Shown here: positions 1 to 64,000 of the stretch, one piece after another
Layout: every line of letters starts with the position of its first letter
Numbering within the stretch: the stretch's first letter is position 1
NCBI RefSeq assembly: GCF_000186345.1
Contig: NC_014962.1
Location: 3,748,450-3,812,449 of the forward strand
Length of the DNA stretch: 64,000 nucleotides
From: Isosphaera pallida ATCC 43644
GTDB taxonomy: Bacteria; Planctomycetota; Planctomycetia; Isosphaerales; Isosphaeraceae
Reading direction: 5' to 3'
The notes under the pieces: model-generated
The model's database searches: none
What the model was told of the DNA's origin: nothing
Seen by the model: the letters and a program-made list of their open reading frames with translations, nothing else
Made by a program: the position numbers and the translations under genes

Positions 1-19
1 TTTCGGAGGAGTGAGGCGA

Positions 20-982
20 GTGAGTTCCGCGACCACCACGCCCGCGAGTTCTCTGCCGATTGTGGCTGATTTGCACACCCACACCAGTCGGTCAGATGGT
101 TCCTGCGCACCGGGGGAGGTGGTCCGTGCCGCCGCGGCGTTGGGGTTGTCAGCCGTGGCGATCACCGACCACGACACCATCGCCGGGTTGTCCCCGGCCC
201 GTTTGGAGGCGGAGCGTCTGGGACTCATTCTCGTGCCCGGCGTCGAACTGACAGTCCACTGGCGGGGTCGGGAATTCCATCTGTTGGCCTATGGCTTCCG
301 TGAAGAAGATCCCGGCCTCAACGCGATGCTCGACGGGCTGGCCCAGGCGCGAGTGGAGCGGTTGCGGACCATCGTGGCTAACCTTGAACACCGTCATGGG
401 GTTGTCGTCGAGTTCGAGGCGGTTCGGGCCGGTTATCCCCGCGCGGCGCTGGGACGCGGCCATTTGGCCGACCACCTCGTGACTCAGGGCGTGGTCGCCA
501 GTCGTCGCGATGCCTTTGACCGCTTTTTGGGCGACGACCAACTCGACCTGCCCCGGCCGAGTTTGGACTTGGAGCAGGCCATCCACACGGTTCGCCAAGC
601 CGGCGGCTTCACCGCGTTGGCGCACCCTCCCCGCGACCTCGACGATTCCCAATGGGTCCAGTGGCGCGACCTGGGCATGGAGGCGGTCGAGACCCGTTGG
701 CCCGCCGCCGACCGCAACACCCGCGTCAAAATGGGCCGCTTGGCCCGGCGTCTGGGATTTGAGATCGTCGCCGGGTCCGATTTCCATCACCCCGGCCGTG
801 CCGGTCGCCATGTGGGGGCAGTTGGTTTGGGACCAGGGGAATGGGAGCGGTTGCGAGATCGTCTCCGCAGCGCGACGATTGACGCCTCGGCCACGGTTGA
901 AAGCATCCCCGCCGAGTTTGTTCCACGCGCTGTTTCATCACGTTTCGTCTCTTCAGCCACAGCGAACCTTGATTTGAACTAA
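20..982 (+). CDS. PHP-domain phosphoesterase
   Basis: The 320-residue protein has the full set of PHP metal-binding motifs: DLHTHTSRSDG near the N terminus, ITDHDT, GVELT, and GSDFHHPGRAG near the C terminus. This is the layout of the YciV/TrpH (RNase AM) type of PHP protein, which hydrolyses phosphoesters of nucleotides or short RNAs with a trinuclear metal centre; the exact substrate is not visible. I chose the GTG at 20 because GGAGGA at 5-10 lies nine bases before it, whereas the GTG at 11 directly abuts that site. There is no signal peptide, so it is probably cytoplasmic. It is followed on the same strand by ftsY after about 45 bases. Confidence 0.85.
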   Translation: MSSATTTPASSLPIVADLHTHTSRSDGSCAPGEVVRAAAALGLSAVAITDHDTIAGLSPARLEAERLGLILVPGVELTVHWRGREFHLLAYGFREEDPGLNAMLDGLAQARVERLRTIVANLEHRHGVVVEFEAVRAGYPRAALGRGHLADHLVTQGVVASRRDAFDRFLGDDQLDLPRPSLDLEQAIHTVRQAGGFTALAHPPRDLDDSQWVQWRDLGMEAVETRWPAADRNTRVKMGRLARRLGFEIVAGSDFHHPGRAGRHVGAVGLGPGEWERLRDRLRSATIDASATVESIPAEFVPRAVSSRFVSSATANLDLN

Positions 983-1027
983 ACCGAGTGGACATCTCGC
1001 CTCACTTCGTTCCCGTGGAGCGCCTGG

Positions 1028-1963
1028 TTGATCATGGCATCTTGGATTGAACGCCTCAAAGCCGGTCTTGCCAAAACGGCCAAGTTGCTGGACGTGCGGT
1101 CCTGGCTGGGTCGCACCGTTGATCAGAGCTTTCTGGAGCGTTTGGAGGCGCAGCTGCTCCAGGCTGACGTAGGAGTCAAAGCCACCGAGCGGCTTCTCCA
1201 GAAAGTCAAGGAGGGGTTCGAGGGCAAGACCGCCGACGAGGACTTGTTGGCGTTCGTCAAGGCGGAACTGATCAATCTCTTGACCCCCGCCGGCGGCGCG
1301 CCCGAGGCGATTCGGTATGCTCCCACCCCCCCCACCACCCTGCTGATCGCCGGGGTCAACGGCTCGGGCAAGACCACCTCCGTGGCCAAGCTGACCCACC
1401 GCATCCGAAGCGAAGGCAAGTCGCTGGTGCTGGCCGCTTGTGACACCTTCCGCGCCGCGGCGGCCGATCAGCTGGCAGTCTGGGCCCAACGGACCGGAGC
1501 CGATCTGGTGCGTGGTCAGACCGGGGCCGATCCGGCCAGCGTCGCTCATGACGCCTGCGATCGAGCCCTGGCCCGTAAGGCTGACGTGCTGATGGTCGAT
1601 ACTGCCGGGCGTCTTCACACTCAAACCCACCTGATGCGGGAGCTTGAAAAAATCCGCAACGTCCTCCAGCGCAAGATTCCCAACGCCCCGCACGAGGTCT
1701 TTCTGGTACTGGATGGCACCGCGGGCCAGAACGCCATTCGCCAAGCGGAGATGTTCTCCAAGTCGATCGGTTGCACCGGGATCATCCTGACCAAACTGGA
1801 CGGCACCGCCAAGGGTGGCGTCGCGGTCGCCATTCGTCAAACCCTTGACCTACCCGTGCGGTTTATTGGCGTCGGCGAAGGCATCGATGACCTCCAACCA
1901 TTCCGCGCCGAGGAATTCGTCGCCTCGCTATTTGGCGAACGGCTCGCTGCCAGCCCCAACTAG
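1028..1963 (+). CDS. ftsY: Signal recognition particle receptor FtsY
   Basis: SRP-family GTPase that docks ribosome-SRP complexes at the membrane for co-translational insertion. The NG domain is complete: G1 GVNGSGKTTSVAKL, the DTFRAAAADQL motif, G3 DTAGRLHTQ, and TKLDGTAKGG with the closing glycines. At about 310 residues it is a short form without the long acidic A domain found in Enterobacteria. FtsY is preferred over Ffh because no M domain follows the G domain. The start is either TTG 1028 (GGAG at 1017-1020, spacing 7) or ATG 1034 (spacing 13). It works in the same pathway as the YidC insertase at 25262. Confidence 0.95.
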   Translation: MIMASWIERLKAGLAKTAKLLDVRSWLGRTVDQSFLERLEAQLLQADVGVKATERLLQKVKEGFEGKTADEDLLAFVKAELINLLTPAGGAPEAIRYAPTPPTTLLIAGVNGSGKTTSVAKLTHRIRSEGKSLVLAACDTFRAAAADQLAVWAQRTGADLVRGQTGADPASVAHDACDRALARKADVLMVDTAGRLHTQTHLMRELEKIRNVLQRKIPNAPHEVFLVLDGTAGQNAIRQAEMFSKSIGCTGIILTKLDGTAKGGVAVAIRQTLDLPVRFIGVGEGIDDLQPFRAEEFVASLFGERLAASPN

Positions 1964-2450
1964 CGCAAGCTATCCCAAGTCTCGACCCGCTCGCCCATAC
2001 GATTCGAGGTCCCGTAAGTGCGCGGCGCGTGGGTTCCCGATCCCGGCTTTTGGGGAGGTGAAACAGTCACCCTCTTGAGTTCAGCGACTTCATGCACGAC
2101 GATAAGAGTCATCCGGCCCGTCATTCCGCTTCGTGATGGCCTGAACGGATTGAGGGATTACCATACGCGCGCTCAGGATGATCGTCGATCGCCCTTTTGC
2201 CACTCGTCCCTTGACTCTTTGAATCAAACCGGCTTTTTCTGTCCCTCTCAAAGGATATGCCGTAGTTTTAGACGTTCCGTTTCCCTCGACCAATCCATTC
2301 CCCCGCCGCCCCCTCAATCCGATCCTGCTTGGGATCATCCGCGCGACGCAACCAGCGTCGCGCGGCGGGATGACGGAGGAAACTCCTTGAGTTTGAGTTG
2401 AGGTTGGGACAAGGTTTTCGATTCGGAGAGTTTTGGTTCGGAGCGTCTTC
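1964..2450. other. Intergenic region before the sigma-54-type regulator
   Basis: No convincing gene. Open frames here lack coding-like codon use and known motifs. The only clear structure is a strong hairpin at 2339-2365, described separately. Confidence 0.6.
2339..2365. promoter_or_regulatory. 11-bp perfect hairpin in leader of response regulator
   Basis: CCGCGCGACGC at 2339-2349 and its exact complement GCGTCGCGCGG at 2355-2365 flank a five-base loop (AACCA). No T-run follows. It lies about 85 bases before the ATG at 2451, so it could be the terminator of ftsY, an attenuator, or a protein-binding site. The symmetry is seen; its role is not. Confidence 0.5.
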
Positions 2451-3908
2451 ATGTCCGCCTCCGCGACCTCACCCGCCGTACTCATCGCTGACGACGACGA
2501 AGCCCTGCTAGAGGTGGTCTCCGGCTGGTTTCGGCGTTGGCGGTTCCGTCCCTCACTCGCCCGCAACCGGGCCGAAGTGATGGAACAGGTCGAGCGGGAG
2601 CGGCCCCAGGTGGTGTTGCTCGACGTCAAACTCGGGACCGACGACGGGGTGGAGATTTTGGGGGAGTTGCGCGCTAGGCTGCCCGATTTGGTGATCGTGT
2701 TGACCACGGCCTTCGGTACGATCGACCACGCGGTTCGAGCCATGCAGATGGGAGCGCGCGACTATCTAACCAAACCCATCGAGTCCGAACGTCTCAAAAC
2801 ACTGCTTCAGGAGGTGGTGGAGGAAATCGGTTCCCGAGCCGGAGTCGGAGGATTGGGAGGAACCGAGGCGTCGGCGGAGGCGATGGAGGGACGTTCCGCC
2901 AACGACCTGGAGCTGGCGGAAGCTCAAGCGGCTCAGGTGTTGCTCGGCGCGCATCCGATCATGGTGGACTTGAGGCGCACCATCGCGCGGGTAGCAGCCT
3001 CCGACGCCGAAGTGTTGATCATGGGGGAAAGCGGCACCGGCAAAGAACTGGTGGCCCGCCTCATCCATCAACTTAGTCCCCACCGCGAGGGCCCCTACAT
3101 CGCGGTCAACATGGCCGCGCTGCCGGCCCACCTGGCCGAAAGCCAGCTCTTCGGCTTCGTCAAAGGCTCCTTCACCGACGCCTACCGCGACCAAGTCGGC
3201 TACTGCGAGGCGGCCTCCAACGGCACGCTGTTCCTCGACGAAATCGGCGAAATGCCCCTGGAAATTCAGGCCAAACTGCTGCGCTTTCTCGAAGATCGCA
3301 CCATCCAACGCATCGGTGAGCGCACGAATCGCACGGTCTCGACCCGAGTGGTCTCGGCCACTCACCGCGACCTGGCCGAACTCGTGCGTGAAGGCAAGTT
3401 TCGTCAAGACTTGTATTATCGTCTCAACGTGGTGCCAATCACCGTGCCGTCGCTTCGACAACATCCCCAGGATATTCCCGACCTAGCCCGGGTGTTCCTG
3501 CGACGGCAACTCGAACGCAATCCCAATTCACCCGTCCGTGACTTCACCCCGGAAGCGCTTCGTTGCCTGACCGAGTACGACTGGCCGGGAAATGTGCGCG
3601 AGTTGGAACATGTGATCCACCGCTTGGTGATTTTGGGCCGCCGCGCCGCCATCAGCCGCGAGGAATTGCCACCGGAAATTCTGCGTCACGCTTCACCGTT
3701 GACGCCCTCAGGCGGAATGACCGCCTCGACCACCCCGACTACCTTCCCCGCGAGTACGACCATCCGGGAAGCAACCCGTCAGTTGCTCATCGAGACGCTG
3801 CGCGTCACCAACGGCAACGTCAACGAAGCCGCCCGCCGGTTGGGACGAAGCCGAGCCTGGGTTTATGATCAAGTCCGCAAATATGGAATCGACCTCGCCA
3901 ACCTCTGA
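2451..3908 (+). CDS. NtrC-family sigma-54-type response regulator
   Basis: A 485-residue regulator with three domains. The receiver (about 8-122) has the acidic DDD patch, phospho-acceptor D58, T85/T86 and K108. The AAA+ domain (about 165-400) has Walker A GESGTGKE at 192-199 and Walker B TLFLDEIGE at 259-267. A Fis-type helix-turn-helix ends the protein (NEAARRLGRSRAWVYDQ). The family uses ATP hydrolysis to open promoters bound by sigma-54 polymerase. The sigma-54-contacting loop, usually GAFTGA, reads GSFTDA (239-244), so the second glycine is replaced. The ATG at 2451 has GGAG seven bases upstream. No cognate histidine kinase is adjacent, so its signal is unknown. Confidence 0.92.
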   Translation: MSASATSPAVLIADDDEALLEVVSGWFRRWRFRPSLARNRAEVMEQVERERPQVVLLDVKLGTDDGVEILGELRARLPDLVIVLTTAFGTIDHAVRAMQMGARDYLTKPIESERLKTLLQEVVEEIGSRAGVGGLGGTEASAEAMEGRSANDLELAEAQAAQVLLGAHPIMVDLRRTIARVAASDAEVLIMGESGTGKELVARLIHQLSPHREGPYIAVNMAALPAHLAESQLFGFVKGSFTDAYRDQVGYCEAASNGTLFLDEIGEMPLEIQAKLLRFLEDRTIQRIGERTNRTVSTRVVSATHRDLAELVREGKFRQDLYYRLNVVPITVPSLRQHPQDIPDLARVFLRRQLERNPNSPVRDFTPEALRCLTEYDWPGNVRELEHVIHRLVILGRRAAISREELPPEILRHASPLTPSGGMTASTTPTTFPASTTIREATRQLLIETLRVTNGNVNEAARRLGRSRAWVYDQVRKYGIDLANL

Positions 3909-4340
3909 CCAACCCCCGCGATTCACCCTCGGCTTGGTCGGAGGATAGATCTGCGGACGCACGCGGCCTTGGCCAACGCAGAGTTCCCTAATTCCGCTTG
4001 CCAACCATTCGATCGAGTCGAACTCCAGATGGGGTTGGGAATCTGGGACTCGCTCCTCACCTCACATTACTCCTTCCTTTCCTGCTCATGGAACCAACCG
4101 CGTTGGGTTCGGGAGTCACCGGGAACTCAACTGTCGGGATTGGATCTGTCCACGGGACGCGAACGACCCGAGGGATGGTCGGCGCAGCTTGGGTTGGACT
4201 GACAAATCGCCCGGAATGGGAGCGTCCCGATCATCCCCGACCCCAGTGGGGTCGGGGGATCACGAGGAATGGGAAGAGAGCGAGTCGCTTCCGCAACAAC
4301 GATCCTTGATTGGAACGGCCCGTATGATCGTGAGACCAGC
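3909..4340. other. Intergenic region between convergent genes
   Basis: No supportable gene. It holds a strong hairpin at 4235-4257 (listed separately); the rest shows no recognisable feature. Confidence 0.55.
4235..4257. terminator. Perfect 10-bp hairpin, likely bidirectional terminator
   Basis: CCCCGACCCC at 4235-4244 pairs with GGGGTCGGGG at 4248-4257 around a three-base loop, between two genes that converge. There is no U-tract, so termination is inferred from position and stem strength. Confidence 0.5.
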
Positions 4341-5132
4341 CTAGTTGAACCGAGTGTCCTGAATCCGATCGCCCGCTTCGTGGCGGACGAAATGCCAGGA
4401 GAGTTCCTGGGCCACTTGCTTGAGGAACTTCGAGCGGAAGGCCATCGGGGTCACCCGCGAGTCGGCTGGCACGGGGCCGCGTTCAGGAAAAGTGGTGGCA
4501 ACGTGTTCGTCATAAATCACCCGGCTGATCTTGCCGTCGATCGCGTCCTCCTCCTCGCCCTTGGCCGGCGGGGCCAGTTCCGTGACTTGGAGATGAATGC
4601 GGGCGTTGCCGTGCAACATGCCAGGGCTGGAGGGGTCTTGATATTGGAACTGATCGATCTCGATAAGAATCACCGCGTCGGCTTTCAAGTCGCGGCCGAT
4701 CTGGGCCGGGTCGGTCCAGTCGGGGTGAGATTCCAGCCAAGTGTTGACCTTCGTGGTGGGAATCACCGTGATTCGCTTGCCCTGGTCACGCAGAAGCACG
4801 GAGAGTTCGCGGGCCAGGTCGCGGTCGATGGTGGGGGAGTCACCCAACGTAGAAAGCGAGGCGTGGGGCAGCACCACCACCGTCTTGCCCTTGAGGTCGG
4901 GTCCCAAGGGGTCGATCTTCGGATCGAACGGTTGCAGGAAGAACATCGCCATGCGGGGGTCGCACCCGGCCGCTCCGACCACGGCCCACATCAACGCGGC
5001 GAGGAGGATTGGCTGGCGACCCCAACCGGACGGAGCGTTTGGGACATGCGCCCGGTCGGACCGGGCCGCATTCATCGCCGCGGCCGCAGGTCTGGGCCAG
5101 GCGATGGCAAGCTGACGATAAGAGCCGAACAT
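4341..5132 (-). CDS. Predicted lipoprotein of unknown function
   Basis: A 263-residue protein with a hydrophobic segment (ILLAALMWAVVGAAGC) ending in a lipobox-like cysteine, so it is probably a lipoprotein. Its unusually long polar N-terminal lead suggests the used start could be internal. The mature part begins KGKTVVVLPHASL and continues with an alternating alpha/beta pattern including DAVILIEIDQFQ. This resembles small envelope lipoproteins that share an N-terminal Rossmann-like fold, but I cannot name the family. I chose ATG 5132 because GGAGGAGCGAGGAA precedes it. It begins 19 bases after the DUF2752 gene, so the two are probably co-transcribed. Confidence 0.65.
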   Translation of the reverse strand: MFGSYRQLAIAWPRPAAAAMNAARSDRAHVPNAPSGWGRQPILLAALMWAVVGAAGCDPRMAMFFLQPFDPKIDPLGPDLKGKTVVVLPHASLSTLGDSPTIDRDLARELSVLLRDQGKRITVIPTTKVNTWLESHPDWTDPAQIGRDLKADAVILIEIDQFQYQDPSSPGMLHGNARIHLQVTELAPPAKGEEEDAIDGKISRVIYDEHVATTFPERGPVPADSRVTPMAFRSKFLKQVAQELSWHFVRHEAGDRIQDTRFN

Positions 5133-5151
5133 CCTTGTTCCTCGCTCCTCC

Positions 5152-5574
5152 CTAGAAGGCCAACAACCGGGCGATCCAAACCAGGATCGTCCATGCGACC
5201 AGCCCCAGAACCAGCATAGGTAGGGTTGGGGCCAACGATCGGACCGGCCAGGAACGGCCAACCACCGCCAGGATCAGCATCCACAGGGCCACCGGCGCGG
5301 CCAGAACGGCCAGGGTGGCCCCCGCCGGATTGGCCGCCCAGGCTCGATCCGGTTCCAAACGAACCATCCAAGCGAAGGCAGTGGTCATTCCGCAGGTGGC
5401 GCAGGGACGTCCAAACAGCGTGCGAAACTGACAGGGAGCCAATCCCAACCGCTCGTGAGTGCCGAAGCCACGGGGGTCGGGTTCAAGCTGGGTGGCCACG
5501 GATAAACAGGCCAGCAAGCCAACTCCAACCAAACCCAAACACAGACGAACCGAACCGGTCAAACGCTCATACAC
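5152..5574 (-). CDS. DUF2752 family membrane protein
   Basis: A 140-residue integral membrane protein. The motif APCQFRTLFGRPCATCGMTTA, read in two halves (CQFRTLFGRPC and CATCGMTTA), is the cysteine-rich signature of DUF2752, flanked by about three hydrophobic helices. The function of the family is not established. GTG 5574 is chosen because GGAGG lies five bases upstream and gives the usual family length; the frame stays open to a TTG at 5703, but that start has no ribosome binding site. It is the first gene of a two-gene unit with the lipoprotein. Confidence 0.75.
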   Translation of the reverse strand: MYERLTGSVRLCLGLVGVGLLACLSVATQLEPDPRGFGTHERLGLAPCQFRTLFGRPCATCGMTTAFAWMVRLEPDRAWAANPAGATLAVLAAPVALWMLILAVVGRSWPVRSLAPTLPMLVLGLVAWTILVWIARLLAF

Positions 5575-6359
5575 CCAAGCCTCCAACCTCTCGGGGCGAC
5601 TTGAAGGAGCCGTGACCAAGTCCTCGACCTCGCCCCAACCGCACGGCCAGGCGTGAGGTTCGAAATCGTTCGTGCGCGTCACAACACCACTCACACAAGC
5701 CAAAGCGTCTTGTTCACAGGAGGTGCATGGTCACCATAGAGCGGTTTGATTCCGTTGGCAAGAGGAATTTCGCGACGAAGGAGGAACCCCATTGACCCCC
5801 ACGCGGTTCGCTTCCCGTCCGCATTAGCCAGGCATGCCGGAACGGCATTCCCCGCAGCTCGACCTGCCGGACAACGCCTCCGGATTCGATACGAAGCGAA
5901 CCTGAGTTGTTTGATTGATAGGATCATCCCTCCTCAACTCGCTTGCGAGGAGTCGGTGGAACGCACGGTTTTGCCGAGCCATCCGACACCGTCGGTCCGT
6001 TTCGGAGAAACCCTGGACGTTCCGCAACACAAGGATTCGACAAGACTGTTGCATCAAGCGACAACCCGCCCGACGCAACAGGTTCCCAGATCGGATCAAA
6101 CGACGCCCGACAATACCTGAACTTAAGGTTTTATAATTTTTCTAAATCATAAATATGATGGTTTTGTCGATCTAGACCACCTATCTCAATCCAATCTTCA
6201 CTTCCATCAACTTGAGCCCGGTGAGGCCGCCGGGTCGTGTGATTCGCTCGCGTCGGGGTTCCGTTGGGTTCAGCGATCGGTTAGGTTAGTGACACGTGAG
6301 TTGCCTACCAACGACCCTCGACGGGTTCGCGCTGCCCATGCCTTGATGGAATCGCGCTT
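5575..6359. other. Long intergenic region upstream of pfk
   Basis: About 780 bases without a supportable gene. A small hairpin ATGCCG-GAA-CGGCAT sits at 5834-5848. An unusually AT-rich patch around 6120-6170 carries a TATAAT box and a palindrome (listed separately). The rest shows no clear feature. Confidence 0.55.
6132..6159 (+). promoter_or_regulatory. Candidate -10 box with overlapping operator palindrome
   Basis: A perfect TATAAT at 6132-6137 lies in an AT-rich island, followed nine bases later by the inverted repeat ATCATA-AA-TATGAT (6146-6159). That position would overlap the transcription start, as repressor operators often do. No good -35 box is visible at normal spacing (only CCGACA at 6107). 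The pfk start codon is about 200 bases downstream. The regulator is unknown; the palindrome is loosely reminiscent of Fur-family boxes. Confidence 0.4.
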
Positions 6360-7727
6360 ATGAATCGCATTGGCATTTTGACCGCCGGCGGGGACACTCC
6401 GGCTCTCAACGCCACCATCTACGGCGCGGTGATCCGCGCCAACCAATTACGGGTCGAAGTCTTCGGCTTCATCAAAGGGTTCAACGGGCTGCTCAATCCC
6501 GAAGCGCCTCATGTTCATCTCAACCCCTTACTGATCCCGATCCCCGAACTTGACCCAGCGCGGGGGGGGACGATTCTCGGCGCGTCGCGGGATTACGTCG
6601 GCAGTGACGACCGCGAGATTGTCCTCCAAGCCGTGTCTCGGCTCAAGCGTCTTCAAATCGATGGACTCATTTGCGTTGGCGGCGATGGCACCCTCAACGG
6701 TATGATGAACCTAGCCGATCACATCCCTGTGGTGTTGGCTCCGAAAACGATCGACAACGATCTAGGTCTGAACTATCCCGACGAAGTCAACGAATGGGTT
6801 CGCTCCGACGAGAACGACCCCAAATCCTGCCGCAAGGAACCTGGACGCCCCTTTCGGCTGGAGGAGATGATCAACTACGTGACTCCCGGCTACGCCTCGG
6901 CGGTGTATGTCACCTCGCGGAGCGTCCAGCGGATTCGGACCACCGCCGAAAGCCATCGACGCATCGCTATCATCGAAGTCATGGGCCGCGACTCCGGCAT
7001 GATCGCGCTGGGGACCGCCTACGGACAACCCGACCTGATCATGGTCCCCGAGGTCCCGATCGACCCCGAGATCCTCGCGGAGAAGGTGATTCGACTCATC
7101 GAGATCCAAAAACACGCCTTGATGGTGGTATCTGAAGGAGTGCGGGACGCCTCTGGTCGGTTTTTGGGCGATGTCACGGCGGGCACCGATCCGGCGGGCA
7201 ACCTGATTTATCGAGGCGCGGCGGAAACGGTCAAGAACATGTTGGTGGACCAACTCTCCGACCACTACTTCATCGGCAAACGGCGTCACGAATCGGCCGA
7301 GGCGGCGATCTTCGTGCGGAAGGTCGGCCATGACCAGCGCGGCGGCCGCCCGATCCGCTTTGACCGTCTCCAGGCCGCCCTGCTGGGGGCCAAGGCGGTC
7401 GAGTTGCTGCTGGAGCGTCGCTACAGCGAGATCGCCACCCTCTCCTACCGCGACGGCGGGCTTGAGGTGGAAAGCGTTGAGAGCCACAAGCTCAGGGATC
7501 GCTACGGCGTCATTCACTACCGCCCAATGGCCCCTTCCTTCTACGACGCGGAGCGGATGCAACCCTCGGCCCAGGGGGTTGAATACCTCCGAACCATCTT
7601 CACCAACTCGGTCAGTCATGGCGACATTGAGGCCATTTTGCCGATGTTCTCCACCGGCAACTTGGTTCAACCGTACCACTCGGTCAATGTCGATGTTCAC
7701 AAACGCATCAGACGGCTCAAACCGTGA
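6360..7727 (+). CDS. 6-phosphofructokinase
   Basis: Phosphorylates fructose 6-phosphate in glycolysis. The 455-residue protein has GGDTPALN at the N terminus, GGTILGASR, GGDG at 107-110, PKTIDND at 128-134, and MGRDSG at 208-213. Glycine in GGDG points to ATP as phosphate donor, while lysine in PKTIDND is typical of PPi-dependent and of the plant/trypanosome ATP-type enzymes, so the ATP-dependent 'mixed' group is most likely. About 30 extra residues (NYPDEVNEW onward) separate TIDND from the TAESHRR motif, longer than in E. coli PfkA. The ATG at 6360 has only a weak ribosome binding site. It ends in convergence with the ThDP gene. Confidence 0.9.
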   Translation: MNRIGILTAGGDTPALNATIYGAVIRANQLRVEVFGFIKGFNGLLNPEAPHVHLNPLLIPIPELDPARGGTILGASRDYVGSDDREIVLQAVSRLKRLQIDGLICVGGDGTLNGMMNLADHIPVVLAPKTIDNDLGLNYPDEVNEWVRSDENDPKSCRKEPGRPFRLEEMINYVTPGYASAVYVTSRSVQRIRTTAESHRRIAIIEVMGRDSGMIALGTAYGQPDLIMVPEVPIDPEILAEKVIRLIEIQKHALMVVSEGVRDASGRFLGDVTAGTDPAGNLIYRGAAETVKNMLVDQLSDHYFIGKRRHESAEAAIFVRKVGHDQRGGRPIRFDRLQAALLGAKAVELLLERRYSEIATLSYRDGGLEVESVESHKLRDRYGVIHYRPMAPSFYDAERMQPSAQGVEYLRTIFTNSVSHGDIEAILPMFSTGNLVQPYHSVNVDVHKRIRRLKP

Positions 7728-7789
7728 CCAGTCTCGATGTTGGCGATCTTCCTTGGCTTTTGCGAAGAGACCAACCCGACCCCATCCGG

Positions 7790-7815
7790 CCCGACCCGTT
7801 TTGAGCTGGGTCGGG
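7790..7815. terminator. Perfect 8-bp hairpin between convergent genes
   Basis: CCCGACCC (7790-7797) pairs with GGGTCGGG (7808-7815) across a ten-base loop, between the 3' ends of pfk and the ThDP gene. There is no clear U-tract. Bidirectional termination is inferred. Confidence 0.5.
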
Positions 7816-7858
7816 TCAGGAAAGGTCGGCGTTTCGGAGCGAATCGAACCCAATCAGT

Positions 7859-9766
7859 TCAGTCGTTGACCTTGAAGGGCTTGACCGAGCGGACTGCCAC
7901 CCTGGTCCCCAAACGCAGCTTTTCGGGGGTGTCCAGCTTGTCCAGATAGGAGGTCCGCAGCGCCGAGAGCCAACGCAGTTCGCGCCCTTTGTAGCTGATG
8001 TGGACATGAATCAAGATGGGGCCAGGATAACTCAACCCGGAATGAAGTGAGCCGGGCACTTGGTCGTTGGTGCCGATGCGGATGTAGGCTAGCCCCATAG
8101 CGTGGGCGAAGGCCGCATAGTCGATTGGGGCGAGCTGGGTGGCGGTGGTGCGACGGTAAAGCGGTTGTTGGAGCATTTGCATGTAGTGATACGCACCATC
8201 GTCCAGCACCAGGAATTTGACCGGCAGCCCTTCGCGGGCGGCGGTGGAGGTTTCGAGGCCGGACATCAGGAAGCAGCCGTCGCCCGCCACCGAAATGACC
8301 CGGACCTCGGGGCGCACCGCTTGGGCAGCGATCGCCGCGGGAATGCTCCAGCCCATGCTTTGATTGTCCGAAGGGGCGAAATAGCGCCGGGGACCGGGCA
8401 CCCAAAGCGACTCGGCCGCCCAGTGGGTCGAGGCCGTCACATCGAGATAGATTAAATCCTCGGGATGAAGCTGTCGGCGAAGCTCGACGAACAGCCGCAT
8501 GGGATCGACCGCCTGGGTGATCTCGGTCGCCTCGTGACACGCGCGGTCCAACGCCCGGTCCTGGGCGATGCGGCGACGCAAGCCGGGGTCGTCCTCGCGG
8601 CGGATCGCCGCCGAATCGCTCAGCAGACGTTCGAGAAAACGCCCGGAGTCGGCGTGGACCGCCACGTCGGCGGCCACGTTGCGGCCCAGGTTGGCTGGTT
8701 CCGCGTCAACATGGATGACTCGGCGAATCGGGGGAATCGAATAATTCGCAGTGCTGACTTCCGAGTACTTCACGCCGATGGCCAGCACGGTGTCCACCTT
8801 GCGGAAGGCGTTCTCGGCGGTTCGGGTGCCAAAACGTCCATAGCCCCAGCCGACCGCCAAGGGGTGCCGATCGTCCAGGGCCCCTTTGCCACTGACCGAG
8901 GTGGCCACGGGAGCCTGGAGGGTCTCGGCGACTGCCCGGAGCAATTCAGGGTGGTCGTGGCACCCCATGCCTGCATAGATGCCCACTCGTCCCGAGCGGC
9001 TTGGGTCGGCGAGCAACCCTAGGGCGTGGCGATAGGCCGCCTCGTCGAGGGGCCGTGGCAACGGAGCGGGAAGCTCGCCCTGATAGCACCAGACGTCGCG
9101 ATACAAATCAAACGGGATGACCACCGCAACTGGCCCCGGTTCGCCAGCGCGTGCAACCTGGAACGCCTGATGGATCGCCAGAGGGATTCGTGAGACGTGC
9201 CGAACCTCCAGCACCAGTTTGCAAACCGGACGCAGCAACGCAGCCGTCGGCAGCGCGTGGACCTGAAAGGCCCGAGCGTTCGGACCGTGGGCAATGTCGG
9301 TGACCAAACCCACCAACGGCACGCTGTCCAAACGCGCCTCGCCGATGCCGGTCAGCGAGTTGGTCAAGCCCGGTCCCGGAATGACCGCGAAGACCCCCAC
9401 GCGACCTGTGGCCCGCGCCGCGCCGTCGGCCATGACGCTGGCGGAGAACTCATGGGTGCAAAGCAGATAAGGCAGCCGCTTGCTCTTCATGGCATCCCAC
9501 AAGTCGTTGTTCTGAGCGCCCGGGATGCCGAAGACGCATGGCGTCCCCTCCAGCATCAACGCTTCCACCGCGGCAGCCGCTCCAGTCATACGACCGCACA
9601 CGCCGACCCCGACCTGCGATCCGCTCGGCTCCGCCCGAAGCACCGCTGGGATCGGAGGAAGGTCAAAGGGGTACGACTGAGGATGCTGACCTTCGGTCCG
9701 GGTCGCGGCCAGTCCACCGACTGCGCCGATGACTCCCAATGCCGTCCGTCGCGTCACGTTTCGCAC
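7859..9766 (-). CDS. ThDP-dependent acetolactate-synthase-like enzyme with Tat signal
   Basis: A 635-residue member of the acetolactate synthase/benzoylformate decarboxylase superfamily. It has the N-terminal Pyr domain with catalytic glutamate E106 (CTHEFSASVMADGAAR), a central domain, and a C-terminal PP domain with the ThDP-Mg motif GDGCFLMSG (GDG 495-497) ending in LDDG (521-524). The order and length match the family, and nothing catalytic is missing. The unusual part is the N terminus, MRNVTRRTALG plus a hydrophobic stretch, which reads as a twin-arginine export signal. The GTG at 9766 has GGAG nine bases upstream. The substrate cannot be assigned, and no ilvN-type subunit is nearby. 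Confidence 0.85.
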   Translation of the reverse strand: MRNVTRRTALGVIGAVGGLAATRTEGQHPQSYPFDLPPIPAVLRAEPSGSQVGVGVCGRMTGAAAAVEALMLEGTPCVFGIPGAQNNDLWDAMKSKRLPYLLCTHEFSASVMADGAARATGRVGVFAVIPGPGLTNSLTGIGEARLDSVPLVGLVTDIAHGPNARAFQVHALPTAALLRPVCKLVLEVRHVSRIPLAIHQAFQVARAGEPGPVAVVIPFDLYRDVWCYQGELPAPLPRPLDEAAYRHALGLLADPSRSGRVGIYAGMGCHDHPELLRAVAETLQAPVATSVSGKGALDDRHPLAVGWGYGRFGTRTAENAFRKVDTVLAIGVKYSEVSTANYSIPPIRRVIHVDAEPANLGRNVAADVAVHADSGRFLERLLSDSAAIRREDDPGLRRRIAQDRALDRACHEATEITQAVDPMRLFVELRRQLHPEDLIYLDVTASTHWAAESLWVPGPRRYFAPSDNQSMGWSIPAAIAAQAVRPEVRVISVAGDGCFLMSGLETSTAAREGLPVKFLVLDDGAYHYMQMLQQPLYRRTTATQLAPIDYAAFAHAMGLAYIRIGTNDQVPGSLHSGLSYPGPILIHVHISYKGRELRWLSALRTSYLDKLDTPEKLRLGTRVAVRSVKPFKVND

Positions 9767-9970
9767 GAGTCCGATCTCCTTTGGTTTAAGGGTCGTCGCC
9801 GGTTGAATCGGATCGACCCGGCGAGATGATTCAGAACGGTTTTCTCTGAGCGATTGGGGTTCTCGGTGTAGTCGTCACAATTGGTAAACTCAGGGTAAGG
9901 GGAGTCGGGAGGTTTCACGCCCCGCCCGCGCTCGCAACCCTGCCGACGCCGAGAATCCCGCCGATTCGAT

Positions 9971-9999
9971 TTGGAGTCGGACCGTTTGAGTCCTACAAT
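9971..9999 (+). promoter_or_regulatory. Candidate promoter of the ABC exporter operon
   Basis: TTGGAG (9971-9976) and TACAAT (9994-9999) are separated by 17 bases and lie about 60 bases before the ATG at 10059. The -10 matches five of six consensus bases; the -35 is weak. Confidence 0.4.
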
Positions 10000-10058
10000 C
10001 GACCCGTGGGCGCTACAACGCCGCTCGCGGGAACCGTCACGGGAGGGAGTTCGTCGCC

Positions 10059-11126
10059 ATGCCGATCATCGAGGCGCGGAGGTTGACCAAAACCTACCGC
10101 GTGGCTCAGAAGCGGGAGGGGCTTCGGGGAGCATTGCGAGGGCTTTGGCGGCGGGAATACCGTGAGGTCCACGCGGTCGAAGAGGTCTCTTTCACGATCG
10201 AACCTGGCGAGATGGTGGCGTTCCTTGGACCTAATGGCGCGGGCAAAACCACCACCCTCAAAATGCTCTCCGGCCTGATCCATCCCACCTCGGGCGACGC
10301 CAGCGTGCTGGGGTATCGCCCCTGGTTGCGGGAGGACGGGTTCCGTCGCCGTATCTCGTTGGTGATGGGACAAAAAAACCAACTGTGGTGGGATCTGCCG
10401 GCCGCGGACAGCTTCGCGCTGCATCGCGAGATTTACGGCATTCCTCACAACCAGTACCGCCGAACCCTGGGCGAACTCGTCGAGCTGCTCGGGGTGGGTG
10501 GTCTGACCCGTCAGGCGGTGCGCGAGTTGTCGTTGGGCGAACGGATGAAGATGGAGTTGATTGCCGCCCTGCTTCACCAGCCCGACGTGCTGTTGCTGGA
10601 CGAACCGACGATCGGCCTGGATGTGGTGGCGCAGGTGGCCATTCAGCAATGTTTGCGCGATTACCACGCCCGCCGCAAGGTAACCGTGTTGTTGACCAGT
10701 CACTACATGCGCGACGTGGAGGCGCTTTGCCGGCGGGTTTTGGTCATCAATCATGGTCGGATTGTGGCCGACGACCCGTTGGAGCGAATCGTGGCCCGCT
10801 TTGACAATGAAAAGACAGTGCGATTGAGGTTCGCCGAAACTGCCCCGCCCAGAGATCATCTGGAGCGTCACGGTGACGTTCTCAAACGCGAGGGGCCCGA
10901 AGTGGAACTCAAGGTGGAACGCGACCGCGTCGCCGCGACCTTGGCCGATTTGCTCGATCGTTACGTCGTGCTGGACGTGGGGGTCACCGACCCTCCCTTA
11001 GAGGCGATCATCGCGCGGATGTTCCGCGAGAGCCGTCCCCGCACCCACGCCGACGACACGACCAACGCCGTTCAATCCCCGCCTAGTTCAGGAGCGCGCG
11101 ACCATGCCGCGGTCCAGCTCGCTTGA
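10059..11126 (+). CDS. ABC-2 exporter ATP-binding protein
   Basis: The 355-residue ATPase has Walker A GPNGAGKTT (57-65), Q-loop Q105, signature LSLGE (157-161) and Walker B LLLDEP (178-183). The LSLGERMK variant of the signature is typical of ATPases that serve ABC-2 type exporters. The last 100 residues form a separate regulatory tail. GGGAG lies ten bases before the ATG. It overlaps the first permease gene by 23 bases, and that permease overlaps the second, so the three genes form one translationally coupled operon. The transported substrate is unknown. Confidence 0.92.
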   Translation: MPIIEARRLTKTYRVAQKREGLRGALRGLWRREYREVHAVEEVSFTIEPGEMVAFLGPNGAGKTTTLKMLSGLIHPTSGDASVLGYRPWLREDGFRRRISLVMGQKNQLWWDLPAADSFALHREIYGIPHNQYRRTLGELVELLGVGGLTRQAVRELSLGERMKMELIAALLHQPDVLLLDEPTIGLDVVAQVAIQQCLRDYHARRKVTVLLTSHYMRDVEALCRRVLVINHGRIVADDPLERIVARFDNEKTVRLRFAETAPPRDHLERHGDVLKREGPEVELKVERDRVAATLADLLDRYVVLDVGVTDPPLEAIIARMFRESRPRTHADDTTNAVQSPPSSGARDHAAVQLA

Positions 11127-12018
11127 GTCGTCGGCCACGTCGGATTGCTCCCCGACCTGGGCCGCGCCCAGCCGTTGGACACGCAGTGTGGCGATTGTGA
11201 ACAAGTATTTCTGGGTCTTCCGCGTCACCTTGGCCGAACGCTTGACCTACCGGGTTGATTTCTTGCTCACCAGCATCTTCCGCTTTCTTCCCCTAGTGAC
11301 CACGGTGTTACTCTGGGGCGCGATTTACCAGGGTTCGGGTCGCCAGGAACTGGGCGGCGGTTCAGAGGGAGTCGCTTTTACTTATCGAGAGATGATTGCC
11401 TATTTGCTTTTGGTTCAGGTCAGCCGAACCTTTTCCAGCATGCCCAACCTCGCTACCGGGGTGGCCCGCGAGATTCGGGATGGCTCGCTCAAGCGCTATT
11501 TGATCCAACCGCTCGACTTGGTTGGTTACCATCTCATGCATCGTCTGGCCCACAAACTCTCCTACATGATGGTGGCGGTGGTCCCCTACGCCGCGATCTT
11601 CTGGCTTTGCCGAGACTTCTTCGAGGGTTGGCCGCCGCCGGAGGTGATCGTTGCTTGGGTAGTGTCGCTGGGGTTGGCCTTGGTTTTGGGTTACCTGATC
11701 GAGTTGAGCGTGGGCTTGATCGCCTTCTGGATGCTGGAAATCACCTCGATCCTTTATATTTTTATGACGATCAATTTCTTCGTGTCCGGTCACATGCTGC
11801 CGCTGGACCTGTTGCCCGCAGGCTGGAGCGGGTTGCTCAAGGCGTTGCCGTTTTCCTACCTGGCTTATTTCCCGGCGGCCGTCTTTCTCGGTAAGGTCGC
11901 GGCTCAGGAGTTGCCGCTTGGCCTGGCGATGGGCTTGGCCTGGATCGTGGTCTTCTGGGTGTTGGTTCGGTTGCTGCTGGGCCGTGGGTTGCGACGCTAC
12001 AGCGCATATGGAGGTTGA
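11104..12018 (+). CDS. ABC-2 exporter permease, first subunit
   Basis: A 304-residue integral membrane protein with about six hydrophobic helices, for example FLPLVTTVLLWGAIY and WIVVFWVLVRLLLG. The motif REIRDGSLKRYLIQPLDL is typical of the ABC-2 permeases that come in pairs (DUF990-like). The start at 11104 is supported by AGGAG at 11090-11094, nine bases upstream, inside the ATPase gene. It probably pairs with the next gene to form the membrane channel. Confidence 0.88.
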   Translation: MPRSSSLESSATSDCSPTWAAPSRWTRSVAIVNKYFWVFRVTLAERLTYRVDFLLTSIFRFLPLVTTVLLWGAIYQGSGRQELGGGSEGVAFTYREMIAYLLLVQVSRTFSSMPNLATGVAREIRDGSLKRYLIQPLDLVGYHLMHRLAHKLSYMMVAVVPYAAIFWLCRDFFEGWPPPEVIVAWVVSLGLALVLGYLIELSVGLIAFWMLEITSILYIFMTINFFVSGHMLPLDLLPAGWSGLLKALPFSYLAYFPAAVFLGKVAAQELPLGLAMGLAWIVVFWVLVRLLLGRGLRRYSAYGG

Positions 12019-12922
12019 AACCGAGTCCATGACCATGACCATGCATCAATCCCCCTCGGTCGATCCCGAGCGGTTCGGGGTCCAAACGGACGCGGCCGAT
12101 AGGTCGGGGCGGGTGGGCGGTCTGGGACGATACCCGCGATTGCTGGGGGCGATGCTGCGGTTCAGCCTGACCCATGAGATGGCGTTCCGGGCCAACTTTT
12201 TGATCAAGGTGTTGGTCGAAGTGATCTGGTTGGGCATCCTCTTGATCTTTTATCGAACTGTGTTTGCCCAAACCGACCTTGTTGGCGGCTGGAACCAGTC
12301 GCAATACCTGTTCTTCGTAGGCTGCTTCTTTGCCCTCAATGGTCTGGTCGAGGCGTTCTTTCTAGAGAGTTGTCAGGAGTTGAGCGACCTGATTCGCACG
12401 GGCGACCTCGACTCGTTGCTGCTCAAACCCATTGACGAGCAGTTTCTCATCAGCATCCGTCGGTTCGACTGGGGCACAGTGCCCAACGTGGCGATGGGAG
12501 CCGGGGTCATGCTGTCCGGTTTAAGCGGGCTGGATTCTCCACCAAACGCGGCGGCGGTCGCCGCTTTTGTCGTCACGTTCATTTGTGGCTTGATCCTTTC
12601 CTACTCGTTTCTAATTGCCATTGCGTCTTGTTCGGTGTGGATGATTCGCAACCAGGGGTTGTTGGAAATCTGGTGGTTGGTCTCCAACCTGGTTCGCCAC
12701 CCCCGCGAGATTTACAAAGGACCCTGGGGGGAACCGCTCGGCTGGTTTTTAACCTTCGTCGCGCCGTTCCTCCTGATTGTGCATGTGCCGGCCTCGAGCA
12801 TGGTCCGCGTCTTGGATTGGAATTTGGTGGGGTACACCGTGGCCGCAACCGTGGTGGTGTTTCTGGTCAGCCGTCGTCTCTTCAGATGGTCGATCCGTCA
12901 TTATCGCAGCGCCGGCGGCTAA
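12008..12922 (+). CDS. ABC-2 exporter permease, second subunit
   Basis: A 304-residue membrane protein with about six helices and the paralogous motif LIRTGDLDSLLLKPID, matching the first permease (REIRDGSLKRYLIQP). The N-terminal 40 residues are hydrophilic. ATG 12008 overlaps the previous stop by 11 bases; ATG 12029 is an alternative, and neither has an ideal ribosome binding site. Together with the ATPase it should form a heterodimeric exporter. Confidence 0.87.
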   Translation: MEVETESMTMTMHQSPSVDPERFGVQTDAADRSGRVGGLGRYPRLLGAMLRFSLTHEMAFRANFLIKVLVEVIWLGILLIFYRTVFAQTDLVGGWNQSQYLFFVGCFFALNGLVEAFFLESCQELSDLIRTGDLDSLLLKPIDEQFLISIRRFDWGTVPNVAMGAGVMLSGLSGLDSPPNAAAVAAFVVTFICGLILSYSFLIAIASCSVWMIRNQGLLEIWWLVSNLVRHPREIYKGPWGEPLGWFLTFVAPFLLIVHVPASSMVRVLDWNLVGYTVAATVVVFLVSRRLFRWSIRHYRSAGG

Positions 12923-12999
12923 CCTGGTTGGATGTCAAACTTGCCCTGCAACCGCGGTGCCGCGTCGCTTCGTTGCTTCCCACCCGACCCTCGAACCCG

Positions 13000-14517
13000 A
13001 TGGCCATGATGAATCCCTCTCCTGAAGCTCTCGCCGCTCTGCTGAAACGCTGTGGAACCCCTTTGTCCGACGAGGCGATTGGACGGCTTTGGCGTTATCA
13101 TCGGCTGCTCCGCGCGGCCAATCCCGAACTGAATTTGACCCGCATCCATCAATTTGAGAACATGGTTCTCAAACATTATGTCGATAGCTTACTGGTCACG
13201 CGGTTCGAGGCGCTGCCCACGCCGCTGATCGACATGGGAACCGGGCCGGGTCTGCCAGGGGTGCCGCTCAAGCTGGCGAGGCCGGAGTTGGAGTTGATCT
13301 TGGCCGAACCCCGTGGCGCGCGGGTGGAATTTTTGGAACGGGTGGTGGCCGAGTTGGGTCTGGAAGGCGTCGAGGTTCATCCCGGCAAGATTACCCGACG
13401 CTACGATCGTCCCACGCGCGGGGTGATCACCCGCGCGGTGGCCTCGATTCCAGAGACTTTGGAACGGGTGGCCCGTTGTCTGGTCCCCGATGGCCGAATG
13501 CTGTTCATGAAGGGGCCGGAGTGCGACGACGAAATCGCCGAGGCCCACCAAACCCATCGAACCTGGTTCACTCTGGTCAACGATCATCACTACGACATTC
13601 CTGGCACCGAGCATCGCCGCCGTTTGGTGGTCTATCGTCGAACCTCCGCCCCGGTGGTCTTCGATGCTTTGAAGGGTAGCGACGGAGAGGACGCCACGGC
13701 ATCAGCGCTGGTGGATCGACCTGTCCGCGACATCGCCCGGCCACACAACGCGACGTTCAAGGACTGGCGGACCCTTCTGAAAGGTTCGGGTCTGCGCAAA
13801 CGGGGCGAGGCGCTGGTGGCGGGGCGTCGGATCGTGGCCGAGATGTTGGCGTGCCGTCCTGAGTTGGCGTTGGGTTGGGTCACTGGTCCCCAGGGCCCTG
13901 CCCCGCCTGAGAGACCTGCGGGCTTGACTTGGTGGCGTCTGACCAAACCGTTGCTGGCCGAACTCGACCTCTTCGGCACCGGCGGCCCGTTGCTCTGGAT
14001 TCGTCTGCCCGACATTCCCCAATACGACCCCCATGAAGCCTGGCCGGAAGGCTGCACCTTGGTGCTGCCGTTCCAGGACCCCGAGAACATCGGCGCAGCG
14101 CTGCGGTCGGCCCTGGCGTTCGGGGTGGGGCGGGTGATTCTCACCCGTGAGGCGGCTCATCCGTTCCATCCCAAAGCGCTTCGCGCCGGGGGGCCGGCGG
14201 CAGCGCGTCTGGAACTGCGGTTCGGCCCCGCGTTGGCCGATCTGTGCGGTCGGGAGCAATTTGCGGTTCCCCGGCTCGCCCTGGACCGCGACCCCGCCTC
14301 GCCCCGGTTGGATCAGGCCGATTGGCCAGCGCGGTTCGCTCTGATCGCGGGTCTGGAGGGCCCGGGGTTGGCGGGAATCGCCACCAATTGGCTTCAACGC
14401 CGACGCATTCCCATGAGTCCCCGAATCGAATCGCTCAACGCGGCCGTTTCGGTCGCGGTGGCGCTTTACGAGTGGCGGCGCGGCCAGCCGGCCGATTGGG
14501 TGGCCAACCTGGCTTGA
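13000..14517 (+). CDS. rsmG: RsmG - SPOUT (TrmH-type) methyltransferase fusion
   Basis: One 505-residue chain carries two RNA methyltransferases. Residues about 1-215 are RsmG (GidB), the class I enzyme that makes m7G527 in 16S rRNA: NLTRIHQFENMVLKHYVDS, then the SAM motif LIDMGTGPGLPG. Residues about 250-500 are a SpoU/TrmH-family SPOUT domain with all three motifs: PFQDPENIGAALRSA (with the catalytic Arg), the RAGGPAAARL region, and IAGLEGPGL...IPMSPRIESLNAAVS. SPOUT enzymes usually 2'-O-methylate tRNA or rRNA. RsmG alone is about 210 residues. The reading frame is unbroken across the junction. ATG 13000 is chosen from three close ATGs; no strong ribosome binding site is visible. Confidence 0.88.
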   Translation: MAMMNPSPEALAALLKRCGTPLSDEAIGRLWRYHRLLRAANPELNLTRIHQFENMVLKHYVDSLLVTRFEALPTPLIDMGTGPGLPGVPLKLARPELELILAEPRGARVEFLERVVAELGLEGVEVHPGKITRRYDRPTRGVITRAVASIPETLERVARCLVPDGRMLFMKGPECDDEIAEAHQTHRTWFTLVNDHHYDIPGTEHRRRLVVYRRTSAPVVFDALKGSDGEDATASALVDRPVRDIARPHNATFKDWRTLLKGSGLRKRGEALVAGRRIVAEMLACRPELALGWVTGPQGPAPPERPAGLTWWRLTKPLLAELDLFGTGGPLLWIRLPDIPQYDPHEAWPEGCTLVLPFQDPENIGAALRSALAFGVGRVILTREAAHPFHPKALRAGGPAAARLELRFGPALADLCGREQFAVPRLALDRDPASPRLDQADWPARFALIAGLEGPGLAGIATNWLQRRRIPMSPRIESLNAAVSVAVALYEWRRGQPADWVANLA

Positions 14518-14902
14518 CTTGGCGGTCGTTGTGGATGCGTGACCAGAATCGATTGTCAATCTAAGCTAAGCTCCGTCCAGCATGCCGCGCCTGGATTGAC
14601 GGCGATTCGATGGGATTGCCAACGTCGCGGCGATCGGTTCGAATGGAGAGGCTTGGCAAGGACGTTCGGGATCCCCCGACCCGTCGCTTGCTCCGTCTCG
14701 AACTGGAGAGTGGCCCGCGACCTACAGACCCTGGCGTCCGCACCGTTCGGGCTATAACACGAGAACTAATTGTCATTTGTTCTTTTCCACTCCACTCACG
14801 CAGGAGACCGTGGTTCCCCGCCGATCCGAGTCGATCCAACCCCACTCGACCACCCAGGTTCGATTCGATTCGTCTCGTCGCGGCCGACCCGACGACACAA
14901 TC
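14518..14902. other. Intergenic region with weak promoter-like signals
   Basis: No supportable gene. GTCAATC (14555-14561) and GATTGAC (14594-14600) form a long-loop inverted repeat that may act as terminator of the fusion gene. TATAAC at 14753-14758 is a possible -10 box for the downstream phosphoesterase, without a good -35. Confidence 0.45.
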
Positions 14903-15673
14903 ATGCGCATCCTAGTGGTGTCCGATCTCCACGGCAATGCTCCGGCGTTGCGGGCCATTCTCGAACGTGAGCGGTTCGATCTGGCGCTCAACGCGGGCGA
15001 TCTTGTCGATTACGGCCCCTTTCCCGCCGAATGTGTCCGTTGGTCGATGAGTCACTGTGCCTACACCGTTCGGGGCAACCACGATCACGGTGTCGCTCAG
15101 AATGTCGAGGTCGTGGGCGACCACGGCTACCGATATCTGACTCGGATCGCCCGTCCGTTCATGTGGCCCGACCTAGGGCCCCGCGAGCGTCGCTATCTGT
15201 TGGAACTGCCGTTGACCCTACGGATCGACCTCGACGGTCTGCGCATCCTCATGGTCCACGGCACGCCGCGCGATCCGCTAGATGAGTACGTCATGGGGCT
15301 GGTCGAGCCCTGGACAGCGCGTTTGAGGGACTACAAGGACATCGACTTAGCGATCGTGGGTCACACCCATCATCAATTTCTGCTTGATCTTGGCGAGAAA
15401 CGGGTGCTGAATCCCGGCAGCGTCGGCCAACCCCGCGACGGCGATCCTCGCGCCGCCTACGCGATTATCGAGGATGGCTGCATTCAGCTCCATCGCGTGG
15501 AGTATCCCATCGAGCAAACCCTGGCGGGCTACGAGGCGCTTGGGCTGCCTGAGAAGGCTAATCAGCTATTCCGCGAGTCGTTGACCCACGGCCGCCTCAG
15601 CCCGCCACCCCGCGTACCCACGGAATCGTCTCCCCAAGCGTTGCCTGCTATGCCGCCGTCGGGAGAGTCTTGA
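14903..15673 (+). CDS. Calcineurin-like metallophosphoesterase (paralog 1)
   Basis: A 256-residue protein with the complete dimetal site of the YfcE/MJ0936-type phosphodiesterases: SDLHGN, GDLVDYG, GNHDHG, VHGTPRDPL and GHTHHQ. It ends with the family signature [17 protein letters not shown]. The C-terminal 30 residues are Pro/Ser-rich and probably disordered. No signal peptide is present. A paralog lies at 24042 and shares the same end motif. The natural substrate is unknown; cyclic nucleotides or protein phosphoesters are typical for the family. Confidence 0.9.
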   Translation: MRILVVSDLHGNAPALRAILERERFDLALNAGDLVDYGPFPAECVRWSMSHCAYTVRGNHDHGVAQNVEVVGDHGYRYLTRIARPFMWPDLGPRERRYLLELPLTLRIDLDGLRILMVHGTPRDPLDEYVMGLVEPWTARLRDYKDIDLAIVGHTHHQFLLDLGEKRVLNPGSVGQPRDGDPRAAYAIIEDGCIQLHRVEYPIEQTLAGYEALGLPEKANQLFRESLTHGRLSPPPRVPTESSPQALPAMPPSGES

Positions 15674-15728
15674 GTTTGAACGCGGTGACGGGTCGATTCA
15701 GGAACGTTTACATGAGTAGCAATCCCCG

Positions 15729-15756
15729 TCGAGCCGAGGGTAGGATGAAGGCTCGA
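15729..15756. terminator. 7-bp hairpin between convergent genes
   Basis: TCGAGCC (15729-15735) and GGCTCGA (15750-15756) form a stem with a 14-base loop between the ends of the phosphoesterase and the S9 peptidase genes. There is no U-tract; the role is inferred from position. Confidence 0.35.
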
Positions 15757-15763
15757 GTGGCGC

Positions 15764-18325
15764 TCAAGGTTCAGACGAAGACGTTTCCTCCCGAGCTTGG
15801 GAGGTCGCGGCGTTTGGGGACCGCGTGGGTTTGACATGTCGATCCAACCAGTCGATCATCTCCCAAAGCACATGGCCGACCGACTCCCGCGCCCGGTAGC
15901 CGTGCGATTCGGCGGGTAGAAGCACGAGGCGGGCATGGCCGCCGGTTCCTTTGATCGCGGCGTAGAACCGTTCGGTCTGGAGGGGGAAGGTGCCGGGGTT
16001 GTTGTCGGCCTGGCCGTGGATGAGCAAAAGGGGAACCTTGATCCGATCGGCGTAGGTGAAGGGAGACATTTGGATGTACACGTCGCGCGCCTGCCAGAAG
16101 GTGCGCTCTTCGGCTTGGAAGCCGAAGGGGGTCAAGGTCCGGTTGTAGGCTCCGCTGCGGGCGATCCCGGCGCGGAACAGGTCCGAATGGGCCAGCAGGT
16201 TGGCAGTCATGAACGCGCCGTAGGAGTGACCGCCAATTGCGATGCGGTCGCGGTCGGCCACGCCGAGTTCCACCAGTTTGTCCACCGCGGCTTTGGCCGA
16301 GGCGACCAGTTGTTCAATGTAGCGGTCATTGGGTTCCTCGTCCCCCTCGCCGATGATCGGCATGGCCGGTCCGTCGAGGAGGCCGTAGCCCTGGGTGAGT
16401 AGAAACAACGGGGAGTCGCCGCTGGGGCGAACAAACACATGAGGCGAGCCGCTGACTTGGCCGGCTGCCGCGGCCGATTTGAACTCGCGGGGGTAGGCCC
16501 AAAGCAGGAACGGCAGCGGTCCTTGCGACTTGTCGTAGCCGGGCGGCAGATAGAGCTTGGCGTTGAGTTCGACCCCGTCGTCGCGGGTGTAACGGATCAA
16601 CTCCGGCTTGATGCCCGCCAACTGGGGCGCGGGGTCGGGGAAGTCGGTCAGGCGGGTGGTCTGACCGTCGGCTAGCGTCAGCAAATGATAATTCGTCGGC
16701 TCCAGGGGCGACTCCCGCGAGATCAGAACTTGGGTTGCCTCGGGATCGAGGATGGCGACGACCTGCTCGAAGCAGTCGCCTTGGTTGCGCCAGAGGCGTT
16801 CGGTCTGACCGGTTTGCAGGTCCAGGCGATCGAGAAAGGGGCGGGAGCCTTCGGGGGTTGCGCCGCTGGGGTTGTTGAGGTAGGCAAAGCGGCCGTCGGT
16901 TGAAGTCATGAGCAACCGTCGTCCATCGGGCCGCAGGGTGGCGACGAGTCGTCCGGGGTCGTTGTAGCGGTCTTCGGAGGAGCGGTCGAACAAGACGCGG
17001 GGGGGGATGTCGGGGTGGTCGGGGGCGAGGATCCAGGTGCGGTTGCGGCGGGTTTTGAACCAATCCTCGGTGACGATCGCCAGGTCGCCGCGGCACCAGA
17101 GCAGGCCGGCGCGACGGTATTCCAGGTCGATCAGCGTGGTCGGTTCTCCTTCGAAGGGAGCCGACCAGACCCGTACTCGGTCGCGTTTTTCAGCGGGCAC
17201 TTCAGGGTCACCACCGTCCAGCGCTTCGGCCCACACTAGGGTCGCTTCAGCGTCCTCGCGCCAGGTGACACCTCGTGGTCCTTCGGCCACCGCGTCGAAG
17301 CTCACTGGGATGGTTTCGCGCAGCGGCAGGTCGGCCACCTGTTTGACCAGTTCACCCCGACGATTCCACACTTCCACACACGTGGGGAAGCGACCGGCGG
17401 GAACCAGATAGGAAAAAGGACGATGGAGCCGTTCGACCAACAGATATTGGCTGTTAGGGGAGGGTTCCACGCTGGTGAAGAGACCGGGGGGACCAAGAGG
17501 GGTCAGATGGCCCTCGAAATCGCCGAAAACGAGTTGGCTGGTGAAATAATACTCGAACAGGATCTCGTCGAACGGGTCTTTGAGCAGGTCTTGATAGGTG
17601 CGTCCGGGGGCTGGTTTGTCGCCGGTTTGTTGGATGATCGGCCCGGTGGGGGTGCTGGGTCGTTCAGGGGCCGGGCTGCGATCCTCGGGTACGAGCAGAG
17701 CGACGAAACCCGAGCCGTCGGGGAGGAAATCGAACTCTGCGCCGAAGACGGCGTTGAGCCGGGGACCGATCAGACGCCGCTCACGTCCGCTTTCCAGGTC
17801 AAAGAGGCGCAGGGACACCCCATGATCCTCCAGAATCGCCAGCAGGATTCGCCGACCATCGGGAGCCCATTGGGCCGACAAGATGCGGTGGTCGGTGCCG
17901 GGCGGATCATCTGGGTCGCGTTGTGGGCGGATCAGGGGCGTGTCGGGGCCGCCGATCAGCGGGCGCACGGCATAATCGATGAAGGTGGAGACACGCGAGG
18001 GGGCGTTGGCGCGGGGATTGATGCGAACGCCCGCTAACCCCAATTCCGGCGCGGCGAGTTCGGCGATGGTGGGTAATCCGCGTCGCTCCAGATAGAGCAA
18101 GCGGGTCCGATCGGGGCTGACGCTGATCGCCGGCGGCGGCGGCGCGTCCAAAATCGAGGCGATGGGTTCGGGCGGCTGACGATAACCGGACTCGTCGGAT
18201 CGAGCGCCAGCGGGGAGTTGCGAGGTGATGCTCATGGTCAGACTCAAGGCCGCCCCTAATCGAAACCACCACGATGAGAACAACATGGAGAACCAACCAA
18301 ACATCCGCGTCGAGAACAACGACAT
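15764..18325 (-). CDS. Exported S9 family prolyl-oligopeptidase-like peptidase
   Basis: An 853-residue serine peptidase. Residues about 8-40 form a signal peptide (LGAALSLTMSITSQLPAGARS). A long beta-propeller-type region follows, and the last 250 residues are the alpha/beta-hydrolase with nucleophile motif GGHSYG, aspartate in IHGQADNNPGT and histidine in AESHGYR. The triad is complete, so it should be active. It probably cleaves peptides in the periplasm. ATG 18325 has GGAG ten bases upstream. It is transcribed in the same direction as the YqeY gene, about 195 bases downstream of it. Confidence 0.92.
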   Translation of the reverse strand: MSLFSTRMFGWFSMLFSSWWFRLGAALSLTMSITSQLPAGARSDESGYRQPPEPIASILDAPPPPAISVSPDRTRLLYLERRGLPTIAELAAPELGLAGVRINPRANAPSRVSTFIDYAVRPLIGGPDTPLIRPQRDPDDPPGTDHRILSAQWAPDGRRILLAILEDHGVSLRLFDLESGRERRLIGPRLNAVFGAEFDFLPDGSGFVALLVPEDRSPAPERPSTPTGPIIQQTGDKPAPGRTYQDLLKDPFDEILFEYYFTSQLVFGDFEGHLTPLGPPGLFTSVEPSPNSQYLLVERLHRPFSYLVPAGRFPTCVEVWNRRGELVKQVADLPLRETIPVSFDAVAEGPRGVTWREDAEATLVWAEALDGGDPEVPAEKRDRVRVWSAPFEGEPTTLIDLEYRRAGLLWCRGDLAIVTEDWFKTRRNRTWILAPDHPDIPPRVLFDRSSEDRYNDPGRLVATLRPDGRRLLMTSTDGRFAYLNNPSGATPEGSRPFLDRLDLQTGQTERLWRNQGDCFEQVVAILDPEATQVLISRESPLEPTNYHLLTLADGQTTRLTDFPDPAPQLAGIKPELIRYTRDDGVELNAKLYLPPGYDKSQGPLPFLLWAYPREFKSAAAAGQVSGSPHVFVRPSGDSPLFLLTQGYGLLDGPAMPIIGEGDEEPNDRYIEQLVASAKAAVDKLVELGVADRDRIAIGGHSYGAFMTANLLAHSDLFRAGIARSGAYNRTLTPFGFQAEERTFWQARDVYIQMSPFTYADRIKVPLLLIHGQADNNPGTFPLQTERFYAAIKGTGGHARLVLLPAESHGYRARESVGHVLWEMIDWLDRHVKPTRSPNAATSQAREETSSSEP

Positions 18326-18519
18326 GGCCAGGAAACTCCGGCACAGGAGTGGCTTGGGAGGTGGGCGTCATGATATCGGCAAAACGTCGAATCTACCCCC
18401 TCGCTTCGCATGTCGCTAGAGGTCGCTTCCCAGGCCGCGAGGAGACCTACCTCTACGCTTTTTGGGGGAGAGGTCGGATTGGCTTAATTGACGTAAGCTG
18501 TGGGGGAGGGGAACTCCAC

Positions 18520-18933
18520 TTAGGCGGAGGCTTGGCGGATACGGGCCACCACCGTTTTAACGTCGTCGCTATCCACATCCTTGCCCGCCAACACCTTCAT
18601 GGCTTGGCCCATCGCCATGCCTTCTTTAGGGGCCGCCGCGATCGCTTGGGCCACTGGAGCCAGCGCCTCCTCGATTTGCTCGATCGTTAGGTTGGCAGGC
18701 ACCCACTGGCGAATCAATTCGATCTCCTCGGGCGAGAAACTCGTCAAGCCCCCTTTGGCTTCCTTGAGGACGCCCTTCATCCGCTTGATTGCCTCGTCGT
18801 CGGAAACCTCGGTGCCGTCGCCCTGAGTCAACTTGGCGATCCAATATCTCAGGAAGTTGAGCTTGACCGTGTCCTTGGCCTTCATCGCCTCGGGCAACGC
18901 CTTCCTCATTCGGCTCACAATGCTCTCAGCCAT
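18520..18933 (-). CDS. GatB/YqeY domain protein
   Basis: A 137-residue stand-alone YqeY protein: MAESIVSRMRKALPEAMKAKD, FLRYWIAKL, and the C-terminal GMAMGQAMKVLAGKDVDSDD region that matches the GatB tail domain. YqeY resembles the part of GatB that binds tRNA, but its own role is not settled. The ATG at 18933 has GAGG at suitable spacing; an ATG at 18948 lies directly against a ribosome binding site and is less likely. Confidence 0.88.
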   Translation of the reverse strand: MAESIVSRMRKALPEAMKAKDTVKLNFLRYWIAKLTQGDGTEVSDDEAIKRMKGVLKEAKGGLTSFSPEEIELIRQWVPANLTIEQIEEALAPVAQAIAAAPKEGMAMGQAMKVLAGKDVDSDDVKTVVARIRQASA

Positions 18934-19166
18934 GATGATCGACCTCATTCTCCTTGACCAACCCTCGGCTTACCCTCGGCGCACTTCGTTCCGCTCCGCC
19001 TGTCTCGCGTTGAGGAACCCAAAATGGGGATGCAGCCCCGGATGCTTCCACCAAGGACTCAACGCTTCGGCTTTGTAGATGGACGCTGGACAAACGTTCC
19101 TAACCCTCGTCACACAATAGAAGAGGGACACTCTCTTGAAAACAGATAAAGTGGGCGACGGAACGA

Positions 19167-19727
19167 TTACTCCGCGGCGGCGTCGTGAAGCGTGGAGCAG
19201 GAGCCACTGCTTCGAGACGCGGAGACGTTCTGAGGTTCGCGGTTGCCGCCACTGGTTGGATCGTGTTGGCAATTCCGAGCCTGAGAACGGCAATCGTTCT
19301 TCTCAACCGGTCTGGACGAGGAGTTGGTTTGTTGGTGTTGAGTGACACAGGCCGCGCAGGTGCCGCGCAAGAGTAAGTCGTGGCCGCTCAATTCAAAACC
19401 GGGGGGGATAAGGCTAGTGAGTTCGCCTGGACAACCGGAAATGTCGAACAAGCGGCCACAATGCTGACAGAGGAAATGGTGGTGGTGGGTTTCCGCCGCG
19501 ACGCGAGCCTCGTAGCGGGGTGGTCCACCGGGAATCGGCACCGGCACGATCACCTGATCCTCGATCAGGGCGTTGATGGTGCGATAGACCGTGGCAATAC
19601 CCAACCGAGGCACTTGGCGTTGCGCCTCGACAAGAATCTCATGGGGTCCCAAAGGGCGACCAGCTTCTTCAATCACCCGACGGATCGCTTCACGTTGGCG
19701 AGTGTTTCGGACCATTGAATTTGCCAT
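19167..19727 (-). CDS. Fur-family metalloregulator
   Basis: A 186-residue Fur/PerR/Zur-type repressor. The winged helix includes IATVYRTINALIEDQVI, the sensing domain has ETHHHHFLCQHCG, and the structural zinc site has CQHC (87-90) and CAAC (124-127). Which metal or stress it senses cannot be told. A polar tail of about 58 residues (from TQHQQTNSSS) extends well beyond the second CxxC and contains further cysteines; such a tail is uncommon. ATG 19727 is chosen because homologs begin close to it; an in-frame extension to 19790 has no family support. Confidence 0.9.
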   Translation of the reverse strand: MANSMVRNTRQREAIRRVIEEAGRPLGPHEILVEAQRQVPRLGIATVYRTINALIEDQVIVPVPIPGGPPRYEARVAAETHHHHFLCQHCGRLFDISGCPGELTSLIPPGFELSGHDLLLRGTCAACVTQHQQTNSSSRPVEKNDCRSQARNCQHDPTSGGNREPQNVSASRSSGSCSTLHDAAAE

Positions 19728-20178
19728 CGGTTCCACCCTCGCCCCTGAATTGCACCCACCGTCGAGTTGACTCCTCGCCGCGACAATCAAACCTGCGCCG
19801 CTGTAGGTTCTCCACGTTCACTTCACATTATATCGGATGGTTCTCCTTTTGGCGAGTCGTTCCGTTTGGATCACGACTACCGAGGGCGACGGGACTGTCG
19901 CAAAAACTCACCTGTGGATCGTTCGAAGGGGACGATCTCGAACAACCCACGGCTGGGGACTGGGGATGTCCGAACGCATCCCTTCACGCATCTCGCCTCA
20001 AAGGCAAAGACACACGCAACTCAATCGAACGCGGATCAGTTCGATGACTGATCGGAGTGGGAACTGGGGGCGTCGGAGACAAAGCCAGACTACCACTCAT
20101 TTGATCATAAGCCGCAACGCCCATCATGGGAGACCCAACTGTGATGGCCGGGTTTCAACGTCAACTCTGAATGCGGGT
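19728..20178. other. Upstream region of the Fur gene, no gene seen
   Basis: No supportable gene in about 450 bases. It contains a candidate -10 box for the Fur-family gene at 19827-19832, described separately. Confidence 0.5.
19827..19832 (-). promoter_or_regulatory. Candidate -10 box of the Fur-family gene
   Basis: Read on the minus strand the sequence is TATAAT, about 100 bases before the start codon of the Fur-family gene. No convincing -35 element is visible 16-18 bases upstream. Confidence 0.35.
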
Positions 20179-20334
20179 TTAGAACTGCATGACGGTGGTG
20201 GGGCCGTTCTCCACCACGACGGAATGTTGGGTCGGCCGCTGGATCGTTGCGACCGGCTCGGTGACAACCCGGGTCCAAGGCTGTATCATCGTGGAGGCGC
20301 GGGGGACGTTGACGGTGATGGTCCAGGCCACCAT
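20179..20334 (-). CDS. Possible small protein, 51 residues, unknown
   Basis: An open frame from ATG 20334 to TAA at 20179-20181 encodes a 51-residue protein starting MVAWTITVNVPRAS and ending GPTTVMQF. I do not recognise it. Nearly all codons end in G or C, like the real genes here and unlike the flanking intergenic DNA, which argues for coding. An in-frame stop just upstream fixes the N-terminal limit. No good ribosome binding site precedes it, so it may be a gene remnant. Confidence 0.4.
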   Translation of the reverse strand: MVAWTITVNVPRASTMIQPWTRVVTEPVATIQRPTQHSVVVENGPTTVMQF

Positions 20335-20588
20335 GCGAAAGTCGAATCACATCTCCCGTGGTTTCATTCGGAAGAACAGAATGGTTGAAGGTGTGGCGTG
20401 AAAACGCTCAAAGAGGTTCAAGGAAACAACACTGGGTCGAAACAAAGAGACCGGAAGAGGTTGTTCCGAGTTCGATCGGAATCGGAGCGACCACACGACC
20501 GAACTCGGGGGATCAAACGCGAAGCCACAAGGTCCGCATTGCATAGAATCGGGTCACGACTTGCGAGGTCATCATCGCTCGGAGAACA

Positions 20589-22025
20589 TTATGGATGGGT
20601 CATTGCTTTAGGGTCAACCCAGGCGTCGAATTGCTCGGCGGTGAGCAGTCCCAGTTGGATAGCGGCTTCCTTGAGAGTGAGTCCCTGATGGTGGGCGGTT
20701 TTAGCGATCTTGGCGCAGTTGTCGTAACCCAATTTCTGGTTGAGGGCGGTCACTAGCATCAGCGAGTTGTTGAGATGTTGCTGAATGCGTTCGCGGTTGG
20801 CGGTCAGTCCCACCACGCAGTGTTCAGCGAAGGAGCGGCAGGCGTCGCTCAAGAGGGTGGTGGCGTGCAGGAAGTTGTGCAGGATGACCGGTTTGAAGAC
20901 ATTGAGCTCAAAGTTGCCTTGTGAACCAGCGAAGGCGATGGCCGCGGCGTTGCCCATGACCTGAACAGCCACCATCGTGACCGCCTCGCACTGGGTGGGG
21001 TTCACCTTGCCGGGCATAATCGAGCTGCCGGGTTCGTTTTCGGGCAGGTTCAACTCGCCTAGACCGCAACGCGGTCCCGAACCGAGCCAGCGCAGGTCGT
21101 TGGCAATCTTCATGAGCGAGGCCGCCAGAGTGTTGAGCGCGCCGGCAGCCATGACGAACTCATCATGCGCTGACAACGCGGCGAACTTGTTGGGGTGCGA
21201 GGTGAATGGCAGACCGGTCAACTCGGCCACTTTGGCCGCGGCCCGCTCGGCGAATTCGGGGTGGGCGTTGAGTCCGGTACCCACCGCTGTGCCGCCAATC
21301 GCCAGATCCATCAAGCCCGGCAGCACCGCCTTCAACCGCTCGATATCCCGATCCAACAGCGCCACATAGCCCGAGAACTCTTGACCGAGCGTCAACGGAG
21401 TGGCGTCCTGCAAGTGGGTCCGGCCGATTTTCACAATCCCGTCGAACTCGACCCGTTTGGCCTCCAAGGCGTCGCGCAGGCGGGAGACCGCCGGGATGAG
21501 GTCCTTCACCACCGCGGTTGCCGCGGCAATCGACATGGCTGTGGGGAAGGTGTCGTTAGAGGATTGAGACATATTTACATCGTCGTTGGGGTGAATCGGC
21601 GTTTTTGAACCGATGACCCCACCGGCGAGTTCAATCGCCCGGTTGGAGATGACCTCGTTGAGGTTCATGTTGGTCTGGGTGCCGCTGCCGGTTTGCCAGA
21701 CGCGCAGCGGGAATTGGTCGTCCCACTTGCCGGCAATGATTTCATCGGCGGCCTGGACGATCAAGTCGGTCTTCTCGGCGGACAGTTTGCCGAGGTCGCG
21801 GTTGACTAGGGCACAGGCTTTTTTCAAGAGGGCGAAGGAGTGGATCAGCAACGGCGGCATGGTGTCCCGACCGATTGCGAAGTGGATCAGCGACCGGGCA
21901 GTCTGCGCGCCGTAATAGACCCGTGCTGGAACATCGATGGGTCCCATGCTATCGGTTTCGGTGCGGAAGGGTTCATCCGGTTTCAGGGTGGGGTCGCAAA
22001 CTCGTTGGCCGTCGTGCGCGGTCAT
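20589..22025 (-). CDS. fumC: Fumarate hydratase class II
   Basis: Interconverts fumarate and malate in the TCA cycle. The 478-residue sequence has [19 protein letters not shown], the [13 protein letters not shown] region that binds the B site, and the signature [17 protein letters not shown]. Length and motifs are typical of the class II, iron-free, homotetrameric enzymes. It follows the methyltransferase gene by 58 bases on the same strand and may be part of a tsaB-methyltransferase-fumC transcript. Confidence 0.96.
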
Positions 22026-22083
22026 GGGAAAGCGTCCTTCGGTAGTCTTCTCTGGAGGAGCTGGAAGGGAAGGAGGGGTGGGT

Positions 22084-23022
22084 TCAGTTTAGCTGCAGCT
22101 TGTCTTGGTTCTCAATCGCGTCGCGGGGTTGCGAAACGGTGGGGCGGCGTCCCCGGACGTTGATTCCATGACCCTGTCCGACATGGAAGTTGGGCACACG
22201 GCCGCTGAGGTTTTCGATCTCGACGAGTCCGGCGGCTTGGAACCACTCGACGACTTCCTCCAAGGTATGTCGCGAAGCGTAACGCGGGGCGTACCAGTCC
22301 AACGTGTCGCACACTCTCACTTCAGGGTCGGGGTGCATCGAGACGCCGATTGTTGCCACATTCAGCAGGACGGCCAGGCGGCGAACCCAGGAGGACTTGG
22401 AGGCGAACATCCGACGCTTCAGACCGCCGATGGGGGCGGCCCAGCGACTCAAGGTCATGAGGACCCCCAGCGGCAGGTGGGTCGAGATGGCCCGATGCAG
22501 CTTGATGACTGCCTCTAGCGCCGGGCGTTGGCGGGGATAGACCCAGACCGCGATCGAGCCGCCGGGGGCCACCAGTTCGGCCAAGGCGAGGAAGGCTCGA
22601 CGGGGATCGGGGGTGTGATCCAGCGCGCCGATTGAATAGACCCGATCGAACAGCCGGGGCGGCAGCGGGGGCCGAAACAGGTCGCCGCGAACCACATGCA
22701 CGTTGGACAACCGCGCGTTGACTTGTCGAGCGGCTCGAACGGCCTGGCTGAGGTCGAAGCCCACCACCTGAGCGGCTCCTGCCTCGCTGGCGACTTTGAG
22801 GTACCGACCCATCCCGCATCCTCCGTCGAGGACCAGACGTCCCGCGAGATCCTCGGCAGTCCAGCCAGTGCGGGCGTGCAAGGTCGCCCGATCCTCTTCG
22901 GGGCGAATGATCGGGAAGCGGTTCCATTGCAGGTCGTAGAGGCTTTTGGTTCGGTCTTGATCCGAAGCGGCGGGGGATGCGGAGGCGGATGCTGGGCAAG
23001 AGGAGGAGGGCGGCGGGGTCAT
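22084..23022 (-). CDS. Class I SAM-dependent methyltransferase
   Basis: A 312-residue methyltransferase with motif [13 protein letters not shown] (63-74), the acidic residue of [17 protein letters not shown], and a post-core region with [12 protein letters not shown]. It is of the type 11 (UbiE/Coq5-like) kind; the substrate is not identifiable. An N-terminal Ser/Ala-rich lead of about 22 residues is probably disordered. Its ATG overlaps the tsaB stop as ATGA (23019-23022), so it is translationally coupled to tsaB. Confidence 0.85.
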
Positions 23023-23855
23023 GCCCGGTCCTTGTGCGTGGTCGGTGAGAGTTCGAGGCGGTGAGACCCAACGTTCAGATGGGCCAGCCCGCCGGGATGA
23101 CGTTCCTCCGCGGCGCTAGGGCGGAGGTAGACCGGTTCGGAGAAGTCGGGATCAAGCCGCGAGCCGGCCAGCCAGGCGCGGCGGGCAACCCAGGCCAGCC
23201 GAGTGGCGTCGGGGAGTCCCAGGGAGGCGGGGTGAACCCGGAGGTTGAGGTGGTCGGGGGGCAGTGCCAGCTTGAGGAGGCGTTCCAGGTCAGGCGAGAT
23301 CAGGTGGGAGTCCGGCGGGCGCTGGGCTAACCAGGAGGACCAGGAGACCAAGGCGGAATCGCGGCAACGGATCGGTTGACCCTGGCGGGACATGACGAAC
23401 TCCGCGACGAACGCTTCACCCCTCAGCGCGTCCAAGGCGACGGACACATGGTCACCGGGACGCAAGGCGTCATGATCGAGCGGGACGAGGGGATCGAGGC
23501 TGTCGAAACCGATCAAGGGGAGGTTGAACGTGAAGGCGAGGGTTTTGGCGGCGGCCAGGCCGACCCGCAGTCCGGTGAACGAGCCGGGACCGCGGCCAAC
23601 TGCGACGGCTCTCAGGTCGCGCGGGGTCCAGCCCCAGTCGGCCATAAGCCGACCTAGGGCGGGGATTAATTCCCGACCATGACGGCCTTCGGGGTCGAGC
23701 ATTTGCCCGGCGAGCCTCGAAGCGGAGGCATGCGGGTCGTCAGGGTCAGCCCATTCCGCCAGCACAACCCCCCCTCCCCGCCGAGCCGTCTCGAACACCA
23801 CGACACGCCAAGGGTCAGGGGCGTCCGATCGGGAAATTGGGCCGCGTGTGGTCAC
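23019..23855 (-). CDS. tsaB: tRNA threonylcarbamoyladenosine protein TsaB
   Basis: A member of the complex that makes t6A37 in ANN-decoding tRNAs, acting as scaffold for TsaD and TsaE. The diagnostic motif GRGPGSFTGLRVGLAAAK is present. The N terminus (WRVVVFETARR) replaces the usual ILAIDTS and has lost the canonical aspartate, consistent with TsaB being catalytically inert. I chose GTG 23855 because GGAGG lies ten bases upstream and the length (278 residues) fits TsaB. The frame stays open to 24071, but that part is antisense to the divergent phosphoesterase and lacks similarity to TsaB. Confidence 0.87.
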   Translation of the reverse strand: MTTRGPISRSDAPDPWRVVVFETARRGGGVVLAEWADPDDPHASASRLAGQMLDPEGRHGRELIPALGRLMADWGWTPRDLRAVAVGRGPGSFTGLRVGLAAAKTLAFTFNLPLIGFDSLDPLVPLDHDALRPGDHVSVALDALRGEAFVAEFVMSRQGQPIRCRDSALVSWSSWLAQRPPDSHLISPDLERLLKLALPPDHLNLRVHPASLGLPDATRLAWVARRAWLAGSRLDPDFSEPVYLRPSAAEERHPGGLAHLNVGSHRLELSPTTHKDRA

Positions 23856-24041
23856 AAGCTCGAATCCTCCAACCACCAAGATGGGTGGGAATCGCAACCG
23901 GAGGGGACTTAACGCCTTGAACCAACCGCCGAGCCATTCTAGATTGATGAAGACAACCGTTCCACCCGCCGTCCCGAACCCGGCTCGTCCTCGCCGGGCA
24001 CGGACCTTCCGGGCCGAGAACGGAAAGGGGGAGGTCCGGCG

Positions 24042-24857
24042 GTGCGGCGCGCGCTCATCAGTGATATTCACGGTAACCTGGAAGCCCTCGAAACCGTCCT
24101 CGCCGACATCCGCGAGCAGGGGATCAACGAGGTCTATTGCCTAGGCGACATCATTGGCTACGGTCCCAACCCCAGGGAATGTATCGACCTGGTCATGGAA
24201 CACTGCAAGGTCTCCTTGCTGGGTAACCATGACCAAGGCGCGATGTACGATCCCGAAGGATTCCACGCCGGCGCTGAAAAAGCGATCTTCTGGACCCGCG
24301 CTCAACTCGAGAGCCCGGGAGACCGCGACAACAACAACCGCCGCTGGGACTTCCTCAACGAACTGCCGCGCACCTACCGCCACGACCAGTTCCTGTTCGT
24401 CCACGGCTCGCCCCGCAACCCGCTCAGCGAATACATCTTCCCCGAGGACATCTACAACCCCCGGAAGATGGAGAAACTCTTTCAGCTGGTCGAGCGGTAC
24501 TGCTTCCAAGGCCACACCCACGTTCCCGGCGTTTTTACCGAATCCCAACAATTCTTCGCGCCCGACGAGATCGACTACGAATACACTTTGGGCGAGCCGA
24601 AACTGCTGATCAACGTCGGCAGCGTCGGCCAGCCCCGTGACGGCGATCCTAGGGCCTGCTACGTCATCCTCGAGGACGGACGCCCCGACCTGCCCCCCGA
24701 CGCCCGTGACACCGACACCCTCCAGTTCGAACCGGTCGGGCCTCAGAAAATCATCTACCGCCGCATTCCCTACGACTACGAAACCACCATTCAGAAGATC
24801 CACGCTATTCCCGAACTCGACCGCTTCCTGGGTGACAGACTACGCCTCGGTCGCTAA
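24042..24857 (+). CDS. Calcineurin-like metallophosphoesterase (paralog 2)
   Basis: A 271-residue protein with [53 protein letters not shown] and [23 protein letters not shown] (read as overlapping motifs), so the dimetal site is intact. It is close to the paralog at 14903 but has a longer middle region rich in Asn/Arg and Tyr. GTG 24042 has GGAGG seven bases upstream. It is divergent from tsaB with about 190 bases between them. No export signal is present. Confidence 0.9.
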
Positions 24858-25261
24858 GCTCCTAGGGATGGGTCGGATTGCCTTGCCACATGGTGTGAGA
24901 ACCGCGTCGCGCCGAACATCCCCCTCCCCCCAACCCCCCTCTCATTTGGAAATGGGTTGGCGATCGGTCGGCGGGCAGCTCCTTGGCCACGTGTTGCGAG
25001 ATTCGGAAAGGTCGCGGTCCCATTCATCCATGATACGAACCAGGACGTTGGGGTGACCGAAACGAGTCGTGTCGCCCTGTTCGGGGCTTGAGCGATCCTG
25101 GATCAGCTTGCTTTGAGTCGCGTTGCGCGATTCTTGGTTACCTCCGTCTCCACGAAGTTCGGCTCCGGCGTTCGATCCCATCACCGGTCTTCCAACCGGC
25201 GCGGGTCGCCTTGATCCATCCGTCGCCGCGCGACCGTCCCCTCACCCGATTCGTACTGGAC
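24858..25261. other. Intergenic region before yidC
   Basis: About 400 bases without a supportable gene; a frame in line with yidC is open from 25088 but lacks similarity to the YidC N terminus. No clear promoter seen. Confidence 0.5.
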
Positions 25262-27508
25262 ATGAACGATCAGCTCAAGCGTTTTTTGATCTTCCTGCCG
25301 TTGGCGATGGCGATTTTGGTGTTCTCGCCCCTCGTCATGGAGCGTTTGGGATTGGTGCCGCCGCCACCTCCTCCGGCTGATCCCGCGCTTGCCGCCAACG
25401 ACGACGCCCCAGAGGAAAAGCCCGTCGCCAAGGACGGTCAGGAGGGCTCTATGCCCGCCCCGCCTGCGGGACAACCCCCCCAGGCCGAACCCGTCCCACC
25501 ACCCTCCGCGGCGGATGTCAAAATCTGGCCCTCCGATGAACTAGTCCTAGGGTCGTCAGACCCCGATAACCAGGCCGGCTTCTTCCTCAAGCTCGTGATT
25601 GATCAACGCGGCGGCGGCGTCGTTCGGGCGGAAAGTGCGCTCTACGAGTCCGAACACGACTTCAAAGGCGGCTCCACCGGACCGCTTGTCTTGATCGAGC
25701 GTTTGGAGGATCACCCCGCCCCCCTCGGCCTGGACCTGGTGCGGTTCAAAGGAGCCTCGGGCGCGATCTCAGCGGGCGACCCCAGCCTGCGACTTAGCAA
25801 CGTCACCTGGGAAGTGTTACCGGACGCCCAAGGCCGGGCCGTGACACCGCTCGAAGATGGCGGCCAGGAACTACGACTCCAAACCCAGGTCGGTCAGCCG
25901 CCGGTCACGGTCGTCAAAACCTATCGTCTGCGTCCCCGAACCGACGGGTTCGAGCATGAACTCAAGTTCGTCTCCCCCGAGGACCGGGAGATTGCCTACC
26001 GGCTGCTCGTCCCCTACGGCCTGCCGGTCGAAGGGGCCTGGTACACCATGACCTTCCGTGACTTCTTCCACGCCGGGGAAAACCAGGGCCAGGTCGAAAT
26101 CGCCACCCTCACCGCTTCGGACGTGAGTTGGTATTACGGCAAGGGCAAGGATTACCAGGAAACCTATCAGACCTATCCCCTCCGGTTCACCGGGATCGAG
26201 AACCGCTACTTCGCCGTGTTCCTCGCCCCCCAACAACCCAACCTAACCCAGGCGGACCGCTATGACCAGGAGACCGTGCCGCTCGAACTGCGCGCCAACC
26301 CGGCCAACCGCGCGTTGTCGGACATCGCCGCCGAAGTCGTCTCCCGGCCCATCAGCCTGACCGCCAACCAACCCGTGGTTCACACCTACAAAGTGTTCGC
26401 CGGTCCCAAAGACCGCGATCGCCTCCTCGCCTTCGGCGTCCCCGGGGCCGATGAACTCGCCGCCTTCCGCGCTGGGTTTTCAATCCCCCTAGCCGGATCA
26501 ATGTCCAAATACGTCATCTCCCCGCTGTTGCGCATCACCTACGGCCTCACTGAATCGGTCTCCCGGCTCTTTGGCGGCACCCAAGGCAACTACGGCGTGG
26601 CGATCATCCTCATGACCTGCTTCATCCGCCTCTGCCTGTTCCCACTGAGCCGCAAACAGGCGGTCATGGCGAAAAAGATGCAGGATTTGCAGCCGTTGAT
26701 CAAAGAGATTCAGGACAAGATCGCCAAGGGCCGCAACCTGATGGATCTCAGTCAGGAGGAAAAGCTCCAACTCCAGCAGGAAACCTGGGCGCTGTACGGC
26801 CGCCACAAGGTCAACCCCATCTCCGCGGGCTGTCTGCCGGCCTTGATCCAGCTGCCAGTCATGGTCGGTCTTTGGCAAGCCCTCAACCAATCGGTGGACC
26901 TACGCAACGCCACCTTCCTCTACATCGACAACCTGGCCGCCCCCGACATGCTGGCCCGCTTCCCCTTCGGCTGGGATCTTCCCTTCCTGGGCCCCTACTT
27001 CAACCTGCTGCCAATCCTGGCCGTCGGTCTGACCCTAGTGCAAATGAAACTCTTCTCGCCGCCCCCGGCTAACCCCGAGGCCGAAATGCAGCAGAAGATT
27101 TTCAAATACATGATGGTTTTCTTTATGTTCATGTTCTATAAATTACCGTCAGGTTTGGGAGTGTACTTCATCACCAGTTCGCTTTGGCAGGTGGGTGAGC
27201 GTTTGTTGGTCAACTGGCTGGCCAAGCGTAACCCGGTTGACGTTTACGAGGTGGAGCGGCAGGCGCGGGAGAATCCTAAGCTCAAGCCCAAGGGCCTGCT
27301 AGCGCGTTTGGCCGAGGCCGCCGAGCGTGAGCGGACCATCCGCAACGCTGACCCCAATGGTGGTCCCGACCGCGACTCGGCCGCGGGAATCCTGGCCGCG
27401 ATCAAGGGCGAATCTCGACCGACCGGCGAGGCGGCCAAGCCGTCCAAGACCGGCTCGCGTCCAGCCACCCCTCGTCGTTCCTCCCCAAAGCGAAACCGCA
27501 AGAAGTAA
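25262..27508 (+). CDS. yidC: Membrane protein insertase YidC
   Basis: Inserts inner-membrane proteins, alone or with SecYEG. The 748-residue protein has an N-terminal signal-anchor helix (about 7-27), a Pro-rich linker (about 35-90), a large periplasmic beta-domain, and the conserved insertase core from YVISPLLRITYGLTESVS through GNYGVAIILMTCFIRL, ISAGCLPALIQLPVMVGLW and FKYMMVFFMFMFYKLPSGL. The C-terminal tail is basic and Lys/Arg-rich, as expected for ribosome binding. The start at 25262 gives the usual N terminus, but its ribosome binding site is weak. Gram-negative-type length fits an outer-membrane-bearing bacterium. Confidence 0.95.
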   Translation: MNDQLKRFLIFLPLAMAILVFSPLVMERLGLVPPPPPPADPALAANDDAPEEKPVAKDGQEGSMPAPPAGQPPQAEPVPPPSAADVKIWPSDELVLGSSDPDNQAGFFLKLVIDQRGGGVVRAESALYESEHDFKGGSTGPLVLIERLEDHPAPLGLDLVRFKGASGAISAGDPSLRLSNVTWEVLPDAQGRAVTPLEDGGQELRLQTQVGQPPVTVVKTYRLRPRTDGFEHELKFVSPEDREIAYRLLVPYGLPVEGAWYTMTFRDFFHAGENQGQVEIATLTASDVSWYYGKGKDYQETYQTYPLRFTGIENRYFAVFLAPQQPNLTQADRYDQETVPLELRANPANRALSDIAAEVVSRPISLTANQPVVHTYKVFAGPKDRDRLLAFGVPGADELAAFRAGFSIPLAGSMSKYVISPLLRITYGLTESVSRLFGGTQGNYGVAIILMTCFIRLCLFPLSRKQAVMAKKMQDLQPLIKEIQDKIAKGRNLMDLSQEEKLQLQQETWALYGRHKVNPISAGCLPALIQLPVMVGLWQALNQSVDLRNATFLYIDNLAAPDMLARFPFGWDLPFLGPYFNLLPILAVGLTLVQMKLFSPPPANPEAEMQQKIFKYMMVFFMFMFYKLPSGLGVYFITSSLWQVGERLLVNWLAKRNPVDVYEVERQARENPKLKPKGLLARLAEAAERERTIRNADPNGGPDRDSAAGILAAIKGESRPTGEAAKPSKTGSRPATPRRSSPKRNRKK

Positions 27509-27546
27509 ACCACGCTCGACGCCCGGATTTCCCGCCTGACTCCTTG

Positions 27547-27563
27547 GCTTGCTCCAAGCAAGC
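27547..27563 (+). terminator. Hairpin downstream of yidC
   Basis: GCTTGCT (27547-27553) and AGCAAGC (27557-27563) form a perfect 7-bp stem with a three-base loop, 39 bases after the yidC stop. No U-tract follows, so termination is a guess from position. Confidence 0.35.
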
Positions 27564-27706
27564 GTGAGGGCAATCGGGCGGGTTCCCGCTGCTCTTCTTG
27601 CTCGCCTCCACCCACCCTCACCGCCCTTCTTCGCGTATGCTCCGCTCATGGACGCATCCTGAGGGGCGGTCCCTCCTCTTCCCCACCGCCTGGGAGTTCC
27701 CACCCC

Positions 27707-28402
27707 ATGACTCGAGTTTTTTCCCTTTCCTGCCCTTGTTGCGTCCTGGGTTTGACTCTGTTCCTGGCCGGCTTCTGTTCTTGGCAGGCGGTTCAAGCCC
27801 GCTCCATGCCACCCGCTGCGCACGACGAAGCAGGGTTCATTCCTCTGTTCGACGGCGAAACCCTAAATGGGTGGATCGGTTCGGTCGATGGCTATACTGT
27901 CGAGGACGGTGCCATTGTCTGCATCCCCAACAAAGGCGGCAACCTCTACACCGCTAAGGAGTACAGTGACTTCGTGCTGCGTCTGGAGTTTAAGCTGACC
28001 CCGGGGGCCAACAACGGGATTGGACTCCGCGCGCCGCTTGAAGGAGACGCTGCCTATGTCGGGTTGGAGTGTCAAATCCTCGATGACACCGCCCCACAAT
28101 ACGCCGGTCGCCTCAAGAATTACCAATATCACGGGTCGATTTATGGAATCCTGCCTGCCAAAACCGGCCACCTCAAACCGGTGGGCGAATGGAACACCCA
28201 GGAAATTCGTCTCGAAGGCCGCAACGTTAAGGTGACGCTCAATGGTGTGGTGATTGTCGAAGGAAATCTAGACGACGCCTCCACCCCCAAGACCATCGAC
28301 GGCCGCGACCATCCTGGCCTAGCTCGGACCTCCGGCCACATCGGTTTTCTGGGACACGGCTCCAAGGTTTGGTTCCGCAACATCCGCATCAAGCCGTTGT
28401 GA
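27707..28402 (+). CDS. Secreted DUF1080 (3-keto-disaccharide hydrolase-like) protein
   Basis: A 231-residue protein with signal peptide (LGLTLFLAGFCSWQAVQA) followed by one DUF1080 domain: FIPLFDGETLNGWIGS, VEDGAIVC, LRLEFKLTPGANNGIGLR, YHGSIYGILPA, GEWNTQEI and the C-terminal GHIGFLGHGSKVWFRNIRI. The domain has a concanavalin-like beta-jelly roll and is expanded in Planctomycetes, where it is linked to carbohydrate processing. GGGAG precedes the ATG by about ten bases. It stands alone and is convergent with the PfpI gene. Confidence 0.93.
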   Translation: MTRVFSLSCPCCVLGLTLFLAGFCSWQAVQARSMPPAAHDEAGFIPLFDGETLNGWIGSVDGYTVEDGAIVCIPNKGGNLYTAKEYSDFVLRLEFKLTPGANNGIGLRAPLEGDAAYVGLECQILDDTAPQYAGRLKNYQYHGSIYGILPAKTGHLKPVGEWNTQEIRLEGRNVKVTLNGVVIVEGNLDDASTPKTIDGRDHPGLARTSGHIGFLGHGSKVWFRNIRIKPL

Positions 28403-28431
28403 GCCCGCCGCGTTCCTCATGGATTTGACAG

Positions 28432-28488
28432 CACGGCCATCGAGGCGTTGGAGTCTCTCGGATTCCCGACGCATCGACGGCCGTGTTT
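28432..28488. terminator. Long near-perfect hairpin between convergent genes
   Basis: Bases 28432-28448 pair with 28469-28485 at 15 of 17 positions (outer stem CACGGCC/GGCCGTG), with a 20-base loop and TTTCC after it. It lies between the 3' ends of the DUF1080 and PfpI genes, so it is a good candidate for a bidirectional terminator. Confidence 0.6.
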
Positions 28489-28526
28489 CCTTGAGGGGAT
28501 TCCAACGAGGTTTCGAATTCCTTGTC

Positions 28527-29057
28527 TCAACTGCCCGCCAGCGCCCGCATGAAGCCGATCATGAAGTCGGGCAGGTCAGCGGGGGTGCGGCTGGTAACGA
28601 GGTTGCCGTCCACCACGCAAGCGGCATCTTCCCAGACCCCGCCGGCGTTGACCACGTCATCCTTGATGGCGTAGAACCCGGTTACTTTGCGGCCCTTCAG
28701 ACACTTGGCCGAGCAGAGCATCCAAGGGCCGTGACAAATCGCCGCGAGGATTTTGCCCTTCACCGCGGCGGTGGTCACCAGGTCGATCATCGCGGGATGG
28801 CGACGCATGTGGTCGGGCGAGTAGCCGCCAGGAATGATGATCCCATCGAAGTCGTCGGCCGTGACCTCGCTCATGGAGGTGTCCGGCTTGCAGGGATAGC
28901 CGTGCTTAGAGGCGTAGGTCTCGCCCACCTTGGGACCGACGAGCTTGACCAGACAGCCCGCCTCCCGCAGACGATAGTAGGGATACCACAGTTCAAGATC
29001 CTCGTAGAACTTTTCCACAAGGATGGCCACCCGTTTGCCTTTGAGGTCGAGAGACAT
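28527..29057 (-). CDS. DJ-1/PfpI family protein
   Basis: A 176-residue type 1 glutamine-amidotransferase-like protein of the PfpI/YhbO group: KRVAILVEKFYEDLELWYP, DGIIIPGGYSPD, and the nucleophile elbow AAICHGPWML with C108 followed by His. The family includes glyoxalase III or deglycase-like and chaperone members, so the exact reaction is open. ATG 29057 has GGAG ten bases upstream. It follows the SDR gene by about 80 bases in the same direction. Confidence 0.88.
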   Translation of the reverse strand: MSLDLKGKRVAILVEKFYEDLELWYPYYRLREAGCLVKLVGPKVGETYASKHGYPCKPDTSMSEVTADDFDGIIIPGGYSPDHMRRHPAMIDLVTTAAVKGKILAAICHGPWMLCSAKCLKGRKVTGFYAIKDDVVNAGGVWEDAACVVDGNLVTSRTPADLPDFMIGFMRALAGS

Positions 29058-29136
29058 GAGGAAACCGCTCCGGGAGGGATAGGACCAGGGGAGGACAGGG
29101 TTGAATTGAAATGCGCCGCGCCTGCGCTTCGTCACA

Positions 29137-30231
29137 TCACGGGGCGGTCGCGGCCGGCACGGCGGGGTTCGCCGTGACTTGGGTTTGACTTTGAGCGCCG
29201 TTCTCCGAGACAGGCTTGGGAGCCAGGTCGTTCATGGTCGCGGTCATGGCGGTGTCGAAATCATAAGGGGGTCGATAGTCGAGAATGCGTTGGGCTTTGG
29301 CGATTGAGAAGTCGAGATGAAGGCCCAGAAACTTGTAGCGGGCTTTGTTAATGAGGGGCGGATCGGTCAGACCCAACCGCTTGGCGCGACGTTCCAGCAG
29401 CACGGCGGCCAGATAGGCCAAACGACGGGGCAACTTGCGCCTAGGAGGTGTGATCCCCGCTAGTTCCGCCACCTTAGTGACGAACCGCTTTTTGGAAACC
29501 GGCTGGCCGTCAGTGATGTTGAAGATCTCGCCCACCGCTTCGGGAACCTCAGCAGCCCGCTCGATCGCGTGGACCAGATTCTTGACGTACACGCAGTTGA
29601 GCGCTTGCTCACCCGAGCCGAGGTACCAGAATTTGCCGTCTCGGAGCGCTTTGAGCAGCTTGGGGATCACCGTGCGGTCACGCTCGCCATAAATGAAGCC
29701 AGGCCGGACCACCGTGGCGGCCAGTCCTTTCTCCTTGACGTAGGACATGACCAGGTCTTCGGCCTCGATTTTGGAACGGGTGTAGCCATCCAGCGCGTGG
29801 ATCGCTGGGGGCACGGTTTCGTCGGTGCCGAAGTGGTCGCGGCCCTCGTAAACCCCCAGCGAACTGACGTGCACGAACCGCTTGACCTTTTCCTCCACCG
29901 CTGCGTCCAATAGAAACTTGAGCGCATGGACATTCAAGCGGCGGAATTCGTCGAGAGGTCCCCAGTCGCCCACCTTGGCGGCGGCGTTGACCACCACGTC
30001 GGCCCCTCGGCAACCCTCACGCAACGCCTCGGCGTCCTCTAGGTCGCCTCGGATCAACTCGACCCCCCAACGCTCCAGCAAGCGGGTGTCGGAACCCTGA
30101 CGCACTAGCGCTTTGACATGATGGTTTTTCGAGACCGCCGACTCTACCACATGACTGCCCACCAATCCGGTGCCGCCGGTCACAAACAGAGTCAAACGTC
30201 TCACGTCTTCCATTCCGGGTGAATCATTCAT
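29137..30231 (-). CDS. NAD-dependent epimerase/dehydratase-type SDR
   Basis: A 364-residue extended SDR. TGGTGLVG (18-25) is the NAD(P)-binding loop, VVNAAAKVGDWGP marks the NNAG-like region, and Y-x-x-x-K occurs as YTRSK with an upstream SS in HVSSLGVYEG. The best overall match is the 3-beta-hydroxysteroid dehydrogenase/epimerase group that acts on sterols, isoprenoid or sugar substrates; no substrate can be assigned. The final 40 residues are polar. ATG 30231 has GGGAG eight bases upstream. It lies downstream of the transaldolase gene on the same strand. Confidence 0.85.
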   Translation of the reverse strand: MNDSPGMEDVRRLTLFVTGGTGLVGSHVVESAVSKNHHVKALVRQGSDTRLLERWGVELIRGDLEDAEALREGCRGADVVVNAAAKVGDWGPLDEFRRLNVHALKFLLDAAVEEKVKRFVHVSSLGVYEGRDHFGTDETVPPAIHALDGYTRSKIEAEDLVMSYVKEKGLAATVVRPGFIYGERDRTVIPKLLKALRDGKFWYLGSGEQALNCVYVKNLVHAIERAAEVPEAVGEIFNITDGQPVSKKRFVTKVAELAGITPPRRKLPRRLAYLAAVLLERRAKRLGLTDPPLINKARYKFLGLHLDFSIAKAQRILDYRPPYDFDTAMTATMNDLAPKPVSENGAQSQTQVTANPAVPAATAP

Positions 30232-30434
30232 CAATGCGACTCCCTTCGATGGGATTGAGTTGGGTGGGGGTTGATGAGGGGGTCGAACAGTCGGGCAATC
30301 TCAAGATAGAGAGAGAGGCACCAACCGTGCCCAAGCAGCTCCGACCGTTCGACCTGTCCTGGTGGGGACGCGATTCCTCGGCGCGACTCCAAGAGGCGAG
30401 TTGGTCGGTGGGGCCGATCGACGCCCGCGTTTGG

Positions 30435-31412
30435 TCAGGCTCCGGCGGCGACCAGCTTCTCAAGCGCGAAGGCTTCCAGTTTGCGGGCGTCGGCGTTGAA
30501 CTTGCGAATGCCTTCGGCCAGCTTTTCGGTCGCCATTGCGTCCTCGTTGTGCATCCAGCGGAACGTTTTCTCATCCAGCGAGATGCGGGGATGATCCGAC
30601 GCCTTGGCACGCTCGACCGTCAACACCACGGGAACCTCGCCCTCGGTGGCAGCCATTGTTTGGATCAGGTCAGGGCTGATAGTCAAAAGGTCGCAACCGG
30701 CCAAGCGCACGATCTGCTCGACCTTGCGAAAACTCGCCCCCATCACCTGGGTGGGATAATCATACTTCTTGAAGTATTCATAAATTCGGGTCACACTGGC
30801 CACGCCGGGGTCCTGGTCGGCGGGAATGTCGGCCACGCCCCGTTCCTTCTTGTACCAGTCGTAAATCCGACCCACAAACGGTGAGATCAGAGTGACGCCC
30901 GCCTCAGCGCAGGCGACTGCCTGGGCGAAGCTGAACAGCAGGGTAAGGTTGCAGTGAATCCCCTGCCGCTCTAGCTGACGCGCTGCCTGGATACCCTCCC
31001 AGGTGCTGGCGATCTTGATCAAGACCCGCTCCTTGCCGACGCCGGCCTCCTCGTAGAGACCAATCAACCGCTGGGCTTTGGCGATCGTGGCTTCGGTGTC
31101 GAAGCTCAACGCCGCGTCCACCTCGGTGGAGACCCGTCCGGGAATGAGTTTGAGAATCTCAAGACCGAAGGCGACCCCCAGCTTGTCGAGGAAGGCTTCG
31201 GCCCGCGCTTGGGTTCCTGATCCGGCGGCGTGGTGTTCGGCATAGTCAATCGCCTCCTCCACGAGGTGACGATACCGTTCCTTTTGAGCCGCTTGGAGCA
31301 ACAGCGAGGGGTTAGTGGTGGCGTCCTGGGGCTTGGTTTGGGCGATCGCGTCGATGTCGCCAGTATCGGCCACCACCACCGTGGATCGTCGCAGCGATTC
31401 GAGCAGGTTCAT
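30435..31412 (-). CDS. tal: Transaldolase
   Basis: Transfers a dihydroxyacetone unit in the non-oxidative pentose phosphate pathway. The 325-residue sequence has [18 protein letters not shown], the Schiff-base lysine in [11 protein letters not shown], and [19 protein letters not shown], typical of the TalB subfamily. ATG 31412 has GGAG ten bases upstream. It follows pgi by 95 bases on the same strand, so the two pathway enzymes are probably co-transcribed. Confidence 0.96.
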
Positions 31413-31507
31413 GGTCTCATTTCTCCAAGTGAAGATCATGCTCTTGGAAGTAAATCCCAGTGGAAACGGAATTTCCAATTCAGAGGGGTTGGCGTGATCC
31501 GACCTGC

Positions 31508-33136
31508 TTACCCGCGGGCCGCGAAGCGTGCTGAACCGGGGTTGGCCTCGGGGTTGACCAGAACGGCCCGGCCGTTGGCGGCGAGGTGTTCGAGCAGGAG
31601 GTAGATTGGTTCGACCTGGTCGGGGAGGCTCAAGGCTTGGGCGAGTTCCGCGGCGGTCATCGGCTGAGTGGAGGCGTGGGCGGCCAGAGCTTCGACCAAG
31701 CGTTTTTGGAGGTCCAGCACCGCAGCGGCCGCCTTTTTGCCGGCTTCGACCCCGGGTTGGTGATAGGCGTTGATGTTCACCAGGGTGGCGTAGAATCCAA
31801 CGGCGCGCTCGAACAGGGCGATCAGGCCGCCGAGGCGTTGGGCATCGACTCGGGGCAACGTAATGGTGAGCGACGCGCGGTCGTTTTCAAACAGTGCGGC
31901 GCGGGTGCCTAGGAGGAAGCCGTGGAGGTAGTCGCCCGAGGTGGCCTGAACGGCGGGATCGACCACAGATTCGGCCAGCGGGTCGCATTGGGGACCGATT
32001 GCCTCCAGAACCCGGATGAACACGGCGAAGAAGTTGGGTACGCCGTCGCGGAGTTGCTGGACATAGGCGTGTTGGTCGGTCGATCCCTTGTTGCCGTACA
32101 CCGTGATGCCCTGGTCAACCCGTTTGCCGTCCAGGTCGAGTCGTTTGCCCAGCGACTCCATGACGAGTTGCTGAAGGTACCGGCTCATGAGCAAAAGACG
32201 ATCCTTGTACGGCAGCACCACCATATCCTTTTCGCCTTTGCCGTTGGTGGCATGGAGCCAGGCCAGCGCCAGGGCGGCTGCCGGGTTGGCTAGGGGGTCA
32301 CGCAGGCGGGTGGCCTGATCGCACAGTCGCGCGCCTTCGAGCAGACCCTGGATGTCCAGCCCTTGAAGCGCTGCGGGCAGCAGACCGACGACCGAGGTTT
32401 GGGAGGTGCGGCCGCCGACCCAATCCTCCATAGGGAAGCGGGCGAGGAAGCCGTGGTCGCGGGCGTGGCGGTCGAGTTGGGAATCGACTCCGGTGATGGC
32501 GACGGCGTGGGGGCCGAATTTCAGGCCGGCGCGCTCGTAGGCGGCGGTGGCGACGAGCATGCCGTTGCGGGTTTCGGGGGTGCCGCCCGACTTACTGATG
32601 ACCACCGCGAGGGTCCGGGCCAGGCGATCGGGTCCTAGCGTTCGCAGGACGCGATCCATGCCGTCGGGGTCGGTGTTGTCGAAGAAGAACGGGGTCATGC
32701 GATCGGTAGCCGGATCACCCAGGGCGTCGGCCACCAGTTGCGGACCGAGGGCCGAGCCACCGATGCCGATGATCAGCAGGGTGTCGAACCGTCCACCCGA
32801 AGGTGGAGCCACTTGGCCGGAGTGAACCGCCTGGGCGAAGGCCCTCAGGTCGGCCAACGGTTGCTCGATGGCCCGACGCAGTTCCGGAGTGGGCGCGCGT
32901 TCGGGCGCGCGCAGCCAATAGTGGCCGACCATGCGGGCTTCGTCGGGGTTGGCGATCGCACCGGCTTCGAGTTGGTCCATCGCGTCAAAGGCGCGGGTCA
33001 TGGCCGGAGCGTGGCGCTGGAACCAGTCGTCGGGGAGGTTCATCCGGCTCAGATCGAGGGAGATGCCCAGGTTGGGGATGGTGGAGCGTTGGGTTTGGAA
33101 GCGTTGCCACAGGTCCGACGGGCGGGCGGCGGTCAT
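31508..33136 (-). CDS. pgi: Glucose-6-phosphate isomerase
   Basis: Interconverts glucose 6-phosphate and fructose 6-phosphate. The 542-residue sequence shows [25 protein letters not shown] and [10 protein letters not shown], plus the lysine and histidine motifs of the active site. The last 70 residues ([14 protein letters not shown] onward) form an added helical, winged-helix-like end that I recall from cyanobacterial-type Pgi. ATG 33136 has no obvious ribosome binding site; an open extension to 33262 exists but is low-complexity and unlike the family. Confidence 0.94.
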
Positions 33137-33409
33137 GGCGGGCGGACTCGTTGGGAAGGGGGCGGGGAACCGAGGGCCGGTGGGGTCGAGGCGAACCGGC
33201 CTCTCCCGAATCAAGCTAGCCGAGGCAGTGGCAGCGGCCAAGGCGTCGCGGCCGCGGCGCACGCGACCCGCCGCGACGTAGCTTGACTGGCTTCAGGGTA
33301 GCACCTCCCCCCCCTCTCGGGCTAGACTGGCCTCGGACCGTTGCATCGCGGTGGTTGAGACCGTGGACAGGCCTGAGGCCAAATCACCGTGCCGGAGTCG
33401 GAGTGAGTC

Positions 33410-33985
33410 GTGACCAAAACGGTCGTGTTGCTCTTGGTGGCCTTGGGTTCGGCGGCGTGGGGGCTGGATCGTCTATTGACCCGAATGGCCCGGAAACTGG
33501 GATCGCAGGGTCAGGGACCGCCTTGGGTTCGGCGGACTCGGGCCTGGCTGGATCAATGGCCCGTGATGCTCGAATTGATCCTGGGAACCCTCGTGCCGAT
33601 CCTGACCCTGGCAGGCGAGTTGGGAACCTGGAAGTCGGCCGCGACCTGGCGGGAGTGGGGCTGGCAGATCGCTCTGGCCTTCGCAGCCGGCGCGGGGATC
33701 GTGCTGGCCTTCGCGGCAGTTCGACGACCACCTTACCGTTTGGCGCGGGTGGCGTGCGCCACCGTGCTAGTGGCAGGATCGGCCGCGTCGATCGCCTCGG
33801 GTGTTCTGGGATCAGCCGACCAGGTCGGAACCGCCGGGGCGTTGATGTTGCTTTCCAGCTTCGTGCTGTTCCGTCGGGCCATGGCGCTGCTCCGCGAGCC
33901 GCGACCACCTTCCACGGCGACGGGACCGGCGTTTGTCACGATTCGGCCCCAGGGTGGAGACCAGGTGAATCGTCCGCCCGCTTGA
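33410..33985 (+). CDS. Small integral membrane protein, unknown
   Basis: A 191-residue protein with about four hydrophobic segments, among them VVLLLVALGSAAWGLD, LILGTLVPILTLAGEL, IALAFAAGAGIVLAF and LMLLSSFVLFRRAMAL. I do not recognise a family. GTG 33410 has GGAG six bases upstream, so the gene looks real. It is divergent from pgi and lies just before the ExbB operon, whose putative -35 box overlaps its stop. Confidence 0.7.
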   Translation: MTKTVVLLLVALGSAAWGLDRLLTRMARKLGSQGQGPPWVRRTRAWLDQWPVMLELILGTLVPILTLAGELGTWKSAATWREWGWQIALAFAAGAGIVLAFAAVRRPPYRLARVACATVLVAGSAASIASGVLGSADQVGTAGALMLLSSFVLFRRAMALLREPRPPSTATGPAFVTIRPQGGDQVNRPPA

Positions 33986-34011
33986 CAGCGTGTTGGGGCA
34001 TGGATGATACT
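33982..34011 (+). promoter_or_regulatory. Candidate promoter of the ExbB/ExbD operon
   Basis: TTGACA (33982-33987) is a perfect -35 and GATACT (34006-34011) a four-of-six -10, separated by 18 bases, about 165 bases before the exbB start. The -35 overlaps the stop codon of the preceding gene. Confidence 0.45.
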
Positions 34012-34177
34012 ATGAGGGCCATGTCTTGTTCGCTCAGGGTCAGTCCAGTCTCGTTCTCGCTGGGTTGGCGTTCCGACGGCTCGGCCTGATTGTGGGTCGT
34101 CCCGCCGTTTTGCCCTGTTCCCGTTTCGCCTGATCTGATCCCTCTCATCACGTCGCCTGGCACACCGGGGGAATCCG

Positions 34178-35056
34178 ATGCCCGTCCCGCACGAGTTGAA
34201 CCGTCCGGCCTGGAGCCGGTTGAACCTCTGGATTGTCGCGGCGGCCGTCACGTTGGCGGCGTTCTGGAGCGTGCCGGCCTCGGTTCTGCATGCGCAGGAT
34301 GAAGAAGGCCAACCCGCCGCGACTGCGCCCGCCGGGTCCGAGGTGGGCGAGTCCGAACCGCTGATCGGAGCCGACACCACCGGTGAGGAAGGGCCCGAGA
34401 CCAAGACCTTGCTTCAGGTGGCGATCAAAGCCTCCGGCGGGATTGGGTTGTGCTTGCTGTTGATTTCGATCTACTTCACCGCCACGGTCATCAATTTGGC
34501 GATGAATCTCCGCGTTCAAGTCGCTGTGCCGCCCGCGTTAGTTGAAAAGGTCGAGGCGGCGATCAAGGAGCGTAAATTTCAAGAGGTGTACGACGCCTGC
34601 AAGGACGACGGTTCGTTCTACGCCCGCTTGGTGCGCTCTGGGGTGGCCAACCTGCCCCAGGGCAAGACCGAAGCCAAGGAAGCGATGGAGTTTGTCTCCA
34701 ATGAAGTCGTCACCGAGATGGAGGCCAAGATCTCCTACTTGGCGGTGATCGGGACCCTGGGGCCAATGATCGGGTTGGTAGGCACGATCCTCGGGATGAT
34801 CTCGGCCTTCCGCGAACTGGCGACCTCGGTCACCGCCCAGCCCAAGCCGTACAAGGTGGCTGAAGGTATCATGGAGGCGCTGTTCCTGACCCTGGAAGGG
34901 GTCGCTTTGGCGGTGCCGGCGATCTTCTTCTTCGCCATGTTCCGCAACCGGATCGCCCGAGTGACCGTCGAGGCCAACAAGTCGGCCGAGCGGACCATCA
35001 ACAGCATCGTCGCGGCCGCCAAGCAAGCCCGCACCGCCGCGCCGCCCCAGGCGTAA
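34178..35056 (+). CDS. exbB: MotA/TolQ/ExbB proton channel protein
   Basis: A 292-residue protein of the ExbB/TolQ family, which couples the proton gradient to outer-membrane processes through ExbD/TolR. A long N-terminal segment looks like a signal peptide (LWIVAAAVTLAAFWSVPASVLHA) followed by an acidic stretch, so the family core begins near residue 80. The core has a helix at IGLCLLLISIYFTATVI and the paired helices SYLAVIGTLGPMIGLVGTILGMI and GVALAVPAIFFFAMF, with the family motif TLGPMIGLVGTILGM. It is followed on the same strand by two ExbD-like genes, which is the expected layout. Confidence 0.92.
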   Translation: MPVPHELNRPAWSRLNLWIVAAAVTLAAFWSVPASVLHAQDEEGQPAATAPAGSEVGESEPLIGADTTGEEGPETKTLLQVAIKASGGIGLCLLLISIYFTATVINLAMNLRVQVAVPPALVEKVEAAIKERKFQEVYDACKDDGSFYARLVRSGVANLPQGKTEAKEAMEFVSNEVVTEMEAKISYLAVIGTLGPMIGLVGTILGMISAFRELATSVTAQPKPYKVAEGIMEALFLTLEGVALAVPAIFFFAMFRNRIARVTVEANKSAERTINSIVAAAKQARTAAPPQA

Positions 35057-35254
35057 TCCCTCGGTCGCGCGGACGAGTTCACTGTCGCAGGGACCATTGG
35101 CCCTGGTTCCGTCTCGACCCGCCACGCCTCACGTCACTTCGACCCACGCGGCCGGTGGGGCGGCGGATTGCGTTGGAACGACCGCGCTTATGCCTGCTCC
35201 ACCCCGATAGCGTTTTGCCTCTTCACCACGCCCTCGTTCGGGAGCCGTCGGCCG

Positions 35255-35746
35255 ATGTCCGCCTCGAACCTCGGTCAACTCAAGGCCGAACCTAACCTCA
35301 CGCCGTTGCTGGACCTCGTGTTCCAGCTCATCACCTTTTTCATGTTGCTGGTCAACTTTGGCAAGGACGAATTCAACTCCCAAATCCGCCTGCCGTCGGC
35401 CGGCTCGGCCCGCCCCCCCGAACTTTCCACCAGTCTTGACGACAACCGCTTCGTCATCCACGTCGATCGGGAAGGCCGTCTGCTCATACGCAAAGATCAA
35501 GGAGGCGACCGCCCCTTGGAATACGAGCGGGCCATGAAATACATCCGCGACCAGGCCAGTTACTACCGCACCTTGTCCGACATTCGCGGCACCAAAATCC
35601 AGCGCGGCGAGAAACTGCCGGCCACCCTGGTCATCCGAGCCGATCGGGAGATCCGCTACGAGGACCTGCATCGGATCATCACCGGCGCGCAGGCCGAAGG
35701 GTTCCAGGACATCGCCCTCAAAGCCCTGGCCCGTGGCGGCCCTTGA
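35255..35746 (+). CDS. exbD: ExbD/TolR-like protein 1
   Basis: A 163-residue bitopic protein. The single helix has the proton-carrying aspartate in NLTPLLDLVFQLITFFML, followed by a periplasmic domain ending in LVIRADREIRYEDLHRIITGAQAEGF, the usual ExbD/TolR end pattern. A middle insert (GDRPLEYERAMKYIRDQ onward) makes it slightly longer than standard. The ATG at 35255 has GGAG ten bases upstream and is preferred over an in-frame start at 35168. Confidence 0.88.
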   Translation: MSASNLGQLKAEPNLTPLLDLVFQLITFFMLLVNFGKDEFNSQIRLPSAGSARPPELSTSLDDNRFVIHVDREGRLLIRKDQGGDRPLEYERAMKYIRDQASYYRTLSDIRGTKIQRGEKLPATLVIRADREIRYEDLHRIITGAQAEGFQDIALKALARGGP

Positions 35747-35939
35747 GTGGAGGTTGGCTTGCGTTGCGACGGCCGGAGAGGCGTTGGCCCGTCGGAGAAC
35801 CAGCCCCGCTGCTTCGCTCGTCGCAATCGAACGCGGGAGTTGAACCCAACCGCGCCGGCCCGCGCCGTCTTAGTCAAAGACCCCCGCCATCCCATGAGCT
35901 TTCCTGTACATTTGCATCAAAGCAAGGGTGATCCCGGCT

Positions 35940-36410
35940 ATGAAGCGCAAGAAGAACGAAACCGAGGTCGAGGTGCCGGTGACGCCGATGCTCGACATGG
36001 CGTTTCAGTTGCTCACCTTCTTTATTCTGACCTACAACCCCGCCCCGCCTGAAAACCAATTCTCCATGAGCTTGATGCCGGTCTCGACCAAAAGCCAGGC
36101 CACTGGGGTGTCCACGAGTCAAACTCCCACCATTGCCGTCGATGTTGAAACGATCCCCATCACCCTGCGGGCTGGGGCCGACGGTGGCCTCGGCGAGATC
36201 ATTTTGGGCGACGAACCTATTGGCGGGTCCAACCCCTTAGCGACCTTCCGCGCCCGCTTGAAGCAGGAATTCCTGGGCGAGGAGTCCCCCTTTGATCAGG
36301 CCACCATCACCGTCGATCGTCGTTTACTCTACGCTGGTCTCATCGACGTGATCGACATTTTGGTGGCTGAGAAGATCACCAAGATCAGTTTCGACGAACT
36401 GCGCGAATAG
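35940..36410 (+). CDS. exbD: ExbD/TolR-like protein 2
   Basis: A 156-residue second ExbD-like protein with the aspartate in VTPMLDMAFQLLTFFIL (D near residue 19) and a periplasmic part ending ITVDRRLLYAGLIDVIDILV. It is divergent from the first copy in the periplasmic domain, which suggests the two form a heteromeric stator with ExbB. An ATG at 35940 is chosen; GTG 35928 is an alternative. It follows the first ExbD by about 190 bases. Confidence 0.85.
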   Translation: MKRKKNETEVEVPVTPMLDMAFQLLTFFILTYNPAPPENQFSMSLMPVSTKSQATGVSTSQTPTIAVDVETIPITLRAGADGGLGEIILGDEPIGGSNPLATFRARLKQEFLGEESPFDQATITVDRRLLYAGLIDVIDILVAEKITKISFDELRE

Positions 36411-36516
36411 GTTATGCGATACGATGAAGGGGCAATCCAGATCGTTTTGGAACCGGATTCCAACGCCGGAATCTTCCCGTCCACCCGCTTACCCCGCCTT
36501 TTGAATGAGGCCCGCC

Positions 36517-37503
36517 ATGCCCGCGTCCCGCGACTCGGACCCCTCGTTCTTCCAAGGCAGTGAGTTCCCCCGTTTGGTGGTGCTGGCTGGGTTCGCCATC
36601 GCCTTGGCCCTAGCGCTTTGGACCTTCCCGATGATCGGCTCCCGGCCTGGGAAGCAGCCTCCCATCACCAGCGTCGAGGCGATCCCGCCAGCTGATGACA
36701 ATCCGGTGTTGCTCGACGTCGAGGACAAGACCCGTTTGCTGCCCGAAGAAGGAGCCGCATATCAATATCTGTTGGAAAAAGCCCGCGCCACTCCGCTCGA
36801 GAAGTTCAAGGCGACCGCCTACCGCGACGCGCTGTTCAGTCAGATCTACACCCGTCCAGCCCGCTATCGGGGCGTGCCGATCCGCCTGGAGGGGATCGCC
36901 ATGCGGATCACGGTGGAGCAGGAGGTGGCTATTGCCAAGGAGGGGATCCTCTACGAAGTCTGGCTCCGCACCGCCGACAGCACTCCCAATCCTTACGTCG
37001 TGGTCTTCGAGGACGCACCCGAGGGATTTCCCAAAGGACCGAACATCGAAGAAAATGTGGTTTTCTACGGCTATTTCCTCAAACTGATGGCCTATCAAGC
37101 GCGTGATACGGCCCGCGCTGCCCCCCTGCTCATTGGCAAGTTGGTCTGGCGCTCTCCGCGGGCCCAGGCCGAGCCAGTCGCCAACCCCCACGCTGGTTGG
37201 GTCGGGTTGGTGACCCAATCGCCTTGGCTGCTGCTGATCGGTCTGGTGTTGGTGTACTCGGTGGTGCGGTTGGCGTTCACCGCGCGTTTGTTCGGGCGAA
37301 TCGTCCAATCGGTGGTGGGACCTTCTGCGGTGACGACCCACCAGGGCGGCCGCATCGCCGGCCGATTCACCTCGCCGTATCAACGGGACATCTCCCCCGA
37401 GGAATTGCAAGCCTGGGTCGATTCGGTCGCCAATCGGGAACTGGATCCCGACGACGATTCGGAACTATCCAAGGCGCGTCGGTCGCCACGCCCGGAGGCT
37501 TGA
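36517..37503 (+). CDS. Two-span membrane protein, unknown
   Basis: A 328-residue protein with a transmembrane helix near 19-40 (LVVLAGFAIALALALWTFPM), a soluble middle region of about 190 residues, and a second helix around 230-250 (WLLLIGLVLVYSVVRLAFT), then a cytoplasmic tail rich in Asp and Arg. I do not recognise the family. The ATG at 36517 has GAGG six bases upstream. The position directly after ExbB-ExbD-ExbD suggests it is part of the same envelope machine, but this is inference. Confidence 0.7.
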   Translation: MPASRDSDPSFFQGSEFPRLVVLAGFAIALALALWTFPMIGSRPGKQPPITSVEAIPPADDNPVLLDVEDKTRLLPEEGAAYQYLLEKARATPLEKFKATAYRDALFSQIYTRPARYRGVPIRLEGIAMRITVEQEVAIAKEGILYEVWLRTADSTPNPYVVVFEDAPEGFPKGPNIEENVVFYGYFLKLMAYQARDTARAAPLLIGKLVWRSPRAQAEPVANPHAGWVGLVTQSPWLLLIGLVLVYSVVRLAFTARLFGRIVQSVVGPSAVTTHQGGRIAGRFTSPYQRDISPEELQAWVDSVANRELDPDDDSELSKARRSPRPEA

Positions 37504-38133
37504 GAAATTCGCCTTGCGGAAAGTGAGCGTCCAGGGTAAACCGCCAGCCCATGACCTTCCCGCCACGACTCGTTGGAAGGCTGGCCAGGTCGGCAATGGA
37601 TCGTTGGATGCCTCGTCCGCTTTTGGACCATGCGCGACTTGATCGGTTCCGACCTCAAGCCGTCCTCACCCCGACGGTCTCGTTCGCGGTGGGAGGGGCG
37701 CGTTGGCCTGCTGCGACGGGGTGAGTCTCGACCGTTGGCATCGCCTTGATCCAAACGACCTCGGAGGATGGCTCGAGTTCAACCCGCGTGGCGCGACCGT
37801 CGCCCCGCCCGGCCCAGTCCGTCGCGGGTTGGTACTGTGGTCCCACTCCGGCCTGTTTCCTCGCTTCACGGCGTGGAAAAAGCTCGTCGGGGGAGGCGTT
37901 GGGAAGGGTCAACCGTTTGAATTGACCCACCCAAGTGTTCCGTGGGAGCATCGGTATTTCTACGTTCCTTCCTTCGTCCGTTGGGTTAGGTCAGCAACGA
38001 CTTCCAACTCCAGCGACGCGGAGCCGGCCCGATCGGGCTAGACCTTGGAGGAACGCGGTTCATCCCCGTTCCGTTCCGTTTCGTCTCGACCGATCTCCGT
38101 CCGCGCGCTTGGTCGCCAAGGAGTGGCTCACTC
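37504..38133. other. Intergenic region, no clear gene
   Basis: About 630 bases. Frames open on both strands (for example near 37655-37951 and 37703-38041) lack motifs and do not have the strong G/C third-position bias of the real genes. No promoter or structure stood out. Confidence 0.45.
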
Positions 38134-40449
38134 ATGCGCAACGCGCCCCAAGCCGAGGGCTTCGGCCCGACCGTCGCCCGGTCCCTCGCACCCGGTTGGT
38201 TCACGGATGGTTCCAGTCGTCGAGTTCGCCGGACTTGGTCCGTCGCCTTGCTGACGGTTGGTTTGTTGGGAACGCTTGGCGTGGAGGGACCAGATTGGCC
38301 CTTGCCGGCGGCTTGGGCCTCCCCCCAGCCGCCGGTCATCGCTCCCCAACCTCAACCCCAACCGCGACTGGTGCCCGCCGCCGCCTCGCCCGCCCCGACC
38401 GCGTCCTCCGCGGCGACGCCGACCCCAGCGACCCGGCCCCCTGCTCCGGTGCCGCCGATCCAGTATCTTCAAGCTGGAGCTCGACTCTACAATTCGGGGC
38501 AGTTCTGGAAATCCAGCCGTTATCTGCAAGCGGCCCACGACTACCGCGACCAGCTCAACCCGGAAGAACAGGTGATGCTGGACGCCTACCTCAAGGCAAT
38601 CCGTCAAGTTCCCCGCGACCTGTTGGCACCGCCGGCCCAGGTGGCCGCAACCCCCACGCCCCCAAGCTCGCCGACCGCAATCACGGCCACCCCAATCTCC
38701 CCGGCCCACACCACGCCACCCACCACTCCCACCGGCAATGCGGTTCCGATTCTGGCACCCGCGCCAATGACCCATCCCGGACGACCGGCGGGAGCCGTTT
38801 CTTCGGTGGTGTCGTTGGAGACCTCAACCCCATCGGTGAGTTCCAGCACGACGACACGGGCGGTGTTGCCGATCCTCTCCCCGGCCCCTCTAGTCCGCCG
38901 CGATCCGGCCACCACGCCCGCGGGAGTCGAAGATGCCTCCCCCGCCGCCAACCCCTCGCAACCGGTGTTGATCCCAACTTCGCCCGAAGGACTCCCTACC
39001 TTCGAGCCGATTCCGGGAAACGCCACCCTCATCCCTCCCCAGGCCACCGCTCCCGTCCCGGCCGCCAAGCTGGTGGACGAGGCCCGGGTCGTTGAAGAGG
39101 GGGAGATGGCGGAAGCCAACCACCTCGCCAACGCTAAGGAGAAGGAACAGTCGGAGTCGGACCATCATCCGTCCCCTTCTCTTGATCCGAGCAATTTGAA
39201 CATCCTCGCGCCTCTAGAGCAAAGCCCCTCGGTTGGGGATCTCGACAGCTCCGACCCCAAGGCGCGACCCCGTCTCGACAACGACCAACCCCGCGGGACC
39301 GGCACCAACGACGAGTTGGCGATGCACAAAGGCGTTTCCGAGGTGGTCGCTGCTGCGGACACCGACGAAGCCGCCGACGTGGAGCCATCGACCAGTCACC
39401 CGCCGATTCCCAGCCGTTCCTTGCCCGCGTTGGACACGCCGCCCAGCGACAGTGCGTTGATTCCAGTCGGCGCGTCGCTTTCCGAGGATTCGCCGGCCAA
39501 TCCGACACCCGCTGCTGGAGAGGATCACGCTTCATCGATGCCGACGTCCGCTCCGGCCCCGACCCCGGCTCCCTTCCCGGCCACTCCGCCGGCTCCGCCT
39601 TCGGATAACGCTCAAGGACGGCCTCTGAACGTGGCGATGCCCGAGCCACCCACTCCGACGCCAGGACACACGCCCATCGGCATGGCCCCCTCGACATCCA
39701 CCCCAGCCGTGTTGGATCCCGGCTTGATTCCAATCCCACCCCTGGATCCAACTAGTCCCAGCGTCGCGCAACCGGCTCCCTTGCCCCCACCTACCCTCGC
39801 AAGCGAACGCGACCCCGCGTGGACGTCGGCCGACGAGCCGGTTGCGAACTCCTCGGTTCCGGCCTCGCCGCTGTTCCCGTCGCCTCCCACGGCGATCGAC
39901 TCGGTGGTGATCGACCGTTCGAGTCGGGAACGACCCCTGACGCGCTGGTGGAAGTCCCAGGCGTTGGGCGACAAGGTCCACAACCTCTCGGAACGGATCA
40001 AAAGTCTGGTGACTGGAACCTCCCGTCCGGTCGATCCCGCCCGACAGGTCTACGCCTACAGCCCCGATCAATCGCTGCTGGTCGGCGGTACTCACACCAA
40101 CGGCGAGTTGACCGTTTGGAATGTCGCCACTCGTCAGGCGGTCGCTTTGCTGCCCGGCGCGCCCTGGGCACGCGAGGCCGGGGCGGCGACCAAAATCGTC
40201 TTCTCTCCCGATGGTCGTCAGGTCGCGGCGGTGACTCCCCAGGGAATCGTAGTCCACGACCTGACGACCCCCGGGCGTCACTGGGGTCTGCGGATCCCGG
40301 CGACCGATCTGAGCTTCGCGCCAGAGTCCGGCACCCTCGCCATTACTCAACCCAACGGCGATATCGTCTACTGTCAGAGCCAAGACGGCCGCGTGGTTGC
40401 CATCCTGACTCCCGGCAATCAATCGACCCTGCGACCGATCGGCAATTAG
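38134..40449 (+). CDS. Exported Pro/Ser/Thr-rich protein with TPR-like and WD40-like parts
   Basis: A 771-residue protein. Residues about 32-63 form a signal peptide or anchor (WSVALLTVGLLGTLG). A single helix-turn-helix pair near 109-157 (YLQAGARLYNSGQFWKSSRYLQAA) looks TPR-like. About 450 residues of Pro/Thr/Ser/Ala-rich sequence follow, probably a flexible linker. The last 130 residues resemble two or three WD40 repeats: VYAYSPDQSLLVGG, LTVWNVATRQAVALL and KIVFSPDGRQVAAV. That is too few blades for a full propeller, so it may pair with another chain. AGGAG precedes the ATG by ten bases. Confidence 0.75.
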   Translation: MRNAPQAEGFGPTVARSLAPGWFTDGSSRRVRRTWSVALLTVGLLGTLGVEGPDWPLPAAWASPQPPVIAPQPQPQPRLVPAAASPAPTASSAATPTPATRPPAPVPPIQYLQAGARLYNSGQFWKSSRYLQAAHDYRDQLNPEEQVMLDAYLKAIRQVPRDLLAPPAQVAATPTPPSSPTAITATPISPAHTTPPTTPTGNAVPILAPAPMTHPGRPAGAVSSVVSLETSTPSVSSSTTTRAVLPILSPAPLVRRDPATTPAGVEDASPAANPSQPVLIPTSPEGLPTFEPIPGNATLIPPQATAPVPAAKLVDEARVVEEGEMAEANHLANAKEKEQSESDHHPSPSLDPSNLNILAPLEQSPSVGDLDSSDPKARPRLDNDQPRGTGTNDELAMHKGVSEVVAAADTDEAADVEPSTSHPPIPSRSLPALDTPPSDSALIPVGASLSEDSPANPTPAAGEDHASSMPTSAPAPTPAPFPATPPAPPSDNAQGRPLNVAMPEPPTPTPGHTPIGMAPSTSTPAVLDPGLIPIPPLDPTSPSVAQPAPLPPPTLASERDPAWTSADEPVANSSVPASPLFPSPPTAIDSVVIDRSSRERPLTRWWKSQALGDKVHNLSERIKSLVTGTSRPVDPARQVYAYSPDQSLLVGGTHTNGELTVWNVATRQAVALLPGAPWAREAGAATKIVFSPDGRQVAAVTPQGIVVHDLTTPGRHWGLRIPATDLSFAPESGTLAITQPNGDIVYCQSQDGRVVAILTPGNQSTLRPIGN

Positions 40450-41093
40450 ACCGGCAAGTTCATGCACGAAATTGAACTCTTCGCGCCAGGTGATTCCCTT
40501 TCGTTCGACGAGGGGAGAATCGTCTGGCGTTCTGAATTCCAAGCACGCCTCGGTTGGGCCGCACGCCATCGCCCGGTGCAAGCGATTTCCATCGGCCTGG
40601 CCACGTTCGGTGGAAGAAGTGGTCTTCGCCTTTTCTCTGGAAATTGATGGGCGTGTGCGCTGCGAGCGAGCGAGGACTCGTCGCAGCGTGCATAGGCCAG
40701 CCAGATCCGTTCCAAAAAGCGGACTTCTTCGACCGCTTTGTTCCCGCCCGACGCTCCGTCTTTTGGAGGGGGACGTATCGTCCTGGGGTGGAACAAACGG
40801 AAATCGAAGCGTAAGACATGGAGAGGGAGCGATGAGGATTCGGCGGCGACACATGGTGTTCGCGTTGAAGAAGACCGTGACGCTTGATTAGAATGTCTCA
40901 TGGTGAGGGGACGACGGCGGGTTGACTCGACTCGACTCGACTCGATGGGTGCGGCGTCCTGGTTCGTCGAGCGACGGTTATTCAAGTTGCCGGCTGTTTT
41001 TGCCGGGTTGGTTTTGGGTGAGGTCGTGGGGGTGCGTCGGAAATCCAAACCAGGCGAGCCGGGTCTCGTCGCAGCAAGAAGGACGGTTCGCGG
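40450..41093. other. Intergenic region, no clear gene
   Basis: About 640 bases without a supportable gene. It includes a short pentanucleotide repeat at 40924-40943 (listed separately). Frames open on the minus strand look like shadows. Confidence 0.45.
40924..40943. repeat. (GACTC)x4 short tandem repeat
   Basis: Four perfect copies of GACTC in tandem, 150 bases before the first S41 protease gene. Such a pentanucleotide tract can change length by slippage, but as it lies in non-coding DNA any effect would be on expression. Confidence 0.8.
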
Positions 41094-43337
41094 ATGACCT
41101 TGCTGATCGCCCGTCGCTGGCGGTTGCCGCTGATGGTCTGCTTGGTCGCGTTTCTGGCGGCCTTGAGTTTGGGGTCGTCCCGCCTCCGGTTCGCTCCCGA
41201 GAAACTCAACCAAGAGATCGTCAAAGCGGTGGTGGCGATCTTGCAGGAGGAGCATCTGCTGCGTCCGCGGTTGGACGACGAGTTGTCCCGGCGCTGGCTT
41301 CAGAGCCTTCTCAACACCTTCGACCCGCTCAAGATGTATTTCCTAGCCGACGACTTGGCGGAATTCGCTCTCTGGGAGACCCGTTTGGACGAAGCGGCCC
41401 GTCGCGGCGACCTGACCTTCGCTCAAACAATGCGGGATCGGTTTGTGGCCCGTCACGCCGACCTAACCCAGTACGCTCTGGAATTGATCGAGACGGCTGA
41501 GTTCGACTTCAGCCAGAGCGACTCCCTACCCACCACGATGGAGAACCTCCCCTTTCCCGCCGACCGGGAAGAGGCCCGCCAACGGTTGCGGCTGCGACTC
41601 AAGGCCGCATTCCTCGCCGATCGAGTCGCTGGCGTTCCGATCGAGGAGACCCGCCGACGCCTGCGAACCCGCTATGAGGATCGGCTCCGCCAAGTCCGAT
41701 TGCTCGATCAGGAAGACCTGCTTGAAGTGACCCTCTCGGCGTTGACTTCGGCGGTCGATCCCCACTCCCGCTTTCTTGGACCTAAGACGTATGAAGACAT
41801 GATGCAGCAAGACCTCCAGCTTCGTTTGGAGGGAATTGGCGCGCGGCTGCGTCAGGAGGGTGGCGTGCCGGTCATCGACACGCTGATCCCCGGCGGGGCG
41901 GCGGATCGGGATGGTCGGCTCAAGCCCAACGACCGAGTCGTGGGGGTCGAGTTGGAGGATGGTTCCATCGTCGATTTCACCGAAATGAAGCTCTCTGACG
42001 CGGTGCGCTACATTCGGGGCCCCATTGGCTCGAAGGTGAGGTTGCGGGTGATCTCCGCTTCCTCCCCTACGACGCTTGAGCCCATCACGATCGAGTTGAT
42101 CCGCGAGCGGATTCAGTTGAAGGACGCGCGGGCCTCGTGGACGATTTTGGAGCGGGAAGATCGCCGAGGCCGTCCGATCCGTCTGGGACTGATCCGGCTG
42201 CCCGGCTTTTACGGCGACAGCCTGGCGGTCAGTCGGGGCGACTCCCACGCCGTCAGCGCCACCAGGGACCTGAAGCTCGCCTTGAACGAATTCCGCACCG
42301 CCGGCGTGGACCTGGTGACCCTCGATTTACGAGGCAACCCCGGCGGCCTGCTCACCGAGGCCGAGACCGTGACCGGCTTGTTCATCGAACAGGGGCCCGT
42401 GGTGCAGATCAAGGACGCCCGCGGCGTCACCGTACGCAAGGACAATGACCCGTCGATGGCCTGGCGGGGGCCGTTGGTGGTTTTGACCTCACGCGCCTCC
42501 GCCAGCGCGTCGGAGATCGTCGCCGGAGCGCTCCAGGATTACCGCCGCGCCTTGATCGTGGGCGACTCGGCAACCTACGGCAAAGGAACCGTCCAGCAAC
42601 TCTATCCACTTGAAGAATACCTGAGATTGCGATCGTCACCGCCCTTGGGCGTGGTCAAGTTGACGGTCCAGGAATTCCACCGACCCTTGGGCGCACCGAC
42701 CCAGAAGCTCGGGGTGGCTTCCGACGTGGTGCTGCCTTCGATTCGGGACGCCGTTTCCTTGGGGGAAGCGACGATTCCCCAGGCGATGGAGTCCCAAGCG
42801 GTGCCGCCCCAATCGTTGCCCCCCCACGACGAATGGGTGACGCCTGCGATGATCGCTCAATTGAATCAAGCATCTCAGCAACGTCGGTCCCAATCCCCGT
42901 TCTTTCGCCATCTGGAGCGCGTGATTGCCCAGCGACGGCTCAATGAGCAACTCGACGCCATTCCGTTGGACGAGACGGCCTACCGCGCGCTGTTCGCCGC
43001 CTCCCCTGCATGGCCCGATCAAGACGGTCCGCACGAGCTGCCGGAGCAGGACGAGGAATTCTCGGACACCCCGCTTGATGTGGCCGCCGACTTGACGGCA
43101 TGGAGCCAGCAGCCGGTCAATCAGGAGGTTGTGGAAATCATGATTGACTATCTGAACCTGCTGGAGGAAACCCCTCCTCTCAACCGGTTTCGCAATCCCC
43201 ACTCGGAACCGCAGAGGAATTCGGAGGGCACCATCGCTCCGTTCAATCTGCTCGACCTGTTCAGGAGAGAACCGACCCAAGAGCGGTCGGAAGACAAGGC
43301 CAACTCCAAGAGATCCAACATGGAGCCGATCCGGTAG
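41094..43337 (+). CDS. Exported S41 C-terminal processing peptidase (Tsp/Prc type), copy 1
   Basis: A 747-residue tail-specific-type protease. After an N-terminal signal helix (LPLMVCLVAFLAALSLG) come the helical N domain (LNTFDPLKMYFLADDL), a PDZ domain (GIGARLRQEGGVPVIDTLIPGG, read in two parts), and the S41 core with the catalytic serine in RASASASEIVAGAL and lysine in SATYGKGTVQQL. It trims or degrades proteins in the periplasm. A Pro/Gln-rich stretch of about 150 residues follows the catalytic core. Copy 2 lies downstream. AAGGA precedes the ATG. Confidence 0.92.
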   Translation: MTLLIARRWRLPLMVCLVAFLAALSLGSSRLRFAPEKLNQEIVKAVVAILQEEHLLRPRLDDELSRRWLQSLLNTFDPLKMYFLADDLAEFALWETRLDEAARRGDLTFAQTMRDRFVARHADLTQYALELIETAEFDFSQSDSLPTTMENLPFPADREEARQRLRLRLKAAFLADRVAGVPIEETRRRLRTRYEDRLRQVRLLDQEDLLEVTLSALTSAVDPHSRFLGPKTYEDMMQQDLQLRLEGIGARLRQEGGVPVIDTLIPGGAADRDGRLKPNDRVVGVELEDGSIVDFTEMKLSDAVRYIRGPIGSKVRLRVISASSPTTLEPITIELIRERIQLKDARASWTILEREDRRGRPIRLGLIRLPGFYGDSLAVSRGDSHAVSATRDLKLALNEFRTAGVDLVTLDLRGNPGGLLTEAETVTGLFIEQGPVVQIKDARGVTVRKDNDPSMAWRGPLVVLTSRASASASEIVAGALQDYRRALIVGDSATYGKGTVQQLYPLEEYLRLRSSPPLGVVKLTVQEFHRPLGAPTQKLGVASDVVLPSIRDAVSLGEATIPQAMESQAVPPQSLPPHDEWVTPAMIAQLNQASQQRRSQSPFFRHLERVIAQRRLNEQLDAIPLDETAYRALFAASPAWPDQDGPHELPEQDEEFSDTPLDVAADLTAWSQQPVNQEVVEIMIDYLNLLEETPPLNRFRNPHSEPQRNSEGTIAPFNLLDLFRREPTQERSEDKANSKRSNMEPIR

Positions 43338-43672
43338 TCTGACCAGCGTTGGCGGCGTTCCGATTTGCCTCGGAGCGACCCCCCGTTCCCCTCCCCCGTC
43401 GCAGGCGGGACTGCCTTCGCCTCGGTCGCGGTTTGAAATGGCGACCCCCCTGTGGTTTCCCCCTCCGCTTCTTCAGTCTTTGCGTCTCTCCCTCCAAGGT
43501 CGTTTCCGTTTCCCCGTGTTTGGTTCCTCGCTGTCGCGTTCGGCTCGATTGGGTCGTTCGAGTCGTTCGCCAAACCAAGGAAACCGCCCGGGTCGGCTTG
43601 CCGCCTTGAGGCGGTTTTCGTTGCTTGCGTTCCCCTCCCCATCGGTCGAAATCGGGAAGGAAGATGAAGGTG
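43338..43672. other. Spacer between the two S41 genes
   Basis: About 335 bases without a gene; the hairpin at 43581-43620 (listed separately) lies just before the second gene. Confidence 0.5.
43581..43620 (+). terminator. Hairpin with T-run, terminator or attenuator
   Basis: AAACCGCC (43581-43588) pairs with GGCGGTTT (43610-43617), and an inner alternative CCGCC-TTGA-GGCGG (43601-43614) is followed by TTTTCG. The two stems share the right arm, as in attenuators. It lies about 55 bases before the second S41 gene. Either termination of copy 1 or control of copy 2 would fit. Confidence 0.5.
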
Positions 43673-45793
43673 ATGATCCGTTCTTCGCTCAAGAGATTCC
43701 GAGCGCTTCTGCTCGTGGGCTTGGTTGGACTTGGACTCGCCACGGCGCTGAGTCTCCCCCCGCTGGTCGCGCCGTCGCACGCTCAACAAGCTCCGCTCGC
43801 TCAGCCCGATCCGGCCGCCGATGCCGCCCGGTTCGACACGGCCATCGCACAATTAGTCATGCTCATCCTTGAGAAAGGGCATCTCAGCAAGCCCAAGATC
43901 AACGAGGAGCTATCCCGGGAGTGGTTCGACAATTACTTCAAGCAGTTCGATCCTCAGAAGATGTTCTTTCTCAAGGATGATTTGGTGGGGTTTGAGAAAG
44001 AGCGTGATCGCCTGGCGGTTCTGGCCCAAGGGGGGGACTTGTCGTTCTCCCGGCGAGTCTTCGACACCTACCTCAAGCGGCACGATGAGCGTCTGGCGGT
44101 GATCTTGGACTTGATCGCGCGGGGAACCTACGACTTCACCGCCGAAGAAACGATGGAGACCGACCCAGAGGCGTATGACTGGGCATTGGATGTCGAACAT
44201 CTCAATGAGCGTTGGCGCAAGCGGATCAAGTACGACCTTCTTCAAGCCAAGATCGACGGCGACGACCTGGAGAAAGCCAAGGAGAAGCTGACGATCCGCT
44301 ACCGCGACCGCAACCGGTTCGTGCGTCAAATGGATAAGATGGACGTGCTGGAGGTTTATCTTTCGGCAATGACCAGCGTGGTCGATCCCCACTCGACCTA
44401 CCTGGGCCCGCGTGCCTTCGACGACATGATCAATCAGGACATCCGCTTGCAACTGGAAGGCATCGGCGCGCGTCTGCGTAGCGAAAACGGTTACGCGGTG
44501 GTCGAGGAGGTCGTTCCCGGCGGCGCGGCCGACAAAGACGGACGGCTCCATGCTGAGGATAAGATCGTCGGCGTGGAACTGGAGGACGGCACGATTGTCG
44601 ATTTCGTCGAGATGCGGCTCTCCGACGTGGTGCGCTACATCCGGGGGCCGCGCGGCACCAAGGTCAAGCTGCTGGTCATCCCGGTGGACTCCAAAGAGCG
44701 GGTTACCTACGAGATCACCCGCGAGAAAATCGACTTCCGCGATCAACGGGCCAAAAGCCAGATTCTGGACCTGAAGGACCGTGACAACAACCCGGTCAAA
44801 GTCGGGGTCATCAAGGTGCCGTCGTTCTACGGCGACACCGAGGCGCTGCTCAACGGCGACCCCAACGCCACCAGCGTCACCTTCGACGTGCGCGCTATTC
44901 TCCGCGACTTCCGCAGCCGGGGGGTTCACATCGTGTTGATGGACCTGCGTGGCAACGGCGGCGGCCTGCTCACCGAGGCGGAAAGCCTCTCGGGCTTGTT
45001 CATCGACAAGGGACCCGTAGTTCAGGTCAAGAATGCCCTGGGAGTCACGCCCCGCGAGGATACCGAGCCGGGGGTGGCCTGGAATGGTCCGTTGGCCTTG
45101 CTGATTTCCAAAACCTCCGCGAGCGCCTCGGAGATTTTCGCGGGAGTGATTCAGGACTACGAACGCGGCTTGATCCTGGGCGACTCCTCCACCTTCGGCA
45201 AGGGAACGGTCCAGACCATCATCGACATCAAGAACTACCTGCGCGACCGCAACGTGCCTAACCTCGGGGCCCTCAAGCTGACCATCCAGCAATTCTACCG
45301 GGCCAACGGGGCCAGCACCCAGATCAAAGGAGTCGAGCCCGACGTGGTGCTGCCCTCGTTGCTGGATCAGCTCGACATCGGCGAGGGCAAACTCCAGCAC
45401 GCCCTGCCCTTCGACAAGGTCCAGGCTCTTCCCCACGACCGTTTCGGTAAAACCAGCCCTGAGCTGATCACCCAACTCAACACCCTCTCCAAACAACGCA
45501 GGGACGCCAATGACGAATTCAAAAAACTCAATGAACGTATTCGCAAATATCTCGACCAGAAGAATAGCAAGACGGTTTCGCTCAACGAAACGATCTACCG
45601 CGAGCGTTACCTCAGCGAGGACGAACTGGAGGAAACCGCCGAGGAGCGCGCCCGCAAGCGAAGAGAGAAGAAGGAGCAGGGGGTCGTCTGGGATTCAAAC
45701 TACTACAATGACGAAGTGATCAACGTTGTCTTGGACTATCTCAAGTTGGGAGGCGTTCAGGTTGCCGCGCCTCTGCGCGCCGCGGTTCGCTGA
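43673..45793 (+). CDS. Exported S41 C-terminal processing peptidase (Tsp/Prc type), copy 2
   Basis: A 706-residue paralog of the preceding gene: signal peptide (LLLVGLVGLGLATALS, mature part after SHAQQ), helical N domain with FKQFDPQKMFFLKDDL, PDZ with GGAADKDGRLHAEDKIVG, and catalytic serine and lysine in KTSASASEIFAGV and STFGKGTVQTI. The C-terminal part is Lys/Arg/Glu-rich, unlike the Pro/Gln-rich end of copy 1. The ATG at 43673 is preferred (AAGGA 11 bases upstream); 43664 is an alternative. The two copies are in tandem with 335 bases between them. Confidence 0.92.
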   Translation: MIRSSLKRFRALLLVGLVGLGLATALSLPPLVAPSHAQQAPLAQPDPAADAARFDTAIAQLVMLILEKGHLSKPKINEELSREWFDNYFKQFDPQKMFFLKDDLVGFEKERDRLAVLAQGGDLSFSRRVFDTYLKRHDERLAVILDLIARGTYDFTAEETMETDPEAYDWALDVEHLNERWRKRIKYDLLQAKIDGDDLEKAKEKLTIRYRDRNRFVRQMDKMDVLEVYLSAMTSVVDPHSTYLGPRAFDDMINQDIRLQLEGIGARLRSENGYAVVEEVVPGGAADKDGRLHAEDKIVGVELEDGTIVDFVEMRLSDVVRYIRGPRGTKVKLLVIPVDSKERVTYEITREKIDFRDQRAKSQILDLKDRDNNPVKVGVIKVPSFYGDTEALLNGDPNATSVTFDVRAILRDFRSRGVHIVLMDLRGNGGGLLTEAESLSGLFIDKGPVVQVKNALGVTPREDTEPGVAWNGPLALLISKTSASASEIFAGVIQDYERGLILGDSSTFGKGTVQTIIDIKNYLRDRNVPNLGALKLTIQQFYRANGASTQIKGVEPDVVLPSLLDQLDIGEGKLQHALPFDKVQALPHDRFGKTSPELITQLNTLSKQRRDANDEFKKLNERIRKYLDQKNSKTVSLNETIYRERYLSEDELEETAEERARKRREKKEQGVVWDSNYYNDEVINVVLDYLKLGGVQVAAPLRAAVR

Positions 45794-45803
45794 TCGGGTT
45801 GGT

Positions 45804-45821
45804 CTCGATGAATCCATCGAG
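45804..45821. terminator. Perfect 7-bp hairpin between convergent genes
   Basis: CTCGATG (45804-45810) pairs with CATCGAG (45815-45821) around AATC, just after the S41 stop and before the convergent sigma factor gene ends. There is no clear U-tract. Confidence 0.5.
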
Positions 45822-45894
45822 GTGTATTTGAGCGGGGCGTTGTTGGCAGGGTCGAGGGCGATCGTGTTAGGGTCCATCCTGTCGCGACCGCGTC

Positions 45895-46809
45895 CTAAAA
45901 GCGTGGTCGCGGCGGGGTTGGCCGTTGATCGGGTTGACGTTCATCGAACTCCCGACGCAAACGGATCAAGGCGCGGTTGTAGAGACGATAAACCTGCCGA
46001 TGGGTCAGACCCAGGGTTTGGGCGATGACGCGGGGTGGATCCCCCGCGAGGCGGCTTTGAATCACGCGACGCTGAGACTCCGGCAGTCGTTCGACCGCGT
46101 GTCGAAGCGCGTCGTGGTCTTCCAAACGTGTCGCTCGCTCCTCGGAACTCTCCTCCCGCGCATGGGGATGGCGCGAGGTCCAACAGGCCGCGCTCCTGGT
46201 TTGGGATCGAGAACTGGGTGGATCGTGGCGACCCGAAGGGGTCCAGTGGACGAACCGCTCGATCCGATACCCCTCCCGGCGCGCCAAATTGGCGCAGGCG
46301 TGACGAATCACCGAGGCGGCATAAGGCAGGAAGGGACCGCGTTCGGGACAATGATGACGCACGGCCCGAATCAAGGCCCACAACGCCGTCGATTCCAATT
46401 CATCTTGATCTAGACCGGCGAGTCGCCGTCCCCGCGCGTAACCACGCGCCACCCTCAGGGCCATTGCCGCATGGCTGGCGACCCGCTCGGATTGCGCTGG
46501 CGTCAGGTTGCCGGTGCATTCCTCGGCCTCCTCCACAGCGCGATCCCATGACTCCAGCCATCGTGGGGCGTTGACCTCGTTTCGGCGACGTGATTGGCCC
46601 TGGTCCAAGGAGACCTCCGCGTTGGTCACGTTGTCTGGTGGGCGATTGTCGGAGTCAACCTTGGACTCGACGAACGCGAGGGTTGGTGGATCGATGGATC
46701 TGGCGGATGTCGCGGACGGAAGCGGGTGGGCTGGGGTCGACCGGGATTCTATCTCGATGACGATCTTCTCCGGCTCGCTCCGTTTGAGGTTGGGTCGATG
46801 GCGTGGCAT
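45895..46809 (-). CDS. Sigma-70 family RNA polymerase sigma factor
   Basis: A 304-residue factor. After a polar N-terminal lead of about 95 residues, region 2 is seen at DQDELESTALWALIRAVRHH and SVIRHACANLARRE, and region 4 at LRHAVERLPESQRRVIQSRL with the helix-turn-helix RVIAQTLGLTHRQVYRLYNRALIRLRREF. Region 3 is absent or degenerate, so it is an ECF-like or short sigma. No anti-sigma gene is adjacent. The ATG at 46809 has a weak ribosome binding site. It is divergent from the exported protein gene at 46954. Confidence 0.85.
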   Translation of the reverse strand: MPRHRPNLKRSEPEKIVIEIESRSTPAHPLPSATSARSIDPPTLAFVESKVDSDNRPPDNVTNAEVSLDQGQSRRRNEVNAPRWLESWDRAVEEAEECTGNLTPAQSERVASHAAMALRVARGYARGRRLAGLDQDELESTALWALIRAVRHHCPERGPFLPYAASVIRHACANLARREGYRIERFVHWTPSGRHDPPSSRSQTRSAACWTSRHPHAREESSEERATRLEDHDALRHAVERLPESQRRVIQSRLAGDPPRVIAQTLGLTHRQVYRLYNRALIRLRREFDERQPDQRPTPPRPRF

Positions 46810-46858
46810 GGTGGCGTCAAATCATCATTGAGCGTGTCAAACTGGGCGTTTTCCCCTA

Positions 46859-46904
46859 ACGATCGCGCTCGATTCAGCATCGTGGCGCGAGGGGACGATC
46901 GCGC
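46859..46904. repeat. Direct repeat ACGATCGCGC in a divergent promoter region
   Basis: ACGATCGCGC occurs at 46859-46868 and again at 46895-46904, 36 bases apart, in the 144-base region between the sigma factor and the divergent gene. The spacing is near three helical turns and a half, so a regulator binding both copies is possible. Only the repeat is seen. Confidence 0.5.
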
Positions 46905-46953
46905 AACGACTCCCTCACGCGACCATCCCCTCGGTAGGTACAATAGGAACCCC

Positions 46954-48060
46954 ATGTTTGACTCCGCGCACCAAGCGAAATCCCGAAAATCGCTCGTTTC
47001 AATTGATTCTTTGCGAAAGGTTACCACGATGTTGCCTGGCTTGTTGGTTTTGCCGATCTTATCGATTTATGAGGACGCTGCGTTGAATCGAATCAGGGTG
47101 ACAGGTGGGCCACGGCCGGGGATCATCCGCTCCAAATTCAAATCGGTTTGGACGGTTGCTTCAGGTCGAACAGCGGTGACGGGACTGCTCGGCTGGCTCG
47201 TCGTTGCGATGGCTGGGTTCACGGCGCGTGGCGATGGGTTTGACCGTTTGGAAGGACCCGACCTGGGGGCGGCGTTGAACGACCCGGCCGCCCGTAAGGT
47301 CCAGACGGCGACGCTTGCGGAGTTGGATCAGTTGCCCCGTGCGCTCCCCGACCTGCGTTCCACCGTGCTGTTGGTTCAGACCGATCAAGGCGCGATCAGC
47401 CGTTTGGTGATCTCCTCGGCCCGTCGCCGCAAACCGGGTGGCGATCAGAAGCCGCTGACAGTGGCGATGGTGGAGCGGTTCGCCACATTCGACTCGACCG
47501 CTCGCGCGGCGCGTCGAACCGCCGCGGGAAGTAACCTGCCGCTGTTCGACGGTTTCCACCTCGATCTCGACGGCGGCTACGTCGTGCCTGCCGACCAAGG
47601 CGGCGACCTTTACTACGACGCCAAGGAGAACCGTCTTCACGCCGGTCCCGGCTGCTGGTTGGTGCTTCTAGACCAATCCCCTGCCGCCTGGACCATCTCC
47701 TCTTCTGACCCCGATGCGGCCCGTAAGCCGACCCCCGGCCGCAAGGTCGTCCCCCAGGATTTCGCTGGACGATTCCGCTACTTCGGCGACGGCGGTTTCG
47801 CCGGCGTCCTGACCCTCACCGTGGACGACCAGGGCGAGCTGGGCGGCTCGTTCCGCTCCGACGCCAACGGCGCAACCTACCCCCTCGTCAACGGTCGTCT
47901 CGGCGACTCTGCGCCCAACCACATCACCTTCACCCTAGAACTTCCCCGCGCCCGTCTTGAACACGACGCTCACCTTTGGACCGACGGCAAGGCGGTCCTG
48001 GCCGGCACCGCCCGCCTCCAGGACCGCCCCTCGGGGTTTTACGCTTTGCGCGAGGAGTGA
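46954..48060 (+). CDS. Hypothetical exported protein
   Basis: A 368-residue protein that I cannot assign. It has a hydrophobic region near residues 27-38 and a second near 75-90 (LLGWLVVAMAGFTA), so the true start could be downstream and the second segment could be the signal peptide. The mature part contains FDRLEGPDLGAALND, GDLYYDAKENRLHAG and FAGRFRYFGDGGFAGVLTLTVDDQG, a beta-rich C-terminal region. The ATG at 46954 has AGGA six bases upstream. The gene ends in a stop codon that lies inside a 24-bp tandem duplication. Confidence 0.65.
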   Translation: MFDSAHQAKSRKSLVSIDSLRKVTTMLPGLLVLPILSIYEDAALNRIRVTGGPRPGIIRSKFKSVWTVASGRTAVTGLLGWLVVAMAGFTARGDGFDRLEGPDLGAALNDPAARKVQTATLAELDQLPRALPDLRSTVLLVQTDQGAISRLVISSARRRKPGGDQKPLTVAMVERFATFDSTARAARRTAAGSNLPLFDGFHLDLDGGYVVPADQGGDLYYDAKENRLHAGPGCWLVLLDQSPAAWTISSSDPDAARKPTPGRKVVPQDFAGRFRYFGDGGFAGVLTLTVDDQGELGGSFRSDANGATYPLVNGRLGDSAPNHITFTLELPRARLEHDAHLWTDGKAVLAGTARLQDRPSGFYALREE

Positions 48061-48091
48061 GATGAAACTTTGCGCGAGGAGTGAGATGAAA
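48044..48091. repeat. Perfect 24-bp tandem duplication across a stop codon
   Basis: CTTTGCGCGAGGAGTGAGATGAAA, listed here only by its ends CTTTGCG and GATGAAA, occurs at 48044-48067 and again at 48068-48091. The stop codon of the preceding gene lies inside the first copy, so the second copy is outside the protein. It looks like a recent slippage event. Confidence 0.85.
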
Positions 48092-48158
48092 CCGCTTGCA
48101 TGCCTTTTTGGGTTTGACTCTTCTCGATTCGCTTATGTTCGTTTCGTTATAGTTCGGT

Positions 48159-49376
48159 TCAGTTTAAGGACTCACCGAGAGCTTCTTTCACCAACCGTTT
48201 GAATTCCTGGTTGGTGGAGAGCTTTTGAAGCGATTCCTCGATGATTTTCTGCGCCGTTTGCTCAAACTGGTCTTGAAGCATTTTAGATAGCCGCTCTCGG
48301 GCGTCTTGGCGGCGTTGGAATTGCTCCAGCCCGGCGGTGTCAAGCTGGGATTTCAGGTCGTTAATCCTCCGATCCCTCTCGGAAATCTGCCGTTTGAAAT
48401 CAGTGAGATCAGCTCGCAAGCGTTGATTGTCTTCGTTTCTTTGGTCTAAAGATTCCTTAAGAGACGTTATCGTTTGACTGGCTTTAATAAGGTCACTCTG
48501 AAGCATTAAATATTTTCGGCTGAGATCGTCTATCAAGCGTTCTTTGTCGGTAGAATCTTGATAGAAGTAGAACGAAGCGTACAATAGGATGGCCATAGTA
48601 ATGATGATCGACACGTCTCGAATTATCCCAATCCCGGGAAAACGGTGATCGGATGCGGGTTGAGGAGGTGGTGGGGGACTGACCGAATGCAGCGGGTGCC
48701 AATCCTTGAGCGGTTCAGTAAGATCGTGGTAACGATGGGGGATTGTCTCCGACGTAACACTGAGATGTCTGAGATCGGTTCCGATCAGGAATGGCTGATC
48801 GCGCCAGGCGATTCCACACAGAAACATCAAGCGGCGTTGGTTCGTATCATGAGTGGAGTTGCTATCTTTGGGAAGATCAGTTTGGTTGGACGTCGATGTT
48901 GGTTCGAAGAGGAGCGCAAGTGGGTGGCTGGGGTTGAGTTGATGGGGAGGAACGGGTTTGGGCCAGGCGGAGGGCGAGGTGAGATAAAGGAGACGGTTGG
49001 CATCCAGGGCGGCGTCGCGGGCAGGATCAAGCCAGACGAGTTCAACCCTCATAAGATGAGGTCGGTCGTCGGCGTCGCGGCCCAGGTCGAGGATTCGGGC
49101 CATCAACCGTCCTTTGCCCTCACCCAGAGGTTGAGAGCCGAAAACCGGGGGCCAGACCGAGGCCGTCGAACCGCTTTGCCACTCCAACGCGCGGCAGAAC
49201 TGCTCGGCAATGTTCAAGGCCGAGGCGGGAAAATCGGAGGAATGACCCAACCAGCGATAGTCGCGTCGGACTCCGCCACTGGGCAGGGGTTGAGGCGGGC
49301 CCTCCTTGCCGAAGTAGGCGGAGGGCACGAGGATGGGCTTCGAGGTTGACGATGAGGTTTGAGGATCGTTCACCAT
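48159..49376 (-). CDS. Membrane-anchored coiled-coil protein of GTPase module
   Basis: A 405-residue protein. Residues about 1-250 form a novel soluble domain (YFGKEGPPQPLPSG, then RRDYRWLGHSSDFPASALNIAEQF, GRLMARILDLGRDADD and RRLMFLCGIAWRDQPFLIG). A transmembrane helix near 254-272 (DVSIIITMAILLYASFYFY) leads into a charged coiled coil of about 100 residues (SLKESLDQRNEDNQRL onward). It overlaps the GTPase gene stop by seven bases and has GGAG four bases before the ATG at 49376, so translation is coupled to the GTPase. It is the last gene of the operon. I do not recognise the family; its base composition is lower in GC than its neighbours. Confidence 0.75.
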   Translation of the reverse strand: MVNDPQTSSSTSKPILVPSAYFGKEGPPQPLPSGGVRRDYRWLGHSSDFPASALNIAEQFCRALEWQSGSTASVWPPVFGSQPLGEGKGRLMARILDLGRDADDRPHLMRVELVWLDPARDAALDANRLLYLTSPSAWPKPVPPHQLNPSHPLALLFEPTSTSNQTDLPKDSNSTHDTNQRRLMFLCGIAWRDQPFLIGTDLRHLSVTSETIPHRYHDLTEPLKDWHPLHSVSPPPPPQPASDHRFPGIGIIRDVSIIITMAILLYASFYFYQDSTDKERLIDDLSRKYLMLQSDLIKASQTITSLKESLDQRNEDNQRLRADLTDFKRQISERDRRINDLKSQLDTAGLEQFQRRQDARERLSKMLQDQFEQTAQKIIEESLQKLSTNQEFKRLVKEALGESLN

Positions 49377-51388
49377 TGGTCTCCCGGCGCGAGATACCAC
49401 TTGGCAATAGAATGATCGCGTTCCGTGAAATCATCAACACTCATCTTGATGAAAAGTCGGTTGTCCTTAACGGAATTTTGCCACTTCGCTTTGATGAGGA
49501 GGTTCGTTCGGCCAACAAGGTCGAGGATGGCCCAACCCGGAGTCCCTCGACCGATTCCTCCGATTGTGGAGGAGGATGGAAATGGTGAACCGTCGGTGGA
49601 CAGCCAAAAGTTGATCTTCTGACCAAACCGCCATTTGAGCTTGGCGATTCCCTGGGGTTGATCCCAGACTACGTTGGTGCTGGTTTGCCCTGAGTCGAGT
49701 CGGATCACCTCATCGCCGATTTGAAACACGATCCAGTGACGCTGGGCTTTGGTGAGCGTTCCGGTTTCCTGAATCGTGACCGTGTAGACTTGAGGCTCCG
49801 CACACTTCCGGGCAAGCGCCGCGGCCCGACGGAGATCGTCGCGCGTCTGCACGGACATGCTTTTTTCCCATCGGTCTACGTAGTCATCAATCAGCTTGGC
49901 TTTCTCAATGAGCTGGTAGGGCTCACTGACCCGACGGTTCCGAATCCGAGCGCGATCGACGGCGCGCTGGTCGTTGAGAACTTCGGTTTGAAAGCTCCGA
50001 ACTTCACTGAGATAGGTTCCTTGAGGATATGCCCGGAGATAGTTCTGCCATTCTTGGTTGAAGTCGTTCACGGCCGATTCCATCCTGTCGGTTCCCTTTT
50101 CCGCGGCAACGCGATCACGGGCGTTTTTCACTTGGTTGAAGAGGATGTCCTCACGCTTGCGTTTGGCCTCGATTTCCAAATCCCGAATCGGCACCTGGAG
50201 GACACCGCCGCTCAGGCCTTTCAATTCCTCGATTGCTTTGGCGGCAATCTCCACATCTTCGAGGCTGCGCGCTTGGCCGAGGGACTGACGAATGGTCCCA
50301 ATCTGGTCTTCGACAAGGGGTTTCTTTTGGTCATCGAGCGGCAAGCTCCTGACGAGGGGCTTGTTAAGGTCGATCAGCTTTTGTTTGGGGGACTTCTCTT
50401 TCGAGTTCAGAACGGATAGGATAAAAATTAGTACGACACATACGATCCCAATCCCAACCGCTAACACACCCACTAACGTCCACGTTCCCGTTTTTTTGAG
50501 ACGATAATAGATTGGATGGTTTTTTCTAAATTCGTATTCGTTGATCCAATCAAAGAGCGCTTCGTAGCCTTTGGGAGTGAGGTTGACGCTTGGTCGCAGT
50601 CGAATCGCTCCCTGTTCGTCTTGAATTGGTTCGACCTTCCCCACGGCCGACAGTGGGAAGACGGTGATTTGGCCCACGAACTCGCGGAGACGCTTGACGA
50701 CCGCGGCCTGATGTTTCTTGAGGAACTTGAGGGCGGTACGGGAATCGGTCGGTCTCTCGTCCTCATTGATGAGGTCCACCTTGGTGAGCACGACCGCGAC
50801 TTCGGGGACTTGTCCCGATTGATCGCGCAGACGGTTCAGCGCGTCGATTTGCGCTTTGAGCCGATCGAGTTTTTCTTGGCGATTCACCGGTCGTCCGAGT
50901 TGTCCTTTGTCGTCGGGTTCCCGGCCCATCACATCGGCGGTGGCGTCCAGCATGAGCAGGAGGATGTCGGCCTGTTTGATCGCCTCTTTGATCCGATGTT
51001 GTTCCTGGCCCTCCAGGGCCTCCAGACCAGCCATGAAGTCGTCGCCAGGATAATCAATCAAGGTGAGGCGGGTTGGCTGTTGGTTGTGGATAATTGTCAA
51101 ATTATATTCGATAGTTTGTATGGTGCCGGGCGGCCACTCGCCGTTTCGCAACGCTGCGGCGTGTTCCCGCAGCTTGATTTGGGAGGGACCGTGGGCGGTC
51201 ACGGAGAACCCGCTGGGGCGATCGGGTTCGGCGAGGATTTCCAGACCAGCCAGAAAGCAGGTCTTGCCCGCCGCGCGGGAACCCAACACCGTGACTCGGG
51301 TGGGACGCTTGCCACTCCCGCCAGCCGCTTGGGCTGGCGGGGTGAGAACGGCGACGTTTTTAGGGCGAACCGGATTAGCTGCGGACAT
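49370..51388 (-). CDS. Membrane-anchored GTPase with C-terminal beta-domain
   Basis: A 672-residue GTPase. Walker A GSRAAGKT (36-43), G3 DYPG (112-115), G4 TKVD (202-205), and a G5-like SAVG (247-250) make up a TRAFAC-type fold. A transmembrane helix follows at about 302-327 (WTLVGVLAVGIGIVCVVLIFIL). The rest holds an alpha-helical, charged segment of about 200 residues and a beta-rich end (VYTVTIQETGTLTKAQ, VRLDSGQTSTNVVW, WFLS-like and IKAKWQNS). This domain order is not one I can match to a named GTPase family. Its ATG at 51388 overlaps the membrane protein gene by 14 bases. Confidence 0.85.
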   Translation of the reverse strand: MSAANPVRPKNVAVLTPPAQAAGGSGKRPTRVTVLGSRAAGKTCFLAGLEILAEPDRPSGFSVTAHGPSQIKLREHAAALRNGEWPPGTIQTIEYNLTIIHNQQPTRLTLIDYPGDDFMAGLEALEGQEQHRIKEAIKQADILLLMLDATADVMGREPDDKGQLGRPVNRQEKLDRLKAQIDALNRLRDQSGQVPEVAVVLTKVDLINEDERPTDSRTALKFLKKHQAAVVKRLREFVGQITVFPLSAVGKVEPIQDEQGAIRLRPSVNLTPKGYEALFDWINEYEFRKNHPIYYRLKKTGTWTLVGVLAVGIGIVCVVLIFILSVLNSKEKSPKQKLIDLNKPLVRSLPLDDQKKPLVEDQIGTIRQSLGQARSLEDVEIAAKAIEELKGLSGGVLQVPIRDLEIEAKRKREDILFNQVKNARDRVAAEKGTDRMESAVNDFNQEWQNYLRAYPQGTYLSEVRSFQTEVLNDQRAVDRARIRNRRVSEPYQLIEKAKLIDDYVDRWEKSMSVQTRDDLRRAAALARKCAEPQVYTVTIQETGTLTKAQRHWIVFQIGDEVIRLDSGQTSTNVVWDQPQGIAKLKWRFGQKINFWLSTDGSPFPSSSTIGGIGRGTPGWAILDLVGRTNLLIKAKWQNSVKDNRLFIKMSVDDFTERDHSIAKWYLAPGDQW

Positions 51389-53489
51389 AGATCAGCCCTC
51401 GACGACGAGACCTTGACAGGATGAACCAGTAACAGAACACACAGAACACGATGAACACTGTTATGATCCACCAAACCGGGGCTAGAGGCGATTCGCTCAG
51501 AGCGTTGGCGACGCTATTGAATCCTTCGATGAGATCTCGTAAGTTGCGGTCAATCGTGTCGGCGATGGCCGCTAACTTGGGTTGGAGGATCTCCCAACCT
51601 CGACCCTGAAATTGGACCACCAGGGCCGAGGCCAACAAGCCCCGCGCAATCCATCGCTTGCTGGTGTTGGGCAGGCCGCGCCAGGTGGCTTGAGCGGTTT
51701 TCACGGCTTGACTGATCGACCGACCGCTCCAGACAATCGCCCGTTGACCGCTCCGCAGACCGACCAACACCACCGCTTTCGAGTCGGAGGCCAACTTGGA
51801 GGATCGAGCCAACATTGTCCGCAGTGACGATCGCCCACTTTGACGGCCCACCGCCTTGGCCGAGAGCCGGGTTCCCGCCGGGAGTGCCTTGGTGCTGGCT
51901 TTGACCGACTGAATCGCCGCCTGCCGAGCCGCTTTGGCCGAACCAACCGTCGCTTGCTTGAGCGATCCTTTGATCGCCGCCTTGCCGCCGGCGGTGACCA
52001 GGTTGGTCGTCCCGAAGCTGGCAAACAGCAATGGCACCTCGGCCACATCCAATGCCGCCCAACCCAACTCCGACGCATCGATCGGATAGCCGTTGACCCA
52101 GTTCTTCACGAGTGTGCCCGGCGCGCCGATGATGGGAAGACCCTCCCAGGCGTCGGCCTCTTTGGGGTGACCGTCGCGGTCGAACTCCTTGTCGAGGCGG
52201 CCGCGGTTTTCATGGAGCCAATCGAAACCTCTATCGCCGTGCTTGACGAGGAATGGGACAACGCGGGCCCCGACCTGGCGATCGTTGAGCAGAGCTTGCA
52301 ATTCCTCGTTGCGGGAGCTGTCAGCGTATTTGGCGAGAATGAAGATCGCCAGATGACCGAACCTGGCCACGGCCTCAGCGGCGGGTTTGACCGCGTTGGG
52401 ATAACCAGTGTAGATCAGAGCCACCGCCCCGTCGTCGGCATTCTTCTCAAGGATCGTGGTTGCCCACAAGGGAGCCTCCAACCAGAGTTTGACCGCCAGG
52501 GGTTCGCGGCGGGCCGCCTCCCAGATGGTCGGTTCGCCGTTTCTGAGCTTGGAGAGCCGGTCGGCCACCGCCTTCACCGAGATTCCTCCTTCCTTGATCC
52601 ATTCGGTCAGAAGAGGTTGGTTGAAATAAACCACGTCCAAGGTTTCTTCCAGGTTGAAACCGCGGTTGGTCACCAGTTCCTTGATGAGCGAGCCGTGTTC
52701 GACGAAGAGCAGGAAGCCGGGAGTCCCCAGTTCGAGCTTGTCTACCGCCTGACCCGTAAGCGGGGAGAAGTCGCGGGCGATTTCCAAGAGCTCGACGAGT
52801 CCCGCTGCGTGGGTTTCAGCGAAGGCCGATTCCGTCGGATCGTGGTCGTCATCGACCTTGACGATCGGCAGATCGGCCAGCACGGGGGCTAACCAGTCGC
52901 GCTCATTCACGTAGAACTTGCGCAACGCCTCATCCTCGGTTCCCAGCCAAATCATCACCGCCACGGGATCGTCTTTCACGACTTTCCAGGCCGCTTTGTC
53001 GTTCTCACGGATCGCCTGGACCTGGGCAAGGAACTCGTTGATCGAGTCCGGTTCGCCTAGTTCGGCCAAAGTCAGGCACAACGCGCCGTAAGAGGAGAGA
53101 AAGGCTTCACGCTCTTCGTCTTCGGGATTGTCAATCGTTTGGACCAGTTTGGCGAGATCGATGAACCATGATTGCTGGTTGTTAGCAGCACGCGCGGCGC
53201 GGGCGATTTCACGAAGGCTGGCCGGTCCCTCGTTGATGTTCTTCGACGCGAGCAACGCGGTGTTGAACGCTTCGGCGGTGGATTGCTCACGGAGCTTTTG
53301 TAAAGTTGCAGCGGTTTCGGGATCCTCAACCCGAATTGTGTGCAGCAGTCTGTCCACTTCGTACTTAGGTTCAGAACGAGGAGCCAATGGATTGCCCAGG
53401 GACAAGAAGGCGAATCCAACGACGACGCCTAGTATCAGCAGCCATTTGCAAGCCTGTTTCACAAGACTGAGCAGAGGATTGAAGAACAT
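51375..53489 (-). CDS. Large membrane protein of GTPase module
   Basis: A 704-residue protein with one helix at each end: N-terminal CKWLLILGVVVGFAFLSLG (about 14-32) and C-terminal WWIITVFIVFCVFCYWFIL (about 675-695). Between them is a long, mostly alpha-helical region with no family that I recognise, including ELVTNRGFNLEETLDVVYFNQP and LAIFILAKYADSSRNEELQALLNDRQVG. A Ser/Ala/Lys-rich basic stretch (STKALPAGTRLSAKAVGRQS) precedes the second helix. ATG 53489 has AGGAG ten bases upstream. It is the first gene of the three, and all three overlap. Confidence 0.75.
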   Translation of the reverse strand: MFFNPLLSLVKQACKWLLILGVVVGFAFLSLGNPLAPRSEPKYEVDRLLHTIRVEDPETAATLQKLREQSTAEAFNTALLASKNINEGPASLREIARAARAANNQQSWFIDLAKLVQTIDNPEDEEREAFLSSYGALCLTLAELGEPDSINEFLAQVQAIRENDKAAWKVVKDDPVAVMIWLGTEDEALRKFYVNERDWLAPVLADLPIVKVDDDHDPTESAFAETHAAGLVELLEIARDFSPLTGQAVDKLELGTPGFLLFVEHGSLIKELVTNRGFNLEETLDVVYFNQPLLTEWIKEGGISVKAVADRLSKLRNGEPTIWEAARREPLAVKLWLEAPLWATTILEKNADDGAVALIYTGYPNAVKPAAEAVARFGHLAIFILAKYADSSRNEELQALLNDRQVGARVVPFLVKHGDRGFDWLHENRGRLDKEFDRDGHPKEADAWEGLPIIGAPGTLVKNWVNGYPIDASELGWAALDVAEVPLLFASFGTTNLVTAGGKAAIKGSLKQATVGSAKAARQAAIQSVKASTKALPAGTRLSAKAVGRQSGRSSLRTMLARSSKLASDSKAVVLVGLRSGQRAIVWSGRSISQAVKTAQATWRGLPNTSKRWIARGLLASALVVQFQGRGWEILQPKLAAIADTIDRNLRDLIEGFNSVANALSESPLAPVWWIITVFIVFCVFCYWFILSRSRRRGLIYVRS

Positions 53490-53996
53490 GGCTGAAACGC
53501 TCCTGTAGACGAGATAGGTCACACAAATGAGGGACGTTCACGGCGGCATGGCCGTGACACCAACGGAAAGGCGACGACTCAGACCCTGACTATAGAATGC
53601 GTGCGGACGATGGACAAGCACGCGCCGGCGTTTGAAGGATGGCGTTGCAACGCGGTGTCCCCGGCCAGGAACGCATTCGGGCACGAACAAGAACCGCCAA
53701 GAGGTTGTTGGACCAAACACGCCGTTGGTTGGAGGAACAGTCCCTGGTGGGCGGTTCATCGACCAGCGGGTTGGTCGTCACCAGGAAGTTCGCCTCCGGT
53801 CCGGGAATCTTGAACGGGTCTCGAAAATCTGTTGTTCGATATTTTGGATCGTTGAGTCTTGTGGAGTGTGACGCTTGATGGGAGCTGAATCCAGCGGGTT
53901 TTCGTCTCGCTTTGAGGGTCCGCTTGGGGTAAAACCCCGGATGACGCCACGCTTCACGTGGTGGGACCGCGTGGGACCGACTTCCAAGGAGGTGGA
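53490..53996. other. Intergenic region upstream of the GTPase module
   Basis: About 500 bases without a supportable gene. A perfect 7-bp palindrome lies at 53538-53557 (listed separately). Confidence 0.5.
53538..53557 (-). promoter_or_regulatory. Palindrome upstream of the GTPase module
   Basis: TCACGGC (53538-53544) and GCCGTGA (53551-53557) are perfect inverted repeats with a six-base spacer, about 50 bases before the start of the first gene of the module. A dimeric regulator site or a leader hairpin are both possible. Confidence 0.4.
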
Positions 53997-54908
53997 ATGA
54001 TGGTCATGGACGACCGACCCGACCGCAACGCGCCCCGGCCTCGCTGGCGATTCCAGCCCGAGTCGTTCGCCCAAGGAGGCGAATTGGAGGAGCGACAACT
54101 GCTCTCGGCCATGTTGCCGGCGGGTCCAGCGGCAGCGCGGATGACCTTGGCGAACTCGCCCTACCTCACGTTGACCCCCGCGCAGGCTGCAGCGCGGGCG
54201 GTCTCGCAACTGCCGTCGCGTCCTCCCTCGGCCATTCAGGCGGTGACGCTTCAAAACTCCTCGCCAACTCCGACCGACACCGTCCCCAACACACCAAGCC
54301 AACCCACCACGGCCGTCGTTCCGACCACTTCGCTTCCCAATCCGGCGTCGAGTTCGACCACCCCGCCGATGTCGCAAGCTCCCTCTCCCACCCCCGCCGA
54401 CCCGTTGGAAGGCACCGCGGCTCGCGTGAATCCGTTACTCAGAATCGAGCGTTTGCCGTTCTTCCTTCAGTCGCTCGACCCAAATCGGATCTTGCCTGAA
54501 ACCACAATTTCAAACATCCAAACCGATCTGGAACTCTTGACAGGAACCCTCAACCGCCGCCCCTTCGACCAACTCCGCGCCTTCAACACCTTCCTGCGGC
54601 AGACCCTGCGCTTCGAGACCCTTTCGCCGGAGGCGGCGCGGACGATGAACGTTGCCTTTGGCCGGGTGCTGGACGCGGCAGGGGCCGACCCCGACCTCAC
54701 CCAACGTCTGCAAACTCATCTCGACGACCTGGCTCGTGCCACCGTTGCCCAGTCGCGCGAGTCGGCCTTCGTCGCGGCCAACGACTACGCCATCGTCACC
54801 CAACTCGCGCTGGGAGTCGGTCGTCCTGAAGCGGCGCGGGCGCTTCAACTTCGGGCATGGAGCGCCTTCAATGGTTTCAATCAGTTGAGTCCCAACAGAA
54901 GATTTTAA
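53997..54908 (+). CDS. Planctomycete surface-type protein with LEPR-XLL-like motif
   Basis: A 303-residue protein. LEERQLLSA at 30-38 matches the LEPR-XLL N-terminal motif found in many large planctomycete surface proteins. A Pro/Thr/Ser-rich spacer of about 90 residues follows. The rest is helical and Ala/Leu/Arg-rich without a family that I know. It is unusually short for LEPR-XLL proteins, which are often very long. AAGGAGG lies 4-7 bases before ATG 53997/54000. It stands alone. Confidence 0.7.
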   Translation: MMVMDDRPDRNAPRPRWRFQPESFAQGGELEERQLLSAMLPAGPAAARMTLANSPYLTLTPAQAAARAVSQLPSRPPSAIQAVTLQNSSPTPTDTVPNTPSQPTTAVVPTTSLPNPASSSTTPPMSQAPSPTPADPLEGTAARVNPLLRIERLPFFLQSLDPNRILPETTISNIQTDLELLTGTLNRRPFDQLRAFNTFLRQTLRFETLSPEAARTMNVAFGRVLDAAGADPDLTQRLQTHLDDLARATVAQSRESAFVAANDYAIVTQLALGVGRPEAARALQLRAWSAFNGFNQLSPNRRF

Positions 54909-55076
54909 GACGAAGAGAGGCTAGCCGCTTCTCAAGGGACAGCCACGGCCAGCTTCTCGTTTCGTTCTCCGGGACCAATCCGCTTCGAAACGCCTCACCC
55001 TCGCGTCAGCGCACAAAAAACGCCGATGCGAGGGTGCGGAATTGTGAACGCGGCTATGCGACAGGGCATCGAAGCG

Positions 55077-55226
55077 TTACAGACCGGCACCACCCAGGTG
55101 CTTGTTCTTGCGGGGGTTGCGTCCGGGACGCTTGGGACGGCGACCCTTGGCAACTGGCGAACTATCGCACTTCTTGCGCCACTTGTAACTTTTTCGATGA
55201 CGGGTCTTCTTCTTCATCGCAGACAT
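55077..55226 (-). CDS. Small strongly basic protein, 49 residues
   Basis: The protein starts MSAMKKKTRHRKSYKWRKKC and ends PRKNKHLGGAGL. About 40% of residues are Lys, Arg or His, a composition typical of ribosomal or RNA-binding proteins. The codons (AAG, CGT, CGC) look like a highly expressed gene. I cannot assign it to a known ribosomal family. ATG 55226 or the ATG at 55217 could be the start; 55217 is the better spaced from a weak GGGA. It is not next to any ribosomal gene. Confidence 0.65.
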   Translation of the reverse strand: MSAMKKKTRHRKSYKWRKKCDSSPVAKGRRPKRPGRNPRKNKHLGGAGL

Positions 55227-55597
55227 ATCCCATAACGGCTTGTTCGACTTCGAATCGGACTTCAACCGGACGCAACATGGTCCGACGCCCCGATTTCAAG
55301 ACCGTCATTCTAACCCTGGTCGTCTCTTGCTTCAAGGTTGTTTCGCTAGAACGGAATTAAAGGGGGGCTCCACTTCGATTTGGTCATTCTCACTGGTGGG
55401 GTTTTCCCCACGACGTGAACCCTTTGTGGATTCGATTCTGTGGTGGATGAAGGCTGGGGCTTTCTGGGGCGGTCTTGATGATTTCCCGGATTGTTTGTGA
55501 ACGGGAAACGGGATTGTCCCTCGCTTCAATCGAGTGGGGGAGTCTGCTGGAACCACCTCGGAGTTGGCGGTCAGCGGTCCTTGTCCGTGCGGGTCCG
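55227..55597. other. Intergenic region, no clear gene
   Basis: About 370 bases with one small hairpin at 55396-55411. Frames here lack motifs and coding-like codon use. Confidence 0.5.
55396..55411. terminator. GTGGGG-TTTT-CCCCAC hairpin
   Basis: A perfect 6-bp stem with a TTTT loop, 187 bases past the stop of the MoaD-like gene. It may end that transcript, but the distance and lack of a U-tract make this weak. Confidence 0.3.
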
Positions 55598-55885
55598 TCA
55601 GCCGCCCGAGACGGGGGGAATGAGAGCCAGTTCGGACGAGGGGTCGAGAGGGTGGGTGTCGTCCATGTATTCCGCATTGACCGCGATCCGACAGGCGGGC
55701 AAGAGCGGGGCTAGGGAGGGGTGGGAGACCTCAAGAGCCCGTCGCAGGTCGCCGACGGTCGCGCCTTGGGGCAACTCCAACTCGGCGACCGGCGCATTCA
55801 GCCGTCTTTTGAGTTCGGCGAAGACCAGGACACGCGCCCGCCACGGGGCGGATGAGGGCTGGGCAACGTTGGGCATGGATGACAT
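55598..55885 (-). CDS. MoaD/ThiS family ubiquitin-like sulfur carrier
   Basis: A 95-residue protein with the beta-grasp pattern (RARVLVFAELKRRL, AELELPQGATVGDLRRAL, IAVNAEYMDDTHPL) and the diagnostic C-terminal Gly-Gly (PPVSGG). Such proteins carry sulfur as a C-terminal thiocarboxylate for molybdopterin or thiamine. The N terminus has about ten polar extra residues. GAGG precedes ATG 55885 by six bases. It starts 43 bases after the DPP-IV-like gene in the same direction, so the two are likely co-transcribed; no MoaE partner is nearby. Confidence 0.85.
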   Translation of the reverse strand: MSSMPNVAQPSSAPWRARVLVFAELKRRLNAPVAELELPQGATVGDLRRALEVSHPSLAPLLPACRIAVNAEYMDDTHPLDPSSELALIPPVSGG

Positions 55886-55928
55886 GGATGACCTCGGTGG
55901 GTTCAACGGCTTGGGGATCTGATTCTGT

Positions 55929-58400
55929 TCAGTCTCTCTCTCGGGATGGTGGTTCGGCGAAGGTTGCAACCGTATCTGCGGCGGTGGGGACGCTCGATTC
56001 GGTTGGGCGGCGCGGTTCGACGCCATGCAGATGACGCACGAAGAAGTCGAACAGGCGACGGCGACCGTAGGCGGACCACCCTACGCCGTGGCCACCATTG
56101 GGAAAGACGATCAAATCGAAGTCTTTGTCAGCCCGGATCAATGCGTTGACAACCTGCATGGTCGAGGCGGGGTCCACGTTGCGATCGACCTCGCCCACCG
56201 TAAGCAAAAGGTGACCTTGCAGCTTGTGGGCGTGGGTGACATTGGAGTTGTCGGCGTAGTGGGGACCGACCGGCCAACCCATCCAAAGTTCGTTCCACCA
56301 AATTTTATCCATCCGGTTGTCGTGACAGCCGCAATCGGCTGCGGCGGCCTGATAAAAGTCGCCATGAAACAAAAGCGCTGCCAGCGCGCTTTGCCCGCCG
56401 GCCGAACCGCCGTAGATCCCCACCCGTTTTAGGTCGAGTTGAGGATAACGCGCGGCGGCCTCCTTGAGCCAAGCAATGCGGTCGGGCAACCCGGCGTCCT
56501 TGAGGTTGCGCCAGCAAACATCGTGGAACGCCTTGCCCCGCCAGTTAGTCCCCATGCCGTCGATTCGCACCACCACGAAGCCCAGTTCGGCCAGATCCTG
56601 CCCTGAATGAAATGCCGCGAACGCCTTGGGGACGTGGTGGTCGTGGGGACCGGCGTAGATCTGTTCCACCACCGGATAGGCGCGGGTCGGATCGAACGTG
56701 GTTGGACGATAGATGACGCCATGAATCGGCGTCACCCCGTCGCGTCCCCGCGCCACGAATCGCTCGGGAGCGATCCAACCGGCCGTTTCCAACCCGGTCA
56801 GGTCCCCCCGTTCCAATTCGACGATTCGCCGTCCGGTCTCGCCGTCGCGCAGTTCGATCACCGGAGCGCGATCGACCCGCGAGTGACGGACAATCAGAAA
56901 GCGGTTGTCGGGCGAAAACCAAGCCTCGTGGGTGCCGTCGGCGTCGGTCAACGGCATGAACCCAGTTCCATCGAAGCCAACCCTTACATAATGGATATAA
57001 TAAGGGTCTTGACCTGGATGCAGACCCAATACTTTGAGCCAGAGCAAACGCCGGACGGGATCGACCTTAACAACGTCTCGAATCATCCAAGGACCACGAG
57101 TGATTTGAGCCTTGACTCGTGCGGTTTGGGTATCGTAGAGATACAAATGATTCCAGCCGTCGCGCTCTGACATCCAGATCAACTCGTGGTGGTCGTCCAG
57201 ATCGTGGCGGAACTGCTTGTGGGCGTAGTCGATGAAGGTGGGCGAAGTCTCCTCGACAATCGCGCGGGTCGCGCCGGTTTCGGCCTGGATCTCGACCACC
57301 CGCATCACCTGATGACCGCGTTGGTTGTAGCTGAATCGGAACCGCGAGGAGTCGCCGGTCCAGAGGAATTGATCGATGCTCCAGGGGTTGTCGAACAACT
57401 CGGTCGAGACTGGAATCTCGCGGCCGTTTTCCGCGTCGAAGAGTCGGGGACGGGTTTGGGGGACGCGGTCGCCCGGTTTGAGGTAGTCGTAGGTTTCAAC
57501 CTTGGGTTGAAGTTGATCCTCGGGCGAGGAACGCACCAGGGTCACCCGTCTTGAATCCCCTTCAACCGTCCGAAGGGCCACGAACCGTCGGGAATCAGGT
57601 GACCAGAAGATGCCGCCCCGGTAGCCGTCGTGCGGCGTGCCGTCGGTGGTCAGCGGGATTTCGGTTTCTCTGAGTTGCTTGTCGTCATCGTCGTGTTCGG
57701 CGTCGTCAGAGCGGTGTTGTGCGATCAACACCAAGTTGAAGTTACGAATTTCAACTCGTTTGAGTCCATTGGGCGAGCGGTTGGAGCGATGCGCCCGTTG
57801 GGATCGAGAACCGCGGCCTTCGCCGTTTCGGCCGGTTTCGGAAGCCGGGTTGGTTGATTCGGGGTTGGGGTTGGCTGCGCTTCGGCTCAAAGGAGGCTCA
57901 TCTTGGGGATTCCAGACCCAGGACGCGCCCAAGGCGTCGAAGCGAACGAGGTCGTTGGCGTCCACGCTCCAACGTTCAATTGGCAAGCGTCGGGGGTCAA
58001 TGGGTTGGGCTGGTTTGGCGTTGGCTGCGCCGGGCGTCGCAGCCGTGGCGTCTTGCAGGGCGTGGGCTAGTCGTTCATGATCGAAGGCTGGACGGCGGAT
58101 TCCTTGGGCAGTCTCGACCAAGACGAACTCGCGTGTTCCATCCGGGTTGTCAAGACGGTACCAAGCACGGGACGAATCATCCGACCAGCGCGGCTCAATT
58201 CTCAAATGGGGGGCGACGGCGTTGAACCGCTGACCTACCTGGTCGGCTCGCCGGTAATCCTCGGCGGTGCCCTGGGCGTAAACCGGGGTGGTTGCGATCC
58301 CCAAACCGGTCGTCAGCATCAAGGTTGCGGTCGCAACCCCAATCCACCTAGACGCGATTCCATGCAACGTCACTCCTCGAACTCGAACACGCTTGCTCAT
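55929..58400 (-). CDS. Exported S9 dipeptidyl-peptidase-IV-like peptidase
   Basis: An 823-residue peptidase. A signal peptide (ATLMLTTGLGIATTPVYAQ) is followed by a propeller-like N-terminal domain of the DPP-IV type and an alpha/beta-hydrolase end with GGSAGG around the nucleophile, aspartate in GEVDRNVDP and histidine in NGGHGVGW. The order of the triad is typical of S9B. It is distinct from the S9 enzyme at 15764, which has GGHSYG. AGGA precedes the ATG at 58400. Confidence 0.92.
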   Translation of the reverse strand: MSKRVRVRGVTLHGIASRWIGVATATLMLTTGLGIATTPVYAQGTAEDYRRADQVGQRFNAVAPHLRIEPRWSDDSSRAWYRLDNPDGTREFVLVETAQGIRRPAFDHERLAHALQDATAATPGAANAKPAQPIDPRRLPIERWSVDANDLVRFDALGASWVWNPQDEPPLSRSAANPNPESTNPASETGRNGEGRGSRSQRAHRSNRSPNGLKRVEIRNFNLVLIAQHRSDDAEHDDDDKQLRETEIPLTTDGTPHDGYRGGIFWSPDSRRFVALRTVEGDSRRVTLVRSSPEDQLQPKVETYDYLKPGDRVPQTRPRLFDAENGREIPVSTELFDNPWSIDQFLWTGDSSRFRFSYNQRGHQVMRVVEIQAETGATRAIVEETSPTFIDYAHKQFRHDLDDHHELIWMSERDGWNHLYLYDTQTARVKAQITRGPWMIRDVVKVDPVRRLLWLKVLGLHPGQDPYYIHYVRVGFDGTGFMPLTDADGTHEAWFSPDNRFLIVRHSRVDRAPVIELRDGETGRRIVELERGDLTGLETAGWIAPERFVARGRDGVTPIHGVIYRPTTFDPTRAYPVVEQIYAGPHDHHVPKAFAAFHSGQDLAELGFVVVRIDGMGTNWRGKAFHDVCWRNLKDAGLPDRIAWLKEAAARYPQLDLKRVGIYGGSAGGQSALAALLFHGDFYQAAAADCGCHDNRMDKIWWNELWMGWPVGPHYADNSNVTHAHKLQGHLLLTVGEVDRNVDPASTMQVVNALIRADKDFDLIVFPNGGHGVGWSAYGRRRLFDFFVRHLHGVEPRRPTESSVPTAADTVATFAEPPSRERD

Positions 58401-58733
58401 GCCGGTGTGGTTCCTGACAATTTGGGTGGTGGGGTGTCGTAGCTGTCGCAGTCAATGGTCCAATTCGCTCATCGGACCCCCCCAGCGCAATGGCAGTGAT
58501 GAACGTGATTGACAAGGCGATGCCGATAAGGACCGCCTAGAACCCCAACTTGATGGAACGTGTTGATTTGATCATGGTATCAAAGACCTGCCGACTCACT
58601 GGTTGAGTGCGGCGGCGTCGCGCTGGGTGTGGATGCCTAGCGGGTCGCGGCTCCCACCTGGCGGGCGAGGTTGGAGCTGGGGTTGGGGATTGGATTGCAC
58701 TGGAGGTTCCACGGCGGGGCGGGACGTTTGGGG
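58401..58733. other. Intergenic region between the DPP-IV and RuBisCO-like genes
   Basis: About 330 bases without a gene. A short frame on the minus strand encodes a hydrophobic run but has no start codon. No promoter seen. Confidence 0.45.
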
Positions 58734-60161
58734 TCAACGGTTGGGGTAACGTTGATCCAGCGCTCGGATCAGCGCGTGGTGTCCGGCGGCGCGGGCTGCT
58801 TGGCGCAGTGTGTCGAGGTGACGTTCGGGGGGCACGCCGCGAACCGCGCCGGATTCGCGCAGGTCGAGAAGTTCGGCGAGGGCGGCGATACCCAAAGCGG
58901 GGTCGGCTTCGCCCTGGTCGTTGACGATCGAGTTGATGGCTGAACCGGCCAGGAAGAGCACCGAGTCAAGCCGTCCTTGGGCCTCCACCTCGTCGATGTT
59001 GAGCAACAGGTTGCCCTGATCCAGGCCGCCGGCGCGGGCGATCATAACCGGGTTGATGCCGGGCAAGGGTCGAGACAGGATCTCCTCGCTGGCCCGCCAC
59101 TCGCGGCCGAAGGGACGGATGTAGGGATCGCCCACCTTGATTGGAGCAGTTTGGCGGAAGTCGATGCCGTCGAGCCGGGCGAGGAAATCGACGACCTCGC
59201 GGGCGATGCCGCCGCGGGTCTTGACGCCGATGCCGGCGTTGTGGCCGTAGATGAGGGGGGGATGGGGTTGACGTTCGCGGTGGGCTTCGCGGATCATGCG
59301 GACCGCGCCCCCAGCGAAACTCTCGGAGAACATGACGCCATCGGCCCCAGCTTCAAGGGCCGCCTCGACCAGGTCGCCCAGACGATGGGGGGTCGCGGTG
59401 CAGTGGGGCAGATAGACCAGGCCGCTCTCCACGCCAGCGTCGCGGACTCGGGCAATCGCCGCTTTGGCATGGCGGACCCGCTCGGCGACCGGCGAATAAG
59501 GAAGATCGGGATAAAGATCCTCGTCTTCCTTAATAAACATAAGATGAGACCAACTGGCGATTGAGGCGACAATGCGGCCTACCTCCTCGGGGGTGATGCC
59601 GGCGGTCGGTTTGAGGATGGTACCGAAGGCGGGGCGTCCTGAGGGGAAGCGGGCCAACCTCCGAGCGCCCTGGGGACCGTGGGCTGGGCCGGGGAAGCCT
59701 TGCAGCACTGCCTCGGGCAGGTCGATGGCCAGCAAACGGGCGTCGAGGTTCTCGTACATGTCGAAGATGACCGCCGAGGCCAGGGTGTGCAACAAGTCCA
59801 CGCTGGTCAAACGGCCCTCGGGGTCGAGCATCATTTGGAGGGGGAAGGCGATTCGGAGCAGGCCGACCCGACCGGCCGCATCGAAGGCGCGTGCTCCAGC
59901 CGATTCGGCGGTGCAGGCGGCCAGCAGGCTGCCGGGCGGCGGATTTTTGATGCCGCTGGTGGCGTGATAGGCGATCTCCTTGACCGCCTTTTCAAGAGTC
60001 AGGCTGCGAAGCGCCAGGAAGTAGGTGGCGATCACCGCGTCGTCGCGGACGACCGGGGGCATTTGGGGCAATTCGTCGGCGAGCAGGTCACGCAGACGGG
60101 TTTCGCGGGCGTCGGCGTCGTCGATCAAGGAAGCGATGAAGTGGTCGGAAAAAACGGACAT
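58734..60161 (-). CDS. RuBisCO-like protein (form IV type)
   Basis: A 475-residue RuBisCO large-subunit homolog. The barrel contains GRPAFGTILKPTAG with K184 (equivalent to K175 of RuBisCO), and FIKEDEDL with K211, D213 and E214, equivalent to the carbamylated K201 and the metal ligands D203 and E204. K177 is Thr and the loop-6 lysine K334 is absent, so it is not a CO2-fixing enzyme. The GHNAGIG motif marks the region of H294. Form IV members act as enolases or decarboxylases, for example in methionine salvage or in acid-sugar pathways such as OiaX; which of these fits is open. No methionine-salvage gene is nearby. ATG 60161 gives the best N terminus. Confidence 0.88.
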   Translation of the reverse strand: MSVFSDHFIASLIDDADARETRLRDLLADELPQMPPVVRDDAVIATYFLALRSLTLEKAVKEIAYHATSGIKNPPPGSLLAACTAESAGARAFDAAGRVGLLRIAFPLQMMLDPEGRLTSVDLLHTLASAVIFDMYENLDARLLAIDLPEAVLQGFPGPAHGPQGARRLARFPSGRPAFGTILKPTAGITPEEVGRIVASIASWSHLMFIKEDEDLYPDLPYSPVAERVRHAKAAIARVRDAGVESGLVYLPHCTATPHRLGDLVEAALEAGADGVMFSESFAGGAVRMIREAHRERQPHPPLIYGHNAGIGVKTRGGIAREVVDFLARLDGIDFRQTAPIKVGDPYIRPFGREWRASEEILSRPLPGINPVMIARAGGLDQGNLLLNIDEVEAQGRLDSVLFLAGSAINSIVNDQGEADPALGIAALAELLDLRESGAVRGVPPERHLDTLRQAARAAGHHALIRALDQRYPNR

Positions 60162-60375
60162 GATGGCAGGTTCCAGGGAGGGGGGATTGGCCAAACCAGG
60201 GGTCGTTCGATACACTCGAAAGGGTGGAATCCCATTCGGATGACGGAACGCACGCGGGCCTCAACGGAAATGGGTTCCAGATCAGCGGCGTTTCCGTCTG
60301 CAACACAACGGCCGGAGCCGAGTGGTGTCGATCCCGCCGCCGCCTTGGCCGGACGCCGCCGGAGACTCTGCAGCC

Positions 60376-60822
60376 ATGTTGGAGCGTCCCTCGAAAGTGT
60401 TGGTGGTGGACGATGAACACCACGTGGCCCGCCTGTTGGAGTTTATGCTGACCCGAGTCGGCTACCAAGTCGTCATCGCCCGCGATGGCGTTTCCGCGCT
60501 GGAGAAGGTGGCCGAGTCGGTGCCCGACGCGGTGTTGCTCGACCTCTTTTTGCCCAAGCTCAGCGGCGAGGAGGTGCTGAACCGTTGGCGTTCCGATCCA
60601 GCGTTGAAGGATTTGGTGGTGGTGGTGCTCAGCGGTAAGACCTACGCGCCAGCTTCCACCGCCGAATCTACTCAAGGCGACAGGGCCAACGCGCGGGTTT
60701 CCAAGCCGATCGCTCCGTCCGAACTGCTTCGCCTGCTCGCCGAGCTGGGGGTTCCGCCCCGCCGGTCGATCTCCTCTGGCACATCCTCTTCGGCTTCGTC
60801 GATCGAGGGAGCCGCGTCGTGA
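60376..60822 (+). CDS. Single-domain response regulator
   Basis: A 148-residue receiver domain: VVDDEHHVARLLEF, phospho-acceptor D56 in LLDLFLP, the switch motif VVLSGKT, and K110 in SKPI. A Ser-rich tail of about 20 residues follows. There is no output domain, so it must act by protein contact. Its stop codon overlaps the start of the next gene (TGATG), so it is translationally coupled to the phosphatase-kinase fusion, and it probably controls that protein. GGAG precedes ATG 60376 by 11 bases. Confidence 0.9.
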   Translation: MLERPSKVLVVDDEHHVARLLEFMLTRVGYQVVIARDGVSALEKVAESVPDAVLLDLFLPKLSGEEVLNRWRSDPALKDLVVVVLSGKTYAPASTAESTQGDRANARVSKPIAPSELLRLLAELGVPPRRSISSGTSSSASSIEGAAS

Positions 60823-63191
60823 TGAATCTCGCCATCCTCACCGGCTCGGAAAACGCTGTCCCCACTCCAAATGGAGAGACTCGGGACGACCCGGCCATTC
60901 TGACCGCGCGGTTTCTGGAAGCGCTGAGCGAGTTTGCCCTACGTGTGCCCAGCCAAGTCGATCTGGCGATCCTGTTCCACCAGGACACTGGCGGACCCTC
61001 CAGCTCTTCTGAGCCGATCCTGGTGGTGGGCCACCTCCCAGCCTCGGACGGTTCGTCGCTTCCGAGTCGCAAGCATCCCGTCGAGATCCAGGGGCAATTC
61101 CTGGGAACCGCGATCATCGTTTCCCAACCCCCTCCCGCGGCCGTGGCGCTTCTTGGGGAGTTTTTGGTCGATCAGGCCATCCGCACCGCGGAATGGAAGC
61201 AGGTGGAGGAGGATCTCCTCCAAGACCTTTGTGAAAGCCACGAACGCCTCGGCGCGCTGGACGAGACCCAGGTTCGCCCCTTCTCCGACACCGCGTCGCA
61301 CCTTAAGGTGATTGTGGAACGGGCTGCAGCGATCACAGCCGGTCTGCAAGCGATTTTGTGGGCCGAGGTCGAGAACCAGCTGGTCGCCAAAGTTCATCCC
61401 CCCGAACTCGCCTTGACGCCCCGCGATCCCAAACGCGGTCTTCTAGGTGCGGCCTTGAACAGCCACCAGCCGGTGGTCTGCAAATCCCATCGCGTGGTGG
61501 CCTCCTCAAGAGACGCCGAGGAAATCGAATTTGCCGCCGCCCAGGCCGTGTTGGTCGTGCCGGTTCAAACCGCCAGGGGACAACGGGTCGTTCTGGCATT
61601 CTGGCACGACCAGGAGGTGATCCCCTTCGGCACGGCGGTCATCAAACACGCCCAAGCCTTGGCTCATCAAGCGGCGATGATCTTGGAAAACGATCGACTA
61701 TTCAGCGAATCCATCGAAGCCGCACGGGAGTCAGAACGATTCAATCAACAACTTGATATTGGTTCGCGGATTCAGCAAACGCTGCTTATCAGCGCCACGC
61801 CCAAGAATTTCCCCGGTCTCTCGATCGGCGCGTTGGCCTTGCCCTCGCAGAAGGTAGACGGCGACTTCATCGAGTACATTCCCCAGACCTCCGCTTGTCT
61901 GGATTTGATCATTGGCGATGTGATGGGCAAGGGGATTCCCGCGGCGCTGACCGGAGCAGCCACCAAAAGCGAATTCCACCGCGCTTTGGGCCAGCTGATG
62001 GCGTTGGACAATTCCCGATTGCCCCGACCCGCCGACGTGGTCAACGCCGCTCATCGCCGCATTGTCGATCAACTCATCGAACTGGATAGCTACATCACCC
62101 TGAGTTACGCCCGAATCGACCTAACCCGGCGTCTGCTCACACTGGTGGATTGCGGTCACACCGGAATCATCCATCGAAGCGCGTCCAACGGCTCAATCCG
62201 CGTCCTCAAAGGAGACAACGTGCCGTTTGGCTTCTCGCCGCGCGAAGTTTACAACGAGGTGACCGTGGAGTTAGAGAAGGGGGATCTCCTGGTGTTTTTC
62301 TCCGACGGCCTGACCGAAGCCCGTCATCCCATTCAAGGCCTCTATGGACAGGAACGGTTCCAGGAATGGATCGCGCATCACGCCAATTTGGAACCCAACG
62401 ACCTAGTCAAGGCGATCGAACGAGAAATCCGCGGATACAGCGGCGAAAATCTTCAAGACGATTTAACTTGCGTAGCAATACGTATTCTTGAATGGGTTGA
62501 TGGCGAGGGGCGCGACACCCCTGCGCCGTTTCGCGTCGCGTCGTGGGACGAGGTGGGTGGCGATCGGACGTCTGGCGAGCGGATCCCAAACTCCCGGGCG
62601 TTGGTCCACCACTTTGAGAGCGTTTCGCCGGACGATCCGCCTCCTCTGCCCCGTCCCAATTCGCTCAATCAGCTTGCGGCCGCCTTGGGGGGGGTGCCGG
62701 ACACGCCGCCACCGGCCTGGGCCGCTTCGCCTCCCACTGTTTCCTACGAGGCGACCCTGCCTAGTCACTACCATCAACTCAAGAAGGTCCGTCAACTGGT
62801 GCGTGACGCCGGCGCCGCGGTCCACGCCCTGGCCGGCAGTGGCTCCTCCTGGGATCCGTTCCGACTTCACGAGGTGGAAATCGCCGTTAACGAGGCGACC
62901 ACCAACATCATCCGCCACGCTTACCGCGAGGCGACCGATCGCCATTTCCGCATTCGGGTTGACGCCCAGCCCGACCAGGTTGTAGTGCGGCTGACCGACG
63001 CTGGCGACGGCTTCCAACCTGAAACCGTCCCCATGCCCGCCCTCGACGGCCACCAAATCGGCGGGATGGGGTTGTACATTATGCGAAGCTATCTCGACGA
63101 CCTGCACTATGAACGCAGCCCCGAGGGTCTGAACACCGTAGTCCTCACCCGACGCGCCATGACCCTCCCCCCGAACGATCATGAGTTTTAA
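60822..63191 (+). CDS. GAF-PP2C phosphatase-HATPase fusion (RsbU/RsbW type)
   Basis: A 789-residue signalling protein. A GAF domain (about 165-292) is followed by an SpoIIE/RsbU-type PP2C phosphatase (about 311-545) with DGDF (346-349), GDVMGKG (365-371), FSDGLTEAR and QDDLTCVAI, and by a Pro-rich linker. A C-terminal anti-sigma-factor type HATPase (about 645-789) has the N box EIAVNEATTNIIRHAY, DAGDGF and GGMGLYIMRSYLDDL. Phosphatase and kinase on one chain act on a STAS antagonist in opposite directions. The start is coupled to the response regulator, and a STAS gene follows. Confidence 0.92.
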   Translation: MNLAILTGSENAVPTPNGETRDDPAILTARFLEALSEFALRVPSQVDLAILFHQDTGGPSSSSEPILVVGHLPASDGSSLPSRKHPVEIQGQFLGTAIIVSQPPPAAVALLGEFLVDQAIRTAEWKQVEEDLLQDLCESHERLGALDETQVRPFSDTASHLKVIVERAAAITAGLQAILWAEVENQLVAKVHPPELALTPRDPKRGLLGAALNSHQPVVCKSHRVVASSRDAEEIEFAAAQAVLVVPVQTARGQRVVLAFWHDQEVIPFGTAVIKHAQALAHQAAMILENDRLFSESIEAARESERFNQQLDIGSRIQQTLLISATPKNFPGLSIGALALPSQKVDGDFIEYIPQTSACLDLIIGDVMGKGIPAALTGAATKSEFHRALGQLMALDNSRLPRPADVVNAAHRRIVDQLIELDSYITLSYARIDLTRRLLTLVDCGHTGIIHRSASNGSIRVLKGDNVPFGFSPREVYNEVTVELEKGDLLVFFSDGLTEARHPIQGLYGQERFQEWIAHHANLEPNDLVKAIEREIRGYSGENLQDDLTCVAIRILEWVDGEGRDTPAPFRVASWDEVGGDRTSGERIPNSRALVHHFESVSPDDPPPLPRPNSLNQLAAALGGVPDTPPPAWAASPPTVSYEATLPSHYHQLKKVRQLVRDAGAAVHALAGSGSSWDPFRLHEVEIAVNEATTNIIRHAYREATDRHFRIRVDAQPDQVVVRLTDAGDGFQPETVPMPALDGHQIGGMGLYIMRSYLDDLHYERSPEGLNTVVLTRRAMTLPPNDHEF

Positions 63192-63352
63192 TCGTGATGA
63201 ATCGATCTCGACCCCGCCCGTCCCCCAACCCCACCTCGTTCGATCGTCCCCACCAACACCGCCGGCGATCCAGACCCAATCCTGCAAGCAACTTCGACCA
63301 CACACCAACGTTCCCAACCCCTTTCCTTCGTCATCTCGGAGCGCTGCGTTCC

Positions 63353-63688
63353 ATGAATCACGACATTCGCCAGGTCGCCGACGTGACCATCGTCTTACTC
63401 GATACCGAACACCTCGACGCCAGCAATTCCAAGGAGTTCCGGGCGTCGGTCAACCCCATCCTCGAATCACATTCCCATGTGGTTTTCGATATGAGTAAAA
63501 TCGCGTTCGTGGACAGCTCCGGTTGCGGCGTTCTGCTCTCGTGCCTGCGCGAACTCAATTCCCGGGGCGGCGACCTGAGACTATGCGGACTCTCACCCCA
63601 GGTCAGATCACTGTTTGAATTGGTTCGAATGCACAAGATTTTCAACATGTATGAAAGCGCTGACGAGGCGATTTCCTCGTTCGGTTGA
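63353..63688 (+). CDS. STAS-domain anti-sigma factor antagonist
   Basis: A 111-residue STAS protein of the SpoIIAA/RsbV type. The phosphorylatable serine lies in FVDSSGCGVLLSCL (S56 by analogy), and the rest of the fold (VVFDMSKIA, LRLCGLSPQVRSLFELV) is intact. It should be the substrate of both activities of the upstream fusion protein. GGAG precedes ATG 63353 by 11 bases. Open frame upstream to 63194 is unlike the family and was not included. Confidence 0.92.
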   Translation: MNHDIRQVADVTIVLLDTEHLDASNSKEFRASVNPILESHSHVVFDMSKIAFVDSSGCGVLLSCLRELNSRGGDLRLCGLSPQVRSLFELVRMHKIFNMYESADEAISSFG

Positions 63689-63777
63689 AACCGGACTGCG
63701 AAATTCGGCAGCGCAGGCTGAATCTCGGGGCACGCTGAAGGCCCCAAGCCGTTGCGTGAGGCGGCGGAACCGTCAAC

Positions 63778-64000
63778 TCAACCCTCCAGAGCGGTCAGTC
63801 GCGCAGTCAGGTCAATCGCGGCTCGACGCAGTTCCTCCCGGGCTTGGGGGGAAGCGTGATGGTAGGCTCGTTGAAAATCCTTTTGGTCGAACCAGGAGGC
63901 GATCTCTCCAAGCTGGCGCGCGACGATCCGAAGGACTTCTGAATCGTCGGCGATTAGAACTCGACGGACGGGGCCAGCTTCGAAGTGAGACTCGGCCGCG
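63778..64000 (-). CDS. Partial gene running off the window end, unknown
   Basis: The C-terminal 73 residues of a gene on the minus strand end in a TGA at 63778-63780. The visible part contains VRRVLIADDSEVLRIVARQL, GEIASWFDQKDFQRAYHHAS and a helical end RAAIDLTARLTALEG. The stretch LIADDSEVLRI resembles a receiver domain start, but what follows does not, so I make no assignment. Third codon positions are mostly G or C, supporting a real gene. Confidence 0.6.
   Translation of the reverse strand, partial: AAESHFEAGPVRRVLIADDSEVLRIVARQLGEIASWFDQKDFQRAYHHASPQAREELRRAAIDLTARLTALEG

Follow-up and report, generated by a model that had tools for sequence, protein, structure and literature searches.

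DO-GTPase/GAP1 systems have been proposed to be conflict systems with membrane effectors (eLife 2020;9:e52696, PMC7159879), and some psp operons are accompanied by DO-GTPase genes according to a second account (PMC11237479), each cited here for the parts that concern these genes. In the relevant parts of the former, DO-GTPases are said to conserve a Walker B glutamate, and two paralogous GTPases are reported for 38% of DO-GTPase systems; a pair is hence no requirement. The window analysed here, a 64-kb stretch of the Isosphaera pallida ATCC 43644 genome, contains a locus of three genes (P1, P2 and P3) that appears to be a distant relative of these systems, for which roles in bacterial conflict and envelope stress are suspected. 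In common with the GAP1-N2-type systems of PMC7159879, the locus has a DO-GTPase, here carrying a membrane span, with a putatively GAP1-N2-like protein encoded downstream, and outer domains past a C-terminal span are described there too. It differs in that the GAP1 protein is cut to an N-domain-like part followed by a span and a coiled coil, in that a single GTPase is present with no paralogous pair, and in that P1 is not among the components mentioned in those parts of the account.

As given by the initial annotation, the three genes lie on the minus strand and overlap. The list of open reading frames for the window places P1 at 51375-53522, P2 at 49370-51388 and P3 at 48159-49400, with 14 bases shared by P1 and P2 (51375-51388) and 7 by P2 and P3 (49370-49376, counted from the P3 ATG at 49376). 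Because the frames overlap, we infer that the three products are made together. P1 homologues start near the ATG at 53489 (Table 1). Hydropathy predicts two spans in P1, one N-terminal and one C-terminal, and one each in P2 and P3, in line with the earlier assignment of spans to all three products. The lower GC content previously remarked upon is also evident: values for P1, P2 and P3 are 0.592, 0.559 and 0.544 against 0.617 for the window, the 1-kb bin starting at 48001 is the lowest of the window at 0.511 (bins: mean 0.617, sd 0.031), and the coiled-coil part of P3 (48159-48600) has a GC of 0.462 and a GC3 of 0.313. The region had been drawn to 53557, where there is the edge of a palindrome but no start codon. 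This palindrome, reported as 50 bases upstream, exists and sits 48 bases before the P1 ATG, where it is possibly an operator; since 39 hairpins of the same kind occur in the window, it counts for little by itself.

Table 1. Positions of the features of the P1-P2-P3 locus in the window
Feature	Position	Strand	Basis or remark
Short palindrome	53538-53557	.	Upstream of P1; 7-base arms, 6-base loop
P1, 704 aa	51375-53489	-	ORF open from GTG 53522
P1 acidic helical-repeat region, residues ~35-470	52080-53387	-	AF2 model; charge
P1 motif ELGWAA-D, residues 474-481	52047-52070	-	Invariant, 17 alignment rows
P1 basic segment, residues ~500-605	51675-51992	-	Net +19 in window P1
P1 C-terminal transmembrane span, residues 672-690	51420-51476	-	Then basic tail
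P2, 672 aa, membrane-anchored DO-GTPase2	49370-51388	-	Pfam, AF2 model
P2 GTPase domain, residues 28-283	50540-51307	-	PF19993; AF2 and PDB comparison
P2 transmembrane span, residues 305-323	50420-50476	-	Hydropathy
P2 helical stalk, residues ~350-530	49799-50341	-	AF2
P2 C-terminal beta-rich domain, residues 533-651	49436-49792	-	AF2
P3: GAP1-N2-like domain, transmembrane span, coiled coil	48159-49376	-	ORF open from GTG 49400
P3 stretch aligned with own-family GAP1-N2-like partner	48993-49268	-	hhalign
P3 transmembrane span	48576-48632	-	Hydropathy
P3 coiled coil, GC-poor	48186-48548	-	Sequence; weak coiled-coil family matches

For P2, sequence, hydropathy and the AF2 model agree on the order described at the outset, with Walker A (GSRAAGKT), DYPG and TKVD motifs followed by a span and a beta-rich end. 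The accompanying statement that the GTPase has no recognised family was wrong, because PF19993 (DO-GTPase2) matches it with 38.9 bits against a curated Pfam cut-off of 27 (40 bits in the search of its own genome); by profile, P2 belongs to DO-GTPase2. Of the seven other P2 proteins searched, four (L073-L076) exceed the cut-off for DO-GTPase1 and/or 2 and three (L077, L084, L085) fall below; DO-GTPase2 was also above cut-off in L037. The residue after DYxG, which on our reading may be the Walker B glutamate, is Glu in 7 of 9 rows, Asp in window P2 and Lys in L084. Elsewhere, P2 gave small_GTP in NCBIfam (E 0.051, 13.4 bits against a cut-off of 42.5), phrog_19160 of unknown function in PHROGs (E 0.0032) and no match in PADLOC. 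The transmembrane span was seen in all 9 P2 proteins tested; flanking charges favour an N-in orientation in five of the nine rows and tie in four, window P2 included, and AF2 pLDDT is below 50 at residues 300-320. Pfam found no family in the C-terminal beta-rich domain. A C2 domain at this end, suggested by the L041 sequence and by a single Foldseek row for Munc13-1 C1C2BMUN (E 4.9e-4), was rejected, as no Pfam C2 was found in eight C-terminal fragments. With regard to the helical stalk, the related GTPase of L041 matches PF13525 YfiO (28.4 bits, cut-off 25); window P2 gave no match to this family in Pfam.

The span and coiled coil of P3 stand as first described, but its soluble domain, there called novel, resembles in profile comparison the GAP1-N2 domain that usually accompanies such GTPases. 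Pfam finds no GAP1 family in P3, and the similarity emerged mainly through an intermediate, the partner protein of a related module in the window's own family. By hhalign, the P3 N-domain scored 48.9 against this partner (probability 89.2%), where none of 60 column-shuffled decoys exceeded 13.7, and the partner scored 55.5 against canonical GAP1-N2, with the unrelated P1b as control at 18.0 and 18.8. Direct comparison of the P3 N-domain with canonical GAP1-N2 gave 30.0 (decoys at most 17.2) with a probability of just 34.6%. For these profiles, canonical GAP1-N2 rows were the longest frame across each locus centre in 25 loci, of which the 17 with a start motif were kept, and the L077 frame at the P3 place was excluded from the P3 profile. 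These profile links suggest that the P3 N-domain is related to GAP1-N2. The partner profile matches L037 P3 (5.9e-5) and not window P3. The initial annotation had counted a named GTPase family lacking its usual partners against a module; GAP1-M and GAP1-C indeed gave no match in window P3 or 8 homologues, but a reduced, sub-threshold partner is present. At the threshold applied, hydropathy shows the span in 8 of 10 P3 proteins (not in L074 and L077), and matches of P3 in NCBIfam, PHROGs and PADLOC were to coiled coils throughout.

The module that supplied the intermediate is a diverged four-gene relative, P1a-P1b-GTPase-partner, with a copy in the same genome (G000:C2, about 1.2945-1.3015 Mb). 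Its GTPase or a relative occurs in 37 of 44 other genomes of the family, and the module is near-core there; its P1a was found in 2 of the 392 phylum genomes drawn, both of the own family. The partner is above the PF20013 cut-off in two family genomes (G005, G022) and below it in four further ones (G010, G014, G017, G041), and in L040 it has a sub-threshold GAP1-M match (17 against 24 bits). The two modules share a homologous P1, a GTPase and a GAP1-N2-like partner in the same order. They differ in that P1 is split over two genes in the four-gene form, P1b being related by order alone, that the GTPase is about 780 aa, and that the partner lacks the long coiled coil in copy L041. P1 and its own-family relative are linked by profiles in both directions; the P1b profile gave no match to P1, and L038 P1 was not listed among the matches of the P1a profile.

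No named family covers P1, a helical-repeat membrane protein composed of an N-terminal span, an acidic all-helical region, the ELGWAA-D motif, a basic segment and a C-terminal span. The invariance of the motif stems partly from selection, because the P1 loci were found with two scan patterns, one of them ELGWAA[LFM]D. The helical-repeat region carries a net negative charge in all 17 rows (in L084 just slightly) and is presumed extracytoplasmic; the AF2 model is all-helical, with a mean pLDDT of 64.9 over the whole protein. Charges flanking the N-terminal span favour N-in in 6 of 10 rows, with 2 ties and 2 against, window P1 being one of the latter. No match was obtained in NCBIfam or PADLOC, and PHROGs returned phrog_31459 of unknown function (E 0.18). 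A DUF4381 match (21 bits, cut-off 27), confined to the C-terminal span, was taken as chance, and PDB candidates were likewise rejected, whether from Foldseek (TALE and designed-repeat rows, best E 0.011), structural comparison (low-Z rows, best Z 5.8 at rmsd 22.9) or sequence (best E 0.048).

The expectation of a membrane-partnered GTPase in a conserved gene order was supported. Among 18 distinct P1 loci, P2 lies directly downstream in 11, P1 is fused to the C-terminal half of P2 in 1, no P2 adjoins in 3 and the locus ends too soon in 3; a P3 homologue follows P2 in 8 of 9 loci. P1, P2 and P3 occur together in several distantly related bacteria, and because the order recurs in other genomes the arrangement is more than chance. 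Dropped before these counts were the G419 P1 match (E 3.3e-4) and the G388 P3 match, both of which stop inside, the N-half alone of G428 (L039), and the duplicates L083 (of L038) and L087 (of L037). The P2 start in L038 was read by eye. A search of the class around G313 gave a match in 1 of 29 genomes, G313 itself. The genomes of L079, L086 and L089, MAGs that are possibly incomplete, gave no P2 match at all.

With slightly better than even confidence, we propose that the locus specifies a trans-envelope DO-GTPase/GAP1-N2-type switch, putatively a single complex. P2 would have its DO-GTPase2 domain in the cytosol, held to the membrane by one span, and its helical stalk and beta-rich domain outside the cytoplasm; P3 would add a shortened GAP1-N-like domain on the cytosolic side and, beyond its span, an outer coiled coil; and P1 would be a helical, acidic solenoid on the outside with an anchor at each end, its basic segment before the C-terminal span perhaps membrane-active. 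In such a complex the GAP1-N-like domain may read or control the GTP state, an envelope signal would be exchanged between the GTPase and the parts outside, and P1 may carry the output on the membrane. Counting against this reading are the lack of a Pfam GAP1 match and the low direct hhalign probability for P3, the partner profile that misses window P3, the four partners below the PF20013 cut-off, the Asp and Lys after DYxG in window P2 and L084, the tied or contrary span-flank charges, the P1 loci with no adjoining P2, the three genomes with no P2 match and the L088 locus with no P3 beside it. More tentatively, the locus may represent a third, trans-envelope DO-GTPase subtype, in which GAP1 has dwindled to a GAP1-N-like domain on a membrane-spanning coiled coil, the solenoid P1 with its basic membrane segment is the constant outer partner, and the GTP switch in the cytosol is coupled directly to the outer complex, driving or reading it. 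DO-GTPase/GAP1 systems are sequence-based predictions, and this compact three-gene form with constant partners, together with the near-core relative, offers a small testable unit for the role of the GTPases; P1 adds a helical-repeat membrane family to the parts list.

An envelope-stress or envelope-scaffold device like the YcjX- and PSP-linked GTPases, keeping the membrane intact and not fighting invaders, is an unlikely alternative that nevertheless draws on several of the results. YcjX (6nz6_A) ranks high in the PDB comparison of the P2 model (Z 14.8 and rmsd 4.0 over 242 aligned positions, more than in any other of the 50 rows listed), DO-GTPase genes stand beside some psp operons (PMC11237479, as cited above), and the own-family relative is widespread. 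However, other Ras-like folds come within 1 Z of YcjX, and the P2 profile, compared with the PDB, matches YcjX weakly (E 0.14-0.15). The modelled likeness to this stress GTPase, a GTPase fold with a long structural alignment, would be a relation by fold only, and the span, outer domains and partner genes of P2 set it apart.

The role proposed for DO-GTPase/GAP1 systems with membrane effectors (PMC7159879, in the parts cited) suggests an anti-phage or other conflict system, in which an invader is detected by the GAP1-like domain or on the outside by the outer parts, with a threshold set by the GTPase, and the basic P1 segment permeabilises the membrane. The low GC of the locus, the positive charge of this segment in 17 of 17 rows and the patchy occurrence of P1 are consistent with it; a one-sequence search of 391 other phylum genomes found P1 in G287 and G313, partly in G428 and weakly in G419. 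Against this, the own-family relative is near-core, unlike a fast-varying weapon, the parts are constant among loci chosen via P1, and PADLOC gave nothing for P1 and P2 and just coiled-coil matches for P3; we regard a conflict role as distinctly unlikely. A trafficking or secretion machine, built of an Arf/Rab-like GTPase, a solenoid and a coiled-coil tether, is very improbable: Arf, Rab and other Ras-like folds head the P2 list and P1 is modelled as all-helical, but spans and charges would place the solenoid and coiled coil across the membrane from the GTPase, P1 has no convincing PDB match and Ras-like likeness is common to many GTPases.

Partial arrangements of the genes also bear on the trans-envelope switch that we favour. 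The P1-P2 fusion, in a Kiritimatiellae MAG (L088), lacks the GTPase, and P3 does not adjoin it. P2-P3 pairs, in turn, occur away from P1 in L120 and L121, and a further pair, in L070, lies where the contig ends.

On the minus strand of the window, the P1, P2 and P3 reading frames overlap by 14 bases (P1/P2) and 7 bases (P2/P3), with P1 probably starting at the ATG at 53489. The GTPase, P2, matched Pfam DO-GTPase2 (PF19993) at 38.9 bits (cut-off 27). In its AF2 model (mean pLDDT 80.3, pTM 0.45) the GTPase domain is followed by a span of low model quality, then by a stalk of helices and an end rich in beta structure; on comparison with the PDB, Ras-like folds and YcjX ranked together. The P2 motifs, transmembrane spans and beta-rich P2 end described in the initial annotation were borne out by the ORFs, hydropathy and this model.

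Coordinates of the module, its relatives and the nearby palindrome
Feature	Location	Positions	Strand
P1-P2-P3 ORFs (ORF reading)	window	48159-53522	minus
Palindrome	window	53538-53557	
Four-gene relative	L041 (G000:C2:1291000-1304000), own genome	3523-10471	
Canonical DO-GTPase (325 aa), then GAP1-N2 protein (234 aa)	L065 (G000:C2:2685000-2703000), own genome	8255-10042	
Fusion of P1 and P2 C-terminal half, without GTPase domain	L088, Kiritimatiellae MAG	587-3766	

To follow P1 across genomes, a single-sequence search of 392 phylum genomes was carried out, which returned the window's own genome, G287, G313, a partial match in G428 and a weak one in G419. One pattern scan of genome contigs gave 17 loci, two of them matching the stretches from G287 and G313 exactly; counting the window and leaving out the partial G428 match, 18 distinct P1 loci were available. 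P2 lay directly downstream of P1 in 11 of these 18 (window, L037, L038, L073-L077, L078, L084 and L085), including L078, whose P2 runs off the contig, and L038, where 370 bases remain, the P-loop start was recognized by eye and the frame breaks afterwards. Beyond P2, a P3 homologue came next in 8 of 9 loci, with a 305-aa frame without a match in its place at L077; these gene-order matches derive from profiles iterated on the very same loci. P1 had no adjoining P2 at L080 (449 bases left), L081 and L082, and at L079, L086 and L089 the sequence ends within 185 bases of P1. Whole-genome searches of these MAGs or drafts, which may be incomplete, found a full P2 elsewhere with P3 adjoining for L080 and L082, only a weak partial P2 match for L081, and no P2 match for L079, L086 and L089. 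The P1 loci are labelled Planctomycetota, Deltaproteobacteria, Synergistales, Hydrogenedentota and Kiritimatiellae (bin errors possible). The L088 fusion, followed by a 258-aa frame with no P3 match, is consistent with P1 acting together with the outer half of P2. The same genome carries a 580-aa GTPase-like frame (L123, 442-2184), by eye presumably YcjX-like.

P1 matched no named family in profile library searches and had no convincing PDB relative by structure or sequence comparison. Its AF2 model is almost entirely helical (mean pLDDT 64.9, pTM 0.46), with ten-residue blocks at pLDDT 81-93 across most of 151-200, 231-320 and 351-430. The ELGWAA-D motif was invariant across 17 P1 rows, partly because it served as a scan pattern for finding loci. 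Upstream of it P1 is net acidic and the segment after it basic (17/17 rows each); the tail is basic in 16 of 17. Two weakly hydrophobic stretches border the basic segment, which may thus either form a loop in the cytosol or bind the membrane from the outer side. By hydropathy, the P1 C-terminal span was seen in 11/11, the N-terminal in 10/11 (the exception, L085, begins at a contig start), the P2 span in 9/9 and the P3 span in 8/10. Flanking charges gave C-in for the P1 C-terminal span (11/11) and N-in for the P1 N-terminal span in 6 of 10 (two ties; window and L088 against), for P2 in 5 of 9 (four ties, including the window) and for P3 in 7 of 8.

A four-gene module, ordered P1a-P1b-GTPase-partner, occurs in the window genome's family. 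Among 20 loci with the family's GTPase, P1b was recovered in 17, the partner in 12 and P1a in 10, some stretches stopping at the contig end or at the edge of the region retrieved; in 37 of the 44 other family genomes the P2 search picked up this GTPase or one related to it. Of 392 phylum genomes, 2 had P1a, and both belong to this family. P1 and P1a profiles matched each other in both directions: the P1a profile found the window P1 at 2.9e-6 and the L037 P1 at 3.7e-7 (Z set to 5000), the L038 P1 not being among the matches listed, and the window-type P1 profile found the own-genome P1a at 3.4e-4 and, in 25 of the 44 other genomes, frames 585-802 aa long (best 5e-15), each covering part of the profile. 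Among the 45 family genomes, P1 was matched over nearly its full length (3-704 of 708) only in the window's own, which carries the window module, the four-gene relative and a canonical pair whose GTPase matches PF19993 and whose second protein matches GAP1-N2 (PF20013) at 74.2 bits.

For P3, Pfam searches returned no GAP1 family. Comparison of its N-terminal domain (9 rows) with the four-gene partner scored 48.9 (probability 89.2%; 60 column-shuffled decoys ≤13.7), and the partner scored 55.5 (93.9%) against 17 canonical GAP1-N2 rows, where the comparison was run without decoys and unrelated P1b controls gave 18.0 and 18.8. Directly against those rows, the P3 domain scored 30.0 (34.6%; 60 decoys ≤17.2). 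The partner profile matched the L037 P3 (5.9e-5) and did not match the window P3. Partners exceeded the PF20013 cut-off in G005 (copy L040, 25.1 bits, cut-off 24) and G022, and fell under it in G010, G014, G017 and G041.

The GAP1-N-like domain of P3 would read or set the GTP state of P2, which in turn would be coupled to an outer P1/P2/P3 assembly. Passages of PMC7159879 present DO-GTPase/GAP1 systems as predicted conflict systems, and passages of PMC11237479 describe DO-GTPases alongside some psp operons. The window module shares with the former a GTPase and, by profile, a GAP1-N part, but lacks GAP1-M/C and has P1 added; its role may be in the envelope or in conflict.

GC declines over the module to a minimum of 0.462 in the P3 coiled coil, and GC3 of this part (48159-48600) is 0.313, compared with values of 0.60-0.71 when each of the three genes is taken whole. 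Hairpins like the palindrome number 39 in the window. In G428, the partial P1 match (L039, G428:C1:5406000-5421000, 40-8173) is a 360-aa relative of the P1 N-terminal half, followed by 807-aa, 605-aa multi-span and 532-aa span-plus-coiled-coil frames; on the opposite strand lie frames that, by eye, are GTPase-like and ATPase-like with leucine-rich repeats.
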